Shown here: positions 1-64,000 of the stretch, in pieces
Position numbering within the stretch: position 1 is the first letter of the stretch
Layout of the letters: the number at the start of each line of letters is the position of its first letter
DNA from: Cyanobium sp. Cruz-8D1
GTDB lineage: Bacteria > Cyanobacteriota > Cyanobacteriia > PCC-6307 > Cyanobiaceae
DNA: 64,000 nucleotides
Assembly (NCBI RefSeq): GCF_024345975.1
Contig: NZ_JAGQCD010000002.1
Coordinates: 1 to 64,000 of the forward strand
Direction of reading: 5' to 3'
Position numbers and translations under genes: made by a program
Notes under the pieces: generated by a model
Told to the model about the DNA's origin: nothing
The model's input: only the letters and a program-made list of their open reading frames with translations
Databases searched by the model: none

Positions 1-14
1 CTGGAGATCGCCCG

Positions 15-452
15 ATGACTCGCCTCAAAGCCAACGCCCTTCTCGATGCCGCCACGGTGCTGGTGGGCTGGACCAACCGTTCCGCCACCCGCGACACCGA
101 GAAGGTGTTCAGCAGCGGTGAGGTGGTGAAGCTGAACACCAAGCTCGATGCCGCCTCCCAGTTCTCGCTGCTGGTCTCCCACCCCGGCCACAGCGCTGCG
201 GTGACGGTGGTGCTGCATCTGGCGCCTGAGCTGCGTGACGGAACGATGGGCACCTTTGTCCCCGTCGCCACCGTCGCTGTGCCGGCAGAGGGCGGCCGGG
301 TGGAGGCCTACATCTCCGGCCACGACATCCTGCTGGACACCGCCGATGTGGATAACGCTGACCTGCCGGCGCTCTGCTTCGCCAAGGCCGTCGTCACCCC
401 TTCGACCCCGGAGGGGATGGTCGTCGGCCTGACCGCCACCCTGCCGGCCTGA
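15..452 (+). CDS. Putative phage structural protein, 145 aa
   Basis: I do not recognise the family. The ATG is preceded by GGAG at the very start of the window (spacing about 8 nt), which supports this start. The protein is mostly short beta-prone stretches (VTVVLHLAPEL, FVPVATVAVPA) without signal peptide, membrane segment or cysteine-rich motif. It lies 2 nt upstream of the next gene in a tightly packed rightward series that ends in tail-fibre genes, so a virion or tail-associated role is likely by context only. Confidence 0.6.
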   Translation: MTRLKANALLDAATVLVGWTNRSATRDTEKVFSSGEVVKLNTKLDAASQFSLLVSHPGHSAAVTVVLHLAPELRDGTMGTFVPVATVAVPAEGGRVEAYISGHDILLDTADVDNADLPALCFAKAVVTPSTPEGMVVGLTATLPA

Positions 453-454
453 CC

Positions 455-949
455 ATGACTCAGCCAACAACGGGGCTGGCAGCCCAGGGCCCTCTCCCTG
501 CCGGGATGCTGCGCATCCGCCTGGGCAGCCAGGCGCGCTACGTCTGGCCGGTGCATCTGCCGGGCTGGCTGGCACTCGGCTGGCGGCTGGCCGGGGCCGA
601 GGCCACAGCCGGAGCCCCAACGGCTGGGGTTGCCGCAGCAGAGCCGCCGGCACCCATCGCTGCGACTGCTGGCGAAATCCTTGAGCAGGACGATGCAAAA
701 CCTGCATCACCCCGCGGACGGCGCGGACGCCGCCGCAAGGAGGAGCCGGAACAGCCACCCGCCGGGGCTGAGACCACACCGGAAGAAACCGGGACGACCG
801 CTGAGGCTGACGCCGCCGACTCCGAGCCAACGGCAGCCCCTGAGGCCGCAGAGGAGGCAGGCACCACGCCTGGCGATGACACCACCACAGACGGGGACCA
901 CACGCTGAGCGCCCTGCCCGACGACCTCTTCGACGACCCGCTGATCTGA
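455..949 (+). CDS. Low-complexity phage protein, 164 aa
   Basis: The first ~50 residues look folded (RIRLGSQARYVWP), followed by a basic patch PRGRRGRRRKEE near residues 85-97 and a long acidic Ala/Thr/Glu/Pro-rich tail. No catalytic motif is visible. The layout (short ordered head, charged disordered tail) resembles small phage tail-completion or assembly proteins, but that is inference from context. It starts 2 nt after the previous stop and is followed after 13 nt by the next tail gene. Confidence 0.55.
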   Translation: MTQPTTGLAAQGPLPAGMLRIRLGSQARYVWPVHLPGWLALGWRLAGAEATAGAPTAGVAAAEPPAPIAATAGEILEQDDAKPASPRGRRGRRRKEEPEQPPAGAETTPEETGTTAEADAADSEPTAAPEAAEEAGTTPGDDTTTDGDHTLSALPDDLFDDPLI

Positions 950-962
950 TCCCCTGCTGGTC

Positions 963-1739
963 ATGCCCTACCCCCTGCCCCAGCAACCCAGCACCGTGGG
1001 CGGCCAACGGGTGCGGCTGCTGCCACCTGTCGGCTGCCCGGGGGTGGAGCAGTGGGTGCTGCCGATGGAGTTCAGCCGCTGGGCCGAACTCGGCTACCGG
1101 AAGGGCCCCATCCCGGCCGACGACCTGGAGCTGTTCTGGCTGCCGGCTGACAGCCGCTGGAACGAACCGATCGGCTCAGCCGCCATCGAGCTGCTGATCA
1201 ACCCGCGGCAGACCATCCCCTCACCGATCTCGGTGACCTGGGGTGATGGCAGCAGCAACGTGGTGCCCTGGCCGGCGGTCTCCAGGCAGGCGCCGCGGCT
1301 GCGGCACGTCTATGCCCAGCGGGCCGATGTGACGGTGCAGGTTCAGCTGGGGATGCTGATCGCCACCCTCCGCGTTGCCCTGGTGGGCTGCCCGGTGCCG
1401 CCCCAGCAGCTGCTGAACAACCGCGATGGCGGCGGCGGAACTGGAGGCGTCATCCAGCCGCTGATCCCCAGCGGCGGCATCAGCGGCGAGCCCTACGACG
1501 GCCGCCATGCGGTGGTCTGGCGCCTGCGGCTTCACCCGAACGGCGGCTTGGGCTTCATGCCCGACCCCAGCAGTGGTGAGCCGGCACTCGCTGTGGTGCA
1601 GGAATCAGGCGTCGGCAGCCGAGCCACCCGCTGGTACTCCGGCGATGGCCCGCCGCCATCCACCCTGCAGCCCGCGCCGGCCGTGGGTGACTTCTACCTG
1701 GACCGGCTATCGGGGCAGGTCTACGAGCTCTCCGCCTGA
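963..1739 (+). CDS. Phage tail-associated protein with PKD-like segment
   Basis: 258 aa. Residues ~85-130 have a PKD-like pattern: a beta strand into TWGDGS, then RHVYAQRADVTVQVQ, the usual H-x-Y-x(5)-V-x-V layout of that Ig-like fold. The C-terminus carries a G-x-G-x-PP ... GDFYLDRLSGQVYEL motif. The collagen-like tail-fibre protein at 4513-5757 has the same motif ([15 protein letters not shown]) at the end of its second collagen block, so both probably belong to one tail-tip or fibre structure. A Gly-rich hinge lies near residue 158. No enzyme motif is seen. Confidence 0.65.
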   Translation: MPYPLPQQPSTVGGQRVRLLPPVGCPGVEQWVLPMEFSRWAELGYRKGPIPADDLELFWLPADSRWNEPIGSAAIELLINPRQTIPSPISVTWGDGSSNVVPWPAVSRQAPRLRHVYAQRADVTVQVQLGMLIATLRVALVGCPVPPQQLLNNRDGGGGTGGVIQPLIPSGGISGEPYDGRHAVVWRLRLHPNGGLGFMPDPSSGEPALAVVQESGVGSRATRWYSGDGPPPSTLQPAPAVGDFYLDRLSGQVYELSA

Positions 1740-1744
1740 TCGCC

Positions 1745-2443
1745 GTGCCCGACACCAACAAGGGCCTGGCCGAGCGGGTGGAGGTGTTCACCCGCGCCAC
1801 CAGCGATGCGCTGCAGAAAGCGGTGGGCGAGGTGCTCGATGCCCGAAATCCCTGGCAGCTGCTCTACCGCCTCTCACGCATCGTGCTGCTCGGGCTGGTG
1901 CTCTACACCGCCTGGCTACTGATCACCCTGCAACCGGATCTGGCCAAACGGATGAGCACCACCACCGCCGCAACCCTGCAGGAGCAGGTAAGGGCGCATC
2001 AGGGGCAGGTGCAAACCCTGCTGCGCAGCGCGATCGAAAGCAGTGGCGATGGTCTCCACACCCTGGCGCTGCTGCAGTGGGGGGGCGGCGGCAGCGTGAC
2101 CGTTCTGGCGGCCGATGGGCGCCATGGCCAGCTGGCGCTGACGCCGGGTCAGCAACCGCTGCTGGGTGTGGAGATGGCCGAGGCCCTCGGCCACGCCGCC
2201 CTGGGCCTATGCGCCAGCGATGAATCCTCCGCCCTGCCGATGGCGGTGCGTTCGCCGGCAGGCAGCAACGGTGTGATCCTGGTCTGCCCTGTGGGTTGCA
2301 GCAGTGCAGGGCGCGGCCAGGGGCTGCTGCTGGCGCTCTACGACCAAGAGCGGCCAGATGCCCCTGGTGATTTGCACCAGCGCCAGCAGAAGCAGTTGCA
2401 GCTGTTCTCCCAGCGACTCGGCCAGCTGCTGGAGCAGCGCTGA
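1745..2443 (+). CDS. Single-pass membrane protein with possible GAF-like domain
   Basis: 232 aa, GTG start 5 nt after the preceding stop. One clear transmembrane helix lies near residues 40-62 (LSRIVLLGLVLYTAWLLIT). A short helical linker and a C-terminal alpha/beta domain follow, ending in strands GVILVCPVG and GLLLALYD and a final amphipathic helix. The layout (one TM then a GAF-like fold) is shared with the 256-aa protein at 10349-11119 in this element. Function is unknown; membrane attachment during infection is inference. I could not match it to a named family. Confidence 0.55.
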   Translation: MPDTNKGLAERVEVFTRATSDALQKAVGEVLDARNPWQLLYRLSRIVLLGLVLYTAWLLITLQPDLAKRMSTTTAATLQEQVRAHQGQVQTLLRSAIESSGDGLHTLALLQWGGGGSVTVLAADGRHGQLALTPGQQPLLGVEMAEALGHAALGLCASDESSALPMAVRSPAGSNGVILVCPVGCSSAGRGQGLLLALYDQERPDAPGDLHQRQQKQLQLFSQRLGQLLEQR

Positions 2444-2544
2444 GCGCAACTCCAAATTTGGCGTCAATTAGGAGTTCGTTTGGAGTTGGCACCGCGCAGC
2501 CCACTGCCGCTGGCAACAGCCATTGATGCCGCCCCCTGCTCTCC

Positions 2545-2931
2545 ATGCCCCTCTCCTGGCGTCAGCTCGCCTCGCTGCTCGGACCGCCAGGGCCGATGAC
2601 ACCGCTGGTGCTCTCGATGCCCAGCCCCCAGGTCAATGACCGGCGCATCCTGCTGCGGGCACCCCAGGCCCAGACCCTCAGCCGCGTTGATGCCGTGCTC
2701 ACGGGCGGCACCAGCCCCAGCGTCTCCTTCTCGCTGCGCCATGGCGCCGATGTTTCCGGTGCTGGCACGGCAGTCACGACGGATCCGATCACCGTGACCA
2801 GCACCACCACCGGCAGCGCGATCACCAGCTTTCAGGCCCCAGAGATCCCAGCAGAGCACTGGCTGTGGCTGGAGGTCACCGCCATCAGCGGTTCACCCCA
2901 GGCGCTCACGGTGGCGGTGCAGTTCAGCTGA
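2545..2931 (+). CDS. Putative phage tail or appendage protein, 128 aa
   Basis: Unrecognised. After an N-terminal proline-rich stretch the protein is a predicted beta-sandwich rich in Thr and Ser, with alternating hydrophobic strands (PSVSFSLRHGADV, HWLWLEVTAISG, LTVAVQF). The same style is seen in the 139-aa protein at 5779-6198. The 101-bp gap before it is the only sizeable gap between it and the upstream phage genes. A structural role is inferred from fold style and neighbours. Confidence 0.55.
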   Translation: MPLSWRQLASLLGPPGPMTPLVLSMPSPQVNDRRILLRAPQAQTLSRVDAVLTGGTSPSVSFSLRHGADVSGAGTAVTTDPITVTSTTTGSAITSFQAPEIPAEHWLWLEVTAISGSPQALTVAVQFS

Positions 2932-3015
2932 GCTGCCGGCCAAGGCGTCCAGGGCTTCTGTTGCGGTGGCAGGACTGAATCAGCAGGCTGGGGAGATCCC
3001 CCAGCCGTTGCGGTC

Positions 3016-4458
3016 TTGAATCAGCTGCGCACCACGGCCATCGCTGCCACCACCCTGCTGGCAGCTGTGGTGTTGATCCGTCCAGCGCACGCGGGCACCC
3101 TCACCGGCACGGCCACCATCCGTGAGCGGATCGCCCTGCCGCCGGATGCGGTCTTCGAGGCGGTGTTGATCGACATCGCCCGCGCTGATGCCCCGGCCAC
3201 CGAGCTCGGCCGCGTGCGGCTGCAGCCGGCCGGCCAGTCGCCCTTCCGCTTCTCCATCCCCTACCGCGAGAGCGACATCACCCCCCGCGGCCGCTACTCC
3301 GTCCGCGCCACGGTGCGCCATGGCGAGCAGTTGCTGTTCACCACCGACACGATCACGCCGGTGCTCACCAGAGAGCCCAGCCAGCCGCTGAATCTGCAGC
3401 TGGTGCAGGTGGGTGGCGGCCCGCGGCCGTCCCAGGCCTCCTCACCGGTAGGCCGGTTGCCGGCCAGCTGGCGCGGCGATCTGCCGGATGCCGGCGGCAC
3501 GACGCGCTGGCAGGTGGATCTCACCAGCGATGGCGCCTATCAACTGCGCCAGACCTTCCTGAATCGGCCGGCACCCAACAGCTTCGATGACATCGGCCGC
3601 TGGCGGCTGGAGAGCGGCAGCAACCGCCTGGTGCTCCGCGGCGGCCGGGAAGCGCCCCTGTTCTTCCAACCCATCGAGGGCGGCAGCGCCCTGAGGAAGC
3701 TCGACCTGCAAGGTCAGCCCATCAACTCGCGCCACAACGATCGCCTGCAGCGGCTGGCGGCCTACGCACCGATCGAGCCACGCCTGCATCTGCAGGGGAT
3801 GTTCCGCTACCTCGCCGATGCCGCCAGCATCCGCCTCTGTGCCACCGGCACCCGGCTGCCGGTGGCGATGGAAGGCGACTTCCGCGCCCTCGAGCGTGCC
3901 TACCTCAAGGCCCTGCCGGCTGGCGCGGCGGGGCGGCCGCTGCTGGTGAACCTGGAGGGCCTGATCGCCAGCCGCCCCTCGATGGAGGCCGGCCGGCCGC
4001 CGCAGCGCACCCTGGTGGTGGAGCGCTTTGTGGGGGTGCATCCCGGCCAGGGCTGCGGCCAGGCCAAGACGACTCCCACCCCCGCCCCGCATCCCATGGC
4101 TTCTCCTTCCCTGCGCGGCACCCTCTGGACGCTCCAGGCGCTGCAGGACGGTGATGGCCCCAGCCTGAGCGAGCCCCCCGGCAAGCCGGCCGAGCTGCTG
4201 CTGGCGAGCGATCAGGAGCGTGTGAGCGGCAGTGGCGGCTGCAACCGGCTGATAGGGGGCTTCCGCCTCAGCGGCGAGCAACTCAGCTTCTCCAGGCTGG
4301 CCAGCACCCAGATGGCCTGTCCGCCAGAGCTGATGGCCTTCGAGCGGCGCTACAGCGAGGCCCTGGGCCGGGTGCGGCGCTGGAGCATCGACAAGCAGAA
4401 CCTGCTGCTTCTGGACGAGCGGGGCCGCACGCTGCTGCTGTTCACAGCCAAGCCCTGA
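3016..4458 (+). CDS. Secreted three-domain protein: YbaY-like + NlpE-like + META
   Basis: 480 aa. A TTG start is chosen because it gives a clean Sec signal peptide (MNQLRTT, hydrophobic core, AHA|G near residue 26). No lipobox cysteine is present, so it is probably periplasmic rather than a lipoprotein. Residues ~27-135 match the YbaY/YscW-type beta domain, ~150-345 resemble the NlpE/CutF copper-stress domain, and ~365-480 form a META (HslJ/DUF306) domain with GSGGCNRLIGGF and TQMACP. Such proteins are chromosomal envelope-stress proteins, yet this one sits between phage tail genes. It may be a cargo (moron) gene or a host gene caught in the island. Confidence 0.78.
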   Translation: MNQLRTTAIAATTLLAAVVLIRPAHAGTLTGTATIRERIALPPDAVFEAVLIDIARADAPATELGRVRLQPAGQSPFRFSIPYRESDITPRGRYSVRATVRHGEQLLFTTDTITPVLTREPSQPLNLQLVQVGGGPRPSQASSPVGRLPASWRGDLPDAGGTTRWQVDLTSDGAYQLRQTFLNRPAPNSFDDIGRWRLESGSNRLVLRGGREAPLFFQPIEGGSALRKLDLQGQPINSRHNDRLQRLAAYAPIEPRLHLQGMFRYLADAASIRLCATGTRLPVAMEGDFRALERAYLKALPAGAAGRPLLVNLEGLIASRPSMEAGRPPQRTLVVERFVGVHPGQGCGQAKTTPTPAPHPMASPSLRGTLWTLQALQDGDGPSLSEPPGKPAELLLASDQERVSGSGGCNRLIGGFRLSGEQLSFSRLASTQMACPPELMAFERRYSEALGRVRRWSIDKQNLLLLDERGRTLLLFTAKP

Positions 4459-4512
4459 GCCCCTCCCAACTGAACGTGGCAATAGCCAGCAGAACAGCGC
4501 TGCCTGGCTGCC

Positions 4513-5757
4513 ATGGGGTCCTGGAGTTCCACCGGTTCAATCCGCGGTCCTGAGGGTCCCGCCGGGCCGCAGGGCGGCCCTGGTGTTCAGGGTCCCCAGG
4601 GCCCGGCTGGTCCCCAGGGCCAGCAAGGCCCCGCGGGTCTGCAGGGTCCAGAAGGTCCTGCGGGTCCCTCTGGCCCGGCTGGTCCGGCCGGTGCCCAGGG
4701 CATCCAGGGCCCGGCGGGGATCGGGATCAACTTCAAGGGGTCGGTGGCGGCGATCGCCAACCTGCCGGCCAACCCGGACCAGGGCGATGCCTACATCGTC
4801 CAAGCCGACGACTCGCTGCGGGTCTGGGACAGCGAGAGCAGCAGCTGGGTGGACGGCGGCTCCATCCAGGGCCCCCAGGGGCCAGCTGGTGTGGCGGGTC
4901 CTGCCGGTGCTGCCGGTCCCCAAGGCCCTGCTGGACCGCAAGGTCCGCAGGGCATCCAAGGTCCAGCAGGCGCCGATGGTCTGATCGGTCCCCGCGGCAC
5001 GGGCTGGTTCACCGGCACCGGTGCCCCGCCTTCCGCGATTCCCGGCGCCGTCGATGGCGACCTCTACCTCGACCTGCTGACCGGCACCGTCTATCAACTG
5101 GGCCCGCTGCGGGTGGCGGACCTGCCGGCCATCGGTGCTGCCTTTGACGGCGGCTACTACGCCGGCCTGATCAGTCACACCGCCAATGGCGTACCCACCC
5201 ATGCGCTGATCATTTCGCCCAAGGCGCTTGGCTCTGCCCTCAACCTGGCCTGGAAGACCGCCAACACGGCCAGCACCGGCACCACGAGCGTGTTCGATGG
5301 CTGGGCGAACAGCGAGGCGATGAACAACGCCAGCCATCCGGCCGCGCAGTTCTGCCGCTCGCTCAACATCGGCGGCTACGACGACTGGTACCTGCCCGCC
5401 ACCCAGGAGTGGGATGTGCTGTATCGGTCCTTCAAGCCGGAGGCGACGGCCAATGGCACCTATTCCGGGGCGGGTTATGGCGCCAACCCCTATGCGGTGC
5501 CGGCGGGCGGGAACTACACCGACAGCAACCCAGCACTGACGAGTGTGCTGGCTTTCCGCGCTGGTGGCGCCGAGACCCTCAAGCACTTCGACGAGAACTA
5601 CGGCGACGATCCCTTCTTCCACTGGACCTCCACCCAGGCCGCCAGTGGCACCGCCTTCCTGCGGATGACCTACCTGGGGGATCAGTACGCCGAGGCCAAG
5701 ACGAGCGCTTTCATCACCCAGGTGCGGGCGATCCGTCGCATCGAGGTGCTGCCGTAA
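4513..5757 (+). CDS. Collagen-like phage tail-fibre protein with DUF1566/Lcl-type C-terminus
   Basis: 414 aa. Two Gly-X-Y blocks (about 20 and 15 triplets, roughly residues 13-72 and 120-165) flank a phage-type insert with the words [10 protein letters not shown] and [13 protein letters not shown]. The second block ends in [15 protein letters not shown]. Residues ~220-410 resemble the DUF1566/Lcl C-terminal domain: an N-terminal DGGYYAG, a central [16 protein letters not shown], and a terminal FHWTSTQ. Such proteins form trimeric fibres that contact host surfaces; adhesion is the expected role here. It is the best marker that 1-8.3 kb encodes a tail tip. Confidence 0.82.
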
Positions 5758-5778
5758 GCGGCAGGGAGAAGAGCAGCC

Positions 5779-6198
5779 ATGGCCAGTTGGCTGCCGCGCA
5801 CCCAGGTCCCTGGTCAGCAGGTGAGCGTGACCCACACCACCACGCCCCTGCTGCCGGGTGCCAGCGCCCTGCTCGACCTCCCCGGCCTGGGGCGGCTGGG
5901 CCATTTCCTGGCGGTGAGCACCGATGCACCGGGCTGGGTGAGCTTCTACAGCTCGGGGGCGGCACGCGAGGCCGATGGCAGCCGCCCGATCACCCAGGAT
6001 CCGGCCCCGGGGAGTGGGGTGCTGCTCGATCTGGTCACCACCGCAGCTGCCCAGACGATCACGGCACCGCCGGGCGGCACCTACTTCTCCACCGAAACCG
6101 GGGCGGCGGCGCCGCTGCTTCGGGCATTGGTGCGCAACACCGGCACTGCCCAGGCCGCCATCGCCGTGACCGTCACCGCCGTCGTGCTGGCGCCCTGA
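5779..6198 (+). CDS. Putative phage tail/appendage protein, 139 aa
   Basis: Unrecognised beta-rich protein. It has alternating strands (GWVSFYSSG, GVLLDLVTT, AIAVTVTAVVLAP) and a GGTYFSTE turn, with no cysteine, signal peptide or enzymatic motif. It begins 21 nt after the collagen-like fibre gene and is followed 15 nt later by another appendage gene, so it is probably co-transcribed and part of the same fibre assembly. Its ending resembles that of the 128-aa protein at 2545-2931; a shared small jelly-roll-like fold is possible but unproven. Confidence 0.55.
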   Translation: MASWLPRTQVPGQQVSVTHTTTPLLPGASALLDLPGLGRLGHFLAVSTDAPGWVSFYSSGAAREADGSRPITQDPAPGSGVLLDLVTTAAAQTITAPPGGTYFSTETGAAAPLLRALVRNTGTAQAAIAVTVTAVVLAP

Positions 6199-6213
6199 GA
6201 TGAGGCCTACCCG

Positions 6214-7116
6214 ATGAGCAGCCGGACCCTGATCGACATCAGCCGCCTCGGCACTGACACCACCTGGCCCTCGGTGGCGGTGGAGGTGAACGGCTACCTG
6301 CAGAACTGGATCGCGGCGGCCAACACCCAGGTGAGCCAGCACCAGCTGCGCATCGCCACCGCACCCAACCCGGATGCCACCGCAACGGACCCCTGTGGCT
6401 GGCGGCTGGAGGCGACCCTCGCCCAGCTCACCCCCGGCGGGGAGCCAGCGGTGCTGCTGCTGGAGGTGTTCCTCACCGGCACCACCCTTCAAATTCGGCC
6501 GGGCATCGGCAACACCGAGCCCTACGTGGGGGCCGACACCGAACAGGGCTGGGTGTACCCCGCCGGCGATGTCGTCTACAGCAACGGCACCTGGAGCACC
6601 ACGCCGCTTCCCTTCAATGCCCAGGTGGGCTGGTCGCTCGCCCCTGGGGCTGAATACTTCGTGTTCGCCTACAGCCAGCACCGTTTCACGAACAGGCAGG
6701 CGGTGCCGCTGCTGATCGCCCGCGACCAGGTGTCCGGCCACTGGATCCTGGCGGCCTCGCCCCCCTCTACCTCCAGCTTTGATGGATTGCGGGCCGTGAG
6801 CTGGAACGTCCGCTCCGGCCAGCCCTCGGGCTCGCGCTATCTGCTGCGCGATGGGCTGCTCACCGTGGTGCGGATCAGCCAGCCCGCCGAGCTGGTGATC
6901 GCCACCACCGACTGGAGCTACTACGAGGTCGCCAACGAACCGGCCCAGTTCTGGGAGCCGCTCATCCTTCCCCCCGACTTCGCGGCGGTGAACATCAGCA
7001 GCGCAGCGATGAGCTACTACAAGGCGCCCGATGGCAGCGAGTGGCTGGCGATCGGCGCCCATGGCCTGCTGCTGCGCACCCGCGAGGCGGGACCCAATGG
7101 GAGCTTGCTCCCATGA
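6214..7116 (+). CDS. Putative phage tail-fibre/tip protein, 300 aa
   Basis: Not recognised. The N-terminal ~60 residues contain helical WPSVAVEVNGYLQNWI, the style of a short attachment helix. The rest is beta-rich and aromatic (YVGADTEQGWVYPAG, EYFVFAYSQHRF, DWSYYEVANEP), typical of surface-exposed phage appendages. The stop overlaps the ATG of the next gene by 4 nt (ATGA), indicating translational coupling. Role inferred from position only. Confidence 0.58.
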   Translation: MSSRTLIDISRLGTDTTWPSVAVEVNGYLQNWIAAANTQVSQHQLRIATAPNPDATATDPCGWRLEATLAQLTPGGEPAVLLLEVFLTGTTLQIRPGIGNTEPYVGADTEQGWVYPAGDVVYSNGTWSTTPLPFNAQVGWSLAPGAEYFVFAYSQHRFTNRQAVPLLIARDQVSGHWILAASPPSTSSFDGLRAVSWNVRSGQPSGSRYLLRDGLLTVVRISQPAELVIATTDWSYYEVANEPAQFWEPLILPPDFAAVNISSAAMSYYKAPDGSEWLAIGAHGLLLRTREAGPNGSLLP

Positions 7117-8345
7117 CCTATCAGGTGTTCTGCCAGTCCTTTGCCCCCGGCAGCTGGAAGTGGACCAGCAAGGACGCTGCTGGGGTGGGCATGCAGCTCG
7201 ATGCCGCCTTCCGGGCCTTCGCCGCGGTGGTGAACGCCCTGCCGGGCAACGCCAGCACACCGCTCAGTGTGGTGCGCTCTCATGCCGATGCCACCGCCAA
7301 CCGCTGGGGCTACACCTGGCAGCTGGGCCATCCCGTGGAACCCGCCCACCTCTGGTTCCTTACTGAGAGCACCACCGCCCAGGGCGAGACGCAGAGCAGC
7401 AGCAGTGCGGTCTTTGGCAACGCGCTGGCCAGCACCTTCACCAACAGCACCAGCAACGGCGGCTACGGGTCCTACAACAACTCCTCGATCAACAGCACCG
7501 CGCTGGCCTACGTCGACAGCACCCTGACCGGGGCCACGTCGATCGGCGCGATCCTGCTGATCGCCCAGGACACGACCCCAGGGAAGGAGCTCTTCTGCTG
7601 GGCCCTCAAGACCCATGGCGGCAACGACGAGCTGCATCGCGACAGCTGCCATGCCCTCTACAAGAGCCCGGGCACGACGGGCTGGAACTCGATCGCGATC
7701 TTCCCCCGCACCAGCAAGCAGTTCTATGGGCAGGTGGTGCTGCACGGCTATTCGGGCAACAGCTTCGGGGGGCTCCCGTCGGCGATCGGCGCCAGCATCT
7801 ACGCCAACGGCCATCAGCTGCGCAGCGGCATCGCCCTGGGCCACTACGAATTCGTGCTGCAGAACCAGGGCCTGTTTGATGCACCACCGCCGCTGATCCA
7901 GCTGCCGGCGCCGCTGTTCATCGGCTCCACCTCGACCCGAGGCGCCAGCACCCATTTCGGCAAGGTGACCCGCCCCGATGGGGTGATGCTGCAGCTGGGC
8001 CAACGCTCCAGCGACCGGGACGTGTGGCTGTGGGTGCCAGCTGGCACCAGCCACAACCAGGCCAGCCCCTGGAGCACACCCCTGACCCTGAGCCACTGGC
8101 GGGAGAGCAACGAACTGCACTTCATCAGCAGCCTGCCCCCGGGTGGGATGCAACTGGTCTCGGGTTCGGCGGACTTCATTCGCCACTTCCCCCACATGAG
8201 CGCCGTGGGTGCCCGCCAGCACCCACAGCAGGGCCCGCTGCTCTCCGGCTCCGGTGGTGGGGGAGGAGGATGTAGTGGTGATGGGGAAACGGGTGGCGGA
8301 GCAACTCGACCATCCACAGGCCTGCTCTGGCCGCGGGGGATCTGA
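7113..8345 (+). CDS. Putative phage tail-fibre protein with Gly-rich C-terminus, 410 aa
   Basis: The frame is open from 7041, but the ATG at 7113 overlaps the upstream stop (ATGA) and gives the natural N-terminus MTYQVFCQSF, so I use it. The body is Ser/Thr/Asn-rich with repeated small-residue stretches (TNSTSNGGYGSYNNSS) and tryptophans, as in phage fibre or adhesin shafts. The last ~40 residues are Gly/Ser-rich with a GSGGGGGGCSG run. No enzyme motif is seen. It is the last gene of the rightward structural block; the strand switches after it. Confidence 0.6.
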   Translation: MTYQVFCQSFAPGSWKWTSKDAAGVGMQLDAAFRAFAAVVNALPGNASTPLSVVRSHADATANRWGYTWQLGHPVEPAHLWFLTESTTAQGETQSSSSAVFGNALASTFTNSTSNGGYGSYNNSSINSTALAYVDSTLTGATSIGAILLIAQDTTPGKELFCWALKTHGGNDELHRDSCHALYKSPGTTGWNSIAIFPRTSKQFYGQVVLHGYSGNSFGGLPSAIGASIYANGHQLRSGIALGHYEFVLQNQGLFDAPPPLIQLPAPLFIGSTSTRGASTHFGKVTRPDGVMLQLGQRSSDRDVWLWVPAGTSHNQASPWSTPLTLSHWRESNELHFISSLPPGGMQLVSGSADFIRHFPHMSAVGARQHPQQGPLLSGSGGGGGGCSGDGETGGGATRPSTGLLWPRGI

Positions 8346-8383
8346 TCCCGCCACGGGCGCACGGCGCTGAGAGCCGGCTGGCT

Positions 8384-8566
8384 CTAGACGCTCCAGCGCA
8401 GCGGCTCCTCCCAGCCGGCCTCTGGGCAGATCAGATCCCAGCAGCAGCCGATCGGCTGAGGAACCGGCAGGGAGAAGAGCACCAGCTGCCGGGCGACCCG
8501 CACTGGGTGACGGCGCTGCGGCCTGCGCTGGCGGGAACGGCAGGGAGCGGTGGTGGTGGCTTGCAT
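8384..8566 (-). CDS. Possible 60-aa phage protein
   Basis: A short open frame with an Arg-rich N-terminus and a C-terminal half that looks coding (QLVLFSLPVPQPIGCCWDL). No Shine-Dalgarno site or homologue is recognised. It reads toward the end of the tail block and could be a small regulatory protein or a chance frame in G+C-rich DNA. Weakly supported. Confidence 0.3.
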   Translation of the reverse strand: MQATTTAPCRSRQRRPQRRHPVRVARQLVLFSLPVPQPIGCCWDLICPEAGWEEPLRWSV

Positions 8567-8891
8567 GGCGAACTGGAGAAGAAACGCCCCCCTCCACGCC
8601 CCTGAGCCACGGGGTCAAGGCCACCCGTTGGGTGCTCGCCTTGGCCTTGACGCTGTGGCGCCGCCAGCCCACCGCCTCTGGGGGCTGCTGGCCAAGGGGC
8701 GGACCATCGGGGACGTGCTCTCCTGCGCCGTGGACCACCGCCAACCCCGCACTTACCTACCGCTGCGCTCAGCCGCCGCCGGCATGACCCAGGCCGCCCT
8801 GGGCCTCGTCCCCGGACTGGGCCAGTCCACTGGCGGAGAGGCACATCAGGAGAGAAATGCCGGGATCAGGGCTCCCGGCGGGCCCTGGGCC
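8567..8891. other. 325-bp stretch with no supported gene
   Basis: Several frames stay open on both strands, as is usual at this G+C content, but their translations are Arg/Pro/Gly-rich and look non-coding. No clear promoter, hairpin or repeat was found. Confidence 0.4.
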
Positions 8892-9215
8892 TCAGGCCAT
8901 CTGCAGCCTCAACTCAGCCAGCGCCTCACGATCAGCCTCCAACTGGCAGCGCTGCAGCAGCTCCTGCTGAGCCAGCAGCCGCTCATCGAGCTCATCCACC
9001 CGCGCCAGGCACTGCTGGATCGCCGGGATCACCTCCTCCTCCAGCAAGGTGATTTCCTCCTCGCCATAGGGCTGCTCGATCCAGGTGCGGCGCAGCGGCA
9101 GCCCCCGCCGCAGCTGCAGGATCCGCTCGATCGCCTTGAGGCTGGATTCGAGCAGCAGAAACGGATCCTCCTCTGGCCGGCAGAACGGCGAGGCAGCGGC
9201 AGAAAGCATGGCCAT
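8892..9215 (-). CDS. Small helical phage protein, 107 aa
   Basis: The frame is open from 9383, but the part before MAMLSAA looks non-coding, so the ATG at 9215 is preferred. The protein is almost entirely helical and acidic. Residues ~15-30 carry LLLESSLKAIERIL, and the C-terminal half is a coiled-coil-like run (ITLLEEEVIPAIQQCL ... LLAQQELLQRCQLEADRE). No family recognised. It is isolated between other leftward phage genes. A small regulatory or assembly role is possible. Confidence 0.5.
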   Translation of the reverse strand: MAMLSAAASPFCRPEEDPFLLLESSLKAIERILQLRRGLPLRRTWIEQPYGEEEITLLEEEVIPAIQQCLARVDELDERLLAQQELLQRCQLEADREALAELRLQMA

Positions 9216-9269
9216 GGACTCGGCGCCGAGAGCGGCGCAGCGACGGGACCGATCCCAGTGGAGGCCCGA

Positions 9270-9312
9270 CGGCAGGAGGGCCTCAGACTGGAGAGGCCCG
9301 GAGCAAGACCCA
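9270..9312. repeat. Intergenic repeat, copy 1
   Basis: A ~40-bp segment around 9270-9312, containing GAGGCCCGGAGCAAGACCC, closely resembles 11231-11273 (GAGGACCCGGAGCAGGACC). Both copies share GGGCCTCA-CTGGAGAGG before this core. Both lie in non-coding DNA of the phage region, one upstream of the 8892-9215 gene and one just after the endolysin gene. A shared regulatory or processing site is possible. Confidence 0.5.
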
Positions 9313-9342
9313 AAGGGTCGAGCCCCACAGGGGGCAGGCCCC

Positions 9343-10155
9343 TCAACTGCAGTGGGCCGCTGCCGCCGCTGCTCGGGGGCCATGGGCCGGGAAGGTGATC
9401 ACGAACGGCCGATCGGCCTGGGCGCAGAGAGGCAGCCCAAAGCGGCCGCCGCAGCTGATGCACTGGATCTTGCGGCCGCCTCTCCCCCGACGACTGGCGG
9501 GGCAGGCCACAAAGCGCACGCCCTCGTGGCGGAACACGGCGGGCGCATCGGAAGGCACCACGCAGACCGCCGGGATGCCTTGGCACATCAAGGCCGCCGC
9601 CGCGCTGCGGGATTCAGTGGAGGCATTGATCACCAGCCCCCTGGCGGCTGCCTGCCGCAATGCGGCTTGATTCTCCGGGCTCATCGGGAAGTGGGTGAAG
9701 GACCAGGCCGCCCGCAGATGGCGGGTGGCCCTGGCCAGCTGGAGCAACAGGGCCTGATCGATGCGCAGCGGATCGGCCGGATCCGGCCATTGATCGCCCG
9801 CCACGCAGTGGCGGAACAGGATCCCGGCCGGCAGCGCCAGCACCTGCTTGATGAAGGCCGCCGCCGCCAGGCCGCTTTCGCCCCGGCTGAGCCGATCCCA
9901 GTGCAGCCGGGTGTGGAAGCCAGCCTCGGCGTAGCAGCCCTGATCACCAGCAAGGGGGCAGCTGGAGGGACAGGTGCGCCGGCTGGTGCTGGAGACAGCA
10001 ATCGGGCCGGTCTTGCCGTTGAGACTGGGGAAGGACAGGGAGGCACGGTGGGAGTGGGCAGCAGCCACAGGAGGGGTGACGCAGGACCCTCCCTGCAGCC
10101 GCGCCGCCCGGCAAGGGCCAGCCACCACCCAATGGCGCAGCGCAGCGGAGCCCAA
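9343..10155 (-). CDS. Gp88-like phage protein (DUF7227-type), 270 aa
   Basis: The pattern matches phage Gp88-like proteins: LNGKTGPIAVSSTSRRTCP near residues 45-63, then CPLAGDQGCYAEAG, LHWDRLSRGE, a central FTHFPMSPENQ, a VVPSDAP stretch, and a C-terminal cysteine cluster (FVACPAS, CISCGGRFGLPLC) ending FVITFPAHG. The family's function is not settled; the conserved cysteines suggest metal binding. The first ~30 residues are poorly conserved in style, so the true start may lie downstream at a GTG or ATG near 10070-10155. It reads leftward, away from the membrane-protein gene at 10349. Confidence 0.7.
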   Translation of the reverse strand: MGSAALRHWVVAGPCRAARLQGGSCVTPPVAAAHSHRASLSFPSLNGKTGPIAVSSTSRRTCPSSCPLAGDQGCYAEAGFHTRLHWDRLSRGESGLAAAAFIKQVLALPAGILFRHCVAGDQWPDPADPLRIDQALLLQLARATRHLRAAWSFTHFPMSPENQAALRQAAARGLVINASTESRSAAAALMCQGIPAVCVVPSDAPAVFRHEGVRFVACPASRRGRGGRKIQCISCGGRFGLPLCAQADRPFVITFPAHGPRAAAAAAHCS

Positions 10156-10348
10156 CGTCCACTCCGGCTGGCTGGTGAAACCCTTGCCCAGGCGCGGAGC
10201 ATGGAAGGGCCTGCGCCGCCGACCTCACAACGCAGCCGATCGCTACTGCTGAGGCGGTAACTGGCAAAGCCCAGTGGGGAGCCGTGATCGCTTGGATCCG
10301 CCTGCTTGCTGGCAAGTGCTGGTGAGCGGCCAGCTGGGCCGCGTTGCG

Positions 10349-11119
10349 ATGCCCTCTCCGCCAATGCGTGCGCCTGCACCTGATCTCGAGCCCTCGGCCA
10401 TTCAGGCCGAAACACCTCCGCCACAACACACGCCGGTGCCGGCAGGGCGCTGGCCCCTGCCCACCCTGGATCTGAGCGTCTCGGCTGATGCCCTGGTGCT
10501 GCTGGGCATCTGCGGCTGGCTGATCTGGCGCCGCTTCCTGCGGCAGGTGGTGCTCAGCCGCTTTGGCTTCCTGCTCGGCTCTCAGCAGAACGCCCGCTAC
10601 CTGGTGGAACTGCTCGCCCAGGTGGCCGTGCTCACCGGCGCCAGCCGTGTTGCCCTGGGCACCTTCTACAACCCGGAGCTGCTCACCACCGGCTACGGCT
10701 ATACCCGGGTGGCGATCCTCAGCTGCTACGTCGCACCGGGCCGGCTGCCGCTGGATGTGGAGTCACGCTCCATGCCGATGGAGCGCATCCGCGCCGATGT
10801 GCAGGACCTGCTGGAGCACGCCGATGGTGGCTGGCGGCTGGTGGAGGCCGGCCCCCATCTGCCCACTCCCTGCCTGGACTACCTGCTGCGCAACCGCATT
10901 GCCTTCCTTTACGGCCGTCTGGTGATGCTGGAGACGCTGCCGATCGGCATCCTCAACCTCCATTTCGATACGCCGCAGCAGCGGCCGGCAGACCTGGGTG
11001 CGATCTGCCATGCCGACCGTCTGGAGACTCTGTTTGCCGAGATCAGCCTGGTGGTGCGGGGCCGCATCCTCAGGCCATCGCTGTGGCGCCGCCTGCTGCG
11101 CACCTGGAGCGGCCACTGA
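10349..11119 (+). CDS. Single-pass membrane protein with GAF-like domain, 256 aa
   Basis: The ATG at 10349 is chosen; in-frame sequence upstream to 10274 is not convincing. A Pro-rich N-terminus leads to one TM helix near residues 48-62 (ALVLLGICGWLIW). A GAF-like domain follows, with a helix YLVELLAQVAVLTG, strand SRVALGTFYN, YTRVAILSCYV and a final GILNLHFD strand before a C-terminal helix. No catalytic residues are evident. It shares the architecture of the 232-aa protein at 1745-2443. Function unknown; it is the only rightward gene among leftward neighbours here. Confidence 0.6.
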   Translation: MPSPPMRAPAPDLEPSAIQAETPPPQHTPVPAGRWPLPTLDLSVSADALVLLGICGWLIWRRFLRQVVLSRFGFLLGSQQNARYLVELLAQVAVLTGASRVALGTFYNPELLTTGYGYTRVAILSCYVAPGRLPLDVESRSMPMERIRADVQDLLEHADGGWRLVEAGPHLPTPCLDYLLRNRIAFLYGRLVMLETLPIGILNLHFDTPQQRPADLGAICHADRLETLFAEISLVVRGRILRPSLWRRLLRTWSGH

Positions 11120-11230
11120 TGGCCGTGGCATGGCGCATCAGCATCGGCTGAGCCAGCTCCATCCACCTGCAATGGGCCCGCAGGCCTCGAGCCCACAGCA
11201 GGGCAGGATCGCAGCGAGAGCTGGATCCCA

Positions 11231-11273
11231 GGCGGGCCTCACACTGGAGAGGACCCGGAGCAGGACCTCTTTG
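11231..11273. repeat. Intergenic repeat, copy 2
   Basis: Second copy of the ~40-bp element seen at 9270-9312. It lies immediately after the stop of the endolysin gene (stop at 11279 on the minus strand), within a 159-bp gap to the membrane-protein gene. Similarity was judged by eye over about 36 positions with a few substitutions. Confidence 0.5.
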
Positions 11274-11278
11274 CGGTC

Positions 11279-12583
11279 TCAGGCGAGCCTGTCGACAACG
11301 ATGCTCCACCCCCTGCCTGGGGCATAGCGGTAGGCACCGCCGCTGATCGGCTCCACCATCCAGCGCTTGCCGAAGTTCAGCCGGCTGAACTGCAGCCCCA
11401 TGCCCTTGGCGTTGAGGGTGGCGCCACTGATCAGATCCGGCTCACCCCATGGATCGTTCACCACTACATGGGTGGGGGTGTGGCCATAGACGATCAGCCA
11501 GTGGCCCGAGCCGGTGGGTCGATCGACATGCCCCCGGTGGATGTAGCCGCAGGGGACGGGGATGCCGCGGTTGATCTGCTGCTCGATCATCTGGAAGTCG
11601 GCGTTCTGCACCAACCGGGCTGTGACGCCGTAGTGGGCCAGCGCCCGCAGCTGGGCGCTGGCGTCGGTGGTGTCGCCAAAACGCTGCACCACCGCCAGGT
11701 AGTGGTCGTCGCCATGGGCGCCCTTGAGCGTGCCGGGCTTGATGGTTTCCAGGAGCATGGCGCAACTGGAGGAGAAGCAGGTGCGATCCCGCTGAGAGAG
11801 CTGGGCCGAATCGCGCTGCGAGTAGCGGGGCACACCCACCAGTGGGTTGGGATGGCGGATGGCGCCTCCCCCAGCAGGGGGCTTGCTGTTCAGCCGGCTG
11901 GGTGATGCGCTCCAGAGCGCGGCCTCTGCCTTGCGCCGCCGCCGCAGGCCGGCCTCGCTGGGGCCGCCGGGATTGACGTAGAGCATCAGCGCCGCGGGAA
12001 CCTTCTCCAGCTCGCCGGCCTGCAGCACCTTGGTGATGGTGGTGAACCCCTTGCTGCCGAACCAGGCCGGGCCGCAGTTGTAGGTGAACGAGAGCAGCGC
12101 CGCCTGCTGGTTGGTGCTCAGCTTTGCCCAGCCAGGGATGCGCTGGGCCAGCAGCTGATGGTCTCGCTTCAGGCGGCCGGCGAGCAGGGCATCGGCCAGC
12201 TCCTGGCTGATCCGATCGCCCCGTTTGACCGGTGCACCGTCGTCGTAGGTGGTGCTGCCCCAGCCGATGGTCCAGGGCTCGGCGCCGGTCTCGGGATCGG
12301 GGTAGGCGGTGAGCTTGCAGCCCTCGAACTCCTTGACCAGCGGCATGGCCACCGCGACAGCGGCCGGGATCTCAGTGGGCGCCTTGGTCTCCACCGCGGC
12401 CTTCCACAGATCCCGCAGCTCACTGCCCTCAGCCAGGGCCTCGGGCTCGTGCTGCACCAACAGGTCCAGCACCGCCTGCAGCCAGGCACGGTGATGGCTT
12501 TTGCTGGGGTCGTAGTGGCTGACGTAGTTGCTGGTGGGGACTGGAGGCTTCCCCTGCAGAGGTGCCTTGCTCATGGCTGCCAA
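11279..12583 (-). CDS. Bifunctional endolysin: GH24 lysozyme + C39-like peptidase
   Basis: 434 aa. Residues ~78-225 are a T4-type GH24 lysozyme: FEG with catalytic Glu87, AYPDPETG with Asp97, TIGWGS, and NQQAALLSFTYNCG. After a linker, residues ~250-430 form a C39-like papain-fold peptidase (Peptidase_C39_2 style): YSQRDS, Cys269/Cys274 in RTCFSSSC, His361 in GSGHWLIVYG, and Asp377 in VVVNDPWG. It should cut both glycan and peptide of murein at lysis. The start overlaps the end of the upstream membrane-protein gene by 13 nt, completing a leftward lysis operon. No signal peptide is seen, so export would need the holin. Confidence 0.85.
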   Translation of the reverse strand: MAAMSKAPLQGKPPVPTSNYVSHYDPSKSHHRAWLQAVLDLLVQHEPEALAEGSELRDLWKAAVETKAPTEIPAAVAVAMPLVKEFEGCKLTAYPDPETGAEPWTIGWGSTTYDDGAPVKRGDRISQELADALLAGRLKRDHQLLAQRIPGWAKLSTNQQAALLSFTYNCGPAWFGSKGFTTITKVLQAGELEKVPAALMLYVNPGGPSEAGLRRRRKAEAALWSASPSRLNSKPPAGGGAIRHPNPLVGVPRYSQRDSAQLSQRDRTCFSSSCAMLLETIKPGTLKGAHGDDHYLAVVQRFGDTTDASAQLRALAHYGVTARLVQNADFQMIEQQINRGIPVPCGYIHRGHVDRPTGSGHWLIVYGHTPTHVVVNDPWGEPDLISGATLNAKGMGLQFSRLNFGKRWMVEPISGGAYRYAPGRGWSIVVDRLA

Positions 12584-12942
12584 CGCTCCAGATCGTCCGC
12601 CGATGCCCCGTCCAACCAGGCCGAGAAGGCCCCATCGCCCATCTGCCCCACGGCGTGATCCGCAGCGGCCCGTGGGTCGAAGAGCGCAAACAGCGGCCCC
12701 AGGTCGTCACTGGCCCAGCTCTCACCGGTGAGGGCCTCCAGCTTCTGGCGCACCACCTGCTCGAGATCGGCTCCGGAGCAGCGCTGCAGCAGCCCCGGCA
12801 GCAGGGGATCGAGCTGGTGGAACAGCACCGGTGCGACCGCCAGGATGCGGCGCTGCACAAACCGCCGCGCCAGTGGTTTCACCACGGCCTCCAAGACCCC
12901 CAGGGCCAGAAAGGCGATGGCCAGATCAAGCAGCCAGCGCAT
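12571..12942 (-). CDS. Lysis-cassette membrane protein, 123 aa
   Basis: The ATG at 12942 gives an N-terminal hydrophobic helix (WLLDLAIAFLALGVLEAVV), followed by a basic patch and a soluble helical domain ending DDLERWQP. It overlaps the upstream holin-like gene by 17 nt and the downstream endolysin by 13 nt, so the three are one translational unit. The layout (N-terminal TM anchor, soluble C-terminus) would suit an accessory lysis protein or spanin-like component, but no lipobox or known family is visible. Confidence 0.6.
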   Translation of the reverse strand: MRWLLDLAIAFLALGVLEAVVKPLARRFVQRRILAVAPVLFHQLDPLLPGLLQRCSGADLEQVVRQKLEALTGESWASDDLGPLFALFDPRAAADHAVGQMGDGAFSAWLDGASADDLERWQP

Positions 12943-13294
12943 CGTCCCCGTCCTCGTCGCTTGTGCCACTGCGGAACTGCCCGAGCCGGTTCCTGGGCGG
13001 CAGGTGCCGCACCACGCCAGATGGGATGCCGCCATCGGGGCCGCCGCCACCTGGACCGCGACCACCGGTTCCGGGGCCATGCCCCCGGCCGGAGTCCATG
13101 AAGTAGGTGGCGGCCGACTGGCCCGCCAGGGCGATCGCCGGCAGGGCCAGAGCCCAACGGCTTTCGCACAGGGCGATGTCCTTGGCGCGGAGCTCGCAGA
13201 CCCCCACAAAGGCCATCAGCGAGAGGATCTCAGCGCCGACCAGGGCGAGGATCGGGGCGGTGTTGCTGCTCAGTTGTGGTGGTGCCATCGGCAT
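12926..13294 (-). CDS. Holin-like two-TM protein, 122 aa
   Basis: Two hydrophobic segments, near residues 12-34 (APILALVGAEILSLMAFVGV) and 48-66 (ALALPAIALAGQSAATYFM), are followed by a Gly/Pro-rich linker and an acidic tail (SDEDGDD). Length, two TMs, charged tail and position immediately before an endolysin fit a holin. No specific holin family was recognised, so this is a positional and topological call. It follows the sigma-factor gene by 83 nt on the same strand. Confidence 0.62.
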   Translation of the reverse strand: MPMAPPQLSSNTAPILALVGAEILSLMAFVGVCELRAKDIALCESRWALALPAIALAGQSAATYFMDSGRGHGPGTGGRGPGGGGPDGGIPSGVVRHLPPRNRLGQFRSGTSDEDGDDALAA

Positions 13295-13377
13295 CAGTGG
13301 GGCCGCCGCAGGCGAACCGGCCAGCCCTCCATGGGCCTTTGCCAGGCCGGCCCACAGCCCGGCTGCAGGAAGGGGCC

Positions 13378-14010
13378 TCAGCCCCCACCTGAGAGCTGCT
13401 GGCGCAGGGCGGCGATGGCCTTCTTCTGGGCCCGCTGCACCGACATGGCGCTGATCTGGAGCCGCTCGGCTGCGGCCCGCAGCGACAGGCCCTCCAGGAG
13501 CGTGAGCCTCAGGGCCGTGGCCTGGGCGGCGGGCAGCTGCTCGACCAGCTGCTCCAGCGCCAGCTGCTGCTCGGCCCCGCTGGAAGCTGGCTCGGGCTCA
13601 GGGGAAGCCAGCTGATCGAGCAGGCACGGCTCGCCATCAGCGCTGGCATCGAGGCTAAAGTGCCCCAGTGGGCACTGGCCCTGCTCATGCAGGCGATGGG
13701 GAATGCGCACCAGCCGCACCCGATCGCGCAGGTGATGCTGCAGGGCACCGGTGATGCAGCGGCGCAGATAGGGCCCAGCGGGCTCACCGGATCGGCAGCG
13801 GGGAGCGGAGCGGACCAGGGCTTCTCGGGCCACCTGGATCAGATCCTCCCGCTCCACCAGCGGGAACAGACGCCGGGCGGCGGCTGAGGCGATGGCATCG
13901 GCCAGAGGCAGGTGCTCCAGCGCCAGGGCATCGCGGGCTTTGAGGGCTGAACGGCTGAGGGCTTGGCCTGCTGGCTTCTGGCGGTGGGAAGGGGACGTGA
14001 GGGAAGCCAT
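13378..14010 (-). CDS. Phage-borne sigma-70 family sigma factor, 210 aa
   Basis: Region 2 lies around residues 30-110 (LPLADAIASAAARRLFPLV, EDLIQVAREAL, GPYLRRCITGALQHHLRDR), a short region 3 follows (RLVRIPHRLHEQG), and region 4 is C-terminal with LPAAQATALRLTLLEGLSL and the HTH RAAAERLQISAMSVQ. Region 1 is absent, as in small group-3-like sigma factors. The ATG at 14010 is chosen over an upstream in-frame ATG at 14064 because the latter extension looks non-coding. It sits at the head of the leftward lysis cassette and may direct late transcription; that role is inferred. Confidence 0.82.
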   Translation of the reverse strand: MASLTSPSHRQKPAGQALSRSALKARDALALEHLPLADAIASAAARRLFPLVEREDLIQVAREALVRSAPRCRSGEPAGPYLRRCITGALQHHLRDRVRLVRIPHRLHEQGQCPLGHFSLDASADGEPCLLDQLASPEPEPASSGAEQQLALEQLVEQLPAAQATALRLTLLEGLSLRAAAERLQISAMSVQRAQKKAIAALRQQLSGGG

Positions 14011-14322
14011 CGGGGAGACGGCGGAGAACCCCACCCCCACCGGCCGGCCGCAGCGCTGTGGCAAGGACGCCCGACATCGGAGGGCGCATGGCCCGATCCT
14101 TGACGCGGCGTGAGGACCGGCCGAGGGATGCGGTGGGTGTGCGCCGGCCCGAAGGCGTCACCAAGCCGTCAGGGCCGAGAGACAAAGCACTGCGAAAAAT
14201 GCCCAGGCAGCCTCAATTCGACTTAGAACAGCAGGTCAAGAGAGGAGGGCAGATAGATCACCAAAAATGATCAGTCTCCGATTTCGACAGCAGGGTATGA
14301 ACTTCAGCGACAATCAAGAGAC

Positions 14323-17300
14323 TCAGACAGCTGTCTTGGTTGAACCGCCATGTTGAGTGACCCTCGGACGACAGCGAACTTTTATTGCACCTTTGCTGAA
14401 TGCGGAGTCCGTCGCTTTGCTTGACCACACATAAGCCTCCCCGGGCTGCAAGTGCGCCATCTTCTCGGGAGTCAAATCACCCAGTGCTGCATTGGCTTTT
14501 TGAATATGTTTGAGCCAGGCTGGGGAATTGAACTTATGCAGGATGATCTGACTGGAAAGCTCAATGAGAGCTACGGGAACTGAAGGTGGGTCCTGGCTTG
14601 CAACCATGACGCTCGTTCCCTTGTGCCGCATTTCTCGGACTACTTCAATTAAGCCACCAACCAGGTCAGGGCTGTCAATGTACTTATGTGCTTCATCAAA
14701 GACCACAAGCTTGTTGAACTTGCTTCCCTCGTAGGTGGCTTCAGCGAAAAGCTGGAGAAGGACAACAAATAGACCAAGAGCTTGGTCCTTTTCCATGAAC
14801 TCATCGCGAAGGTCTACAATAACTAGGCGTCCAGGTCGTATCGCCTCACCTAGATTGACGCTGTCATCGATGAATTCTTGCGCAAGCTCCAAACGACCGT
14901 ATGCCAAATCCTTGATGTGATCTGGCATGCGTGAATCAGCAATCCCATGACGCAACCCCTCCAGGGTGAGCTCATCCCTGAGCTGTTTCATGATCATGTT
15001 GAGTTGTCTGATATAGGTTGCCTGGTTGCCTACAGCTCCCAACAGAAATCTCCAGTGACTCGCCTGGAGCTCGTTGGCAGCAAAGCGAAGCGCACGGACC
15101 TCAATGCCCGGATAGTCTTTTTGTCTTTCATCAAGTTTATCGGATGGGACCAGCAGGAGAACATCGGAGAGAGCTTTTGGCTCGGCACCGTATTTCTCTC
15201 GTAGAAGAGCAATTTGTGCTGCATCACTATTCGCTGCCACCATGGAGGTGAACTCGGGCGCGTAGTCCATGGTTGGGCTGTAATGAAAGATCACTGTTGC
15301 GAGGGGTTGCGGCAACAAGTTGATTCCATCAATAGGCAAAGAAGCCATCTCAGCAACACTACCAAGGGTGTAGCTCTTCCCCCCACCCTGGACACCGAAG
15401 AGGCTGATCGTATGAGTTTGGTTGAGATCAAGCGCAACTTTGCGACCTGATACTTCACCAAGTAAGCCATATTGAGGTGAATCGCCGGTGACACCTAGCA
15501 TCACATCACAGGCCGGTCCACCGTCGCCATGTTTCTGATCTATCACCTGATGCAAGGAAGCAGTACGATTTGGTTCGCCATCTAATGGAATTGTGGGTTC
15601 GCACCCAATAGCAGTCTGAATGGAAACAGGAGATTCGTCAGTCCTATCTATTGGTTGTACGCTAATCCCATCGCTGCTTGTTTCATGCTGAGCAGAAGCA
15701 GAATCAAGAGGAGATCCTCCTGATGGAGTTCCATCTGGTTTTATGGATACCAGTTGGCCTCCTGACCTCGGTGGAAGGTCATCATCATCGTTCTTAGGAG
15801 TTATCTGTGGCTCAAGTGGGAACGCAGTTGAGAGCCCGCTCGATTGCCGCCGAGTTGAAGCCAAGTCCTGCCATGAAACACTGCGATCGCGGGCTTGACC
15901 AAGGAAAGCCGCAGTTTCAAGCTCAGGAATGCTTCGTCTGCGTTGCAAGCGGGTGGTCTCAATATCTGCCGAGGCGATGAGGGGGGCAGCAATTGAGCAA
16001 TTTTGGGCCTCAGTGGCATCATCTTGCTCAGGTGGGGAGGATGCAGCTTCTTCAATAAGCTCACGGATCAGATCTGAGCCGACACGGTGAAACTCAATTC
16101 CATTCTCCTGCTCAATGTCACTCCCTGTTTTCTCAAAATCAAAGATGAGTGCACTCCGGGTAAAGACTAACCGATAACCATCTTCCAGGCTACGAAGGAA
16201 GAATCGTGCTTCTTGAACCGCTGAAGACTCCATGAGATTGTAACGCACCCCGCGATCCAAATAGAACTCAAGTAGCGAGACGAGCTCCTGGCTCTTCACC
16301 AATCGATCCGCGCGGTCTGGATTATTCCTATGAGGATCAAAGTGTAGTGAGAGTACCTGCTCGCTTTGCGCGATCTGCTCGGCGATTTTATCCTTAAGTG
16401 AACTGTAAGCGGCAAGATCTCCAACTGCTGCATAGCATTTGACTTCAACCAAGCGACAGGTGATCGTACGCTCGGCTGCATTAAGGTCAAACAGAGCTAG
16501 GTCAGTGCGTTTGAAGCTGACTTCATCGCCCAGCTCATCAGCAGCTTTCTTGAGACTGCGATAGAGCTCAAGATGGGCATCAAGAGACAGTGTAATCTGG
16601 CTTTGAAGTGCTTCTTGATGCCAGAGATAAATACGGGAAAGGGCGAGGCCTAGGGCTTCGGCACGCTGTGAAGGTGCGGAGATTAGCTTGAGGGCCAATC
16701 GTCCAGAGAGGGATCGCAGCTGATCAAGGATGGCAATTGCATGCCGGCCTTCACTCGGAAGTCCGTACTCATTGAGCACTGGAACAAGCATGGCCTCCAG
16801 CTCGGAAACAGAGCGAGATGTGATGGTCAGCCTGTGACCCACCGCATTACCAATATCTGGAGAGTGATCAATAAGGTAATCAGGACGCTTCCGCTGACCA
16901 CCATGATCAAAAAACTCGATGCCCATGTTGCGGTCGAGAGTGACCACCCAATCGCTGACTTCATGAACCTGATGGAGGAGTGCCCGTTCTTTGGCGTCCA
17001 GGGCCAACCCGATCACCGGGCGCATTGCATCCTCGACTTGGCCGGTAGCAACTGCACTTATGGCGCTGGAGAGAATTGCAGGAACCGTTGAAAGTAGTTC
17101 AGTAAGCTTCTCGGAACCACTGAGAGGGAGAGCCGAGCCATGGCGCGGCGTCCTACACCAAGCAACGGTGCTCTCATCCTCTTTGTACTCCACCTGGTAA
17201 TCCTGGAGAAGACCATGGACTGGAGCAGCAAAGTCTTTAAGCGTGGCTTGTTTAGCCCCAACCTCCTCTGCAGGAAAGAGGTCAAAGAGGAAGGACAAAT

Positions 17301-19977
17301 GGGCCGGGAAGCTCTCGGGTTGAGCACGAAATTCATTTGTGCTACGGATCGCAAGCGCTAGCTTGGGATGAAGGTGATCACCGCTTGAGGTAGTAAATGC
17401 GTCTGCTTCTCGGCCGGCAAGAGTACCGGAGGGCGAGAGCAAGTCTGCTAATCCCTCCCCAACACCAGGAGCATCAGAATCAACAACAAAGATACGGATA
17501 TCATAGGAAATATCTTCGAATGTAGGTTGACCCTGAAGGGTCAGGAGCATATCTGCAAGAATTCCGGCGCGGCCAGGATTAAATGCGTTAATTACCAGCG
17601 TGCTGATGTATGGGTGCTGAATCAAGTATCGCTGCACTCGTGTAGCCAGAGCCTTCCCATCCAACAAAGATCCACCTATGGCGGGTTCGGGCAATCCAAA
17701 AGACGAGCAGACATCACCAAGCAGCCCCCTGGGATCAGGTTCTTGGGCAGGTGCATAGAGCGACCAGAATGGAGCAATGTTGTCGATGGGTATCAACAAC
17801 CGGGTTGCTGATGCCTGGCTGGCCATCGTTGACAAGACAGGAGGGTGCCCGATTGGTACAACTTGATTGAGCAGCGCATCGCGCGTTGGCCCCACAAACT
17901 CTGCTGCGGACTTCTTGGCTGCTTCAACCCAACTCTCTCCAGTTCGAGCCCAAGTGGCCCACCAAAGGACCATTAGGGGGTGTGTTGGAGCAAGTAACGC
18001 TGCCTCACGACGATGACCGCGATAGTCAAAGATCGTCAAGCTGACAGTATCGAGTGTTAGGAAACGCCCTAGTGCAGATATATCGACCCGCGTGTCGCCA
18101 GATGAGGCGCCAGATGCCTGAGACAGTAGCTCCTCCAGCAATTCCCGGTAGGTATCGGCATACTCGATCGCCAGTGCCTGGTTTTCGAGAAAATCAGCCG
18201 CTTGGGTAATGAGCTCTGCACCACCGCTTCGAACGACATCAAACCAGGCCGAGCGGGCTTCAAGGAATCTATTGCAGGAGGCACATGTCGGCCAGATTCC
18301 CTCATTCCCCGTAGGCTTATCAGCTTGACCCATACGCAGCGAAACTCTCCAGGAGAGTGGGCCATGAGATGCTGAAAGAATGGCCTGTTCAAGTGTTTTG
18401 AGAGTCCGTGAGATGGGGATCTGGACATTTCCTTCGTGGCCAAAGGAAATCTCTAGAGTGTCACGACCGGAGCTGTTGGCTTGCCGCCCCTCTGACCAGC
18501 GGGCCCCTTGAGGTCCAATCTTGTTGGTATCTCTGCCATCCTGAACTGAACTGAACCTCAGATAGAGACGTGCGTGCTCAAGGCTGTCATGCTTGGCAAG
18601 GGCCCGTTGAGGTGGTGGTGGGGGCTCATCAAGTTCAGTGACAACGTAGAAAAGCTCACTTTCATTCGGCCGTTGAATGGCGCCATCGCTGTCGTCGACT
18701 GACCAGGGGAGAGGATTGTCCCGTTCATCCACCAATGGGATGAGGTCTCCGTCTTCTGTTTGCGCCAGGATGCGAATAAAATGCCAGCCTTCCTCCCAGT
18801 TGACCTTCGATAGATTGTTAATGTCAATCGTTGCCGAGGTTCGATTCGTGCTCCATGCTTTCTTGCTGCGAGCAAGCCCTACAGGGCCCGTTGCTCTAGA
18901 GATCACTTGAGCGACGAAGCGATCTAAGCCTTGTACTCGTGAAGGATGTGGATTGACCTGGAATCCGACATTGAATTTTCGCAAGCCGCCAGGGCCAACA
19001 ACGAGTATCCTCTCCTCGGGATTGAGTTGCTCTAGCCTTGAATCAGGGGGAGATTCGCCAACCATAGGAAGGCTTGCTTGAACATTGCCAATAAAGATTC
19101 GTTCATGATCGTCTTTGCTCTCCTGAAATTCCCAGCGATGGAATGCAAATTTCCAACAGGCACGATCCAATACGATTCGGCGCGTCCAGTCGTATGGATC
19201 TTCTAAGCCCGTATGGGCAAGAAAGTTGGCAAGTTGCGAGCTGCTTGCTCCCTTCTTGAGACCAAGATCAAGAACACGACCTCTCTCCGTTGCGTGAGAC
19301 CAGGTTAGTCTGCGAACACAGTCGCGATTACGAGTAATCCTGCTCGGTGTTTTGGTGGGATCAAGGAGTAGTTCAAAGTCAGGGACGAGAGCCAGTTCAA
19401 AGAGAGCTGCGCCTACGGCTTCTGGATCTCCGTCATTCAGCTTTGCAGTAAGTAGAAACCGAACGATTGCCAAAGGATCAGCAAATGGCCACGGATCGTC
19501 ACCCTCAAGTCGACGTAAGCCTTCGGCAACTGCACCCTTTATCGGAGACGGCAGCTCCTCTATCAGCCGGCCACGAAGCTGCTTATAGACATCTCCTACA
19601 GGAAGATCTTCAAACGTCGCGACCCCAAAACTATCTTCGGCGGCAGATCGTACCTCGTTGGGGATAAAAACAAGAAGCGGTGGGCGCTGGGATCCGTCTG
19701 AGACCGGGTTGCGAAGTTCAACAAGCTTTGTGGCACTGACTGTCAGCTCAGGCGGTGTGATTGCATGGCCATTCCCAAGAATCACCACTTGAGCTTCCGG
19801 AACTTCTATTCGTAGACGTGCACAGAGACGCGCCATTAAGGCACTATCAAGGTCAGCGATCCGCATACAATGGCCATGGCTCCTAGAGCGCAGAAGGCCC
19901 GCCAACCGAGACAACAACTGGGCCTCTAATTCAGTCGCTACATCATGAGGCTGGACTGTTCGAAGACCTTGGCTCAT
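14323..19977 (-). CDS. mad8: MADS ATP-binding protein MAD8-like, 1884 aa
   Basis: Last gene of the defence operon; its ATG overlaps the upstream stop (ATGA). The C-terminal ~350 residues are a HerA/FtsK-type ATPase: Walker A GVQGGGKS with Lys1534, and Walker B LVVFDEAH with Asp1761-Glu1762. The long N-terminal part is unfamiliar and has a CxxC (PTCASC) near residue 565. Residues ~1140-1182 carry a possible PD-(D/E)xK core: helix LELYRSLKK, Asp1159/1164, then RLVEVKC with Glu1178 and Lys1180. I have not seen that motif described for this protein. The gene is clearly more A+T-rich than the phage genes beside it. Identity rests on size, ATPase type and gene order with MAD1-2-5-6-7. Confidence 0.8.
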   Translation of the reverse strand: MSQGLRTVQPHDVATELEAQLLSRLAGLLRSRSHGHCMRIADLDSALMARLCARLRIEVPEAQVVILGNGHAITPPELTVSATKLVELRNPVSDGSQRPPLLVFIPNEVRSAAEDSFGVATFEDLPVGDVYKQLRGRLIEELPSPIKGAVAEGLRRLEGDDPWPFADPLAIVRFLLTAKLNDGDPEAVGAALFELALVPDFELLLDPTKTPSRITRNRDCVRRLTWSHATERGRVLDLGLKKGASSSQLANFLAHTGLEDPYDWTRRIVLDRACWKFAFHRWEFQESKDDHERIFIGNVQASLPMVGESPPDSRLEQLNPEERILVVGPGGLRKFNVGFQVNPHPSRVQGLDRFVAQVISRATGPVGLARSKKAWSTNRTSATIDINNLSKVNWEEGWHFIRILAQTEDGDLIPLVDERDNPLPWSVDDSDGAIQRPNESELFYVVTELDEPPPPPQRALAKHDSLEHARLYLRFSSVQDGRDTNKIGPQGARWSEGRQANSSGRDTLEISFGHEGNVQIPISRTLKTLEQAILSASHGPLSWRVSLRMGQADKPTGNEGIWPTCASCNRFLEARSAWFDVVRSGGAELITQAADFLENQALAIEYADTYRELLEELLSQASGASSGDTRVDISALGRFLTLDTVSLTIFDYRGHRREAALLAPTHPLMVLWWATWARTGESWVEAAKKSAAEFVGPTRDALLNQVVPIGHPPVLSTMASQASATRLLIPIDNIAPFWSLYAPAQEPDPRGLLGDVCSSFGLPEPAIGGSLLDGKALATRVQRYLIQHPYISTLVINAFNPGRAGILADMLLTLQGQPTFEDISYDIRIFVVDSDAPGVGEGLADLLSPSGTLAGREADAFTTSSGDHLHPKLALAIRSTNEFRAQPESFPAHLSFLFDLFPAEEVGAKQATLKDFAAPVHGLLQDYQVEYKEDESTVAWCRTPRHGSALPLSGSEKLTELLSTVPAILSSAISAVATGQVEDAMRPVIGLALDAKERALLHQVHEVSDWVVTLDRNMGIEFFDHGGQRKRPDYLIDHSPDIGNAVGHRLTITSRSVSELEAMLVPVLNEYGLPSEGRHAIAILDQLRSLSGRLALKLISAPSQRAEALGLALSRIYLWHQEALQSQITLSLDAHLELYRSLKKAADELGDEVSFKRTDLALFDLNAAERTITCRLVEVKCYAAVGDLAAYSSLKDKIAEQIAQSEQVLSLHFDPHRNNPDRADRLVKSQELVSLLEFYLDRGVRYNLMESSAVQEARFFLRSLEDGYRLVFTRSALIFDFEKTGSDIEQENGIEFHRVGSDLIRELIEEAASSPPEQDDATEAQNCSIAAPLIASADIETTRLQRRRSIPELETAAFLGQARDRSVSWQDLASTRRQSSGLSTAFPLEPQITPKNDDDDLPPRSGGQLVSIKPDGTPSGGSPLDSASAQHETSSDGISVQPIDRTDESPVSIQTAIGCEPTIPLDGEPNRTASLHQVIDQKHGDGGPACDVMLGVTGDSPQYGLLGEVSGRKVALDLNQTHTISLFGVQGGGKSYTLGSVAEMASLPIDGINLLPQPLATVIFHYSPTMDYAPEFTSMVAANSDAAQIALLREKYGAEPKALSDVLLLVPSDKLDERQKDYPGIEVRALRFAANELQASHWRFLLGAVGNQATYIRQLNMIMKQLRDELTLEGLRHGIADSRMPDHIKDLAYGRLELAQEFIDDSVNLGEAIRPGRLVIVDLRDEFMEKDQALGLFVVLLQLFAEATYEGSKFNKLVVFDEAHKYIDSPDLVGGLIEVVREMRHKGTSVMVASQDPPSVPVALIELSSQIILHKFNSPAWLKHIQKANAALGDLTPEKMAHLQPGEAYVWSSKATDSAFSKGAIKVRCRPRVTQHGGSTKTAV

Positions 19978-21659
19978 GGCTCCTCTCCAGCTCCAATGGC
20001 GTTAGGCTTAATCCGGTAGCGGGGGGTGACTGTCTGGGAGACATAGGCATCAGAGAGGTCTCGGTAGAAACCAACTTCACGCAGCCGAGCAGTAAAGGCT
20101 GACGCATTTTGACGAAGAGCAGCACGGTCATCAATGCTGGTTGCAGTAAATCCATCTCCCCGGGGAAGGCGATCGATATGGAGGCCATAGCGCTCACGTA
20201 GCCAGGTGAGAAGATCCTCGATGCGCAACTCACCAGTATAGAAAGGATCCGTAGGCTGATTCTGTTTAAGGACAGCCAACTGAAGAAGCACTTCCAGCAA
20301 TCGACTGTCTAGAACAAACCGGCGCGGAGCTCCCTTTGTTCGGCCTTGGGAGAGAAGAGCCCCAGGGCGATTCTTCATCAATAACGAATCCAAGCATTCA
20401 GTAATGTACTGTCGATGAAACTTGCCTCTCAGAGCGGAGAGAATCTCAATATAGGCATCGAAATCTGAAAGTCCAAGGTCGATCACTGCTTTAATCTCTG
20501 GGTCCAGATCAGGTTCACTGACGGCCGACGTATTCTGGACGATTGAATACATACGTGAACCAAAATACTTTTCCAGCTCTGCCTTGTGCAAGGACTCCAG
20601 GAGCTGCAGCGCATCACCTACTCCCAGCTCTTGACCCTTTGCGAGATGAAGCTTTCCGGCCTTCGCCAGAGACTCGCCAAACTCTTCGAGCTTCTTGGCA
20701 GTAAAGCAGCTTTTGACAAAGTTAGGAATGCGTCTGTAGTGGAAGTCTGCACTACGGATTGCTAAGCGAGCGGAAGCGGAACTCGGGCTAACACCTAGGT
20801 CAACAACAAGGCCGATCTGGTATGGGCAGTCACCTTGGGGACTGGAAAAGCTTCGTGGATCCATCGGACAGGAACCGACAGCACAGATCGGATCATCACC
20901 TTTGCGTTTCACTAGGGCCGGCAAGAGTTTGAAGAGCCGCAGGTGATAAAGTGCAAGATGGAAGGAGAGAAGAACTTTGAGATAGTCGACCATGGTCGAT
21001 CTCGGAATATGGTGCTCATAGAACAGCAAGCGCTTAATGTCTTCAGCCAGTAGATCTGCTGATCCGATGCAGAGGGGAGAATAACTCTCCCTACCATTGC
21101 GCGAATCAGGAGCATCTTCTGCCTGATTGGTGAGCCTTAGCAGTGCCTGGGTTTCGACATCCAAGACAGCTGCTCTATCCAGTTGGCCTGTGATCTTGTC
21201 ATGACCCTGGAAGAAGAAGCTCTTCAATTGTTCCAGTGCTGCCTGGCCTGCGCCTTTGCGGGCATGGTAGAGAGATTCATAGAGATGCTGGGCAGCGCCA
21301 TAGTCACGCGAGTGTTTCGCATTTCTAAAGCGATAGGTGAAACCGTGAAGCGGCCTTGGTGCTGCAACGACTTCGTTGGTCTTTCCTCTGTTCACCATGT
21401 CCATGAGGTGCGTCTGAAACCAACGCTCGACGATCTCTCGATGCTGGGCAAAACCGGTGAACCACTCGGGATGGTCAAGAAATTCATCAACGAATGCCTT
21501 CACGGACAACTCATGACGCCGTTTGAGTCGGCTGGCAAAACCGCTATGCGCTAGTCGTGCGAACAGGGCTGTCAGCACACGGTCCATCTCGATCTGCTTG
21601 AAATCGAGATAGGAGATCTTTTTGTTATTGAATGTTCGATCCCTGCTCGACAACGTCAT
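19974..21659 (-). CDS. mad7: MADS protein MAD7-like, 561 aa, unknown function
   Basis: No enzymatic motif is recognised. The protein is largely helical. Residues ~265-285 contain CAVGSCPMD ... GDCPYQ, a possible metal site. The C-terminal ~100 residues look like a winged helix-turn-helix (LRIEDLLTWLRERYGLHID, then ASAFTARLREVGFYRDL), suggesting DNA or protein binding. It is coupled to both neighbours by ATGA overlaps, between the kinase gene and the giant ATPase gene, the place MAD7 holds in MADS as I recall the system. Function in the family is unknown. Confidence 0.7.
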   Translation of the reverse strand: MTLSSRDRTFNNKKISYLDFKQIEMDRVLTALFARLAHSGFASRLKRRHELSVKAFVDEFLDHPEWFTGFAQHREIVERWFQTHLMDMVNRGKTNEVVAAPRPLHGFTYRFRNAKHSRDYGAAQHLYESLYHARKGAGQAALEQLKSFFFQGHDKITGQLDRAAVLDVETQALLRLTNQAEDAPDSRNGRESYSPLCIGSADLLAEDIKRLLFYEHHIPRSTMVDYLKVLLSFHLALYHLRLFKLLPALVKRKGDDPICAVGSCPMDPRSFSSPQGDCPYQIGLVVDLGVSPSSASARLAIRSADFHYRRIPNFVKSCFTAKKLEEFGESLAKAGKLHLAKGQELGVGDALQLLESLHKAELEKYFGSRMYSIVQNTSAVSEPDLDPEIKAVIDLGLSDFDAYIEILSALRGKFHRQYITECLDSLLMKNRPGALLSQGRTKGAPRRFVLDSRLLEVLLQLAVLKQNQPTDPFYTGELRIEDLLTWLRERYGLHIDRLPRGDGFTATSIDDRAALRQNASAFTARLREVGFYRDLSDAYVSQTVTPRYRIKPNAIGAGEEP

Positions 21660-24600
21660 GCGGATACCTCCTGCCTGGATGGGAGGTGCATCATCTCGAG
21701 ACGACCATCATGATGTCGCTGAATTTTATAGAAGTCCTGACCAGTCGTTGTCAGCAGGACCTCTTGATAGGGTGCGGACCCTAAGATATTCTTGAAGACA
21801 GCAAGACTTAAGTAATAGCCCTGTTCCTCTTCGATGCTTGGCCGGTAGCCGCGATTAAGACGTTCCAGCATCTCAAAGATATCAAGATTGATCAGGAGTT
21901 CAGCTTCTTGATCTCCATCCTTGAATTGCAGCGCAAGACCTTCAGGCATGTGCTCGATAAAGCGAGCCTGGCTGGCCGAATCCTTTGAGGAAAGCTTGAA
22001 TTGATCTGACTTATAGAGACGGTAGGAACGGACCGTGCCTCGTTCAACTTGTCGTACCTGCAGCGCCAGGCTGTTGCCAAGTCGAGTGGGTTCGAGTAAA
22101 CCTTCACCTCGATTGATGGCATGGAGAACATCTTGAAGGGCGAGTTCTGTGCTTCGTTGACCCCGCATCATGGCCAGCATCCGCTCTGCAGAGCGGTATG
22201 GAAGCATTGAAGACCAGCTGGTGTCGCGCCTTTCGAAATAGATACGTCGACGAGCCATGGAGAGGAAATGCCGGTGTGCAACGGCTCTGCTTGTTGAAGG
22301 CTTGCCAGTGAAATCACGTGGCAAGGTCTCGTAGAGCGTGCTCAGTACTTCATGGTCATAGCTGCCGCGCCCTGAAAAACTGAACCGGCTCTGATCCATA
22401 GCCGGACTGATGAAGTCGAGACCTCGATCCAGGCGCGGGTCGGCTGCAGATCCCACATCGACTCCCTTAAGCAACTGCAGAAGCCGATCAGCAGTACCAG
22501 TATCCGCAGCCATCCAGGAATTGAAATAAAAACCAGCAGCGATCAACTCTCGCTTCCCTTCGCTGTAGAGAGAATGGATCTCTGTACAATCTCGTGCGGA
22601 GCTCAACATGAATGACAAGGCTGAACGCAGATCACGAATGGTGATATGCAGTCGACCGCGAAGATGACTCAGGGTGTAGAGCGTCTTGAGACGCTCAATA
22701 ACTTGAGGCGCTGCTGTGCGGTCTTGAAATGTCTGGGCGTTGTGGTGGACGTAGCACTTGTCTTTGAGATCGCAGCTCTGGCAAGCCTGCCAGTACTTCG
22801 GTTTGACCAGAGCCCGTAGTTGGCGCTCCAAGATCGAATTGTCGTCGGAAATAGGACTTGCGACGACACTGCGCCAATTCAGATTGACGACAGCGATGTC
22901 ATGTTTATCCTCACCTGTACGCAGACTTTCTTCTACCACTGCTAACAAGGCTGGGAACTCGTCCCTGGCGGTCTTGAGGAAGTCAACCAACCGACCTTCA
23001 TTGATCGCGATCAGGCGTGTCTCATCCGTTGGCCACGCATCTGGATTAGTGCCTGAGAATGGTCTAAAGAACTCATAGAGGACATCGTCATTCTTGCGTT
23101 CTTCTTCATCTTGGGATCCGTCGTAGTTGGTTATGAACGTGCGGCCTGTGGTGGAGAATCGACGACCGTTGGGCAGCGGATCGCTGGATTGGAGCTGAGC
23201 CTGGGTTCCCGCCTCCACTTCCAGCTGCTGTAAGAATGCTGTCTTCCCATCACCAGCATTCCCGGTGATCAACACCAGCTTGAATTTACCCGCTATGACC
23301 TCGGGTATTAGGTTCTCGTCCAGCAGCGTCGGGATGTAGGTGAGGCGTCCGAGTTCATTCAGCCCTCGTGTCCCCGCATTGGTCTTGCGGCTCTGGCTGT
23401 AAAGGCTCTGGAGGTAGCTGACGAATGAATTGGTATTGGGCTGGACAGATCCAGCGAGGTCGGGGCCCAAAAGGGTGCCAGCCGTTTCTGTGGCAGGTTC
23501 CCGACGGGCCCGAGTGATTGGCTGCAGAGCTTCGAGCAGTTCTGAAGCCGAAGCGAATCGTTCTGACCGCTTCGGGGCAATGGCTTTTTGAACAAGAACA
23601 GTGAGTTCGGGTACCAGATCGCTGCCCCCAGGCCCATCTCGAGGATCAGGCGCAGGGGTACCCGGCGGTGGTGCGCTACCTTTCCATGGATAGGAGCCTG
23701 TCAAAGCCTCATAGATGGTCAGGCCAAGGGCATAGAGGTCGCGGTCAGCCAGCTCACTGGGGGATGGTGTTTCTGATAGGTCAAGGTCTGGAGGGAGGTA
23801 TCGGTGGGAGCCCCCTCCATGGCCGTTGTCTTCCGAGCGGACGGAGACGTTGAAGTCAGTGATCTTTGCCCCCTTAACGGTCCAGAGGAGGTTGTGGGGC
23901 TTGATGTCGCAGTGATAAAGGCCCTCACGGTGGAGGTGAACCAGCCCTTCGGCCACTTGCCGATACAGCAGCAGGACATCTTCGGCATCAAGACGATCGT
24001 CGCGGATTAGATCCGCAACGTCTTCGCCCTGGACGTACTCAAAGAGGATGTAGGGAGGACCATCCTCCCCCGGGAGCACATTGGCATCGATCACCCGCAC
24101 GACATGGGGGTGTTCAGGGAGGCGGACGAGGGTCTTGTACTCCTTCTTGAGTCGCTCCAGGGTTGAATGCCGATCGCGCAAGATCAGCTTCAGAGCCCTG
24201 GTGACATCGCCAAGGGTATCCACCACCTTGTAGACCACACTGAAGCTGCCACGGCCGATCAGCTCCTGCACCTCAAGCTTGCCGGCCAGCAGGGTGCCCT
24301 TGGGCACCTGGGCCCAGTCAATTGGAGCTACCGGCACCGTTTCAGGCTGCGCAGCCGCAGGCTCATCGTTGCTTCCAGCTTCCGTACCAGAGAAAAGAGG
24401 CTGCAGTGCTGAATCAAGGGCAAGGCCTGCGGCTGTGGCTGACAGCCGTTGATCCGGGTCAAAGGTGCACAGCGTCTGCAGCCACTGATCGAGCGCCGAG
24501 GGGATCTCGGATCGCAGCGTTGATGGATTGACCTGGAAGGTCGCGCTGCGATCAAAGAGTTCGGTGATCGAGGTGAAGGCCCGCTGGCCAGTGAACAACT

Positions 24601-25792
24601 CGTAGAGCACCACCCCCGCCGAGAACACATCAGAAGCGGGGCTGGCATTCGCAGGTTCCCGCCAGGCCTCTGGGGCGACGTAGGCGGGATCAACCTCCTC
24701 AACCACCTGATCAGCGATGGTGAGGCTGCGATCGGTGCCAGCCCTGGCGTGCTCAAAACCCGTCAGGCGGATGTGGCCATCCACCCCGAACAGGATGGTG
24801 CTGGGGGAGAGGTTGCGGTGAACCACTTGGTGGGAATGGCAGAAGGTCAGGGCTTCGAACAGCTCCCGAGCGATCCTGAGCTTCTGATCCAGGGTGAGGG
24901 AAAGCCGGGGCTTGTCGATATGAATCCGTAAGGCCTGTCCTGAAACATCGTCAGTGACCAGGACGTACCTGTCTTCCCCCTCAGTGGCAAAGAAGTTCTT
25001 GGCACCAGCGATCAGCGGATGCCCCGGCAGACGGTTGAGCGCGCGGAAGGCGTTGGCAATCCGGTCTTTCTGCTGCTGGCGTTGCTGTGCATCTGGAAGG
25101 TAGGGATCCGCCTGATAGACACGCAGCAGTGCCGTGCCCCCCTTGATGCCGGCAAAGGTGTTGACGGCTCGATACTCGGTGAAGGAGTCGCTGCCACCGA
25201 GACGTTCAATCACTTGCCAGTCTCCGAGCAGGACCGGCCCACTTCGCTTTTGGGCGGCTCCAACCAGAGCTTTGCGGATCAAGCCCTGCAGAGCAGTGAT
25301 GTTGAGATCAAAGCGGGCAGGAATCCGGTGGGTGTTCTGGAAGAATGCAGCAGCCTTTCTCAAGGTGGTCACATTCTCAGCGTCTCGACCACCTTGATCG
25401 GAAAGATGGGCATCGGGCGCCGAGAGGAGAACGACTGCATCAACGAACACGCCATCCAGATTTCGCTGACCAGGCTGGGATGCTGTAAGAAGGCCCTTCA
25501 GGGACCGGGCATGGCCGCGGAGCTTGAGCAGCGGCGATGTGAATGGGGTACGACCCTCGGGATGCCACTTGGCTCCATAGACATCAATCAGGCCTCGTGT
25601 CCCTTTGACATCCACCAGATAAAGCGCATGGGGGGCCAGAACGGCGATATCTACTTCGAAGGTTTCATCTCTGCGCTGAATCTCGAAGTTGTGAAAGATC
25701 AAGTAGCCATTCGGCAGGTGATCCCGCAGATGGGCAATCGCCACACGTTCGGCATCGTTGACGGGCTCGCCGATGGGGACCACGGTAGCCAT
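21656..25792 (-). CDS. mad6: MADS kinase MAD6-like (PglW-type): NERD + pseudokinase + kinase + P-loop
   Basis: 1378 aa. Residues ~10-120 are a NERD domain (VDIAVLAPHALYLVDVKGT). Two protein-kinase folds follow. The first (~195-480) has HRN at 325-327 instead of HRD and GFE in place of DFG, so it is probably a pseudokinase. The second (~510-790) keeps IGRGSFSVVYK, an ALK lysine, HCD with Asp629 and DFN. Residues ~835-1350 form a P-loop NTPase-like region (GNAGDGKT, Lys850) with CQSCDLKDKC near 1003. The architecture resembles PglW-type kinases, which is how I place it as the MADS kinase. Its start overlaps the mad5 stop (TAATG). Confidence 0.85.
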   Translation of the reverse strand: MATVVPIGEPVNDAERVAIAHLRDHLPNGYLIFHNFEIQRRDETFEVDIAVLAPHALYLVDVKGTRGLIDVYGAKWHPEGRTPFTSPLLKLRGHARSLKGLLTASQPGQRNLDGVFVDAVVLLSAPDAHLSDQGGRDAENVTTLRKAAAFFQNTHRIPARFDLNITALQGLIRKALVGAAQKRSGPVLLGDWQVIERLGGSDSFTEYRAVNTFAGIKGGTALLRVYQADPYLPDAQQRQQQKDRIANAFRALNRLPGHPLIAGAKNFFATEGEDRYVLVTDDVSGQALRIHIDKPRLSLTLDQKLRIARELFEALTFCHSHQVVHRNLSPSTILFGVDGHIRLTGFEHARAGTDRSLTIADQVVEEVDPAYVAPEAWREPANASPASDVFSAGVVLYELFTGQRAFTSITELFDRSATFQVNPSTLRSEIPSALDQWLQTLCTFDPDQRLSATAAGLALDSALQPLFSGTEAGSNDEPAAAQPETVPVAPIDWAQVPKGTLLAGKLEVQELIGRGSFSVVYKVVDTLGDVTRALKLILRDRHSTLERLKKEYKTLVRLPEHPHVVRVIDANVLPGEDGPPYILFEYVQGEDVADLIRDDRLDAEDVLLLYRQVAEGLVHLHREGLYHCDIKPHNLLWTVKGAKITDFNVSVRSEDNGHGGGSHRYLPPDLDLSETPSPSELADRDLYALGLTIYEALTGSYPWKGSAPPPGTPAPDPRDGPGGSDLVPELTVLVQKAIAPKRSERFASASELLEALQPITRARREPATETAGTLLGPDLAGSVQPNTNSFVSYLQSLYSQSRKTNAGTRGLNELGRLTYIPTLLDENLIPEVIAGKFKLVLITGNAGDGKTAFLQQLEVEAGTQAQLQSSDPLPNGRRFSTTGRTFITNYDGSQDEEERKNDDVLYEFFRPFSGTNPDAWPTDETRLIAINEGRLVDFLKTARDEFPALLAVVEESLRTGEDKHDIAVVNLNWRSVVASPISDDNSILERQLRALVKPKYWQACQSCDLKDKCYVHHNAQTFQDRTAAPQVIERLKTLYTLSHLRGRLHITIRDLRSALSFMLSSARDCTEIHSLYSEGKRELIAAGFYFNSWMAADTGTADRLLQLLKGVDVGSAADPRLDRGLDFISPAMDQSRFSFSGRGSYDHEVLSTLYETLPRDFTGKPSTSRAVAHRHFLSMARRRIYFERRDTSWSSMLPYRSAERMLAMMRGQRSTELALQDVLHAINRGEGLLEPTRLGNSLALQVRQVERGTVRSYRLYKSDQFKLSSKDSASQARFIEHMPEGLALQFKDGDQEAELLINLDIFEMLERLNRGYRPSIEEEQGYYLSLAVFKNILGSAPYQEVLLTTTGQDFYKIQRHHDGRLEMMHLPSRQEVSA

Positions 25793-27183
25793 TAGGTGGC
25801 TTCCTCAATGGCACGCTCTATCAGAGATCGCGCTTTCTTCTCGGCTTCTGATGCCTTGTCGCGCAAGTCAATTGCACTATCTACAATCATTGAAATCTTG
25901 TGCCGCACGTCCTCGTGTGGCCATGGGATTGAAATGGCTTTTAGCCTGCCTGCATCCATATGAGGAATGCTTGATCCCGCAGCCTCACGAGAAAGCAACG
26001 TTACACCTTCGGGCGTTGATAGCAGGCCATATATATAGCCCGCGTCCTTAGGGTCTATTGATGTAATGCGTACCATATTATTTGAAACAGCGAAACCGTC
26101 CAGTTGAGCCCCAACGTAGACGCTTCTGCCAATCAGTCCGCCAAGCTGACCGGCCTCCTGAACAAGAATTGTGCCTTGCTTAACCTGAAGTGCATTCTCG
26201 GCCGCTACCCGCTTCATAAGGTATCTATCAGACATGGCGGATACCTGAAAGACGTCCCCACCTGTGATGTAAGGTACGCCATATGAAGGGTCGCTTGCGT
26301 AGCGACGTTTAAAGATTCCCGGAATAAAGACATCGGCAACCTCGCTTAAAAGGCAATGCTGGCAATTTGTCGCAGTGTCAAATGATCTGCGAGCTTTGTG
26401 AGATATCGGGCTGTAGTAAAAGGCGTCGAGGCGAGCCTGAAGGCTTCTTGATCTAACAACGGCGCAAGGAGTTTCACCTGCAGGCCCTTCTTCGTCTTTG
26501 CCCAGTATGTCCTTGACACTAGAAACTGCCTGCTCTAAACGCTTTGCAGCATCGGATCGATTCCCAGATGCAAGCTCCACTAAACGACTAACTTGCTCTT
26601 CTAAGTCTATGCCCAGCCGTGGTACTGGCAGACCAGCAATGTGCTCCGGCTCGATTGACTGAATGATGGATCCATATGTTCCCGATGTCACCAGCGGGAC
26701 GCCAAACTTGCTGCTTAGAAAGGCATAGAGGTAACCAGGAGGGATTTTTGCCTCATCGGGCACAACTCTCATGACATGCTCTGAACACGCTAGTCCGTCC
26801 ATGTCTGGACGGGAATAAACCATTCGTCCAATGGTTCCTGACCGCGTTATTAGCGTCCAGCCCTTTCTCAGCAAGAACCTCGGATTTCTCCTGACTTGCC
26901 TTTTGGAGATGAGTGGCAGCCCTGATAGATCTGCAGCCAGGATAGAGCTACTGCTTAAGAAAGGAACGCCGAGATCGGAATCCTCTACCCAAGATCTCGA
27001 CTCGCGTCCAGCGTGGTAAATGCCGTCAATACCATTTGAGCATAGCGATGCAAGTTTCTCCTTTGGATAGGGCAACTCCTCTAGCTTGATTCTGGCTTCG
27101 AGAGCCCCAGACATATAGGGATTGCAGTCCAGCCGCAACCCATCACGGGAAATCCAAGAACTGGGGATGCTTTTTGCCTTCAT
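25792..27183 (-). CDS. mad5: MADS specificity subunit MAD5-like (HsdS type), 463 aa
   Basis: Typical type I S-subunit layout: target-recognition domain 1 (~1-185), a conserved helical spacer (~188-225, EEQVSRLVELASGNRSDAAK), target-recognition domain 2 (~240-425), and a C-terminal coiled coil (~428-463, ISMIVDSAID ... AEKKARSLIERAIE). It should direct the adjacent methyltransferase to a bipartite DNA site. It begins 2 nt after the mad2 stop and ends in a 1-nt overlap with mad6. The two recognition domains are among the most A+T-rich coding DNA in the window, consistent with recent exchange. Confidence 0.85.
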   Translation of the reverse strand: MKAKSIPSSWISRDGLRLDCNPYMSGALEARIKLEELPYPKEKLASLCSNGIDGIYHAGRESRSWVEDSDLGVPFLSSSSILAADLSGLPLISKRQVRRNPRFLLRKGWTLITRSGTIGRMVYSRPDMDGLACSEHVMRVVPDEAKIPPGYLYAFLSSKFGVPLVTSGTYGSIIQSIEPEHIAGLPVPRLGIDLEEQVSRLVELASGNRSDAAKRLEQAVSSVKDILGKDEEGPAGETPCAVVRSRSLQARLDAFYYSPISHKARRSFDTATNCQHCLLSEVADVFIPGIFKRRYASDPSYGVPYITGGDVFQVSAMSDRYLMKRVAAENALQVKQGTILVQEAGQLGGLIGRSVYVGAQLDGFAVSNNMVRITSIDPKDAGYIYGLLSTPEGVTLLSREAAGSSIPHMDAGRLKAISIPWPHEDVRHKISMIVDSAIDLRDKASEAEKKARSLIERAIEEAT

Positions 27184-27185
27184 GT

Positions 27186-29258
27186 CTATGGCCGAGCATG
27201 TTGAGCCAGAAATGCAAGATAAGCCTCAGCAATTCTGGGTAAATCGTCGTCCAAAGTCTTTTCCTTGCGTCGCAACACACGCACCACGGACTCCCCAGCC
27301 ACCTTCACTCGCTCGCGATATTCCTTCTCGACGATTAACTCCTCACCGTCAGGTCCTCGCTTGTAAAGCGTGTTGCCCCTTCGATCAAAGCCAACCTTTT
27401 CGGCAACAGCCATGAAGACCGGATAGTCGACCTGCTGGCCGAGATCCTCGGCACGGATCTCATCGGCAGTCTTTTTCTTCAGGAAAAGCAGGCTGGTCAG
27501 GATGTTGACGTTAGCTTCCACGATGAACACCTCTACGGGCAGATCAATGCTGGCCAATACCCACGAGTGCCTCAGGATCCACCATCGGATGTACTCATCG
27601 CCTGGGTTGCCGAGGATCCCATCAGGTAAAACGATGCCCATCCTTCCTCCTGGCTTCAGCCAGGCCAGGGCACGCTCGATGAACAGTACCTCTGGTGCCA
27701 CACTTCCCTGGAGCCGTCCGGTGTTCCGGAATCCACCATCCTCAGTGCGCTCCCAGATGTAGGCAAGCTCGTAGTGCCTCAGGATATTAGGGTCCGTAAT
27801 CGGGATATCCGATCCAAAGGGCGGATTGGTCATCACCACATCCATCGTGCCCAGATCTGCCTTCCCCTTGGCCTCCGCAACGCCCTGCAGATGGCCTGCA
27901 GGGAACTCGAGTGAATTCATGCAGAAGACCTGGGCCTGTCCGTTGCTTGCCATCAGAATGTTCATCTGGGCAGCTCGGACCAGAAAAGGATCAAAGTCAG
28001 CCCCGAACAATTGATGTTCAGCAAAATGGATCAGCTGTTCTTGGATCGAGAGAAATTCTTCTGTTGACTCATCTCCACTCGATACATGAGCTTTGGCGTG
28101 AAGAAGACGGTCCACATGTTTCAGCGTTGACACCAGGAATCCGCCTGTTCCACAGGCCATGTCCATGACGCGCTCATGGGGCCTTGGATCCAGGATCTCT
28201 ACAACCAGATCCACAGGTCCCCTTGGTGTGAAGTACTGACCCCGGTCGCCGCGGATATTGTGCTTCACCAGCTCTTGGTAAGCAGCACCTTTGGCATCTA
28301 AGGCAGTGCGGCCCAGGTCGTACTTGGCGAGCTCACCCACAATGAAGGCCAGGGCCCGATCCGACAGTTGCAGCCTTGGCGGGTTGTCGCGGAAGACTGT
28401 GTCTTTGTATTTTTCGGCGACTTCATCGACGAGCTGGGTGACCCGCTCACGGATCGCCTTCTGCCCCTCAGGTTCAAACTGTTCATCGACCCATTGCTTT
28501 TTCCCATTCACCTCCTTCTCAAAGGCTCCCACCCAGAAGCGAGCCGGCTGATCCTTGGGGCGACGCTCATCATGCAGCTTCGCAAAGATCAGATAGAGGA
28601 ATTGCCAGAAGGCTGCATCCTTCGGCATCCCTTCGTTGCCGTGAATATAGTTATGACAGCGTTTGAACGCCGTCAGCAGCATATCTCGGTCGGCGCGCCG
28701 CAGCCTTTGATCAGATGCGACAGTACGACTCCCCAGGGTTCCATCTGCAGGAGGCCAGTCGCCTATGGGCTTGAACTTAGTGTCAAATCTTGAGACTTCC
28801 TTCTCAAAGAAGTACATGTCTAGGCCATTGGTCCAGAGACCCCACTTGCAATTTGCCGCCTCTTCCTCTCCCATGGCGGCGTAGAGCAAGCCGAACTCCT
28901 TTTCGGCTTGCTTGTGGTCGCGCATTCTGTAGGCGCCTTTGCTTCCTGTCTTCGGCTCCTTATCGCAGATGACGATCCGCTCAAGGTAATCAAGATTCTT
29001 GGGCTGGCCCGCTTCGAAGATGGCAATGTCAATCTTTTTGCTGCGTCCTTCCACCTTCATCTTGAAGTCCGGCACCATGTCATCGACTGAAATGCCATAC
29101 TCATGAAATAGAGCCCTTGCAATCCGCTGCCGTACCTGTTCTTTTGGCGTGTCCTTGACTGGGTTGCCAGTGATGTAGTCGAGGAGCTTGCCCTCCTCCA
29201 GGGAATCAATCTCCTCTTTCGTCTGGGTCGAAAGATCGTCCAGTTCCAGGTCAGGCAT
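27186..29258 (-). CDS. mad2: MADS DNA N6-adenine methyltransferase MAD2-like (HsdM type), 690 aa
   Basis: HsdM-family methyltransferase with an extended N-terminus. The AdoMet motif DMACGTGGF begins at Asp366 and the catalytic NPPFG begins at Asn478. The N-terminal ~350 residues include an HSDR_N-like segment (KIDIAIFEAG, ERIVICDKEPKT) and the HsdM helical domain. It modifies adenine at the site chosen by the S subunit, presumably marking self DNA. It overlaps the HTH gene upstream by 8 nt. No HsdR gene is present next to it, which separates this locus from an ordinary type I R-M system. Confidence 0.88.
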   Translation of the reverse strand: MPDLELDDLSTQTKEEIDSLEEGKLLDYITGNPVKDTPKEQVRQRIARALFHEYGISVDDMVPDFKMKVEGRSKKIDIAIFEAGQPKNLDYLERIVICDKEPKTGSKGAYRMRDHKQAEKEFGLLYAAMGEEEAANCKWGLWTNGLDMYFFEKEVSRFDTKFKPIGDWPPADGTLGSRTVASDQRLRRADRDMLLTAFKRCHNYIHGNEGMPKDAAFWQFLYLIFAKLHDERRPKDQPARFWVGAFEKEVNGKKQWVDEQFEPEGQKAIRERVTQLVDEVAEKYKDTVFRDNPPRLQLSDRALAFIVGELAKYDLGRTALDAKGAAYQELVKHNIRGDRGQYFTPRGPVDLVVEILDPRPHERVMDMACGTGGFLVSTLKHVDRLLHAKAHVSSGDESTEEFLSIQEQLIHFAEHQLFGADFDPFLVRAAQMNILMASNGQAQVFCMNSLEFPAGHLQGVAEAKGKADLGTMDVVMTNPPFGSDIPITDPNILRHYELAYIWERTEDGGFRNTGRLQGSVAPEVLFIERALAWLKPGGRMGIVLPDGILGNPGDEYIRWWILRHSWVLASIDLPVEVFIVEANVNILTSLLFLKKKTADEIRAEDLGQQVDYPVFMAVAEKVGFDRRGNTLYKRGPDGEELIVEKEYRERVKVAGESVVRVLRRKEKTLDDDLPRIAEAYLAFLAQHARP

Positions 29259-29511
29259 TGGTGCTGGTCTCCCCTAGCTCTTCGTCGGTACTGCTGGCTG
29301 CCCCTCCTGCTCGTACCCAGTCGTCCACGTCGTTCTTCTTGAACTTCCAGAAGCGACCGACGCGATACCCCGGCATCCCCTTGGTGGTGACCCAGGCATA
29401 GACAGTGTCCTTGCTGACGCCCAGGTAGTCGGCCATCTCGTCGACGGCGAGCCAGCGGTCTTCGATGGCAGAGCTGTCCAGGGCATTTCCGCAGAGTTCC
29501 CAGCCCTGCAT
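29251..29511 (-). CDS. mad1: MADS helix-turn-helix protein MAD1-like, 86 aa
   Basis: Small MerR/excisionase-type HTH protein. Residues ~18-65 hold the motif WLAVDEMADYLGVSKDTVYA, followed by a wing (GYRVGRFWKFKKNDVDDWV). It is the first gene of the operon, overlapping mad2 by 8 nt, with 131 bp separating it from the Mrr-type gene upstream. An autoregulatory role on the operon promoter in that gap is likely by position; the sequence alone does not show the operator. Confidence 0.8.
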   Translation of the reverse strand: MQGWELCGNALDSSAIEDRWLAVDEMADYLGVSKDTVYAWVTTKGMPGYRVGRFWKFKKNDVDDWVRAGGAASSTDEELGETSTNA

Positions 29512-29642
29512 AGCAGCGGCACCCTCGCGGCCGCAACGGTTCTGACACGATTCGACCCTGTTTGGCCGGATCTGGTCGGATTCAGCGGGATCCTTCCTTG
29601 CCCGTGGCGGTCTGGCCAGTGCCCGGCCTGCGAGGCCCAGGG

Positions 29643-30701
29643 CTATGCCCCCTCCTCGGTGGCCACCATCCAGACCCGTTTCAACGGCAGGGCAAGCCGG
29701 ATCTCCTCCGGAAGCTCGGCGTAGTGGGCAAAGAGCTTCTCCAGCAGCTCCTTGCGGCTCCAGAGGCGCACCCGGAAAAAGTCCCGTGCGAGCTCTTTCT
29801 GGACATTGGGCCGGAAGCCGCTCCAGCTCACGAACAGGCAGGTCTCTGCACCGAACTTCTGACCGGCGCCGATCAGCTTGTCGACTGTGGGCCGATCCAC
29901 CGGATCCGAGCCTGACTTCACCTCCACGCAGATCTGCGGCTTCCCGAAGCCCAGCTCACCCCCGCCGGCCAGGATGTCGGCGCCGCCATCTGCGCCTTCT
30001 GGGCTGCGATAGGTGGTGTACCCCTCCGCCTGAAGGATCGCTTCCACCAATAAGGCCAGGTCGTGGCCTTTGAAGCGGGCCTCGATCAGCCGCTCGATGC
30101 GATCGGCCGCCAGTTCTTCGAGGTTGACGTTCGCTGCATCTGCTGCCTCCTCGCTATCGGCGCTTCCTTGGAGGCCTGCCGGCATGCGCGGCGCAGAATC
30201 CTTCACGCCCTCGGCCTGCCAGTTGCGTGCGGCCATCGCCTTGACCCGCGCCTCAGCGTCATTGCGCTGGATTCGGCAGATGGTCATGAACGCCCCAAAG
30301 GAATAGAGAAGGTCCTGGGGGAAGACGGTGCGGGGGATCAGGCCGCTGAACCAGTTGATGCTGCGCCAGTGGTAGTAGGGGTTTGGTCCGGCCGACTCAA
30401 AGCAGTAGTCGCTGGTGATCTCGCCGAAATAGAGGCCCGACTGCAGCTTCGAAGGCATCACCACCCAGTCGCCGATGACCATCTCCTTCACAAACGGCCA
30501 GACCTGGGAAGACCAGTTGACCAGGGCCTTGGCCTTCTCTTCCGGGAAGCGCTCCTCCAGAACTCGAATCAACGCCTGCCGATCAGGAAGCGCCCCCAGA
30601 TCCACATCCAGGCCATCCCAGGCCACATACACCCGGCTCTCATCGAGGAACTTCTGCTCGTGCTCGCCGCGGGAGCCGGCGCGGATCAGCCAGAGGGTCA
30701 T
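29643..30701 (-). CDS. Mrr-type restriction endonuclease with N-terminal targeting domain, 352 aa
   Basis: Residues ~205-330 are an Mrr catalytic domain: helix DLALLVEAILQAEGY, then GADGGADIL with Asp242 and ICVEVKSG with Glu260 and Lys262, the D-ExK triad. The N-terminal ~150 residues (LWLIRAGSRGEHEQ, GDWVVMPSKLQ) resemble the domain seen in other Mrr-like restriction proteins and may read modified or foreign DNA. It overlaps the upstream TPR gene by 4 nt (ATGA). It lies 131 bp upstream of mad1 on the same strand, so it may act with MADS or belong to a separate module. Confidence 0.85.
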   Translation of the reverse strand: MTLWLIRAGSRGEHEQKFLDESRVYVAWDGLDVDLGALPDRQALIRVLEERFPEEKAKALVNWSSQVWPFVKEMVIGDWVVMPSKLQSGLYFGEITSDYCFESAGPNPYYHWRSINWFSGLIPRTVFPQDLLYSFGAFMTICRIQRNDAEARVKAMAARNWQAEGVKDSAPRMPAGLQGSADSEEAADAANVNLEELAADRIERLIEARFKGHDLALLVEAILQAEGYTTYRSPEGADGGADILAGGGELGFGKPQICVEVKSGSDPVDRPTVDKLIGAGQKFGAETCLFVSWSGFRPNVQKELARDFFRVRLWSRKELLEKLFAHYAELPEEIRLALPLKRVWMVATEEGA

Positions 30702-31810
30702 GGCGTCTTACCTCCAGTTCTATGCAACCGCACCGCCTCCTCGTACTCCGCTCCGATCCCCAGCCCTGAGTCCTCATCAGGCATCAGCCGCTTCATGCCC
30801 ACGTGGATCAGGCAGGCCAGGGCCAGGTCGCTCCAGGTTCCTGTGAGGGTCTTGAGGCTGCGGGAGGTGCCGGGCTCGTTGATCTGCAGACCCCCCTGGC
30901 CCACGGCCGCCACCTCGCTGAGCACCGCCATGAAGCGCTGCTGGTCCATCCCCTCGAACAGCTGCAGGGCCTGCAGGCAGTAGCTCACCGCGTCCTGCCG
31001 CAGGCCATCGGGCTGGTCGGCCCGCAGGTCGCGTCTGGCGATGCTGCTGCGCAGGTCCTTCGCCTTGTCTGCCAGCTCGCCGTAGGGCTGGGCCTCGATC
31101 ACCCGCAGCAGCAGCCGGTCGGCCTCGTCGCGGTGCTCGTCTGGATCCAGCTCCAGTAAGGCCTGGGCCAGGTTGATGGTGGTGATCAGATCGTCCGGTG
31201 CCACCGCCAGGGCCTGGCGGAAGCGTTCGATCCCGGCGGCCAGGGCCCCGGCGATCACCAGCAGGCTGCCGAGGCTGCGTAGGGCAAAGGCGTTATGGGG
31301 CTCCAGCGCAATGGCCGCCTCCAGTGCCTGGCGGGCTTCTGCCCGATCGCTCTGGCGTAGGGCTGCCAATCCCAGCGCAACCTGGGCATTGGCCTGGGCG
31401 TGGGCATCGCCGGTGTTGGCGACCACCGCCCGGCGCAGCAGCAACCGGGCTTCCTCCAGCCGGCCCTCCTCACTGGCGAGCACGCCCAGGTTGTAGAGGG
31501 CCTCGGGGTGCTCGGGCTGCAGCTGCAGCAGGGTCTCCAGCAGCGGCCGGGCCTCATCGAAGCGCCGCTGCTGCAGGAGCGGGCCGATGGTGGCCATCGC
31601 CGGTGCCTCCGGTGCCGCGGGCTCCCAGGCCACCTCGATGCGGCCGGCGGCGAACACCACCGACAGCTGCCCTCCCATCGACGCATACGACTTCTTGAAG
31701 TAGTCGGTCACCGCCCGGTGGAACGCCTCGCTGCCAGGGGTGCGGCTGCCCTCCGGCAGCAGGGAGGCATCAAAGCTGGCCTCTTCGATCGAGAACGCCG
31801 TGCCTTCCAT
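30698..31810 (-). CDS. Tetratricopeptide-repeat protein, 370 aa
   Basis: After an unfamiliar N-terminal ~65 residues (FHRAVTDYFKKSY, GQLSVVFAAGRIEVAWEP), residues ~70-230 contain about four TPR units (HPEALYNLGVLASEEGRLEE; VALGLAALRQSDRAEAR; AFALRSLGSLLVIAG; ITTINLAQALLEL). A helical C-terminal domain follows. TPRs mediate protein contacts; partners are probably its operon mates. The start overlaps the stop of the 254-aa gene by 1 nt (TGATG) and the stop overlaps the Mrr-type gene by 4 nt, so the three are coupled. I do not recognise the whole protein as a named defence component. Confidence 0.75.
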   Translation of the reverse strand: MEGTAFSIEEASFDASLLPEGSRTPGSEAFHRAVTDYFKKSYASMGGQLSVVFAAGRIEVAWEPAAPEAPAMATIGPLLQQRRFDEARPLLETLLQLQPEHPEALYNLGVLASEEGRLEEARLLLRRAVVANTGDAHAQANAQVALGLAALRQSDRAEARQALEAAIALEPHNAFALRSLGSLLVIAGALAAGIERFRQALAVAPDDLITTINLAQALLELDPDEHRDEADRLLLRVIEAQPYGELADKAKDLRSSIARRDLRADQPDGLRQDAVSYCLQALQLFEGMDQQRFMAVLSEVAAVGQGGLQINEPGTSRSLKTLTGTWSDLALACLIHVGMKRLMPDEDSGLGIGAEYEEAVRLHRTGGKTP

Positions 31811-32574
31811 CAGGGCGTCTTCCAGACGTACCAGCGGGAGAGGCCCAGCTTCTCGGCCCAGCCATCGACGATCTCCCGATCTGGATCAGCAGTGGTGGGC
31901 TCGGCGCGGGTGATGGCGATCAGCTCCTTGGCCAGCGCCTCAAACCCTGCCGCCTGATACGGGATCGCCAGCGGTGGGATGCCCACCAGCTCGGCGGCCT
32001 GGAAGGCATAGGCGGCGTTCATCGCCCGGCTGGCCTTCACCACCTCGGCGGGGCTCATCTTGTCCACCTCCGCATTGAGGCAGGGCACATTCCCTTGCAC
32101 CTGGCTCTGCAGCACCACGGCCTGCAGGCCCCGCAGCTCCGGCACCTGCTCGAACAGCCAGCGGTCGGCCCACAGCCCCGGCCCCGTGGAGCGCAGCTGC
32201 ACCATCAGGCCGTCGTAGAAGCGCAGCCCCGCCTGCCTGGCCTGCGCCAGCCCGAGGCGCCCCTTGAACAGCTTCTCCACCTGCGAGACCACCTTCTCCT
32301 TGGCCTCCCGCTTCTCGGTGAGGTTCACCCGCTGCTCGGGGGGCACCTGCACGATGCGCAGCAGCAGGGCGGCCTCAAAGGCCACGTGGTAGCTGCTGGC
32401 CTCATCGGCATCGCGATAGGCGATCACGTGCGCCTGATACTCCGGCGTCGCCGGCCGCAGCGTGGCCAGGGTGCTCAGGTCGCTCTGCTGGGCAACCGCG
32501 ACCGGCAGGCCGCTGGACTCCTCCACCTGCTTGAGCAGGCGGTTCACGGCCGGCAGGAGCGCATGGGCAGGCAT
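31810..32574 (-). CDS. Unknown protein coupled to TPR/Mrr genes, 254 aa
   Basis: The ATG at 32574 gives MPAHALLPAV; an in-frame ATG at 32604 is less likely. The protein is alpha-rich (SSYHVAFEAALLLRIVQVPP, a basic helix KREAKEKVVSQVEKLFKGRL, MNAAYAFQAAELVGIPPLAIPY), with no cysteine cluster, Walker motif or HExxH. Family unknown. Tight coupling to the TPR and Mrr-type genes suggests a shared function. A gene 64 nt upstream on the same strand (133 aa) may be in the same operon. Confidence 0.62.
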   Translation of the reverse strand: MPAHALLPAVNRLLKQVEESSGLPVAVAQQSDLSTLATLRPATPEYQAHVIAYRDADEASSYHVAFEAALLLRIVQVPPEQRVNLTEKREAKEKVVSQVEKLFKGRLGLAQARQAGLRFYDGLMVQLRSTGPGLWADRWLFEQVPELRGLQAVVLQSQVQGNVPCLNAEVDKMSPAEVVKASRAMNAAYAFQAAELVGIPPLAIPYQAAGFEALAKELIAITRAEPTTADPDREIVDGWAEKLGLSRWYVWKTP

Positions 32575-32638
32575 CGCCGGGCCAGGGGGAGAGCAGGGCC
32601 CCACGGTATCGGCGCAACCGAGGCAGGCCCCCGGGAGC

Positions 32639-33040
32639 TCAGCCGAAACCCTTCGCTGGTCCCCGGCTGCCCGGCGGCAGGAGCGGAATCTCGATCACCG
32701 CCCCCTGCTTCACCGGGTAGCCCTCCATCTCCAGGTGGATGTCGCTGCAGACCAGGGTCAGTCGCGGCTCCAGCTCCAGGGCCTCCATGAACACCAGCAC
32801 CACGTCCTTCCCTGGACCAGCGGCATCGGGATGGCGCTTGACGTCCTGCTGGAACCGCAGGGCCGTGAACTTCTTGAGGTCGGGCCGGGCCGAGAGCACG
32901 TTGGTGCGCAGGAAGCGGCCGTTGCCGTACTCGGTCTGGTTGACGAACGTGTCGTAGGGCTCGTCGCCATCAGGCCCAGGCAGCTCGTCCTGGGTGGTGA
33001 TCCGGATGTCCTTCACGGCAGGGGGGTGTGTGGCGTGCAC
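32639..33040 (-). CDS. Unknown small protein heading the TPR/Mrr operon, 133 aa
   Basis: Beta-rich with several strands (KDIRITTQDELP, DVVLVFMEALELEPRLTLVC, HLEMEGYPV), ending in a Pro/Gly-rich tail. No motif recognised. An in-frame GTG at 33016 is an alternative start. It is divergent from the 85-aa gene at 33090, leaving a 49-bp shared promoter region, and lies 64 nt ahead of the 254-aa gene. Confidence 0.55.
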   Translation of the reverse strand: MHATHPPAVKDIRITTQDELPGPDGDEPYDTFVNQTEYGNGRFLRTNVLSARPDLKKFTALRFQQDVKRHPDAAGPGKDVVLVFMEALELEPRLTLVCSDIHLEMEGYPVKQGAVIEIPLLPPGSRGPAKGFG

Positions 33041-33089
33041 CCAGCATCCGTGATCCGGTCAGGATGGGTCACGCCCTCCAGCGAGCAAC

Positions 33090-33347
33090 GTGAGCGCATC
33101 CCTGCAGATCGGCGACACCGTTCGCTTCACCAGAGCTTTCCTGCAGTCGTTGGCCATGGTGAGCGGCCCTGAGGCCCCCACCAGCAGCGGACCCTTCGCG
33201 AGGGGCACGGTGACGGCCATTGCGCCGATCATCCCCAACAGCCCGATGGTGCTGGCAACGGTGAGCTGGGCCGATGGCGTCACCACCCAGGTGAACGTGA
33301 CCAACCTCGAGATTCAGCCGGGCAACCCGCCGCTCACGCCTCGATGA
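33090..33347 (+). CDS. Small SH3/KOW-like protein, 85 aa
   Basis: GTG start. The sequence opens with LQIGDTVRFTRAF and has a later strand MVLATVSWADGVTTQVN, the layout of a small SH3-like barrel as found in phage and mobile-element accessory proteins. No catalytic motif. Its stop overlaps the ATG of the next gene by 4 nt (ATGA), so the two are co-translated. Confidence 0.55.
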   Translation: MSASLQIGDTVRFTRAFLQSLAMVSGPEAPTSSGPFARGTVTAIAPIIPNSPMVLATVSWADGVTTQVNVTNLEIQPGNPPLTPR

Positions 33348-34321
33348 GCCGGCTGACGCCTGAATCGATCCGGGCCAGCCAGGCGGAGCTGCCGCCGATC
33401 GGCACGGTGATCACCGAACTGCGCCGCCAGGACCCTTACATCCAGCAGGAGCAGCACCGCTACCGCTCGCCGCGGGGCTTCCAGCACTGGGCCAATCACC
33501 TGGCCTATGCCGCCCTGATCGAGGCGGGCCTGCAGGTGATGGACGAGCTGGATGACCCGATCGGTTTCTGGGCCGCCACCACCTGCCGCTGGGCCCGGAT
33601 CGTGGAGGCCCCGCCTCGTTTCCTGGCGCCGGAGCTGGCCGAGGCCTTCCGCCGCACACCATCACCCCGGCTGGATGACGAGCTGCCGCTGGTGCTGCCC
33701 TGCTTCCGGCTGATGCTCCCCGATGGCGCCCTGTTCACAGAAGACGGGGTGCCGATTCCCGTGGTGATCGTGGCCGACCTGCGGGCGATGGCCGACTGGC
33801 TGCCGGCTGAGGCCAAGCGGATCAGCGGCATCAGCTGCGTCGGCCTGGCCCTCGATGGCACCAGCTACCTCACGCGCCATTCCTTCCAGCAGATCGGCGA
33901 ACGCCTGTCCACCGTGGAGGACCTGAGTCATCCGGCCTGGCAGTGGGATGAACAGGCGGTGCAGAGCACCAATCAGCGGATGGAGGGCTTGGCCATCAAC
34001 GCCCTGCTGGTGCAGCTCTACCAGCCCGAACTGCTCACCACGGGCCCGGCAGCGAAGGTGCCGAGCGGCAAGGGCTTCTCCGCTGGCAGCACGGATGACT
34101 CTGGCGCCGTGACGCCCCAGGGGCCGGTGTGGATCGGCAAGGACTTCCGGCTCGATCGCACCCCCAGGGCCCCATCAGAAGGGCCAGCGGCTGGGGCCAG
34201 CAGCAGCATGTCCCGCCGGCCTCATTGGCGCCGCGGCCACTGGCACACCGTGCTGCATGGCGAGAAGCGTCAGAGCCGGCGGATGCAGTGGTTCCAGCCG
34301 GTGTACGTGGGGCTGAGCTGA
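33344..34321 (+). CDS. Mobile-element protein of unknown function with basic C-terminal motif, 325 aa
   Basis: Residues ~1-230 are mixed alpha/beta with no enzyme signature (LPCFRLMLPDGALFTEDG, IPVVIVADLRAMADWLP). A low-complexity linker follows. The last ~35 residues are basic and aromatic, RRPHWRRGHWHTVLHG then MQWFQPVYVG. That R-x-H-W style ending recurs in phage and integrative-element proteins of unknown role. Translationally coupled to the SH3-like gene. I cannot assign a function. Confidence 0.6.
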   Translation: MSRLTPESIRASQAELPPIGTVITELRRQDPYIQQEQHRYRSPRGFQHWANHLAYAALIEAGLQVMDELDDPIGFWAATTCRWARIVEAPPRFLAPELAEAFRRTPSPRLDDELPLVLPCFRLMLPDGALFTEDGVPIPVVIVADLRAMADWLPAEAKRISGISCVGLALDGTSYLTRHSFQQIGERLSTVEDLSHPAWQWDEQAVQSTNQRMEGLAINALLVQLYQPELLTTGPAAKVPSGKGFSAGSTDDSGAVTPQGPVWIGKDFRLDRTPRAPSEGPAAGASSSMSRRPHWRRGHWHTVLHGEKRQSRRMQWFQPVYVGLS

Positions 34322-34392
34322 GCACATCGACCCGGACGCGACCCACACCCCCGATGGAGAAAAGCCGGCGGGGATGCCGCCGGGCAACAACC

Positions 34393-34605
34393 TCAGAGCA
34401 CCTGCACCCTGGCCTGGTGCCCGAGCACCCGCTGCTGATTGGAGGCCAGGATCAGCGCCTCTTCTCGGGGCACGTAGTGCGGCTCAGCCGAGATATGCCC
34501 CTCGCGATCGAGGAAGAGCACCCTGAGAAGCCGGCCAGCGGCATCAAGGAGATGCACCGAGATGACGCGGATCGGGCAGGAGCGGCTGAGGGAAGTGGCG
34601 GCCAT
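34393..34605 (-). CDS. Possible small protein, 70 aa
   Basis: The ATG at 34605 gives a compact beta-prone protein (IRVISVHLLDAAGRLLRVLF, HISAEPHYVPREEALILAS) that looks coding. Sequence further upstream in the frame is Arg-rich and lies over a large inverted repeat, so I exclude it. No family recognised. It converges on the 325-aa gene. Confidence 0.48.
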   Translation of the reverse strand: MAATSLSRSCPIRVISVHLLDAAGRLLRVLFLDREGHISAEPHYVPREEALILASNQQRVLGHQARVQVL

Positions 34606-34635
34606 GGCTGTGCTGGCGAACGACACCGCCGTCAA

Positions 34636-34721
34636 GCCCCGGCGCCGCCTGCGCCGCGCAAGGGGCGCGGAGCGCAGCGCAGCGACTCGCGTCAGCCCTT
34701 GCGCGGTGCGCAAGCCGGGGC
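34636..34721. repeat. Large inverted repeat / hairpin, ~86 bp
   Basis: Two nested perfect arms: GCCCCGGC (34636-34643) pairs with GCCGGGGC (34714-34721), and CCGCGCAAGGG (34654-34664) pairs with CCCTTGCGCGG (34696-34706), with a ~31-nt G+C-rich loop. It lies just upstream of the start of the 70-aa leftward gene, so it could be its leader structure, a terminator-like element, or a small repetitive element. Confidence 0.55.
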
Positions 34722-35473
34722 AGGCCGGGTGGCGTGATCGCCAGCGCCATGGACCCAGAACCCATCAAATCGTCAGCCTCAGACGCAAGACCAGTTAGGT
34801 GTGCCGTACTGCCCCCAGTCGGACGAACAATGCAGCCAACGCATAAAAATGACGGCCCAGAGAGACAGACTCAGCCTTCACCGCAACTGAGTGGACACAT
34901 CTTGGATCGTCACACTATCTCAGTGTTGGTCTAGCGAGATTTTTTCAAGACCTATTGCGCCGCAAGGGATCTCAAGAATTCAGGATATTTTGGGTTACAC
35001 GGGCCCGTAGTGCGCAGCCGGAAGAACTCGTGCACGGGACATTCACAACGCGCGAGTCTAAGCACCACGGCCAAATTTTCGCAACATTTCACAACGTTCG
35101 GCGCTTTGCCACCACCCCTGGTGGTATCGCCGCCTTGCACACCCCATCGGTGCTGCCAAACTGATTGGACCCCCGACAGGGACTGGCTCGGCTCGGTCTT
35201 CCGGGCAGGGAGCTCTGGGTCTTTCCAAAAGGAAAGGCCCAGGGGCTTCTACCTCCCTGAGCCTCCCCTTGAAGGGCGCTCCTTCGTCAAGAGCTGCTTC
35301 ATGCTGACTCATCAAAAGCCGGACAGCGAGTCCGGCGTTCACAACTCGTCAATGGCCTACGGCGCCTTGACAGTTCCTGCATCGAGCTTCTCGATGCATT
35401 CCATCGCTGGTTTGGAAGGCAGCCTCTGCTCTTCTGTACAGCACTTGACCGCTCCGGCATGGGGGTGGCGGTG
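34722..35473. other. ~750-bp non-coding stretch with hairpins and short repeats
   Basis: No convincing gene. 34780-34950 is more A+T-rich than its surroundings. TTCACAAC occurs at about 35040, 35088 and 35338. A G+C-rich hairpin lies at 35215-35242, and a second perfect 7-bp stem (GCCGGAC/GTCCGGC, 5-nt loop) at 35318-35336. It precedes the gene at 35474 and may hold its promoter and leader. Confidence 0.45.
35215..35242 (+). other. Strong 12-bp stem-loop in intergenic DNA
   Basis: CTGGGTCTTTCC and GGAAAGGCCCAG pair over 12 positions (one G-U) around an AAAA loop. No U-tract follows on the plus strand, so it does not look like a simple intrinsic terminator. A structured leader or small RNA is possible. 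Confidence 0.45.
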
Positions 35474-36013
35474 ATGCCTGCGCCCCAGCCGACCCGCTGT
35501 TACCTGTACAAAATCGAGGCATTCGGCGTCTCAGCTACGGGTGATCCCTATGCCGATGTGACGCTGATCCATCCTCAGGGGAAGACTCTCTCTGCTCAGG
35601 CCTACCGCAGTTGCTTTGGCGACCTCGATCAGCTCCCTGCCTTCGTGGGGTCTGAGGTGAGCCTGCAGGTGACACCCTCGGGTCTACAGCTCAGTCCCTT
35701 GGCAGAGCAGGCACTGCCTGGCCTGGAGGGCTCAGTCGATCCGGCGCCTGACCAAGGCCTGACAGCGGAACGACCGATCTTCAATTCCGATTGCGCGTTC
35801 TTTCCCCCCGAGGCAGACCCTGCCGAGCCGCCTCCCACCCCAGGCAGCTCCACAATCCCAACCGTGCAGGAAGTCGCCGCGACTGTGGCCCGCCTGGCCA
35901 GGGACTTTGAGCTGCCCACCGTCATGTGGGTCCACCTGCCGATTCGGCATGACCGCTTCTCGGATCAGCAGCGGTGCCCCCAGAGGCACCACGCGCCCCC
36001 TGAGGCCTGGTGA
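35474..36013 (+). CDS. Unknown phage/island protein, 179 aa
   Basis: The ATG at 35474 gives MPAPQPTRCYLYKI; an in-frame ATG at 35459 is also possible. The first ~80 residues look like a small beta domain (ADVTLIHPQGKTLSAQAYR, EVSLQVTPSGLQLSPL). The centre is acidic and Pro-rich and the C-terminus ends with charged residues. No motif. It converges on the Rad52-like gene, 26 nt from its stop. Confidence 0.55.
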   Translation: MPAPQPTRCYLYKIEAFGVSATGDPYADVTLIHPQGKTLSAQAYRSCFGDLDQLPAFVGSEVSLQVTPSGLQLSPLAEQALPGLEGSVDPAPDQGLTAERPIFNSDCAFFPPEADPAEPPPTPGSSTIPTVQEVAATVARLARDFELPTVMWVHLPIRHDRFSDQQRCPQRHHAPPEAW

Positions 36014-36039
36014 GCTGATGCAACCGCGCCGACTGCGGA

Positions 36040-37032
36040 CTACGCCGCCACCTGCTGCTGCACCAGGTAGGCCTCAATCCAGTCGTGGTGGCACCTCTGG
36101 TTGATCCGATCAGCGATGGTCACCGCTTCTTCTGGCACCTGGAACCGCTTGCGGAAAGCCCGGGTCAGGCTCTCCAGCTGGGGCCGGGGCAGGGCCCGCA
36201 GGCTGCTGTGGAGGTGCTGGATGGTCTGGGCATCCAGGGCCGCCTGGCCGGGGTCGGCGGGGGCCTGGGGATGTGAGGCCGAAGCCGTGGCCTGAGGGCG
36301 GCCTTGGGCCAGGGATGCAGTGGCGGAAGAGGGTGTGCCTGCCGCCGGTCGGCCCACTGGTGGCTGCTGCCCGCCTGGCCGCTGGGGCCCATCACCTTGG
36401 CTCCCGGCGCTGCTGACCTGCCGCTGCGCCTTGTCGTAGAGGGCGAGGCCAAACGGGTTTCCGAAGGTCATCAGCGCTCGCTTCATGGCGTCGGTCTCGG
36501 CCTCCTTGAGGGCAGACTCATGGGCCTGCCCCAGGTCCACGTCGATGCCGTGACCGGCGCCGCTGCCCTCACGGACCAGAGGGGGCAGCCCACCGGCGGT
36601 GACGGTGACGCGCACGCGAGCGGTGTAGGTGACGCCCCAGCCGGGCTTCTGGTCCCGGCCGATCGCGCGTTCGGCCTGGGCGACGCAGCGGACGGCGATG
36701 GTCTGGCGCTGCCAGCCATCGAAACCAAAGATGCGGTTGGCCTCGGCGATCACCTGCCACCCCTCCAGGTAGCTCACGCGGCTGCGGCCCTGCTCCCTCT
36801 GGCGGACGTTGGCCCGATCGAGCGGGGCGGAAAGAGCGGCGAGCTGCTCGGGGGAGAAGCCGGCAGGCGGAGCCTGGGGGGCTTCCGGTGCCGAGGTGGG
36901 CGCTGGAGCCTCCACGGCGCGATCGACGGAGCGGATCAGCTCCAGAGCCGAGGGCGGCCTCTGGACAGGACGAGGAGCAGCAGGGCTGCTGGTGGTACTG
37001 GCCCCGTTGGTGGAAGGAGCGGCGACGGTCAT
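36040..37032 (-). CDS. Rad52/Rad22-type single-strand annealing protein, 330 aa
   Basis: Residues ~58-205 match the Rad52/22 core: FSPEQLAALSAPLD, then VSYLEGWQVIAEANRIFGFDGW, VTYTARVRVTVTAGG, and a C-terminal QAHESALKEAETDAMKRAL. A Pro/Ala-rich N-terminus and a disordered linker surround it, and a small C-terminal helical domain follows. Such proteins anneal complementary ssDNA during phage recombination. The ATG at 37032 is chosen because upstream in-frame sequence looks non-coding. It is 83 nt downstream of the Gp157-like gene on the same strand, a usual phage early-gene pairing. Confidence 0.85.
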   Translation of the reverse strand: MTVAAPSTNGASTTSSPAAPRPVQRPPSALELIRSVDRAVEAPAPTSAPEAPQAPPAGFSPEQLAALSAPLDRANVRQREQGRSRVSYLEGWQVIAEANRIFGFDGWQRQTIAVRCVAQAERAIGRDQKPGWGVTYTARVRVTVTAGGLPPLVREGSGAGHGIDVDLGQAHESALKEAETDAMKRALMTFGNPFGLALYDKAQRQVSSAGSQGDGPQRPGGQQPPVGRPAAGTPSSATASLAQGRPQATASASHPQAPADPGQAALDAQTIQHLHSSLRALPRPQLESLTRAFRKRFQVPEEAVTIADRINQRCHHDWIEAYLVQQQVAA

Positions 37033-37115
37033 GACGGTGGACGCAATGGTGTGAGGAGGAAGGAGAAGGGGCCCGGCTGCACCACCGGAACCCCACATGC
37101 GGGGGGCTATGGCCG

Positions 37116-37739
37116 TCAGTGGATGCGCCAGGAGCGGCGGGAGATCAGCTGGGCGCCGGTAATCTGCTGGCCTGCCTTGAGAGCCGCCTTGATGGCGGTC
37201 TTGTCGGCCGAGAAGTTGGTTTTGACGCAGAGCCACTCGGGATCGAGCAGGGCCTCGTTCTCGATCTCGACCGCCTGCGACTTGCGGCTGCTGAGCTCGT
37301 GGTTAGGGAACGAGAAGCGGGTGGCCCTGGGCTGCAGCCGCGTGAGGACCAGGACCAGGGAGTCCTCCAGGGCATCGGCTCGGCCTGCATCGGAGCGGGC
37401 CAGATCGCTGAGGCGTTTGGCCTGCTGCTGGCGGTAGGCGGCCTGGCCGCGCAGGTGCTCGATCACCCAGCAGGTCGCATCGGCCTTGGCTGAGAGGGCC
37501 TGCTTGTTGCCTTCTTCTGCAAGCAGGGCGGCCTCCAGCTCTGCGAGAGCCAGGGCGCGCTGCTCAGGGTCATCCGTTTCCAGCTGCTCGGCCAGCTGGC
37601 CGATCGCGGTGGTGAGCTCCTGGGACTCGATGCCCAGCTGCCAGAGGGAACCGGAGCGCTGGAGGGAGCAGGCAGGACCAGAGGCTTCCGGGGCCGAAGC
37701 AGGGGCGGCAGCGGAGGGGATGGGAGTGAGAACGGCCAT
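37116..37739 (-). CDS. Siphovirus Gp157-like protein, 207 aa
   Basis: After an Ala/Pro-rich N-terminus, a long helical region (~40-130, QLAEQLETDDPEQRALALAE ... AYRQQQAKRLSDLARSDAGR) is followed by a small beta domain and the C-terminal KTAIKAALKAGQQITGAQLI typical of phage Gp157 (PF05565-type) proteins. These are linked with phage recombination and resistance to host nucleases. Located upstream of the annealing-protein gene in the same direction. The ATG at 37739 is chosen over an upstream in-frame ATG. Confidence 0.78.
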   Translation of the reverse strand: MAVLTPIPSAAAPASAPEASGPACSLQRSGSLWQLGIESQELTTAIGQLAEQLETDDPEQRALALAELEAALLAEEGNKQALSAKADATCWVIEHLRGQAAYRQQQAKRLSDLARSDAGRADALEDSLVLVLTRLQPRATRFSFPNHELSSRKSQAVEIENEALLDPEWLCVKTNFSADKTAIKAALKAGQQITGAQLISRRSWRIH

Positions 37740-37807
37740 GACGGTGAGAGGAGAGACAGGGAATGGAGAGGAGGCGCGACAGAACGCCAAAGGCTTGTGG
37801 TGACTGA

Positions 37808-38305
37808 TCAGGAGCGGGGAACACCAGCCGGAACGGCCCAGAGCCCGGCCGACGTGCTGACCTCGGCCACTGAGATCGGCACCGGCGAACGGGAAGCCAT
37901 CCGGCGGGCCTGCTGCACGAGCGAGGCGGTGCCAACGCCACCGGGGAACGCCACCACCAGCACCGAGGCGATCGAGACCGGGGAGGTGTGGGCCACGGCC
38001 TGGGCAATGGCCTGCTCGAGCAGCTCCCGATTACGGATCGGCCCAGCCGCCCGGCCATGCCGCTCCCACCGGGCCGGCATCACCACGGAGGACCAGCCCA
38101 GCTGGTGGGCAGCGCGGCCAATAGCGGCATCGGCACCACGGGCCCCGCCATGGAGCAGCAGATGCACCAGCCGGCCGCCACTGCGGGCGAGCAGCTCAGC
38201 AGCCACGCGCTGATGAGGCCAGGCCAGATCACGGCCGCCCCCGGCCGCGATCACCAGCGAGCGGGCCGGAACGATCTCCGGCCGCGATTGAATACATAAA
38301 GCCAT
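37808..38305 (-). CDS. SLOG-superfamily protein (DUF2493/YspA-like), 165 aa
   Basis: A Rossmann-like SLOG fold is visible. The first strand and loop read VIAAGGGRD near residue 20, a conserved HGGARGADAAIGRAA near 53-67, then PARWERHGRAAGPIRNRELL, and a final VLVVAFPGGVGTASLV. This is the DUF2493 pattern common in phages and thought to bind nucleotide-like ligands. An in-frame ATG at 38329 is possible; 38305 is preferred. It heads the leftward Gp157-Rad52 group, with 68 nt to the next gene. Confidence 0.78.
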   Translation of the reverse strand: MALCIQSRPEIVPARSLVIAAGGGRDLAWPHQRVAAELLARSGGRLVHLLLHGGARGADAAIGRAAHQLGWSSVVMPARWERHGRAAGPIRNRELLEQAIAQAVAHTSPVSIASVLVVAFPGGVGTASLVQQARRMASRSPVPISVAEVSTSAGLWAVPAGVPRS

Positions 38306-39094
38306 GGATTCAGTTGCCAGAAAGGACAACTGATCGGGGCATCACAACCGCTTAGGAATACGCAGCTGTGATGGCGAGACCAGGGATTAGGTTGCCGCCG
38401 GCGATGGGCTCTGGGCCTTTGGCGCAGCCCTTATTCTACCAGTACAAACACACTCTCTGGCGGGCAGAGCGACTGCCGGGCAATGGATCTGCCCAAAGCA
38501 AAGGCATTCGCTGGCGGCCTTGGAAACTGATCAGCAAGACCGCCAGATTCAGCCCTGTATGCCCAGCTGGCCGCGCAGCCGCGCGAGGAGGCCTGGGGCC
38601 CACCTCTGCCCCCATCGATGCGGGCGAATGCCAAGCCACCGCAGCCGCGGGGGAGGAGCCATGCCCACCACCTCACCACCGGCCCCGGAGCGGAGGGCGG
38701 CGGCGGCTGGCCGATGCACGCCACGGCGCAGCCGTGGCACGCTGAAGGACGGCCGTCGCCGACCGGACGCACTGCTGAAACCGCGGGGGGGGGTCAGACG
38801 TTGGATAACTCAGCCCGCCAATCTCTGGGGTGCTCTGGATTCAACTTTCAGATCTTGCTTGTACCTCGCGGTCTTTGCGAAGGATTGCCAAGGGCAGAGG
38901 AATACTTGGCTTGCGTAAAGAGAACGCCCTTCACAGAGCAGCCCACGCCCCTTCGCCTTACGTCCGCCGGCTCCAACTTGCGCCTTCTCACAACAGGGGA
39001 GAAGGCCAAAACCTTCTCACAGACCTTCTCACATCCAAGCCTGAAGGAATGTGAGACTCATTGCGTCACATGCGGTCCGGCCAATCAATCGAGA
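38306..39094. other. ~790-bp non-coding region at the edge of the phage recombination genes
   Basis: No supported gene; open frames here are Arg/Pro/Gly-rich shadows. The segment presumably holds the leftward promoter for the SLOG-Gp157-Rad52 group. Near its right end, CCTTCTCACA-type words recur at about 38984, 39010 and 39023, just before the tRNA fragment. A related stretch precedes the second tRNA fragment, so these may be integrase arm sites. Confidence 0.45.
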
Positions 39095-39140
39095 AGCTTC
39101 CCAAGCTGAACGTCGCCGGTTCGAGTCCGGTCACCCGCTT
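39095..39140 (+). other. Decayed tRNA-Gly(CCC) 3' end: probable att site 1
   Basis: Reads as a tRNA from the anticodon stem to the acceptor end: TTCCCAA loop (anticodon CCC), a T-arm GCCGG-TTCGAGT-CCGGT, and acceptor CACCCGC plus a T discriminator. No D-arm or 5' acceptor half lies upstream. Such 3' fragments are left when a tyrosine integrase inserts an element at a tRNA gene. A near-identical fragment is at 43353-43400. Confidence 0.72.
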
Positions 39141-39487
39141 TTAGTCCAGGGCCGAAAATGTTGTCGCTCAAGCGATCGGCTCGCTTGGCACTCGCTGGCG
39201 GCATGCCAGAGGTTGACTGGGGGTGAAAGGTGATAGTAACGACTGGTTCAACCTTCTCACCGTGCTTCTCCCTGCTGGGTCGTTTCATTGTCTGAGCTGA
39301 ACTTCCACCCGTGTGGAGTCAGCTGAGTCTCGATGCCTCAGCAGGATCGACGGAGATCATCAGCTCCACTGCCCAGCAGTTTCCGTGTTGACCGTCCTTG
39401 ATCGGTCCGGAGCACCGCACAGGATCGACCGAACCCGAGACCTGACAAGCGACCTAAAATCCTGACTTGACCTGGTCTGACCCGCTG

Positions 39488-40048
39488 ATGGTGCACCGCG
39501 TGCTGAGCGAGACCGCCGTAAGCATCTCGGAACACAAGAAAAACCCCATGGCCACCGTGGCGGCCGGTGAAGGGATGGCGGTCGCGGTGCTCAACCGCAA
39601 CGAGCCGGCCTTCTACTGCGTTCCGGCCCGGGCCTACGAGGAGTTGATGGATCTCGTGGACGACCTGGAGCTGGGCCGCATTGCCGATGCCCGGCTGGCG
39701 GATGGGCAGGAGCCGCTGCGGGTCAGCCTCGATGCCCTGCGAGCTGGCCTTTCATCCCGAGGCCCTGCGGGAATGGCAGACCTTGACCGCAGGGATTCGG
39801 GAGCAGTTCATGAACAAGCTGGCCGAACGGCTGATCGAACCGCGGATTCCCGCCAGCAAGCTGCGGGGCTCCAGTCATCGCTACAAAATCAAGCTCCGCG
39901 CCGCCGGTTTCCGTTTGGTCTACGACGTGCGGGATCGCGATGTGCTGGTGCTTGTTGTGGCCGTGGGCAAGCGGAAGCGCAAGGCTGGCTATCGCCAGGC
40001 CGATCAGCGCTGAAGCCCATGCCCCATGGCCGACTCCAAGCCCTCTGA
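39488..40048 (+). CDS. RelB/StbD-type antitoxin with run-on reading frame
   Basis: The ATG at 39488 starts a typical Phd/YefM-like antitoxin: VLSETAVSISEHKKNPM, VAVLNRNEPAFYCVPARAYE and LMDLVDDLELGRI over ~80 residues, ending normally in VSLDAL. Here the frame does not stop near the toxin start at 39732. It stays open through the whole toxin gene to 40048, adding ~105 residues of Arg/Ala/Gly-rich, probably meaningless sequence. Either the stop was lost (or a frameshift removed it) or the antitoxin is translated as a long fusion. The antitoxin should bind the RelE-like toxin and repress the operon. Confidence 0.68.
   Translation: MVHRVLSETAVSISEHKKNPMATVAAGEGMAVAVLNRNEPAFYCVPARAYEELMDLVDDLELGRIADARLADGQEPLRVSLDALRAGLSSRGPAGMADLDRRDSGAVHEQAGRTADRTADSRQQAAGLQSSLQNQAPRRRFPFGLRRAGSRCAGACCGRGQAEAQGWLSPGRSALKPMPHGRLQAL
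39732..40013 (+). CDS. RelE-type toxin, 93 aa
   Basis: The ATG at 39732 gives MPCELAFHPEALREWQTL, the usual RelE start, followed by FMNKLAERLIEPRIPASKLRG, YKIKLRAAGFRLVYDVRD and VLVLVVAVGKRKR. The conserved basic and aromatic residues of ribosome-dependent mRNA interferases are present, so it is probably intact. It lies wholly inside the open antitoxin frame, in another frame, and ends 12 nt before the TOTE primase-helicase gene. Confidence 0.8.
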   Translation: MPCELAFHPEALREWQTLTAGIREQFMNKLAERLIEPRIPASKLRGSSHRYKIKLRAAGFRLVYDVRDRDVLVLVVAVGKRKRKAGYRQADQR

Positions 40049-42392
40049 GCTGGATGAGCTACGCCAGGAGAACGCCCGACTGATTGCCCTGCTGGAAGCC
40101 CAAGGCATCGCCTGGCGCTCCAGCGGACCTGCCCCATCTGAACCTGCGCCGATTTCACTCCAGGCCCCAGTCAAGGGTCCCGTTTCCACGCAGGAGAAGG
40201 TGGCGCTCTTCCGGCGTCTCTTCCGAGGCCGTGACGACATCTATGCCCTGCGCTGGCAGAGCACCAGCAGCGGGCGATCGGGCTATGCGCCGGCCTGCGC
40301 CCATGAGTGGCGGCCAGGCATCTGCGAAAAGCCGCGGGTGGCCTGCCGCGATTGCCAGCACCGCGAGCTCCTTCCCCTCACTGATGCGGCGATCTACGGC
40401 CATCTGGCCGGTGACCACACCCTCGGCCTCTACCCCCTGCTGGAGAACGACCACTGCCACCTGCTGGCCGTCGACTTTGACGACCAGGACTGGCGTGACG
40501 ACGCCCGAGCCTTTCTGCGCTCGTGTCGGGAGCTGGCGGTGCCCGCAGCGCTGGAGATCTCCCGCTCCGGCGAGGGTGCCCACGTGTGGGTGTTCTTCGA
40601 GGAGGCCGTATCGGCCCGGGAGGCGCGCCAGCTGGGGGCAGCCCTGATCAGTGATACCTGCTCCTCGACACGCCAGCTGGAACTGAGCTCCTATGACCGG
40701 CTGTTTCCCAACCAGGACACCCTGCCGAAGGGCGGCTTTGGCAACCTTATCGCCCTGCCGCTGCAGAAGGAAGCCCGGCAGCGGGGCTGCAGCGTGTTCG
40801 TGGATGACGACCTGCAGCCCTATCCCGACCAGTGGGCCTACCTGGCAACCCTGCAGCGGCTCTCGGTAGCGGGGCTGCAGACCGTGATTCAGAGCGCCAC
40901 CCGCTGCGCCCATCCCCTTGATCTCAGCTTCATCAACGAGGAGGACCTGGCGACCCCATGGAAAGCGCAGCCGCCCAGATCGAAACTCAAGGGACCGTTG
41001 CCCTCCTCACTCGGGCTCACCCTTGCCGATCGGCTCTATGTGGAGCGCTCGGGGTTGCCACAGCCGCTGCTCAATCGCCTGATCCGCCTGGCCGCCTTTG
41101 CCAATCCCGCCTTCTACAAAGCGCAGGCCATGCGGCATTCGGTGTGGGATAAACCGCGAGTGATCGGCTGCGCTGAAAACTTCCCCCAGCACATCGCCCT
41201 GCCGCGTGGCTGCCTGGATCCGGTGCAGGCCCTGCTGCAGGAGCAGGGGATCGGCTGGAAGCTGGTGGATGAACGTCAGAACGGCTCACCCCTGGAGCTG
41301 GTGTTCACAGGCCAACTGCGCGCCGACCAGGAGGCGGCGGTGAAGGAGATGCTCCGCCATGACATCGGCGTGCTGCAGGCGCCAACGGCCTTCGGGAAAA
41401 CGGTGGTAGCGGCAGCGATCCTGGCCCGGCGGGGCGTGAACACCCTGATTCTGGTGCATCGGGCCGAGCTGCTGCGCCAGTGGCAGGAGCGGCTGCAGAC
41501 CTTTTTGACTATCCCGGCGAAGACGATCGGTTCCATCGGGGGGGGCAAGGCCAAGCCATCTGGCCGGCTCGACATTGCTGTGATGCAGTCACTGGTGCGC
41601 AAGGGGGAGGTGAACCCGATGGTGCAGACCTACGGGCAGGTCATCATCGACGAATGCCACCACATCGCCGCGGCCTCCTTTGAAGCGATCCTGCGGCAGG
41701 TGAAGGCCCGCTACGTGCTCGGGCTGTCCGCCACTCTGGTGCGCCGCGACGGTCTGCAGCCGATCCTGTTCATGCAGTGCGGCCCCATACGCCACACCGC
41801 CGATCGGCCCATCGGAGCGCCCCAGACCCTGGAACTGGTGAGCCGCACCCATCAACTCGAAGGGCTGCCCGCCGATCTGCCGATCCAGGAGCTGATGCGC
41901 CGGCTGGTGGAAGACCTACAGCGCACCGAGCGGATCGTGGCCGAGGCCCTCGCCTGCTGGGAAGCGGGCCGCAAACTGCTGCTGCTCAGTGAGCGCACCG
42001 ATCACATCACGGCGATCGCAGCCGCTCTCGCTGAACAGGTGCCGCACCTGTTCCTGCTGCATGGCCGCCTGAGCGCTCGCCAGCGCAGCGCCACCCTGGC
42101 CGCGCTGCAAGCGTTGCCTCCTGATGCACCCCGCATCGTGCTGGCCACCGGGCGTTTGGTGGGTGAAGGCTTCGATCACCCGCCGCTCGACACGCTGCTG
42201 CTGGCCATGCCCGTGTCGTGGAAGGGTACGTTGCAGCAATACGCCGGCCGCCTGCACCGGGAGCAATGCGGCAAGACCACTGTGCGGATCATCGACTGGC
42301 TCGATCTCGGCCATCCGGTGCCGCAACGCATGTGGGAGCGGCGACTGCGGGGCTATCGGGCGATGGGGTATTCGCTGATTTCCAATCCGTGA
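40026..42392 (+). CDS. TOTE-type primase-helicase (AEP primase + SF2 helicase), 788 aa
   Basis: A helical N-terminus leads to an archaeo-eukaryotic primase (AEP) domain of TOTE type (~60-330), with the metal motif LLAVDFDDQDW (Asp150, Asp152) and SGEGAHVW (His186). CAHEW, CEKPRVACRDC upstream may bind zinc. Residues ~430-780 are an SF2 helicase: APTAFGKT (Lys458), DECHH (Asp542), LGLSATLVRRDG, and motif VI QYAGRLHRE. TOTE conflict systems are predicted anti-invader machines. No nuclease domain is fused here. It lies between a RelE-type toxin and VapBC inside a tRNA-flanked 4.3-kb segment. Its end overlaps vapC by 40 nt, convergently. Confidence 0.85.
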   Translation: MADSKPSELDELRQENARLIALLEAQGIAWRSSGPAPSEPAPISLQAPVKGPVSTQEKVALFRRLFRGRDDIYALRWQSTSSGRSGYAPACAHEWRPGICEKPRVACRDCQHRELLPLTDAAIYGHLAGDHTLGLYPLLENDHCHLLAVDFDDQDWRDDARAFLRSCRELAVPAALEISRSGEGAHVWVFFEEAVSAREARQLGAALISDTCSSTRQLELSSYDRLFPNQDTLPKGGFGNLIALPLQKEARQRGCSVFVDDDLQPYPDQWAYLATLQRLSVAGLQTVIQSATRCAHPLDLSFINEEDLATPWKAQPPRSKLKGPLPSSLGLTLADRLYVERSGLPQPLLNRLIRLAAFANPAFYKAQAMRHSVWDKPRVIGCAENFPQHIALPRGCLDPVQALLQEQGIGWKLVDERQNGSPLELVFTGQLRADQEAAVKEMLRHDIGVLQAPTAFGKTVVAAAILARRGVNTLILVHRAELLRQWQERLQTFLTIPAKTIGSIGGGKAKPSGRLDIAVMQSLVRKGEVNPMVQTYGQVIIDECHHIAAASFEAILRQVKARYVLGLSATLVRRDGLQPILFMQCGPIRHTADRPIGAPQTLELVSRTHQLEGLPADLPIQELMRRLVEDLQRTERIVAEALACWEAGRKLLLLSERTDHITAIAAALAEQVPHLFLLHGRLSARQRSATLAALQALPPDAPRIVLATGRLVGEGFDHPPLDTLLLAMPVSWKGTLQQYAGRLHREQCGKTTVRIIDWLDLGHPVPQRMWERRLRGYRAMGYSLISNP

Positions 42393-42823
42393 TCCATGCC
42401 GAGTTCCCGTACCGGCCTCAGGCCCAGGGCGGTGGCGGCTTGCAGCATCCGCCCATCGAAGCTGGCCAGCTGGGTGCAGCGGCTGTGCAGCGCCATAGCC
42501 AGATGCAACGCATCGCCGGCACGGAGGCCGAGGGCCGGATCCTGGAGCAGCTCGGCCGCCTGGCGAAAGCGGTCGCGATCGAGCGAGCGCAGTTCAACAC
42601 CGCCCTGCAGCAGGCGCACGAACTGATCAGCGGCGGCCTGACGGCTCTGTGAGCTGAGACCGTGATGGCGCTGCTTGATCCCCAGGGCACTGTGGGTCTC
42701 GGTGATCAGCCAGTCGCTGCTGACCAGAGGTTCGCGGCACTGCGCAAACCAGTCGAGGGCGTGCGGGCTGCGCTCCTCCGGGGTCAGCAGAGCCACCACC
42801 ACGCTGGTATCGAGATAGATCAT
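42353..42823 (-). CDS. vapC: VapC-type PIN-domain toxin, 156 aa
   Basis: PIN fold with the acidic motifs in place: MIYLDTSVVV (Asp5), a WLITETHSAL Glu, RAGDALHLA (Asp) and the final SFDGRML. These coordinate metal for RNA cleavage. The ATG at 42823 is chosen; an in-frame ATG at 42865 lies inside the antitoxin gene. The MazE/AbrB-like antitoxin gene ends 13 nt upstream. The 3' end overlaps the primase-helicase gene on the other strand. Confidence 0.85.
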   Translation of the reverse strand: MIYLDTSVVVALLTPEERSPHALDWFAQCREPLVSSDWLITETHSALGIKQRHHGLSSQSRQAAADQFVRLLQGGVELRSLDRDRFRQAAELLQDPALGLRAGDALHLAMALHSRCTQLASFDGRMLQAATALGLRPVRELGMDHGLEISEYPIAR

Positions 42824-42836
42824 CGAGCGGTTGTCA

Positions 42837-43148
42837 TCACCAGCGCTCACTGGCGCGGCATTCACCCATCACCGAGGGGGTGAAGGGCATGGTGGCCTGC
42901 AGCTCGCGCAGATCAGCGGCCAGAGCCGCGCGATCCCGCTGGCGGAGGGGTTCGAGGCTCAGCCGGCCGTCGGGGCCAACCACGATCTCGATCGGATCGC
43001 CTTCCCGCAGCCCAGCCTGGAGCAGGCAATCGGCCGGCAGCCGCACGGCCAGGCTGTTGCCCCAGCGGCGGATCGCTTGCTGGAAGTGTCTGCCTGCATC
43101 CGCAGATCTGCCCTGGGGCCTGGATGGAGTCAAGGGGTCACCGGGCAT
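42837..43148 (-). CDS. vapB: VapB-type antitoxin, MazE/AbrB fold, 103 aa
   Basis: Residues ~25-70 carry the swapped-hairpin AbrB DNA-binding domain: IRRWGNSLAVRLPADCLLQAG, EGDPIEIVV, GRLSLEPL. A C-terminal helical part, which should wrap the PIN toxin, follows. The frame is open from an ATG at 43160; 43148 (MPGDPLTPS) is equally possible. It precedes vapC by 13 nt, the standard order. Confidence 0.8.
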   Translation of the reverse strand: MPGDPLTPSRPQGRSADAGRHFQQAIRRWGNSLAVRLPADCLLQAGLREGDPIEIVVGPDGRLSLEPLRQRDRAALAADLRELQATMPFTPSVMGECRASERW

Positions 43149-43352
43149 GTAGATACACACGACTCTACGCCCGGTGGGCCGCTTCCGCCTTGCTGGACTT
43201 CCAGGTCGGGCCTGTGACGGTGGGCGCCGCTCCCTGCTGGTCGAGGAGGGTCATGGTCACAGCCGTAAACCTAATCACAAACCTTCTCTCGTCCAGCCCT
43301 ACAAGCCCTTGAGACTCATTCCTATACGAGGGCTTTTGTTAATGACTTGAGC
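43149..43352. other. Non-coding stretch preceding att site 2
   Basis: No gene. Around 43267-43320 it resembles 39008-39060: AAACCT..TCACA.ACCTTCTC, then TGAGACTCATT. Both blocks precede a tRNA-Gly 3' fragment, suggesting two related element ends. Confidence 0.5.
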
Positions 43353-43400
43353 AGCTTCCCAAACTGATGAACGTCGCCGGTTCAAATCCAGTCACCCGCT
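43353..43400 (+). other. Decayed tRNA-Gly(CCC) 3' end: probable att site 2
   Basis: Matches the fragment at 39095-39140 over most positions: TTCCCAA anticodon loop, GAACGTCGCCGGTTC, CACCCGCT. It retains an ATG triplet that the first copy lacks and has a mismatch in the T-stem. No 5' half is present. It marks the right edge of the 39.1-43.4 kb segment and, I infer, of the whole island. Confidence 0.72.
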
Positions 43401-43592
43401 TGGTGAAAAGTCGAAGGGCAACAAAGAGAAGCTGAATTCCTTGGATCCTTAGCCCCCTTGATTGGTAAATAGCGAGAATTCCAGACATGGCTTGGTCGGG
43501 GTTCGCAGTTGCGGAGGCTGGGGCTGAGGAGTCCTGGGGGCGGCCGCTGGCCGCCAACGTCCTTCCGCCTGGCCTTGGAACGAGCTTCCGGC
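43401..43592. other. Non-coding gap after att site 2
   Basis: About 190 bp with no gene, repeat or hairpin that I can support. It is the first sequence beyond the inferred island border. Confidence 0.4.
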
Positions 43593-43859
43593 TTAGGCCC
43601 GGGGCTTGATCAACTGCAGCACTTGCAGACCGAGGCCGCCAGCGCGCCGCTCGCAATCGAGCGCCTCGAGGATCGCCCGAGCCGAAGTTTCGAGATCTCC
43701 TTCGAGGGCCGCCATCCGCGCCTGTTCGTTGAGGCTGGCCGCTTTGAGCAGCAGGCGCTGGCGAACGCTGGGGTCGGACAGCGGCAAGACGCTGGACCTT
43801 GGGCGTACGGAGGCTTCCACCGTCAAGGTGACGGGAGCAGACGGACTAGAGGCAATCAT
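43593..43859 (-). CDS. Small helical protein, 88 aa
   Basis: The ATG at 43859 gives MIASSPSAP; an in-frame ATG at 43916 is less likely. The N-terminal third is Ser/Val-rich. The rest is helical (QRLLLKAASLNEQARMAALE, TSARAILEALDCERRAG). It resembles short picocyanobacterial-style proteins of unknown role and shares the helical-hairpin character of the 83-aa protein at 44021-44272. No function can be given. Confidence 0.5.
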   Translation of the reverse strand: MIASSPSAPVTLTVEASVRPRSSVLPLSDPSVRQRLLLKAASLNEQARMAALEGDLETSARAILEALDCERRAGGLGLQVLQLIKPRA

Positions 43860-44020
43860 GATCGGCAAGGATTTCGCACTATCGAAGCCATTCACAACGG
43901 GTTTGTTGGCATCCAACAGACCCTTCGTTTTGAAATCTTACTGCACAACATAACCTTTAGCTCCGCTTGGACGGAACTGAGCGTCAAAACGTGAGGTTGG
44001 GATGGGATGGCCCCAACGTT

Positions 44021-44272
44021 TCAGGTGCCGGGTTCCTCCTGATTACCGCCCAGGGCAGCAATCTGGGAACGCAGCTGGTCCGAGCGCTGCTGGTCGCCCC
44101 TGGTAAGGGCGACGGCAAGGGCGAACTCGAGTTTCTCAAGCTGGTGATCACCTTCTTCCTGGGAATGGCTGCGTAAGAGGCAGTGGGGCGCAGGGCTGGC
44201 CGCACGTGAAGCAGGGTTCTGCCCGTGAACGGGGCTGGGAGAGGACTGGTAAGGGGAAGTGGGGAAAGCCAT
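44021..44272 (-). CDS. Small protein with C-terminal helical hairpin, 83 aa
   Basis: The start at 44272 (MAFPTSPYQ) is preferred over 44290. The N-terminal half is Ser/Pro-rich. The C-terminal half is helical (LEKLEFALAVALTRGDQQRS, then LRSQIAALGGN). No known family. It lies between two other short leftward genes. Confidence 0.45.
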   Translation of the reverse strand: MAFPTSPYQSSPSPVHGQNPASRAASPAPHCLLRSHSQEEGDHQLEKLEFALAVALTRGDQQRSDQLRSQIAALGGNQEEPGT

Positions 44273-44321
44273 GGCCCGCTTTCTTTTCATTTTGACACCC
44301 CTGACCAGGGGGTGCGCGGGC

Positions 44322-44618
44322 TCAGGCGGCGGAGGGGTAGGGGACGTCGTCGTGGCTTTCGTAGGCAGGAGGCGTTTCGGGGGGCGCCTCAGAGCTGACG
44401 CCGATCTCCAGCAGATGGCGGCAGTCCTGCAGCAGCCGCTCGACGTTGTCGAGGCTGGCCAGTTCTTCCGGCTCCGGGCGGGCCTGGTTTGACGCCTGCC
44501 GTTCCACCGCCGCCAGACGCTGCTCCAGGGTTACCAGGCGCTGGGAGAGGGCGTGGATGGTTTCGGCGAGATCTTCGGCATTGCGGCTGATGCGGAACGA
44601 CACCGAGGCGGGGGCCAT
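44322..44618 (-). CDS. Small coiled-coil protein, 98 aa
   Basis: The ATG at 44618 gives MAPASVSFRISRNAEDL; in-frame sequence upstream is not convincing. Residues ~14-45 form a coiled coil (TIHALSQRLVTLEQRLAAVE), followed by a second helix NVERLLQDCRHLLEIG and a disordered tail. Conserved in style among picocyanobacteria; function unknown. Confidence 0.55.
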   Translation of the reverse strand: MAPASVSFRISRNAEDLAETIHALSQRLVTLEQRLAAVERQASNQARPEPEELASLDNVERLLQDCRHLLEIGVSSEAPPETPPAYESHDDVPYPSAA

Positions 44619-44729
44619 GACAAGGAGAGCGACTGTTCTGAGCCGCATGACAACACACCCGGGCGACCCTCTCAAGCACCAGTGGCAGGGATCTCCCAGA
44701 GTGGGCCCTGTTGATCAGGCTCAGCAGCG

Positions 44730-45251
44730 ATGAACCATCCCTGGCATCTCTTGCTTTATGTGATGGCGGGACTCACCGGTGGTCTGCTGGCCCTGCGCAC
44801 CGGCATCCCGGCAGCTCCCCTGGCCGGGGCCCTGCTGGGGGCCGCCCTGGTCAGCGTGACGGGGCGGCTCGAGGTGGCCCAATGGCCGGTCGGTTCCCGC
44901 ACCCTGCTGGAAATCGGCATCGGCACGGTGATCGGTACCGGACTCACCGGCACGGCCCTGATGGAGCTGCGTCAGCTGTGGCGGCCCGCCCTCCTGATCA
45001 CCTTCACCCTGGTGCTCACCGGCCTGGTGGTGGGCCTGGGCTGCAGCCGACTGATGGGCGTTGACCCGGTGGTGGCCCTGCTGGGGGCGGCCCCGGGGGG
45101 CATCAGCGGCATGAGCCTCGTGGGGGCGGAGTTCGGCGTGGGGGCGGCCGTGGCCACCCTGCACGCGGTGCGGCTGATCACCGTGCTGGTGATCCTGCCG
45201 CTGGTGGTGCGGCTGGTGCTGCCGGCCGCTGCCGCGCCACCGGGCAGCTGA
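44730..45251 (+). CDS. AbrB-family membrane protein (AbrB duplication, COG3180 type), 173 aa
   Basis: Four to five hydrophobic segments with Gly-rich turns: LLLYVMAGLTGGLLALRTG, APLAGALLGAALVSV, ALLITFTLVLTGLVVGLG and a final ITVLVILPLVVRLVL. The conserved LLGAAPGGISGMSLVGAEFG near residues 117-136 marks the membrane AbrB family, which is not the DNA-binding AbrB. Proteins of this family usually hold two such modules; this one holds a single module, as often seen in cyanobacteria. Transport or regulatory role unknown. Confidence 0.78.
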   Translation: MNHPWHLLLYVMAGLTGGLLALRTGIPAAPLAGALLGAALVSVTGRLEVAQWPVGSRTLLEIGIGTVIGTGLTGTALMELRQLWRPALLITFTLVLTGLVVGLGCSRLMGVDPVVALLGAAPGGISGMSLVGAEFGVGAAVATLHAVRLITVLVILPLVVRLVLPAAAAPPGS

Positions 45252-45314
45252 CCACCCTGGACAGGAGCGCTGGGGTCGATACGTTGGGCCACCTCGTTCT
45301 TCCCTTGCGGTCCG

Positions 45315-45767
45315 ATGGCCACTCGCCACTTTCTCCCTCGCCGACTGGGCCCCCTCGTCCTGGCGGCGGCAGCCGGCCTGCTGGCCGCCACCGGCACCGC
45401 CCAGAGCGCCCGCGCCGGCAGCAACATTGATGGGCCCGGGGGCAAGGGCGCCCAGGTGTATTGCTTCATGCGCAACAACGGCAATGTCCACCAAGTCAGC
45501 TGGACGGCCTCCTACGCCCTGATCAAGCGCCAGAGCGCCGGGCTGTTCAAGACATCCCCCGAGCATGCCGCGGTGATGATCACCGAGGCGGTGGTCCAGA
45601 ACCCCAGCACCTTCCCCGATTGCGGCCGGTTCCTCGGGGATCTGTATGCACCGCGCTCCTCCGGCACGACCGCCACCAGCCCCGAACCCAGCCCGACCGC
45701 GATCTCGGTCGTCGGCGGTGGTAAGGCTGGTGACAGCGGCATGACCCGGAGTGAGCGTTACAACTGA
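45315..45767 (+). CDS. Secreted small protein of picocyanobacterial type, 150 aa
   Basis: A signal peptide is clear: basic RHFLPRRLG, a hydrophobic core and SARAG at ~35. The mature part has two cysteines (VYCFMRNNG, FPDCGRFLGDLY) that could form a disulfide, plus HQVSWTASYALIKRQSAGLF, and ends in a Ser/Thr/Gly-rich tail. I believe it belongs to a cyanobacterial family of unknown function (possibly DUF6554), but that is from memory. The next gene overlaps its 3' end by 17 nt. Confidence 0.65.
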   Translation: MATRHFLPRRLGPLVLAAAAGLLAATGTAQSARAGSNIDGPGGKGAQVYCFMRNNGNVHQVSWTASYALIKRQSAGLFKTSPEHAAVMITEAVVQNPSTFPDCGRFLGDLYAPRSSGTTATSPEPSPTAISVVGGGKAGDSGMTRSERYN

Positions 45768-46173
45768 GCGGGCCAGCCTGCTCGTCACCACCCCATCCCA
45801 GCAGAGCCGACGGCCGCCTCTGGTGCTGCTGCTGGCCCTGCTGCTTGCTGGCTGCGTTGAGCAGCCCTTGCCCCAGCGGCCCATCACCCGCGAAGACTGC
45901 CTGCGCTCGGTGAACCTGGAGGATCTCCCCAGCGCCCTGCAGCAGTGCGACAAGGTGGTGGCCGCCTTCCCGAAGGATCCAGGCCCGCTGAACGAGCGGT
46001 TCCTTCTGCACACCCTGGCCGGTAACACCGCCGCCGCCTGCCGGGACATCGCCCAGGCCACCACCCTGACGGCCGGGGTGCCCAAGACCAAACTGGACCC
46101 GATCCTGCGCCAGGACCTGGACGTGCGGCAGCGCAGCTGCAGCGAGGACGGCCCCGCCGGTCAAGGCGGCTGA
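45751..46173 (+). CDS. Small lipoprotein, 140 aa
   Basis: A GTG start overlaps the upstream gene by 17 nt, suggesting an operon. The signal peptide ends in a lipobox LLLAGC near residue 35. The mature part is helical with TPR-like spacing (LEDLPSALQQCDKVVAAFPK, NERFLLHTLAGNTAAACRDI) and four further cysteines. Probably a membrane-anchored scaffold-like protein; specific role unknown. Confidence 0.65.
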   Translation: MSVTTERASLLVTTPSQQSRRPPLVLLLALLLAGCVEQPLPQRPITREDCLRSVNLEDLPSALQQCDKVVAAFPKDPGPLNERFLLHTLAGNTAAACRDIAQATTLTAGVPKTKLDPILRQDLDVRQRSCSEDGPAGQGG

Positions 46174-46188
46174 GGACCGCAGCACGCC

Positions 46189-47811
46189 CTAGCCGCGCTC
46201 GAGCCACTGGCGTATCAGCGCCGGCAGGGCCTGCTGTCGGCGCTGGGCGTCACGACCCTGCAGCAGCAGGGAAATCCGCTCGGCCTTGCTGGCGATCAGA
46301 TCGTCCACCAGCCGATCGGCGACGCCCAACTGCAGCCAGTGGCTGGTGAGCGCGGCCCCCATGCCGATCCGGTGGCAGCGGTCCTCAGCCTGCTCGGCGT
46401 CGCCCGGGGTCCAGGGCCGCTCCACCAGCACCACGTGCCGGGCCCGGTGCAGGGTGAAGCCCAGGCCCCCGGTGCCGTAGGTGGCGATCAGCACGGGGCT
46501 GCGGCCCGACTGAAAGGCGTCCACCAGCCTCTGGCGTCGGGCCGGGGGCACGGCGCCGACCAGGGGACCCCCGTCGTCCCCCTGGCCCAGCTGCCGGTGC
46601 AGGGCCAGGGCGGTGGCCACGAAGGCCGTGAACACCACCACCGCTTCACCGCCGCCCCGCAGCGCGGCCACCAGCTCGGTGGTGGCCGCCAGCTTGTGAT
46701 GAGAGGCGATCTGGCGCAGGGCCGTGAACACGGCCAGGGCTTCGGCATCGCGGCGCACCTCGCCGGCCCAGGCCCGGCGGCGGTAGTCGTCGATCCGCTC
46801 CTGCAGGGCCCGCTCGAAGGCCTCGGCGGCATCGGCGTCGAGGCTCACGGACCGCTCCAGCCGCTGCTTGGGCGGCAGGTCGAGGCACTGACCCTTGCGC
46901 CGATGCAGCACCAGGGGCCGCACCAGTCGCTGCAGCTCTTCCAGCTGGCTGGCACCGCTGGCCTGCCAGATCCGCCGCCCCCCCTGCTCCCGCCAATGCC
47001 CCTGGCAGTAGCGCTCCTCAAAGTGGCGCTGGTCGGCCCCGAGGGGGTGGCCGATGGCCGCCAGCAGGGGAAACAACTGGACCGGCCGCCCATTCTTCAT
47101 CGGCGTACCGGTGAGCAGCCAGATCGCCCGCAGGCGCGGATGGCGGGCCAGCCGCAGGAACGCCTGGGTGCGGGCGGCGTGGAGGGTCTGGGCGAAATGG
47201 GCCTCATCAGCGATCAGCACCGTGCCGGCAGCCGGCAGCTCGGCGGGCAACCGGGCCCAGCTGTGCACCTCCAGGCGCAGACCCAGCCCCGCCGCCTCCT
47301 GCCGCCAGTGGTGGTGCAGCCCCGCCGGGGCCACCACCACCAGCCGGCAGTCGGCCAGGCGCACCAGGGCACGACCGGCCACCAGGGCCGTGAGGGTCTT
47401 GCCGAGGCCCATCGCGTCGGCCAGCACAGCCCCGCGCCGGGCCAGCAACCAGCGCACCGCCTGCCGTTGGTGGCGGAACAGCCGGCGGCCATCGGGCAAG
47501 GCCTCGTCGGCGGCGGCCGCCGCCACCAGGGCCCGGTGCGGGGGCAGGGGGGGCAGGGGCTGCCCCAGCCAGGTGAACCACTGGCCCAGCTCCGGCGTGA
47601 CCGGAATGCGACCGGCGCACTGCCGCTGCAGTGACGCGGCCGCCTCCAGGGGGAACTGCCAGCAGCCACGGCGGCTGAGCCACTGCCCACGGGGGCGGAT
47701 GGCCCGCAGCTGCGCCTGGGTCACCGCATCGAAGGGACTGACGACTTCGATCAGACCCGAGGCGCCCAGGCGCATCTGCACCAGGGGGGAGGCCAATGCG
47801 GCAAAAAGCAA
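46189..47811 (-). CDS. SNF2-family DNA-dependent ATPase with HARP-like N-terminus, 540 aa
   Basis: The first ~60 residues resemble a HARP-type annealing domain (LIEVVSPFDAVTQAQLRAI, GCWQFPLEAAASL). The SF2 motor follows: ADAMGLGKT at ~128-136, DEAH at ~202, LLTGTPMKNG, VVVFTAFVATALALH, ATYGTGGLGFTLHRA and motif VI EQAEDRCHRIG. This is the SMARCAL1-like bacterial arrangement used in remodelling or annealing DNA at stalled forks. It is divergent from the HNH gene with a 60-bp gap. G+C-rich like the core genome. Confidence 0.85.
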   Translation of the reverse strand: MLFAALASPLVQMRLGASGLIEVVSPFDAVTQAQLRAIRPRGQWLSRRGCWQFPLEAAASLQRQCAGRIPVTPELGQWFTWLGQPLPPLPPHRALVAAAAADEALPDGRRLFRHQRQAVRWLLARRGAVLADAMGLGKTLTALVAGRALVRLADCRLVVVAPAGLHHHWRQEAAGLGLRLEVHSWARLPAELPAAGTVLIADEAHFAQTLHAARTQAFLRLARHPRLRAIWLLTGTPMKNGRPVQLFPLLAAIGHPLGADQRHFEERYCQGHWREQGGRRIWQASGASQLEELQRLVRPLVLHRRKGQCLDLPPKQRLERSVSLDADAAEAFERALQERIDDYRRRAWAGEVRRDAEALAVFTALRQIASHHKLAATTELVAALRGGGEAVVVFTAFVATALALHRQLGQGDDGGPLVGAVPPARRQRLVDAFQSGRSPVLIATYGTGGLGFTLHRARHVVLVERPWTPGDAEQAEDRCHRIGMGAALTSHWLQLGVADRLVDDLIASKAERISLLLQGRDAQRRQQALPALIRQWLERG

Positions 47812-47871
47812 TCAAGAACACATTGACACCCGGGGCGCTGAAGGCAAACTTCCGCCAACCGAGGCGCGCTG

Positions 47872-48309
47872 ATGCAGGCCAGGGATGGAGTCTTTCTCGA
47901 AGATCTCTGCCCCAAGCTGCGAGCGCGACGATGGCGACAGTCGCTACACCGGATGACCGGGCGCCGCTGCCTCTATTGCGGCGAGGCCTCGGAATCGATT
48001 GATCACGTGCATCCACTCAGCCGCGGCGGCGAGAGCATCACCGAAAACTGTGTGCCGGCCTGCCTGGGCTGCAACGGCCGCAAGGGCGACAGCGACGCCT
48101 TCACCTGGTATCGGAGCCAACCTTTCTACGACCCGCGCCGGGCGATGGCCCTGCGGGCCTGGACCGATGGCGACTTGCGCCTGGCCCTGCGCCTGCTCCA
48201 GTGGGTGGCGCCCGTTGAGCCGGAGACGGCCACGGCGGCCGAGGCCGAAGTGACTCACCAGACCCGGCAGGCCTCCACGCCGTTGTGGCGGTGGCAGATG
48301 GCCTCCTGA
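47872..48309 (+). CDS. HNH endonuclease-domain protein, 145 aa
   Basis: Residues ~25-75 carry an HNH motif with zinc cysteines: CLYCGE, SIDHVHPLSRGGE, NCVPACLGCNGRKG. The C-terminal part is helical (FTWYRSQPFYDPRRAMALR). Such short HNH proteins are common in cyanobacterial chromosomes, with unclear targets. No mobile-element sign is seen next to it. An internal ATG in frame could shorten the N-terminus slightly. Confidence 0.82.
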   Translation: MQARDGVFLEDLCPKLRARRWRQSLHRMTGRRCLYCGEASESIDHVHPLSRGGESITENCVPACLGCNGRKGDSDAFTWYRSQPFYDPRRAMALRAWTDGDLRLALRLLQWVAPVEPETATAAEAEVTHQTRQASTPLWRWQMAS

Positions 48310-48482
48310 TCGCGGGGCTGCTCCGGCGCCAGCAACACCGCCCCCAGCACCAGCCCTACGGCCAGCAGCAGGGGGGTGGCGGCCCGCGAGCGAGGCACCG
48401 AGGCAAGGCGGGGTCTGCCGCTGGGGGGACGCGCCGGTGCGAGGCCGACAGGGAGACTGGCTCCGAATGACGAGGTGGTCAC
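48255..48482 (-). CDS. Small membrane-anchored protein, 75 aa
   Basis: A GTG at 48482 gives a Pro/Arg-rich N-terminus, one TM helix near 35-50 (ATPLLLAVGLVLGAVLLA), and a short tail with ICHRHNGVEACRVW that looks conserved. It overlaps the end of the HNH gene on the other strand by 55 nt, so it could be a shadow; the TM and Cys tail favour a real gene. Confidence 0.48.
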   Translation of the reverse strand: MTTSSFGASLPVGLAPARPPSGRPRLASVPRSRAATPLLLAVGLVLGAVLLAPEQPRDQEAICHRHNGVEACRVW

Positions 48483-48516
48483 GGGATGGGAAACAGACAG
48501 TGATACAGATGTACTG

Positions 48517-49452
48517 ATGTCGACGCCATCTGTCAACCCGCTGGCCGCTGCCGATCGGATCGATCACCCGGCGTTGCCCGCTGCTGCTGCCGCCATCAGC
48601 CGACTGCTGGTGCTCGGCGGGGGCTACACCGGGCGGCGTGTGGCCCAGGCGCTGGAGGCGGCCGGCGTGCCGGTGTTGCTCACCCACCGCCAGCCCTCCC
48701 CCAGCGGCCACGACCCGGGCTGGCTGCACTTCGATCCCGACCAGGGAGCGCTGCCCACCCAGGCGGACCTGGCCGGGGTCAGCCATGTGCTGGTGACGAT
48801 CCCACCCAATGCCGGCGGCCGGGATCCGGTGCTGGAGTCGCTTGAAGCCCAGCTGCGGCGCCTCGAGCCGGCCTGGGTGGGCTACCTCTCCACCACCGGG
48901 GTCTACGGCGATACCGGTGGTGCCTGGGTGGACGAAACGAGCCCCACCCAGCCGCTGCTGGAGCGGAGCCGGGCCCGGCTGGCCTGTGAGCAGGCCTGGC
49001 AGCGCAGCGGCCTGCCGGTGCAGTTGCTGCGGCTGCCGGCCATCTACGGACCGGGCCGCAATCCGATGCTGAACCTGCGCAACGGCACGGCGCGGCTGAT
49101 CCACAAGCCGGGCCAGGTGTTCTCCCGGGTGCACGTCGACGACATCGTCGGGGCCGTGCTGCACTGCATTGCCCTGGCGCCCCAGGCCCGGCCCGACAGC
49201 TTGATCCTGGCGGACACCTGCCCCTGCCCCTCCAGCGAGATCCTCGGCCTGGCCGCCCACCTACTGGGCTGCCGGCTGCCGGACGTGCAGCGCTACGCGG
49301 ACGTGGCGCCCAGTCTGGGACCCATGGCCCGCAGCTTCTGGAGCGAGAATCGACGGGCCAGCAGCCGGCGGCTCCGGGACGACCTGGGCTACCGCCTGCT
49401 CTACCCCACCTACCGGGAGGGCCTGTCGTCCTGCTCCGGCGACTTTTTCTGA
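48517..49452 (+). CDS. NAD(P)-dependent epimerase/SDR-type protein, 311 aa
   Basis: The ATG at 48517 is chosen; the open frame upstream to 48376 is antisense to another gene and Arg-rich. The Rossmann start LLVLGGGYTGRRVAQALEAA is followed by VLVTIPPNAGG, YLSTTGVYGDTGG, the substrate-side PAIYGPGRNPML and HVDDIVGAVLHCI. This is the extended-SDR (COG0451, YeeZ-like) pattern. The usual YxxxK is degenerate (GVYGD region), so the reaction is uncertain. Overlaps the end of the 60-aa leftward gene. Confidence 0.8.
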   Translation: MSTPSVNPLAAADRIDHPALPAAAAAISRLLVLGGGYTGRRVAQALEAAGVPVLLTHRQPSPSGHDPGWLHFDPDQGALPTQADLAGVSHVLVTIPPNAGGRDPVLESLEAQLRRLEPAWVGYLSTTGVYGDTGGAWVDETSPTQPLLERSRARLACEQAWQRSGLPVQLLRLPAIYGPGRNPMLNLRNGTARLIHKPGQVFSRVHVDDIVGAVLHCIALAPQARPDSLILADTCPCPSSEILGLAAHLLGCRLPDVQRYADVAPSLGPMARSFWSENRRASSRRLRDDLGYRLLYPTYREGLSSCSGDFF

Positions 49453-49592
49453 GCACCGAAGATCGTTGTGTCGATCAGGGTGGAGACACCCGTGTCTTCC
49501 CCCATCTTCTGCCAGTCCACCACAACCCATTCGTTGCGGAAGGCAATCCCACCACCCAGCAGCAGCGCACCCAGCAGCAGCAAGCGGACCAT
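49410..49592 (-). CDS. Small membrane/secreted protein, 60 aa
   Basis: Begins MVRLLLLGALLLGGGIAF, a signal-anchor, then EWVVVDWQKMGEDTGVSTL and a charged tail. It is divergent from pdxA with only 15 bp between the starts and converges on the SDR gene with a 43-nt overlap. Similar tiny proteins are common in picocyanobacteria; function unknown. Confidence 0.58.
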   Translation of the reverse strand: MVRLLLLGALLLGGGIAFRNEWVVVDWQKMGEDTGVSTLIDTTIFGAQKKSPEQDDRPSR

Positions 49593-49607
49593 GGACCGAC
49601 CCCGACA

Positions 49608-50615
49608 ATGCCCGATAGCATGAAAACTACAGCGGATCGCCTTGTCATTGCCCTGGGGGATCCCGCCGGCATCGGCGCCGAGGTGACCCTCAAGGCCCTC
49701 GCCCAGCCGCGCCCCGCCGGCCAGGAGGTGGTGCTGGTGGGTTGCGGCCGCTGGCTGCGGGACTGTCACCACCAGCTGCTGGCCTGCAGCGACGCCCCCC
49801 TGGCCGACCCCGACGACTTCGCCCTGGAGGATGTCCCCCTGGAGCAGCCGGTCGTCCCCGGGGTCAGCAGTGCCGTCGCCGGCGCTGCCAGCTTCTCCTG
49901 GTTGACGCGGGCCGTGGCGCTGGTGGGGGCCGGCGGCGGCCGGGCCCTGGTGACGGCCCCGATCGCCAAGGCCAGCTGGCAGGCGGCCGGCCATGCCTAT
50001 CCCGGCCAGACGGAGCGGCTGGCGGAGCTCACCGGCAGCGCCGACGCCGGCATGCTGTTCACCGCCCTGGCCCCCGGGGGCGGCTGGCGGCTCAACACCC
50101 TGCTGGCCACCACCCATATCCCCCTGGCCGAGGTGAGTGGCCGGCTCACGGCGGAGCTGGTGGTCCGTCGGCTGGAGGCCCTGCTGGCCTTCTGCCAGCG
50201 GTTTGAGGCCCAGCCGCGGCTGGTGGTAGCGGGCCTCAACCCCCATGCCGGGGAAGGGGGCCATCTGGGCCAAGAGGAGCAGGACTGGCTGATCCCCGCC
50301 CTGCGGCACTGGCAGGATCTGCATCCGGAAGTGCGGCTGCAGGGGCCCATGCCCCCGGACACCTGCTGGTTGGAAGCGGCGGCGGCCTGGAGAGGCGAAG
50401 GCGAGGGGGCGGATGGCTATCTGGCGCTTTACCACGACCAGGGACTCATCCCCGTGAAGCTGCTGGCCTTCGACGCCGCCGTCAACACCACCCTGGGGCT
50501 GCCCTTCCTGCGCACCTCCCCGGACCACGGCACCGCCTTCGGGATCGCCGGCCGGGGCGTGGCCCGGGCCGACAGCATGGCGGCGTCGATCCGCACCGCC
50601 TGGGAGCTGGGTTAG
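49608..50615 (+). CDS. pdxA: 4-hydroxythreonine-4-phosphate dehydrogenase (PdxA)
   Basis: 335 aa, normal length. It catalyses the NAD-dependent oxidation step in DXP-dependent pyridoxal phosphate synthesis. Motifs: VIALGDPAGIGAEV at the N-terminus, VTAPIAKASWQAAG, THIPLAEV, and the C-terminal YHDQGLIPVKLLAFDAAV with TTLGLPFLRTSPDHGTAF. These include the metal and substrate histidines and aspartates. ATG starts at 49608 and 49620 are both possible. The end overlaps accB convergently by 4 nt. Confidence 0.93.
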   Translation: MPDSMKTTADRLVIALGDPAGIGAEVTLKALAQPRPAGQEVVLVGCGRWLRDCHHQLLACSDAPLADPDDFALEDVPLEQPVVPGVSSAVAGAASFSWLTRAVALVGAGGGRALVTAPIAKASWQAAGHAYPGQTERLAELTGSADAGMLFTALAPGGGWRLNTLLATTHIPLAEVSGRLTAELVVRRLEALLAFCQRFEAQPRLVVAGLNPHAGEGGHLGQEEQDWLIPALRHWQDLHPEVRLQGPMPPDTCWLEAAAAWRGEGEGADGYLALYHDQGLIPVKLLAFDAAVNTTLGLPFLRTSPDHGTAFGIAGRGVARADSMAASIRTAWELG

Positions 50616-51106
50616 CCCGCCTTGATCCGCATCAGCACCTGGCCGAATTCCACCGGGGTGCCGTTGTCCACCAGGATCTCCACCACTTCGCCGCTGAACT
50701 CACATTCCAGCTCGTTCATCAGCTTCATCGCCTCAAGGATGCAAATCGGCTGACCGGCGCTGATGCGACTGCCGACCTCCACGAAGGGGGCCTCACCCGG
50801 TGCCGAGGAGCGGTAGAAGGTGCCCACCATCGGGGCGGTGACGGACTGCAGGTCGCTGCGCACCGAGGCGGCCGGGGGCGGCGGCGCCGAGGGGCCAGGG
50901 ACGACGCCGACCGGGGCGGCGGGCATAGGGGCGTGCGGGGGCGGCCCTGCCGGGGCCTGCACCATGGTCACCGTGGCCGGTGCGGGGGACGGCAGGTTGC
51001 GGCGCACCTCCAGACGGAAATCGTCGCCCTCGAGCTTGAGCTCCTGGATGTCGCTCTCCCCGAGCAGGGCCAGCAACTGACGCAGTTGGTCGTGATCGAG
51101 CTGCAT
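50612..51106 (-). CDS. accB: Biotin carboxyl carrier protein of acetyl-CoA carboxylase (AccB)
   Basis: 164 aa. The C-terminal biotinyl domain has the biotinylation site ICILEAMKLMNELE (Lys near residue 128), after an Ala/Pro-rich mobile linker. The N-terminal helix (DHDQLRQLLALLGESDIQEL) is typical of AccB. It carries CO2 from biotin carboxylase to the transcarboxylase in the first step of fatty-acid synthesis. It begins 5 nt after the efp stop; efp-accB is the usual cyanobacterial order. Confidence 0.95.
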   Translation of the reverse strand: MQLDHDQLRQLLALLGESDIQELKLEGDDFRLEVRRNLPSPAPATVTMVQAPAGPPPHAPMPAAPVGVVPGPSAPPPPAASVRSDLQSVTAPMVGTFYRSSAPGEAPFVEVGSRISAGQPICILEAMKLMNELECEFSGEVVEILVDNGTPVEFGQVLMRIKAG

Positions 51107-51111
51107 GGCGA

Positions 51112-51672
51112 TCAGGTGTCCCGGCCCAGGTAGCTGTCGGTGCGGGTGTCGACCTTGATCTTCTCGCCGATGGTGATGAACAGGGGCACCATCACCTGGG
51201 CACCGGTCTCGACGATGGCGGGCTTGGTGCCACCCGTGGCGGTGTCGCCCTTGACACCGGGGTCGGTCTGGGTGACTTCGAGCACCACCGAATTGGGCAG
51301 CTCCACCTCCAGGGGCTTGCCGTTCCAGGAGACGACGCTCACCTCCATGCCTTCCTTGAGGTATTTGCGGCCGTCACCGATCTGCTTGGCGGTCAGACGG
51401 GTCTCCTCATAGGAGGCCATGTCCATGAAGACGTAATCGTCACCTTCCATGTAGGTGTGCTGAAGGGTCGCCTTCTCCAGCTGGGCCTGGGGCATGGTCT
51501 CCCCGGCGCGGAAGGTCTTCTCCACCACGTTGCCGCTCTGCACGCCCTTGAGTTTGGTGCGCACAAAGGCTGACCCCTTGCCGGGCTTGACATGCAGGAA
51601 CTCGACAACGCGCCAGACCTGGCCATCCAGTTCGATCGTTGTGCCGGTACGAAAGTCGTTGCTGGAGATCAT
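51112..51672 (-). CDS. efp: Translation elongation factor P (EF-P)
   Basis: 186 aa. The KOW-like domain I has the loop [16 protein letters not shown], where Lys32 is the tip residue modified in some bacteria. Domains II-III follow ([35 protein letters not shown]). EF-P relieves ribosome stalling at polyproline. The ATG at 51672 gives [10 protein letters not shown], the standard start. A 111-bp gap separates it from the divergent cyclophilin gene. Confidence 0.96.
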
Positions 51673-51783
51673 TCCGGCGGATCGGATCGGGGGATTGTAC
51701 GTCTGGCTACAGGCCCGCCCTTGAGCCATGGCAGGGGAGGCCAGGGCCGGTTGTGCCAAAGTCCAGTCAGTCACAAGGGAAGC

Positions 51784-52875
51784 ATGGACCGGCGACGCAG
51801 GCCCTCCGGGTTCACCACCACGCTGGGGGCCAGCCTGGCCCTGCTGCTGACCCTGCTGCTCGCGGTCCCCGCCGCCTGGGCCTACCTGCCCCAGGGCAAC
51901 GCCGTCAGTGATCCCACCGCCCTGCTGCGCAATGCCCTGCCCATCGACCAGGGAGATCTTCAGAAGCTGCAGCACCGGCTGGAGGACACCAGCGACGACC
52001 TGCGGGCCAAGCGCTGGAGCAGCCTGACCGGGTCCGTGCGGCGGGCCGAGTCCCAGCTGGGCAGCAGCCGGGAGCGGATCCTGGCCAGCTTCGATCCCGC
52101 CGACCGGGCCACCGCCGAGGCCCTGCTCAGCGACGCCGGGGTGCATCTGCAGGATCTGGCCGCCGCAGGCGAGGCCCAGGACCGGGACCAGTTCCTGGCG
52201 GCCCGCCGCGAAGCCCTGGCCGACATCGGCCGCGCCGAAGGTCTGCTGGTGGGGCCCTTCCCCTTCGCGATCCCGCCGGAGTTCGATGCCCTGCCGCGGC
52301 TGCTCGGCCGCGCCACCGTGCGGCTGACCACCACCAAAGGCGACCTGATCACCGTCGTGGACGGTTACAACGCGCCCCTCACCGCCGGCGCCTTCGTGGA
52401 TCTGAGCCAACGCGGCTTCTACGACGGCCTGCCGTTCAACCGCGCCGAAGATTTTTACGTGCTGCAGACCGGTGATCCCATCGGCCCGCTGACGGGCTAC
52501 GTGGATCCGGCCACCAAGCAGGAACGCCAGGTGCCCCTGGAAATCAAGGTGCCCGGCGAGGAGGTCCCCTTCTACAACCAGACCTTCGAGGATCTGGGCC
52601 TGTTCAAGGCCGAGCCGGTGCTGCCCTTCGCCAGCAAGGGCACCCTGGGCTGGGCCCACTCCGACGAGGCCCTGGGCGACGGCTCCTCCCAGTTCTTCCT
52701 GTTCCTGTTCGAGCCGGAACTCACCCCCGCCGGCCTCAACCTGATCGACGGGCGCTATGCCGCCTTCGGTTACGTGGTCGAGGGCCTGGACGTGCTTGAG
52801 GAGCTCACCGCCGATGACGGCATCGTCAAGGCAACGGTGATCGAAGGGGCCGACAACCTGCGCCCCCATGCCTGA
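51784..52875 (+). CDS. TLP40/CYP38-like cyclophilin, thylakoid-lumen type, 363 aa
   Basis: The start at 51784 gives a signal peptide: basic MDRRRRPSG, hydrophobic core [16 protein letters not shown], cleavage near residue 34. Residues ~40-170 are a helical bundle ([20 protein letters not shown]) as in TLP40/CYP38. The cyclophilin domain runs from ~177 ([40 protein letters not shown]). This family helps assemble photosystem II and may have little isomerase activity. It overlaps thiL by 8 nt, so the two are likely co-transcribed. Confidence 0.88.
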
Positions 52876-53890
52876 GGGGCCGACCCTGGCGGAGCTGGGG
52901 GAAACGGAGCTGATCCGGCGCCTCGGCGCCTTCGCCCCCCGGGGCCAGTTCGGCGATGACGCCGCCCTGCTGGGCCCGGCCCTGCTCGGCCCAAACGGCG
53001 GGGGGGATCTCCAGCTTGTGGTCAACACCGACGTGCTCGTGGAGGACGTCCATTTCAGCGCCACCACGATGGGCGCCAGGGATGTGGGCTGGCGGGCCGC
53101 CGCCGCCAACCTCTCCGATCTGGCGGCCATGGGCTGCCTCGACGCCGTGGGGCTCACCGTGGGCCTGGTGGCCCCGGGCCACACCCCCTGGGCCTGGGTG
53201 GAGGGGGCCTACGCCGGCCTGACGGAGCTGCTGGGCACCCATGGGGGCGTGCTGCTGGGAGGAGACTGCAGCGGCGGTCGTCAGCGGCTGCTGGCGGTCA
53301 CCGCCCTTGGCCGGCTCGGCCACGGCTGCGGCGGGCCGATCCGGCGTGGGGACGGACAGCCAGGCGACCAGCTGGTCTGCACCGGCGTCCACGGCCTCAG
53401 CCGCCTGGGCCTGGCCCTGCTGCGGGGGGAGCCGCTCCCGGACCTGGCGCCGGACGTGCGGGAACGAGCGATCCGTGCCCACCGGCGGCCCGTGCCCCGT
53501 TTCGATGCCGTGGCGGCCCTGGGCTCCAGCCGACCTGAAGCCCTGCCCTGGCGCGTGGCCGGCTGCGACAGCAGCGACGGCCTGGCGGCGGCAGCCACCT
53601 GCCTGGCGGTGGCAAGCGGCTGCACGGCCCTGATCAAGCGCGAAGCACTGCCCCTGGCCGAGGAACTGGAGGGCCTGGCCGCCGCCAAAGACTGGTGCCT
53701 CTGGGGAGGTGAAGATTTCGAACTGGTGCTGGCCCTGGAGCCGGCCTGGGCGACAGCCCTGGCGGACAAACTGCCCGGCAGCCGCTGCATCGGCGCTCTG
53801 GAGGCCCCCCGTGTGGCTGGCCCCCTGGCCTGGTCGAACAGGGGAGGCGCGATCACCCCCCCTTCAGCCAGCTTCCAGCATTTCAGCTGA
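52868..53890 (+). CDS. thiL: Thiamine-monophosphate kinase (ThiL)
   Basis: 340 aa. Phosphorylates TMP to thiamine diphosphate. Motifs: FGDDAALLG (ATP/metal aspartates) near residue 30, [12 protein letters not shown] near 55, [21 protein letters not shown], and [15 protein letters not shown] near residue 238. The ATG overlaps the cyclophilin gene by 8 nt. It converges on gap2 with only 15 nt between stops. Confidence 0.95.
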
Positions 53891-53905
53891 ACCCAGCGCG
53901 CAGAC

Positions 53906-54928
53906 TCACTTCCAGTTGCGGGCCACCACTTCGGCCAGGTCGACGACGCGCTGGCTGTAGCCCCACTCGTTGTCGTACCAGGCAATCACCTTGACCATGT
54001 TGTCGCCCATCACCAGGGTGAGGTCGGCATCCACGATCGTGGATTCATCGGTGCCGGCGTGATCGGTGGAGACCAGGGGCAGATCGCAGTACTTGATGAT
54101 CCCCTTCATCCCGTTCATGGAGGATTCCTGGAGAACGGCATTGACTTCTTCCTTGGTGGTGCCGCGACTCACTTCAAGGACGAGGTCGACCACTGAAACG
54201 TTGGGGGTGGGCACGCGCATGGCAATGCCGTTGAGCTTGCCCTTCATCGGCGGGTAAACAAGGGCCACGGCCGTGGCGGCGCCGGTGGAGGTGGGGACGA
54301 TGTTGACGGCGGCGGCGCGGGCACGGCGCAGATCGCGATGGCTGGCATCGAGGATGCGCTGGTCACCGGTGTAGCTGTGGGTGGTGGTCATCATGCCCTT
54401 GACGATCCCAAAGCTCTGGTCGAGAACTTTGACGATCGGCGCCATGCAGTTGGTGGTGCAACTGGCATTGCTGATGATGTCAAAATCTTCGTGGCGGTAC
54501 TGGTCGGCGTTCACGCCCACCACGAAGGTGCCGACGCCTTCCCCCTTGCCCGGAGCCGTGATCAGCACCTTGCTGGCGCCGGCCTCAATGTGCTTTCCAG
54601 CGCCTTTCTGGTCGATGAAGACGCCGGTGGCTTCGATCACCAGATCCACACCCCACTCCTTCCAGGGAAGGTTGAGGGGATTGCGATCAGAGAAACATTT
54701 GATCGGCTTGCCGTTGACGACGATGGTGTCGTCGGTGTAGCTCACTTCCGCGTTGCGGATGTGGCCAAGCATCGTGTCGTACTGGAGCAGGTGGGCGTTG
54801 GTCTTCGGATCGGACGTGTCGTTCAGACCGACAACTTCGATGCCGGTGTTCTCACCGCGGCTGAGCCAGCAGCGCATGAAGTTCCGACCGATTCGGCCAA
54901 ATCCATTGATCGCAACGCGCAAGGTCAT
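53906..54928 (-). CDS. gap2: Glyceraldehyde-3-phosphate dehydrogenase, photosynthetic type (Gap2)
   Basis: 340 aa. N-terminal [13 protein letters not shown] Rossmann start, catalytic cysteine in [12 protein letters not shown], His in [11 protein letters not shown], and C-terminal [11 protein letters not shown]. The choice of Gap2, the Calvin-cycle and gluconeogenic form using NADPH or NADH, rests on length, the [10 protein letters not shown] segment and the overall cyanobacterial sequence style. It reads leftward from a 177-bp region shared with murC. Confidence 0.93.
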
Positions 54929-54974
54929 GGCAGAAAGCGGTGGAACCCGCTAGCAAGGAGGGTTTTGGCTGCCG

Positions 54975-54980
54975 ATCATA
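54975..54980 (-). promoter_or_regulatory. Probable -10 element upstream of gap2
   Basis: On the minus strand a TATGAT hexamer lies about 47 bp before the gap2 start, in the divergent gap2-murC region. No good -35 was seen at 17 bp, which is common in cyanobacteria. Assigned by eye. Confidence 0.42.
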
Positions 54981-55105
54981 CAGAAATGGGGTCCTGGTCT
55001 TTCCCGCAGCCACAGGCCCCGGATCGGACGGTCGGCAAAGCGCAGTATCCCGCAAAGGGGGGTGGGGGGACCTGCCGTTATTTTCGGCAAGGCCTGGAGT
55101 CCCCC

Positions 55106-56569
55106 TTGATCCCAAAGCTTGATCGCCGTCAGCCGCTCCATTTCATCGGGGCCGGTGGGATTGGCATGTCCGCCCTGGCGGGGATCCTGGCGGAACGGGG
55201 CTTCCTGGTGAGCGGCTCCGATCCCCGTCCCAGCCCGGTGCTGGAGCGGCTGCGGACCGCTGGGGTGCGGGTCTTCCAGGAGCAGACCGCCGCCACCATC
55301 GCCGCGGTGATGGCTGGGCTGGAGGAAACCCAGGGCGGAGCCGAGTCGGCCCTTCTCGTGGTGATCAGCTCAGCGGTGCCCGCCGCCAATGAGGAACTGG
55401 CCGAGGCGCGACGGCGCGGACTGGCGATCGTGCACCGCTCCGACGTGCTGGCGGCCCTGATCAACGACCAGCCCTCGATCGCCGTGGCCGGCAGCCACGG
55501 CAAAACCACCACCAGCACCCTGATCGCCACCTTGCTGGAGGCCGTCGGCGAGGATCCCACCGCCGTGATCGGCGGCATCGTGCCGGCCTTCGGCAGCAAC
55601 GGCCGCCATGGCCAGGGGCTGTTGCTGGTGGCGGAAGCCGACGAATCGGACGGCTCCCTGGTGAAGTTCACCCCCCGGCTCGGGCTGCTCACCAACGTCG
55701 AACTCGACCACACCGACCATTACCTGGACCTGGCCTCCCTGGTGGCCACCCTGCAGCGCTTCGCCAGCGGCTGCACGACCCTGCTGGCCAACCGGGACTG
55801 CCCGGTCCTGCACGAGCACTTCGAAGCCACCAGCTGGTGGTCGACCCGCAGCGGCGAGGCCGTGGAGTTCGCCGCCATCCCCCTGGAGGAGCGGGGTGAC
55901 GGCACCCTGGCCACCTGGTACGAGCACGGGGTGAGCCTGGGCACCCTGGAGGTGCCCCTGCCTGGCCGCCACAACCTGAGCAACACCGTGGCGGCGATGG
56001 CGGCCTGCCGCCTTGAGGGCGTGCCCTTCGCGGACCTGCGCCAGGCGGTGGCGAGCCTGCGTCCCCCCGGGCGCCGCTTCGACTGCCGCGGCCTCTGGCA
56101 GGACCGGGCGATCGTCGACGACTACGCCCACCATCCCAGCGAAGTGGCGGCCACCCTCGCCATGGCCCGGCTGATGGTGGAGAGCGGCCGCAGCCCACTG
56201 CCGCTGGTGCCCCGCCGGCTAGTGGCGGTGTTCCAGCCCCATCGGTACACCCGCACCGCCCAGTTCCTGGACGACTTCGCCGCCGCCCTGACCCACGCCG
56301 ATGCGGTGCTGCTGGCACCCCTCTACGCCGCCGGCGAGGCCCCGATGGCAGGGATCTCCAGCCCGGCCCTCGCCGAGGCGCTGCGGGCCCTCGCTCCCGA
56401 CCTGCCGGTGGCGGTGGCGGCCAGCATGGAGGCGCTGGCGGAGCTGGTGTCCAGCAGCACCGGCCCGGGCGACCTGGTGCTGGCCATGGGGGCCGGCGAC
56501 ATCAACAGCCTCTGGGAGCGCCTGGGGGCCTTTGATGAACGCGAACATCCCTCGGCACTGGTGGCCTGA
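55106..56569 (+). CDS. murC: UDP-N-acetylmuramate-L-alanine ligase (MurC)
   Basis: 487 aa. A TTG start at 55106 is chosen because GGAG lies about 7 nt upstream and it yields [20 protein letters not shown], the normal MurC N-terminus; the open frame upstream is antisense to gap2. ATP site [10 protein letters not shown], catalytic region [11 protein letters not shown] with [12 protein letters not shown], and C-terminal DYAHHPSEV with FQPHRYTRT. It adds L-Ala to UDP-MurNAc in the cytoplasm. Followed by murB with a 35-nt overlap. Confidence 0.94.
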
Positions 56570-57467
56570 GGGGATGGTCACGGCCCCATCCAGCCAACCG
56601 CGTCCATCGGTCTCCCTGCGGGAGTTCACCACCTGGAAGGTCGGGGGGCCCGCCGCCTGGTTCGCCGAACCCGCCGACCAGGAGGCCCTGATCACCCACG
56701 CCGCCTGGGCGGCGGCCGCGGGCCTGCCCTTCCGCTGCATCGGCGCTGGCTCCAACCTGCTGATTGCCGACAGCGGCCTTGAAGGCCTCACCCTCTGCAA
56801 CCGCCGCCTGCAGGGCAGCCGCCTGGATCCCGGTGAGGGCTGGGTGGAAGCGGAGGCGGGCGAGCCCATCCCGACCCTGGCCCGCAAGGCCGCCCGCAGC
56901 GGCCTGCGGGGGCTGGAGTGGGCCGTGGGCATTCCTGGCACGGTGGGTGGGGCCGTGGTGATGAACGCCGGCGCCCAGGGGGGCTGCACCGCCGAGTGGC
57001 TCGCCTCGGTGTGGGTGCTGGATCCGCGCAGGCCCGAGGCCCCCTTCCGCCTGGAGGCCGCCGATCTGGCCTTCGCCTACCGCCACAGCCGACTACAGGA
57101 GGAGCCCCTGCTGGTGCTCTCGGCCCGGTTCCGGCTGGAGCCCGGCCACGACCCGGCCACCCTCACGGCCCGCACCAGCGCCAACCTGCACAGCCGCACC
57201 AGCAGCCAGCCCTACCAGCAACCCAGCTGCGGCAGCGTGTTCCGCAACCCGGAGCCGCTCAAGGCGGGCCAGCTGATCGAATCCCTTGGCCTCAAGGGGC
57301 TGAGCATCGGCGAGGCCCAGGTGTCGCCGATCCACGCCAACTTCATCGTCAACACCGGCTCCGCCACCGCCGCCGACATCGACGCCCTGATCGGGCTGGT
57401 GCAGCAGCGGGTGCTGGAAGGCTGCGGCGTGCGCCTGCATCCAGAAGTCAAACGGCTGGGGTTCTAG
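56535..57467 (+). CDS. murB: UDP-N-acetylenolpyruvoylglucosamine reductase (MurB)
   Basis: 310 aa. FAD-binding residues in [12 protein letters not shown] and [12 protein letters not shown], the active-site region [38 protein letters not shown] and a C-terminal HPEVKRLGF. It forms UDP-MurNAc, the substrate of MurC. The ATG at 56535 overlaps murC; an ATG at 56577 just after the murC stop is an alternative. murC-murB-ybaB appear to form one operon. Confidence 0.94.
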
Positions 57468-57494
57468 CCTGAGCTCCTACGTTGACCCTCTGGC

Positions 57495-57836
57495 ATGGCC
57501 GGCTTCGGACTTCCCAACTTCGGACAGCTGACCGAGGCCTTCCGCAAGGCCCAGCAGATTCAGCAGGACGCCCAGAAGCTCCAGGAAGAGCTTGATGCGA
57601 TGGAGCTGCAGGGCAGCGATCCCGAGGGCCGCGCCAGTGTCTGGCTCACCGGCAACCAGCAGCCCCTGCGGGTGGCGCTGAGCCCCGAGCTGCTCGGCGA
57701 ACCCGCCGAAACCGTGGAAGCGGCCGTGTTGGCGGCCCTTTGCAACGCCTACGAGCTCTCCACCACCACCATGCGCGAACGGATGGAAACCCTCACCGGT
57801 GGCCTGGATCTCAATCTTCCCGGTCTGGGGAACTGA
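57495..57836 (+). CDS. ybaB: YbaB/EbfC-family nucleoid-associated protein, 113 aa
   Basis: N-terminal helix [20 protein letters not shown] is followed by a three-stranded part ([20 protein letters not shown]) and a C-terminal helix, the dimeric tweezer fold that binds DNA. It starts 27 nt after the murB stop and overlaps the 3' end of rsgA (other strand) by 26 nt. Confidence 0.88.
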
Positions 57837-58884
57837 CGTCCCCATCCAGCGCCGTCAGGTTCTGCTCCAGCGCCTGACGCCGGGTGCTGCGGGAGGAACG
57901 GCGCAGCTGGGGATTGAGCAGGGGCTCGAGGCGGTCGCCCCGCTGACGCAGGCCGCCATCCCCCGCCCGCGTCTGACTGGCGCGGGAGCGGGCCCCCGCC
58001 AGGGCCTCCACCTCCTCCAGGCAGCGGCCGTAGATCGCGTAGCGGTCCCAGGTGTCCCCCACGGCACAGCCGGGATCCCCCTGGTGGCGGCAATTGGCGA
58101 AACGGCACGGGGAGGCCCTGAGCCGGGCCAGCAGCTCCGGGAAGGCCGCCGCGAGGCTGTGGGGGTCACCGGGCAGGGCGGGGGTGTTGAAGCCCGGTGA
58201 ATCGGCGACCAGGGCCCCCGGAGCCAGCGCAAACAGTTCGACATGCCGTGTGGTGTGGCGTCCCCGGCGCAGCCGTCCGGACACGGCGGCGACGCGCAGC
58301 TCCAGGGCGGGGGCCAGGGCATTGAGCAGGCTGCTCTTGCCCACCCCTGAGGGGCCACAGAGCACGGCGATGCCCGGCTGCCCCAGGTGGCTCCGCAGCG
58401 CCGCCAGCCCCGCCCCGGTGCGCGTGGAGATCGCCAGGGTGGCGTAGCCCCAGCCCTCCAGCCGGCGGCACCAGGCCTCCACCTCCGCCGCCGGCAGCAG
58501 GTCCGCCTTGCTCAGCACCACCTGCACCGGCTGGCCGGTGGCCTCCGCGGTGATCAGGAACCGGCTGAGCTGCAGGGGGTCGAGGCCCGGCTCGGCCATG
58601 GCCACCACCACCACCACCCGGCTGACGTTGGCGACAGCTGGCCGCTCCAGCAGATTGTGGCGGGGCTCCAAGCCCACCACCGACCCCCGCCGCGCCCGCC
58701 AGTCGATGGACGCCACCGTCACCCGGTCTCCGACGCACACCTGCAGACCGCTCTTGTCGAGCCGGGAGCGGCGGGTGCACAGCAGGCGGCCCTCGTCGCC
58801 GAGCTCGGAGGGCTCCTCAAGAGCCACCAGGCAGTAGTTGGCCTGCAGGGCCACCACCCGACCCGGCAGCGGCTCAGCCCCCAT
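57811..58884 (-). CDS. rsgA: Ribosome small-subunit-dependent GTPase RsgA
   Basis: 357 aa from the ATG at 58884. An OB-fold N-terminus ([16 protein letters not shown]) is followed by a circularly permuted GTPase with order G4 [10 protein letters not shown]1 [14 protein letters not shown]3 VADSPGFN, and a zinc site [16 protein letters not shown]. It checks maturation of the 30S subunit. It overlaps the tusA-like gene by 11 nt, being the last gene of grpE-dnaJ-tusA-like-rsgA. Confidence 0.93.
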
Positions 58885-59119
58885 CCCGTCGCACCAGAAG
58901 CCGAACCCCCTCCCCTGCCGCGAACGGCGAGGGGACGACCGCCTGCACCGTGTGACCCTCGGAGCGCAGACCTTCAGCCACCATCTGCTCCGGTTCACCT
59001 GGATCCAGGTCGATCTGGAGCCAGCCCCCCGATGGCAGCGTTTCCAGTGCCAGGCGTGCCCGGATGAAGTTGACCGGGCAGGCGGTGCCCCGCAGATCGA
59101 GGGCCACCGGGTCGTTCAA
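58874..59119 (-). CDS. TusA/SirA-like sulfur-carrier family protein, 81 aa
   Basis: Small two-layer fold with the diagnostic [18 protein letters not shown] (Cys-Pro at ~14-15) and a central [18 protein letters not shown]. The Cys would accept persulfide sulfur. The ATG overlaps the dnaJ stop (ATGA). This gene's place after dnaJ is usual for cyanobacteria; its exact sulfur-transfer target is unknown. Confidence 0.85.
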
Positions 59120-60240
59120 CCGAAGAGGCCGCCGAACAGGCCGCTCTTGTGGTGGTGGCGTTGGCCCTTGCTGGTGTGGTGGCCGGCGAGTTGCTCGAGC
59201 AGTTGCCGCTCCTCACCGTTGAGCTTGGTGGGCAGCTGCACCTTGATGGTGAACTGGTGATTGCCGCGGGCCACCGGATTGCCCAGGCGCGGAATTCCCT
59301 TGCCCTGCATGGTGATCACGGCCCCGGGCTGGGTGCCGGGGGGGATCTCCAGCGGCTCCTGACCGTCGACGGTCTCCACCTCGATCGTGTCGCCCAGGAT
59401 CGCCTGGAGGTAGTTGAGCGACACCTCGGAATGGATCGTGACGCCATCCCGGCGCAGGTGGGGGTGGGCCTGGACCGTGAGAAAGACGTAGAGATCACCC
59501 GCCGGGCCGCCCCGCTGGCCGGCGTTGCCCTCCTGGCCGACCCGCAGCCGGGTGCCCGAGTCGACACCGGCAGGGATGTTGATGCGCAGCTTCTTGCGCA
59601 CCTGCTGCAGGCCCTGACCGCCGCAGGCGGAACAGGGATCGGCAATCACCTGGCCAGTGCCTTCGCAGGTGGGGCACGGCGCCACCTGGGTGAAGTTGCC
59701 GAAGGGGGTCCGGGTGGCCCGTCGCACCTGACCGGCGCCGCCGCAGGTGCCGCAGGTGGTGGGGCCGCTGCCCGCCTTGGCCCCCGAGCCGCTGCAGGTG
59801 GTGCAGGTCTCGAGGTGGCGGATCTGGACGTCCTTTTCGCTGCCGAAGACGGCCTCGCTGAAGCTGATGGTGAGATCGAGGCGCAGATCGTCGCCCTGGC
59901 GCGGTCCGCGGCGACGTGCGCCACCGGCGGCGGCGCCGCCGGCCCCACCGAAGCCACTGAAGAAAGTTTCGAACAGGTCGGCGAAGCCCCCCATATCGCC
60001 CATGTCGGGCATGCCGCCGCCACCGCCCAGGCCGGCCTCGCCGAACTGGTCGTACCGGGCCCGGGCCTGGGGATCGCTGAGCACTTCGTAGGCCCGGCCG
60101 ATCTCCTTGAAGCGATCCTCTGCCGCCGGATCCTTGTTGACATCCGGGTGGTATTGACGGGCCAGACGCCGGTAGGCCTTCTTGAGGCTGTCGGCATCCA
60201 CATCCCGGCCGACACCGAGCAGCTCGTAGTAATCGGCCAT
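59116..60240 (-). CDS. dnaJ: Chaperone protein DnaJ (type I)
   Basis: 374 aa. J domain with HPD at ~32-34 ([12 protein letters not shown]), a Gly-rich linker ([12 protein letters not shown]), and four zinc repeats ([44 protein letters not shown]) followed by the C-terminal substrate domains. Works with DnaK and GrpE. It begins at the grpE stop with a 1-nt overlap. Confidence 0.96.
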
Positions 60241-60959
60241 CAGTCGGACTGCCCCTCACTGGGGGGAGCCGAGACTGCGGTGGGGCTGGTGCCGCCGGAA
60301 GGGCCGGGGCCCATCGACACCTTGACCAAGGCGTGCCTGAGCACGCGTCCATCGAGGTGATAGCCCCGTTGCAGCTCCTCGATCACCACATCCTCCGGGT
60401 GTTGCTCACTGGGTTCGCGCAGCACGGCTTCATGAAGGCTGGGATCGAAGGGTTCCCCTTCCACCCGCATCGGCGAAACCCCCAGCTGCTTGAACACATC
60501 AACCAATTGTTTATAGAGGTTCTGATAGCTGCGATGCAGGCTCTGGGCCTCTTCGCTTTGGGGATTGAGCTGCTGGCGGGCCCGGTCGAAGTTGTCGACC
60601 ACCGGCAGGATCTCGGTGAGGGTCGTGCAGGTGATGTGCAGGCGCTGATCCTCCTTGTCGCGGCTCTGGCGCTTGCGGAAGTTGTCGAAGTCGGCGGCGA
60701 TGCGCATGTACTGGCCCCGCAGCGACTCGTTCTCGCTGCGCAGGGCGGCCAGTTCGGCCTCGAGCTGGCCGAGGCGCTCAGAAGGCTCTGCGTCGGGGGA
60801 TGGCGGGGCCTGGGAACCCTGATCAGCCGCCGTCCCGGCCGCGTCGGCGTCGGGGGGCGCCTGCAGGGTCTCGAGGAGCGCCTCCACCCGGGCCGCGTCG
60901 ACCGCGCCCTCCCGGGGATCGATCTGTTCCTCATGCGGGGGAGTGATGTCGCCGGTCAT
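60240..60959 (-). CDS. grpE: Nucleotide exchange factor GrpE
   Basis: 239 aa. A long acidic N-terminus leads to the coiled coil ([20 protein letters not shown]), [31 protein letters not shown], and the beta domain [31 protein letters not shown]. Releases ADP from DnaK. The ATG at 60959 is used; upstream in-frame sequence is antisense to pilB. First gene of the leftward grpE-dnaJ operon. Confidence 0.95.
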
Positions 60960-61068
60960 GCGTTCTGGCAGGGATGTCAGATCCAGGTATGTTGAATGCC
61001 AGGTAGCCCTCTCCACAAGCGGTGGAAGCCCGCACCTCGGCCCCAGGCTTCGCTCCCGATCTCCGTCG

Positions 61069-62526
61069 ATGCCATCAGAAGGTCTCACCCAGCGTCCGCA
61101 GGTCACCGGCGTGGAGCACACGTCCCTGTTCCGCGATCTCGACCTGGGCCAGGCTGCCACCCCTGGCGGCCAGATCGCACCGGAAACCGAGGACCTCGAA
61201 GCCAGCGGCACCGGCGAGGGGATTTCCCCGGTGATGAGCCTGGTGGACCGGATCCTGGTCGAGTCACTCACCACCGGCGCCAGTGACATCCACGTCGAAC
61301 CGCAGGAAGACGGCCTGCTGATCCGTTTCCGCCAGGACGGCGTCCTGCGCAGCATCGACAAGCTGCCCCGCACCCTGATCCCGGCGGTGACCTCTCGCTT
61401 CAAGATCATGGCCGACCTGGACATCGCCGAGCGGCGGATGCCCCAGGACGGCAGGATTCGCCGCACCTTCCGTGAGCGCACAATCGATTTTCGGGTCAGC
61501 ACTCTGCCGGGCCGTTACGGCGAGAAGGTGGTGCTGCGGCTGCTCGACAGCGGCGCCACCCAGCTGGGCCTGGACAGCCTGATCACCGACAACGAGGCCA
61601 GGGAAACCCTGCGGGACATCGGCTCCAAGCCCTTCGGCATGATCCTGGTCACCGGACCCACCGGCTCCGGCAAATCCACCACCCTTTACGCCCTGCTCTC
61701 GGAGCGCAACGACCCCACAATCAACATCTCCACGGTCGAAGACCCGATCGAGTACACCCTTCGGGGCATCACCCAGACCCAGGTGAACCGGGAGAAGGGC
61801 TACGACTTCAGCCTTGCCCTGCGCGCTTTCATGCGGCAGGACCCGGACGTGCTGCTGGTGGGGGAGACCCGCGACCTGGAAACCGCCCGCACGGCCATTG
61901 AGGCGGCCCTGACCGGCCACCTGGTGCTCACCACCCTGCACTGCAACGACGCCGCCAGCGCCTTCGCCCGGCTCGATGAGATGGGGATGGAGCCCTTCCT
62001 GGTGAGCGCTTCGCTGCTGGGGGTGGTGTCCCAGCGCCTGCTGCGCCGCCTGTGCAGCGAGTGCCGCCTCTCCTACCACCCACACCAAGGCGAGCTTGCC
62101 CGGTTCGGCCTGGTGGCCTCCGATGAGAGCGACATCACCTTCTACCGCGCCAACACGGTGTCGCCGGGCTCAGAGGGCTGCTGCTGCACCTGCCAGGGGC
62201 GGGGCTACAAGGGCCGGGTGGGGGTCTACGAGATCCTGCGCATGAACGAGACCCTCTCCGCCGCCGTGGCCAAGCGGTCGACGACCGAGGAGCTGCGCCG
62301 CCTGGCCCTGGAAAGCGGTATGAAAACCCTGCTGGGCTATGGCCTTGACCTGGTGCGGCAGGGGCTGACCACTCTTGAAGAGGTGGAGCGGATGCTGCTC
62401 ACCGACACGGGCCTGGAATCGGAGCGGCGGGCCCGGGCCCTGAGCACCCTCACCTGCCGCAGCTGCGGGGCCGGGCTTGAGGACGAATGGTTGGAATGTC
62501 CCTACTGCCTGAGCGTTCGGAGCTGA
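61069..62526 (+). CDS. pilB: Type IV pilus extension ATPase PilB (GspE family), 485 aa
   Basis: Walker [10 protein letters not shown] near 195-203, the Asp box VEDPIEY, Walker B-like [12 protein letters not shown] and His box LTTLHCND. A CxxC pair (CSEC ... CTCQGRG) forms the usual zinc site near 325-385. It lacks the long N-terminal MshEN part of larger PilB proteins. It also has a terminal second zinc ribbon ([18 protein letters not shown]), which is unusual. The ATG at 61069 is used; an upstream in-frame extension to 60943 overlaps grpE and is unlikely. Followed by pilT after 4 nt. Confidence 0.9.
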
Positions 62527-62530
62527 GCCC

Positions 62531-63610
62531 ATGGACCTTCTGATCGAGGATCTGATGCAGGAGCTGGTCAAGGCCGGAGGCAGCGACCTGCATCTGTCCG
62601 CAGGCAATCCGCCCTACGGCCGCTTCAGCGGTCAGCTGAGGCCGATCGTCCAGGACACCAAGCTCAGCGAGGAAAGCTGCAACCGGCTGATCTTCTCCCT
62701 GCTCAACAACGCCCAGCGCAAGAATCTCGAACAGAACTGGGAACTGGACTGCTCCTACGGCCTCAAGGGGGTCGCCCGTTTCCGCGTCAACGTCTACCGC
62801 CAGCGGGGCACCTACGCGGCCTGCCTGCGGGCGCTTGGCAACTCCATTCCCAGCCTGGAGAAGCTCGGGCTACCGCCCATCGTCGAAGAGATCAGCAGCA
62901 AGCCCAAGGGCCTCGTCCTGGTCACCGGTCCCACCGGTTCCGGCAAGACCACCACCCTGGCCTCGCTGATCGAGCACATCAATGCCACCCGTTCCGAACA
63001 CATCCTCACCATCGAGGATCCGATCGAGTTCACCTACAGAAACAACAAGTCGATCATTCACCAGAGGGAACTCAACGAAGACACCCGCAGTTTCTCCAAT
63101 GCCCTGCGGGCGGCCCTGCGGGAAGATCCCGATGTGATCCTGGTGGGGGAACTGCGCGACCTGGAAACCATCCAGCTGGCGGTCACCGCCGCCGAAACTG
63201 GCCACCTCGTCTTCGCCACCCTGCACACCAGCTCCGCCTCCCAGACCGTGGACAGGATGGTGGATGTGTTCCCAGCCGAGCAGCAGACCCAGATCCGGGT
63301 GCAGCTCAGCGGCAGCCTGCTGGCGGTCTTCTCCCAGACCCTCTGCAAGAGCGCCGAGCCCACCTCCAGCGGGGCCTTCGGTCGGGTGATGGCGCAGGAA
63401 ATCATGATCAACACCCCCGCCATCGCCAACCTGATCCGGGAAGGCAAGAGTTCCCAGCTCTATTCCCAGATCCAGACCGGTGCCAGCATGGGGATGCAGA
63501 CCCTTGAGCGCGCCCTTGCGAACCTGGTGGAGGACGGCAAGGTGACCCGCGACGAAGCCCTGCTGAAAACCACCAAACCCGAGGAACTCGTCCGACTTCT
63601 CGACCGATGA
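62531..63610 (+). CDS. pilT: Type IV pilus retraction ATPase PilT
   Basis: 359 aa. N-terminal GGSDLHLSAGNPPYGRF, Walker A GPTGSGKTTTL near 129-139, Asp box TIEDPIEFTY, Walker B DPDVILVGELRD, His box FATLHTSS, and AIANLIREGKSSQLYSQI, a slight variant of the PilT AIRNLIRE signature. It powers pilus retraction, used in twitching and DNA uptake. Operonic with pilB (4-nt gap) and pilC. Confidence 0.95.
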   Translation: MDLLIEDLMQELVKAGGSDLHLSAGNPPYGRFSGQLRPIVQDTKLSEESCNRLIFSLLNNAQRKNLEQNWELDCSYGLKGVARFRVNVYRQRGTYAACLRALGNSIPSLEKLGLPPIVEEISSKPKGLVLVTGPTGSGKTTTLASLIEHINATRSEHILTIEDPIEFTYRNNKSIIHQRELNEDTRSFSNALRAALREDPDVILVGELRDLETIQLAVTAAETGHLVFATLHTSSASQTVDRMVDVFPAEQQTQIRVQLSGSLLAVFSQTLCKSAEPTSSGAFGRVMAQEIMINTPAIANLIREGKSSQLYSQIQTGASMGMQTLERALANLVEDGKVTRDEALLKTTKPEELVRLLDR

Positions 63611-63666
63611 TGGTCCCCTGACCCCCTTCCCCCGGACGCCGATCCCCGTTTCACCCGAGCGCCGCC

Positions 63667-64000
63667 ATGACCGCCTTCGTCGTCACCTACACCACCCGGT
63701 CCGGCCAGCGCCGGGAGATGACGCTGACGGCGGACAACCCTTCCGTGGCCCGGAGGGAACTGCGCCGCCGCGGCATCCTTCCCCACACCCTGGTGCGCAA
63801 GGAAACCCCGAGGGTTCCCCAGGGGGGCGTCAAGAAAGCGAACTCCTCCTTCAGTGGACTGGCCGACCTGCTGGAGGGCCCGGTGACGATCCGGGACAAG
63901 GCCCTGTTCGCCAACAAACTCTCCGCCCTGGTGGACGCGGGCGTGCCCATCCTGCGCAGCCTCGACCTGATGCGGATGCAGCAGAAGTCCACCAAGATGC
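63667..64000 (+). CDS. pilC: Type IV pilus inner-membrane platform protein PilC (5' part)
   Basis: Only ~111 codons are in the window. The ATG at 63667 starts a domain FVVTYTTRSGQRREMTLTAD, then AREL-type helix VARRELRRRGILPHTL, and the beginning of the first T2SSF domain (DKALFANKLSALVDAGVPIL). This is the usual third gene of pilB-pilT-pilC. Truncated by the window edge. Confidence 0.9.
   Translation, partial: MTAFVVTYTTRSGQRREMTLTADNPSVARRELRRRGILPHTLVRKETPRVPQGGVKKANSSFSGLADLLEGPVTIRDKALFANKLSALVDAGVPILRSLDLMRMQQKSTKM

What the first reader, a model, noticed from the sequence alone, without database searches (positions are those of the whole stretch)
14323..29511. Six-gene MADS-type defence operon in a picocyanobacterium
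Seen: HTH, HsdM-like, HsdS-like, NERD/kinase/P-loop, unknown wHTH-tailed protein, and 1884-aa HerA-type ATPase, all leftward and coupled by 1-8-nt overlaps or a 2-nt gap. Known: this matches MAD1, MAD2, MAD5, MAD6, MAD7 and MAD8 of the methylation-associated defence system as I recall it. MAD3 and MAD4, which I place between MAD2 and MAD5, are absent with no remnant DNA (2 nt between mad2 and mad5). Inferred: a minimal or variant MADS subtype.
Basis: partly seen in the sequence, partly recalled or inferred. Interest (0 to 1): 0.85.

Follow-up and report, generated by a model that had tools for sequence, protein, structure and literature searches.

The report
Compact MADS with Dnd-type restriction half
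A cyanobacterium carries a horizontally acquired six-gene version of the known MADS phage-defence system, and comparison with relatives suggests that its DNA-attacking half is the same machine used by sulfur-marking Dnd/Ssp defences, here keyed to DNA methylation instead.

Summary
Six leftward, tightly coupled genes (14323-29511) each pass the curated NCBIfam cut-off for MAD1, 2, 5, 6, 7 or 8. MAD3 and MAD4 are absent from the operon and, above cut-off, from the 3.97-Mb genome. The operon is 51-59% G+C inside 63-73% G+C DNA, so probably acquired.

The MAD3/MAD4-free layout is recurrent, not one clade: of 74 loci, 21 have MAD3-MAD4 between mad2 and mad5, 24 (window included) do not, 19 are dual-methyltransferase loci and 10 are truncated. 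The nearest relative keeps MAD3-MAD4; one locus keeps a fused remnant. MAD3-MAD4 looks detachable; MAD2/6/7/8 co-evolve as a core.

Main new point: MAD6 C-terminus, MAD7 and MAD8 are homologues, in the same order, of SspF-SspG-SspH, and the MAD7 model matches the DndG crystal structure at Z 21.4. I read MADS as a DndFGH/SspFGH-type restriction complex keyed to N6-adenine methylation. Homology is supported; activity is inferred. The founding MADS paper was not readable here, so priority is uncertain.

The parts
29251..29511 (-). mad1: HTH_17/excisionase-type helix-turn-helix protein, probable regulator
   Evidence: NF047737 86.4 bits, cut-off 80; HTH_17 56.6 bits
27186..29258 (-). mad2: HsdM-like N6-adenine DNA methyltransferase; ACGTGG at 368 and NPPF at 478
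   Evidence: NF047738 975 bits, cut-off 720; motifs
27184..27185 (.). 2-nt mad2-mad5 junction, where MAD3-MAD4 sits in 21 of 74 surveyed loci
25792..27183 (-). mad5: HsdS-like specificity subunit with two target-recognition stretches
   Evidence: NF047740 503.6 bits, cut-off 400; Methylase_S in 2 stretches
21656..25792 (-). mad6: NERD nuclease-like + pseudokinase + kinase + SspF/DndF-like P-loop half
   Evidence: NF047741 763.5 bits, cut-off 460; hhalign
25424..25756 (-). MAD6 NERD domain (residues 13-123)
   Evidence: Pfam NERD 58.3 bits; E46, D48, K63 in 67 of 69
24440..25087 (-). MAD6 first kinase domain (236-451), HRN in place of HRD: likely pseudokinase
23675..24274 (-). MAD6 second kinase domain (507-706), catalytic residues kept
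   Evidence: Pkinase 202.6 bits; K535, D629, N634, D646 in 69 of 69
21671..23341 (-). MAD6 C-terminal half (about 818-1374), homologous to SspF/DndF; P-loop 844-851
   Evidence: hhalign probability 98.8, E 5.5e-17; PADLOC SspF 102 bits; P-loop 69 of 69
19974..21659 (-). mad7: DndG/SspG homologue, predicted DNA-binding subunit
   Evidence: NF047733 663.1 bits, cut-off 410; Z 21.4 to DndG 7exx; hhalign to SspG 97.0
14323..19977 (-). mad8: SspH/DndH homologue
   Evidence: NF047742 229.7 bits, cut-off 175; hhalign about 595-1225 to SspH 96.3
16813..17721 (-). MAD8 methyltransferase-like Rossmann domain (about 753-1055), no [NDS]PP[FYW] motif: probably inactive
   Evidence: Z 13.5 over 167 residues; motif absent from the whole protein in 63 of 64, and outside this domain in the other
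16375..16509 (-). MAD8 PD-(D/E)xK-type nuclease motif, D-x18-E-x-K: R1157, D1159, E1178, K1180, Q1201
   Evidence: invariant in 64 of 64; a similar motif with x20 at a like position in 4 of 4 SspH. The fold of this domain was not identified by itself
15373..15396 (-). MAD8 Walker A (1528-1535) of the C-terminal HerA/FtsK-type ATPase
14201..29500 (.). low-G+C segment that coincides with the operon

Best explanation
The operon is a horizontally acquired MADS-type defence system without the MAD3-MAD4 cassette. MAD2 (methyltransferase) and MAD5 (specificity) mark host DNA at a split site with N6-methyladenine. MAD6C-MAD7-MAD8 form a DndFGH/SspFGH-type restriction complex: MAD7 binds DNA and helps to read the mark, MAD8 translocates (HerA/FtsK ATPase) and cuts or nicks DNA (PD-(D/E)xK motif), and MAD6 is the P-loop subunit with a fused NERD-pseudokinase-kinase control or back-up part. 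DNA without the mark is damaged. MAD1 probably regulates the operon. MAD3-MAD4 (AAA_21 ATPase plus a small partner) is an optional add-on layer, which this lineage most likely lost. Shown here: homology, gene order, conservation of catalytic residues, the MAD3/4 distribution. Inferred: methylation, nicking, translocation, sensing, the role of the kinase, and loss rather than gain in this lineage.
For: Equivalog cut-offs passed for six proteins. Profile-profile: MAD6C-SspF 98.8%, MAD7-SspG 97.0%, MAD8-SspH 96.3%, against 0.1-1.2% for ten controls (seven non-cognate pairs, three reversed profiles). MAD7 model (pLDDT 87.1, pTM 0.90) matches DndG 7exx at Z 21.4 over 401 residues of a 440-residue chain, next row 3.7. 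Nuclease-motif residues invariant in 64 of 64 MAD8. A natural bridge: an SspC-SspD...SspG-SspH-SspA locus whose SspF is fused to a MAD6/PglW-like kinase part (L020). The host genome has no SspD or DndC match at E<=1e-5, so a sulfur mark is unlikely and the adjacent methyltransferase is the obvious partner. MAD2, MAD6 and MAD8 distances track MAD7 at r 0.98-0.99; MAD3 0.76, MAD4 0.63. Loss: the sister locus L026 keeps MAD3-MAD4, and the L051 remnant joins MAD3's first five residues to MAD4's last ~49.
Against: Foldseek alone found no PDB match for MAD7 at E<=0.001; DndG appeared only in the second-look aligner, at 13% identity and rmsd 6.3. The nuclease slice of MAD8 alone (1100-1300) gave 2.7% and the HerA slice (1480-1884) 1.1% against SspH, while MAD8 1-1100 alone gave 92.5%, so the significant MAD8 signal lies mostly before the nuclease. 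The motif spacing differs (x18 in MAD8, x20 in SspH). The solved-structure search hit HerA-type ATPases only weakly (best E 4e-4). A DndH profile hit MAD8 at only 16.7 bits. The Ssp profiles rest on three or four sequences each. Nothing here shows methylation, nuclease activity or defence.
Confidence: 0.75

Rival explanations
1. The operon is a decaying or methylation-only remnant of MADS: without MAD3-MAD4 it no longer restricts.
For: Two genes of the eight-gene system are gone. Two other MAD3/4-free loci have broken genes: L019 (mad2 and mad5 in pieces) and L018 (mad2 in two ORFs).
Against: All six window ORFs are open and their catalytic residues intact. The MAD3/4-free layout recurs in 24 of 74 loci, including three plasmids and eight Bacteroidota genomes, which decay alone would not maintain. 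Broken genes also occur with MAD3-MAD4 (mad8 of L043).
Confidence: 0.12
2. MAD6-8 is an independent effector; the likeness to SspFGH/DndFGH is shared generic folds (P-loop, wHTH, HerA).
For: 13% identity of MAD7 to DndG; weak scores of the MAD8 nuclease and HerA slices.
Against: Three subunits match collinearly over hundreds of residues, in the same gene order, while seven non-cognate pairs and three reversed controls fail. L020 carries the intermediate fusion.
Confidence: 0.07
3. It is a branch of BREX/Pgl, because MAD6 resembles PglW.
For: PglW 241 bits (PADLOC) and 219.7 bits (NCBIfam) over the NERD-kinase part.
Against: Far below the PglW cut-off of 990. In the complete NCBIfam lists no PglZ or BrxC appears; the other BREX-named matches are BREX_6_MTaseX to MAD2 (16.3 bits) and BrxF to MAD6 (11.5 bits). 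The C-terminal half of MAD6 is SspF-like.
Confidence: 0.03
4. A MAD3-MAD4 function is supplied in trans by the HEC-01-type ATPase on contig C37.
For: The 448-aa gene is the only match of the genome to the curated MAD3 model at E<=1e-10: 63 bits.
Against: It scores 562 bits to HEC-01A and 73 to mad3, far below the MAD3 cut-off of 420. It lies on another contig, and no MAD4 match exists.
Confidence: 0.03

Closest known systems
MADS, methylation-associated defence system (Maestri et al. 2024, doi 10.1016/j.chom.2024.07.005; paper not held, recalled)
   Same: MAD1, 2, 5, 6, 7, 8 above curated cut-offs, in order and on one strand
   Different: MAD3 and MAD4 absent; mad2 runs into mad5 with a 2-nt gap
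SspABCD-SspFGH (Wang et al. 2021, PMC8092258; passages read)
   Same: F-G-H subunits homologous in order; a D-x20-E-x-K motif in SspH resembles the D-x18-E-x-K of MAD8
   Different: Self mark is phosphorothioate from SspABCD there, a methyltransferase pair here; SspF of L021 and L022 is only 629 and 620 aa, without room for a kinase part, which L020 has
DndFGH (Rakesh et al. 2024, PMC10853773; abstract, passages and sections 12, 19, 21, 22, 25 read)
   Same: MAD7 fold = DndG; MAD8 order (methyltransferase-like, nuclease motif, HerA/FtsK) as described for DndH; some DndF carry NERD plus two kinases as MAD6 does
   Different: That paper calls DndFGH standalone, without an inbuilt modification module; here an N6-adenine methyltransferase and S subunit are operon partners
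BREX type 2 / Pgl
   Same: NERD-pseudokinase-kinase start of PglW
   Different: No PglZ or PglY/BrxC match in the complete NCBIfam lists; PglW cut-off not met
PARIS (AriA), HEC-01 and AbiLi ATPases (for MAD3)
   Same: AAA_21/AAA_15-type ATPase
   Different: Concerns only the cassette that the window lacks; MAD3 has its own curated family

Membership tests
MADS | MAD2 methyltransferase and MAD5 specificity subunit | tested here: met
   975/720 and 503.6/400 bits
MADS | MAD6, MAD7 and MAD8 | tested here: met
   763.5/460, 663.1/410, 229.7/175 bits
MADS | MAD1 helix-turn-helix protein | tested here: met
   86.4/80 bits, narrow
MADS (eight-gene form) | MAD3 and MAD4 present | tested here: not met
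   No match over cut-off in the genome; 2-nt junction. Filed as a variant, not as the eight-gene form
MADS | N6mA methylation and phage restriction | not testable with these tools
   needs sequencing and infection assays
DndFGH/SspFGH restriction module | F subunit core | tested here: met
   MAD6C vs SspF 98.8%, E 5.5e-17
DndFGH/SspFGH restriction module | G subunit | tested here: met
   Z 21.4 to DndG 7exx; SspG 97.0%
DndFGH/SspFGH restriction module | H subunit as a whole: homology to SspH, with methyltransferase-like domain and HerA/FtsK ATPase | tested here: met
   SspH 96.3%; methyltransferase-like fold Z 13.5; HerA-type weak matches
DndFGH/SspFGH restriction module | REase domain of the H subunit | tested here: inconclusive
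   D/E/K motif invariant in 64 of 64 and a like motif in SspH with x20 spacing, but the slice alone scored 2.7% and its fold was not searched alone
Dnd/Ssp phosphorothioate system | DndC or SspD sulfur-transfer enzyme | tested here: not met
   0 matches at E<=1e-5 in the own genome
BREX type 2 / Pgl | PglW over curated cut-off | tested here: not met
   219.7 of 990 bits
BREX type 2 / Pgl | PglZ and BrxC/PglY encoded by the operon | tested here: not met
   absent from the complete NCBIfam and Pfam lists of the six proteins; PADLOC lists for MAD2, MAD5 and MAD6 were capped at 25; the rest of the genome was not searched for them

The most novel reading that the evidence does not exclude
MADS is not a separate kind of defence. 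It is the methylation-keyed branch of the DndFGH/SspFGH superfamily: one translocating nuclease machine that evolution has coupled to different self marks (phosphorothioate or N6-methyladenine), with the mad2-mad5 slot taking interchangeable extra layers (MAD3-MAD4, a second methyltransferase, Schlafen/AlbA-type or Fic genes). The window is the bare core.
Probability: 0.7. Interest if true: 0.65.

Novelty: new variant of a known kind. Interest (0 to 1): 0.52.

Why it matters
A 2026 review counts MADS among systems that restrict DNA by unknown mechanisms (PMC12904381, passages read). Homology to DndFGH, for which DNA nicking and translocation are reported (PMC11662687, passages read), gives a concrete and testable mechanism and candidate catalytic residues. 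It also suggests that the restriction module can be re-keyed from a sulfur mark to a methyl mark, and that the six-gene form is a small natural core suited to reconstitution.

Tried and rejected
Rejected: BREX/Pgl membership; MAD3 in trans from the C37 gene; MAD3/4 absence as one clade.

Led nowhere: a DndH profile over 146 cyanobacterial genomes rang nowhere, including in the controls, so it says nothing. No direct MAD-Dnd sequence profile was built for lack of DndFGH sequences. Foldseek alone found nothing for MAD7 at E<=0.001. The PDB sequence search gave no credible relative for MAD7 (one match, E 0.055). No clean empty site was found: matches of four same-genus genomes to the window end at 43584-43592; in three the fetched flank runs on for 15 kb or more with only 51-76-bp matches just beyond, in the fourth (G408) the contig ends 126 bp later; the window begins at the start of its contig. 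No tRNA gene in the window. No MAD7 match in the phage collection at E<=1e-5.

Negative or weak sub-results: MAD8 slices 1100-1300 and 1480-1884 against SspH gave 2.7% and 1.1%. Nuclease-motif spacing is x18 in MAD8 and x20 in SspH.

Counts: the 74 loci are 65 from genome contigs, 3 viral, 4 plasmid, 1 from a genome search, plus the window; the 10 truncated loci are in the 74 but not classified. Labels were set by hand. The 24 'neither' loci include L051 (remnant), L052 (MAD4-MAD3 inverted downstream of mad8), L070 (inside the dual clade, second methyltransferase gone) and L019 and L018 (broken genes). L057, whose second methyltransferase is reduced to a 121-aa weak match, is among the 19 dual loci. 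The scan pattern came from five MAD7 sequences and will miss distant forms.

Literature: the listings of searches, and the passages or sections that I opened in ten papers, showed no description of a MAD3/4-free MADS or of a MADS-DndFGH homology. Nearest: PMC13321033 (passages) says that Halococcus 'DMS_other' genes resemble genes of MADS, Shango, phosphorothioation and BREX systems. The founding paper was not held, so it may already say either; its content is recalled, not read.
Full report
Observation. Each passes the curated NCBIfam equivalog cut-off for MAD1, 2, 5, 6, 7 or 8, and PADLOC's mad models match the same six. MAD1 passes narrowly (86.4 against 80 bits).

MAD3/MAD4. With NCBIfam models the own genome (3.97 Mb, rated 100% complete) has no MAD3 over cut-off (best 63 of 420 bits) and no MAD4 match at E<=1. 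The broader PADLOC mad3 model matched 132 places at E<=1; it also rings in all 14 control genomes, so these look like general ABC-type ATPases. The MAD3 candidate on C37 is HEC-01A at 562 bits.

Acquisition. Two-kb bins from 14001 to 30000 are 51-59% G+C; the other bins are 63-73%. In 200-bp steps the drop comes between the 14001 and 14201 steps (0.70 to 0.49), with recovery at 29401-29601 (0.63, 0.67). Of the five same-genus genomes listed in the phylum sample, only the window's own has a MAD7 hit, and 2 of 386 sampled genomes (the own one included) pass the MAD7 cut-off. Matches of four same-genus genomes to the window end at 43584-43592; three of them continue for 15 kb or more without further long matches, the fourth contig ends there. 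So the operon lies in what looks like a variable region, but I found no clean empty site.

Survey. An alignment of five MAD7 sequences found 65 relatives in genome contigs (84,980 species genomes) and 3 in viral contigs. With four plasmid loci, one genome-search locus and the window there are 74. By gene order (labels set by hand and tabulated): 21 carry MAD3-MAD4 between mad2 and mad5; 24 carry a single methyltransferase without them there; 19 are dual-methyltransferase loci; 10 are truncated. A MAD1 match upstream of a MAD2-5-6-7-8 order, as in the window, was seen in four others (L031, L032, L033, L079; in L031 within a longer mechanical ORF, in L079 430 nt upstream). In most other MAD3/4-free loci my MAD1 profile found no match, which may be a limit of the profile.

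Tree. In a MAD7 tree (74 rows, IQ-TREE) the window pairs with L026, a Thiosymbion MAG with MAD3-MAD4 (support 100/100). The MAD3/4-free label needs 11 changes, at least 10 forced by starred branches; 0 of 500 shuffles were as low, so the label is clustered but not one clade. Presence and absence have therefore switched repeatedly. Long branches among the Bacteroidota and other rows make their deep placement unsure. The direction is shown in one case: in Aeromonas popoffii (L051) a 58-aa ORF after mad2 begins with MAD3's first five residues and ends with MAD4's last ~49.

Core and cassette. Among the 22 loci with MAD3-MAD4 (L052 included), pairwise distances of MAD2 (20 loci usable), MAD6 (22) and MAD8 (21) correlate with MAD7 at r 0.98-0.99; MAD3 0.76, MAD4 0.63, MAD5 0.60. 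MAD5's low value fits specificity-domain exchange. In Leptolyngbya (L052) MAD4-MAD3 sits inverted downstream of mad8. The mad2-mad5 slot also holds a Schlafen/AlbA_2-HATPase gene in L026 and a Fic gene in L057; L093 has an AlbA_2-type gene between mad5 and mad6. MAD3 of L015 is an AAA_21 ATPase with HEC-01A (112 bits) and AriA (88.6 bits) similarity; MAD4 has a sub-threshold DUF4276 match in one of three tested. A guard-like role is inference.

Restriction half. PADLOC hinted at SspF in MAD6 (102 bits), SspG in MAD7 (29.8) and DndH in MAD8 (16.7). Four cyanobacterial loci that gave weak MAD7 hits supplied Ssp sequences. PADLOC identified F, G and H of L020 and F and G of L021; H of L021 and the L022 and L023 proteins were assigned by position and size. 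Profile-profile comparison gave 98.8% (MAD6 775-1378 vs SspF, E 5.5e-17), 97.0% (MAD7 vs SspG, E 1.1e-10) and 96.3% (MAD8 vs SspH, E 1.8e-9); ten control comparisons gave 0.1-1.2%. MAD8 1-1100 alone gave 92.5%, but its nuclease slice 2.7% and HerA slice 1.1%. The Ssp profiles rest on three (F, G) or four (H) sequences, and these E-values are for single pairs, not for a database. The collinearity of three neighbouring subunits is still hard to explain otherwise.

Structures. The MAD7 model (38 sequences, pLDDT 87.1, pTM 0.90) had no Foldseek match at E<=0.001, but the second-look aligner gave DndG 7exx at Z 21.4, rmsd 6.3, 401 residues of a 440-residue chain, 13% identity, next row 3.7. The large rmsd may reflect moved domains. 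The MAD8 560-1290 model (26 sequences, pLDDT 85.5) contains a SAM-methyltransferase-like domain (Z 13.5 over 167 residues; four Foldseek matches at E<=0.001, the descriptions naming COG1565/putative methyltransferase proteins). MAD8 has no [NDS]PP[FYW] motif in 63 of 64. The domain is followed by R1157, D1159, E1178, K1180 and Q1201, invariant in 64 of 64, and a HerA/FtsK-type ATPase. That is the order described for DndH (PMC10853773, section 21). SspH has a similar motif, with x20 instead of x18 between D and E, in 4 of 4; I did not check that the two motifs fall in the same alignment columns.

Bridge. In L020 an SspC-SspD-...-SspF-SspG-SspH-SspA locus has a 1430-aa SspF: residues 802-1421 match SspF, and the part before matches mad6 (247.6 bits, best stretch 494-723) and PglW (197.9 bits, 60-790). 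Its NERD domain was not scanned by itself. Rakesh et al. report NERD and tandem kinases fused to some DndF, but the text has no mention of MADS, SspFGH, HsdM or HsdS and calls DndFGH standalone. The 2026 BREX paper (PMC12839542, passages), which cites that work as its authors' own, has no mention of MADS.

Self mark. The own genome has no SspD or DndC match at E<=1e-5, so a phosphorothioate mark is unlikely. MAD2 keeps NPPF and the ACGTGG motif, and MAD5 has two Methylase_S stretches. The simplest model is that MAD2-MAD5 methylation is the self mark for the MAD6-8 complex.

Verdict. The operon is a real, apparently intact, probably acquired MADS variant without MAD3-MAD4. As a member it is a variant of a known system. 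What it works like is, most probably, a DndFGH-type nuclease-translocase keyed to N6-methyladenine.

Noticed in passing
L053-L071, L078, L091 (e.g. L056:417-4435): A widespread clade of MADS loci (19 of 74) has two tandem methyltransferases. In the 18 loci with an intact second copy, that copy carries NPWF instead of NPPF and SGTGTF instead of CGTGGF: perhaps an altered or inactive partner subunit.
   Followed up: partly
L020:4455-8747: SspF fused to a MAD6/PglW-like kinase part inside a phosphorothioation locus of a cyanobacterium.
   Followed up: yes
window 29643-30701 (-): A gene with an Mrr-type nuclease domain (PDC-S02, 484 bits; Mrr_cat) ends 131 nt upstream of mad1 on the same strand, in host-like G+C, and is overlapped upstream by a TPR gene: a candidate second defence cluster.
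   Followed up: partly
window 4537-7260 (-): A 907-aa ORF without Pfam, NCBIfam or PADLOC match (at E<=1e-5) is multi-copy: its DNA recurs nearly whole at 82-88% identity in five other places of the genome and in other same-genus genomes.
   Followed up: no
window 40026-42392 (+): TOTE conflict-system primase-helicase protein (AEP-TOTE 330 bits), left of the synteny break at 43.6 kb.
   Followed up: no
window 11279-12583 (-) and 36040-37236 (-): Phage-lysozyme and Rad52-type genes, which may point to phage-derived DNA around the operon.
   Followed up: no
L026:470-2437, L057:2947-4068, L093:3898-5667: Schlafen/AlbA_2-HATPase and Fic genes inserted into MADS operons between mad2 and mad5 or between mad5 and mad6.
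   Followed up: partly
window 43584-43592: Matches of four same-genus genomes to the window end at nearly the same point (one contig ends 126 bp later): a possible variable-region boundary.
   Followed up: partly
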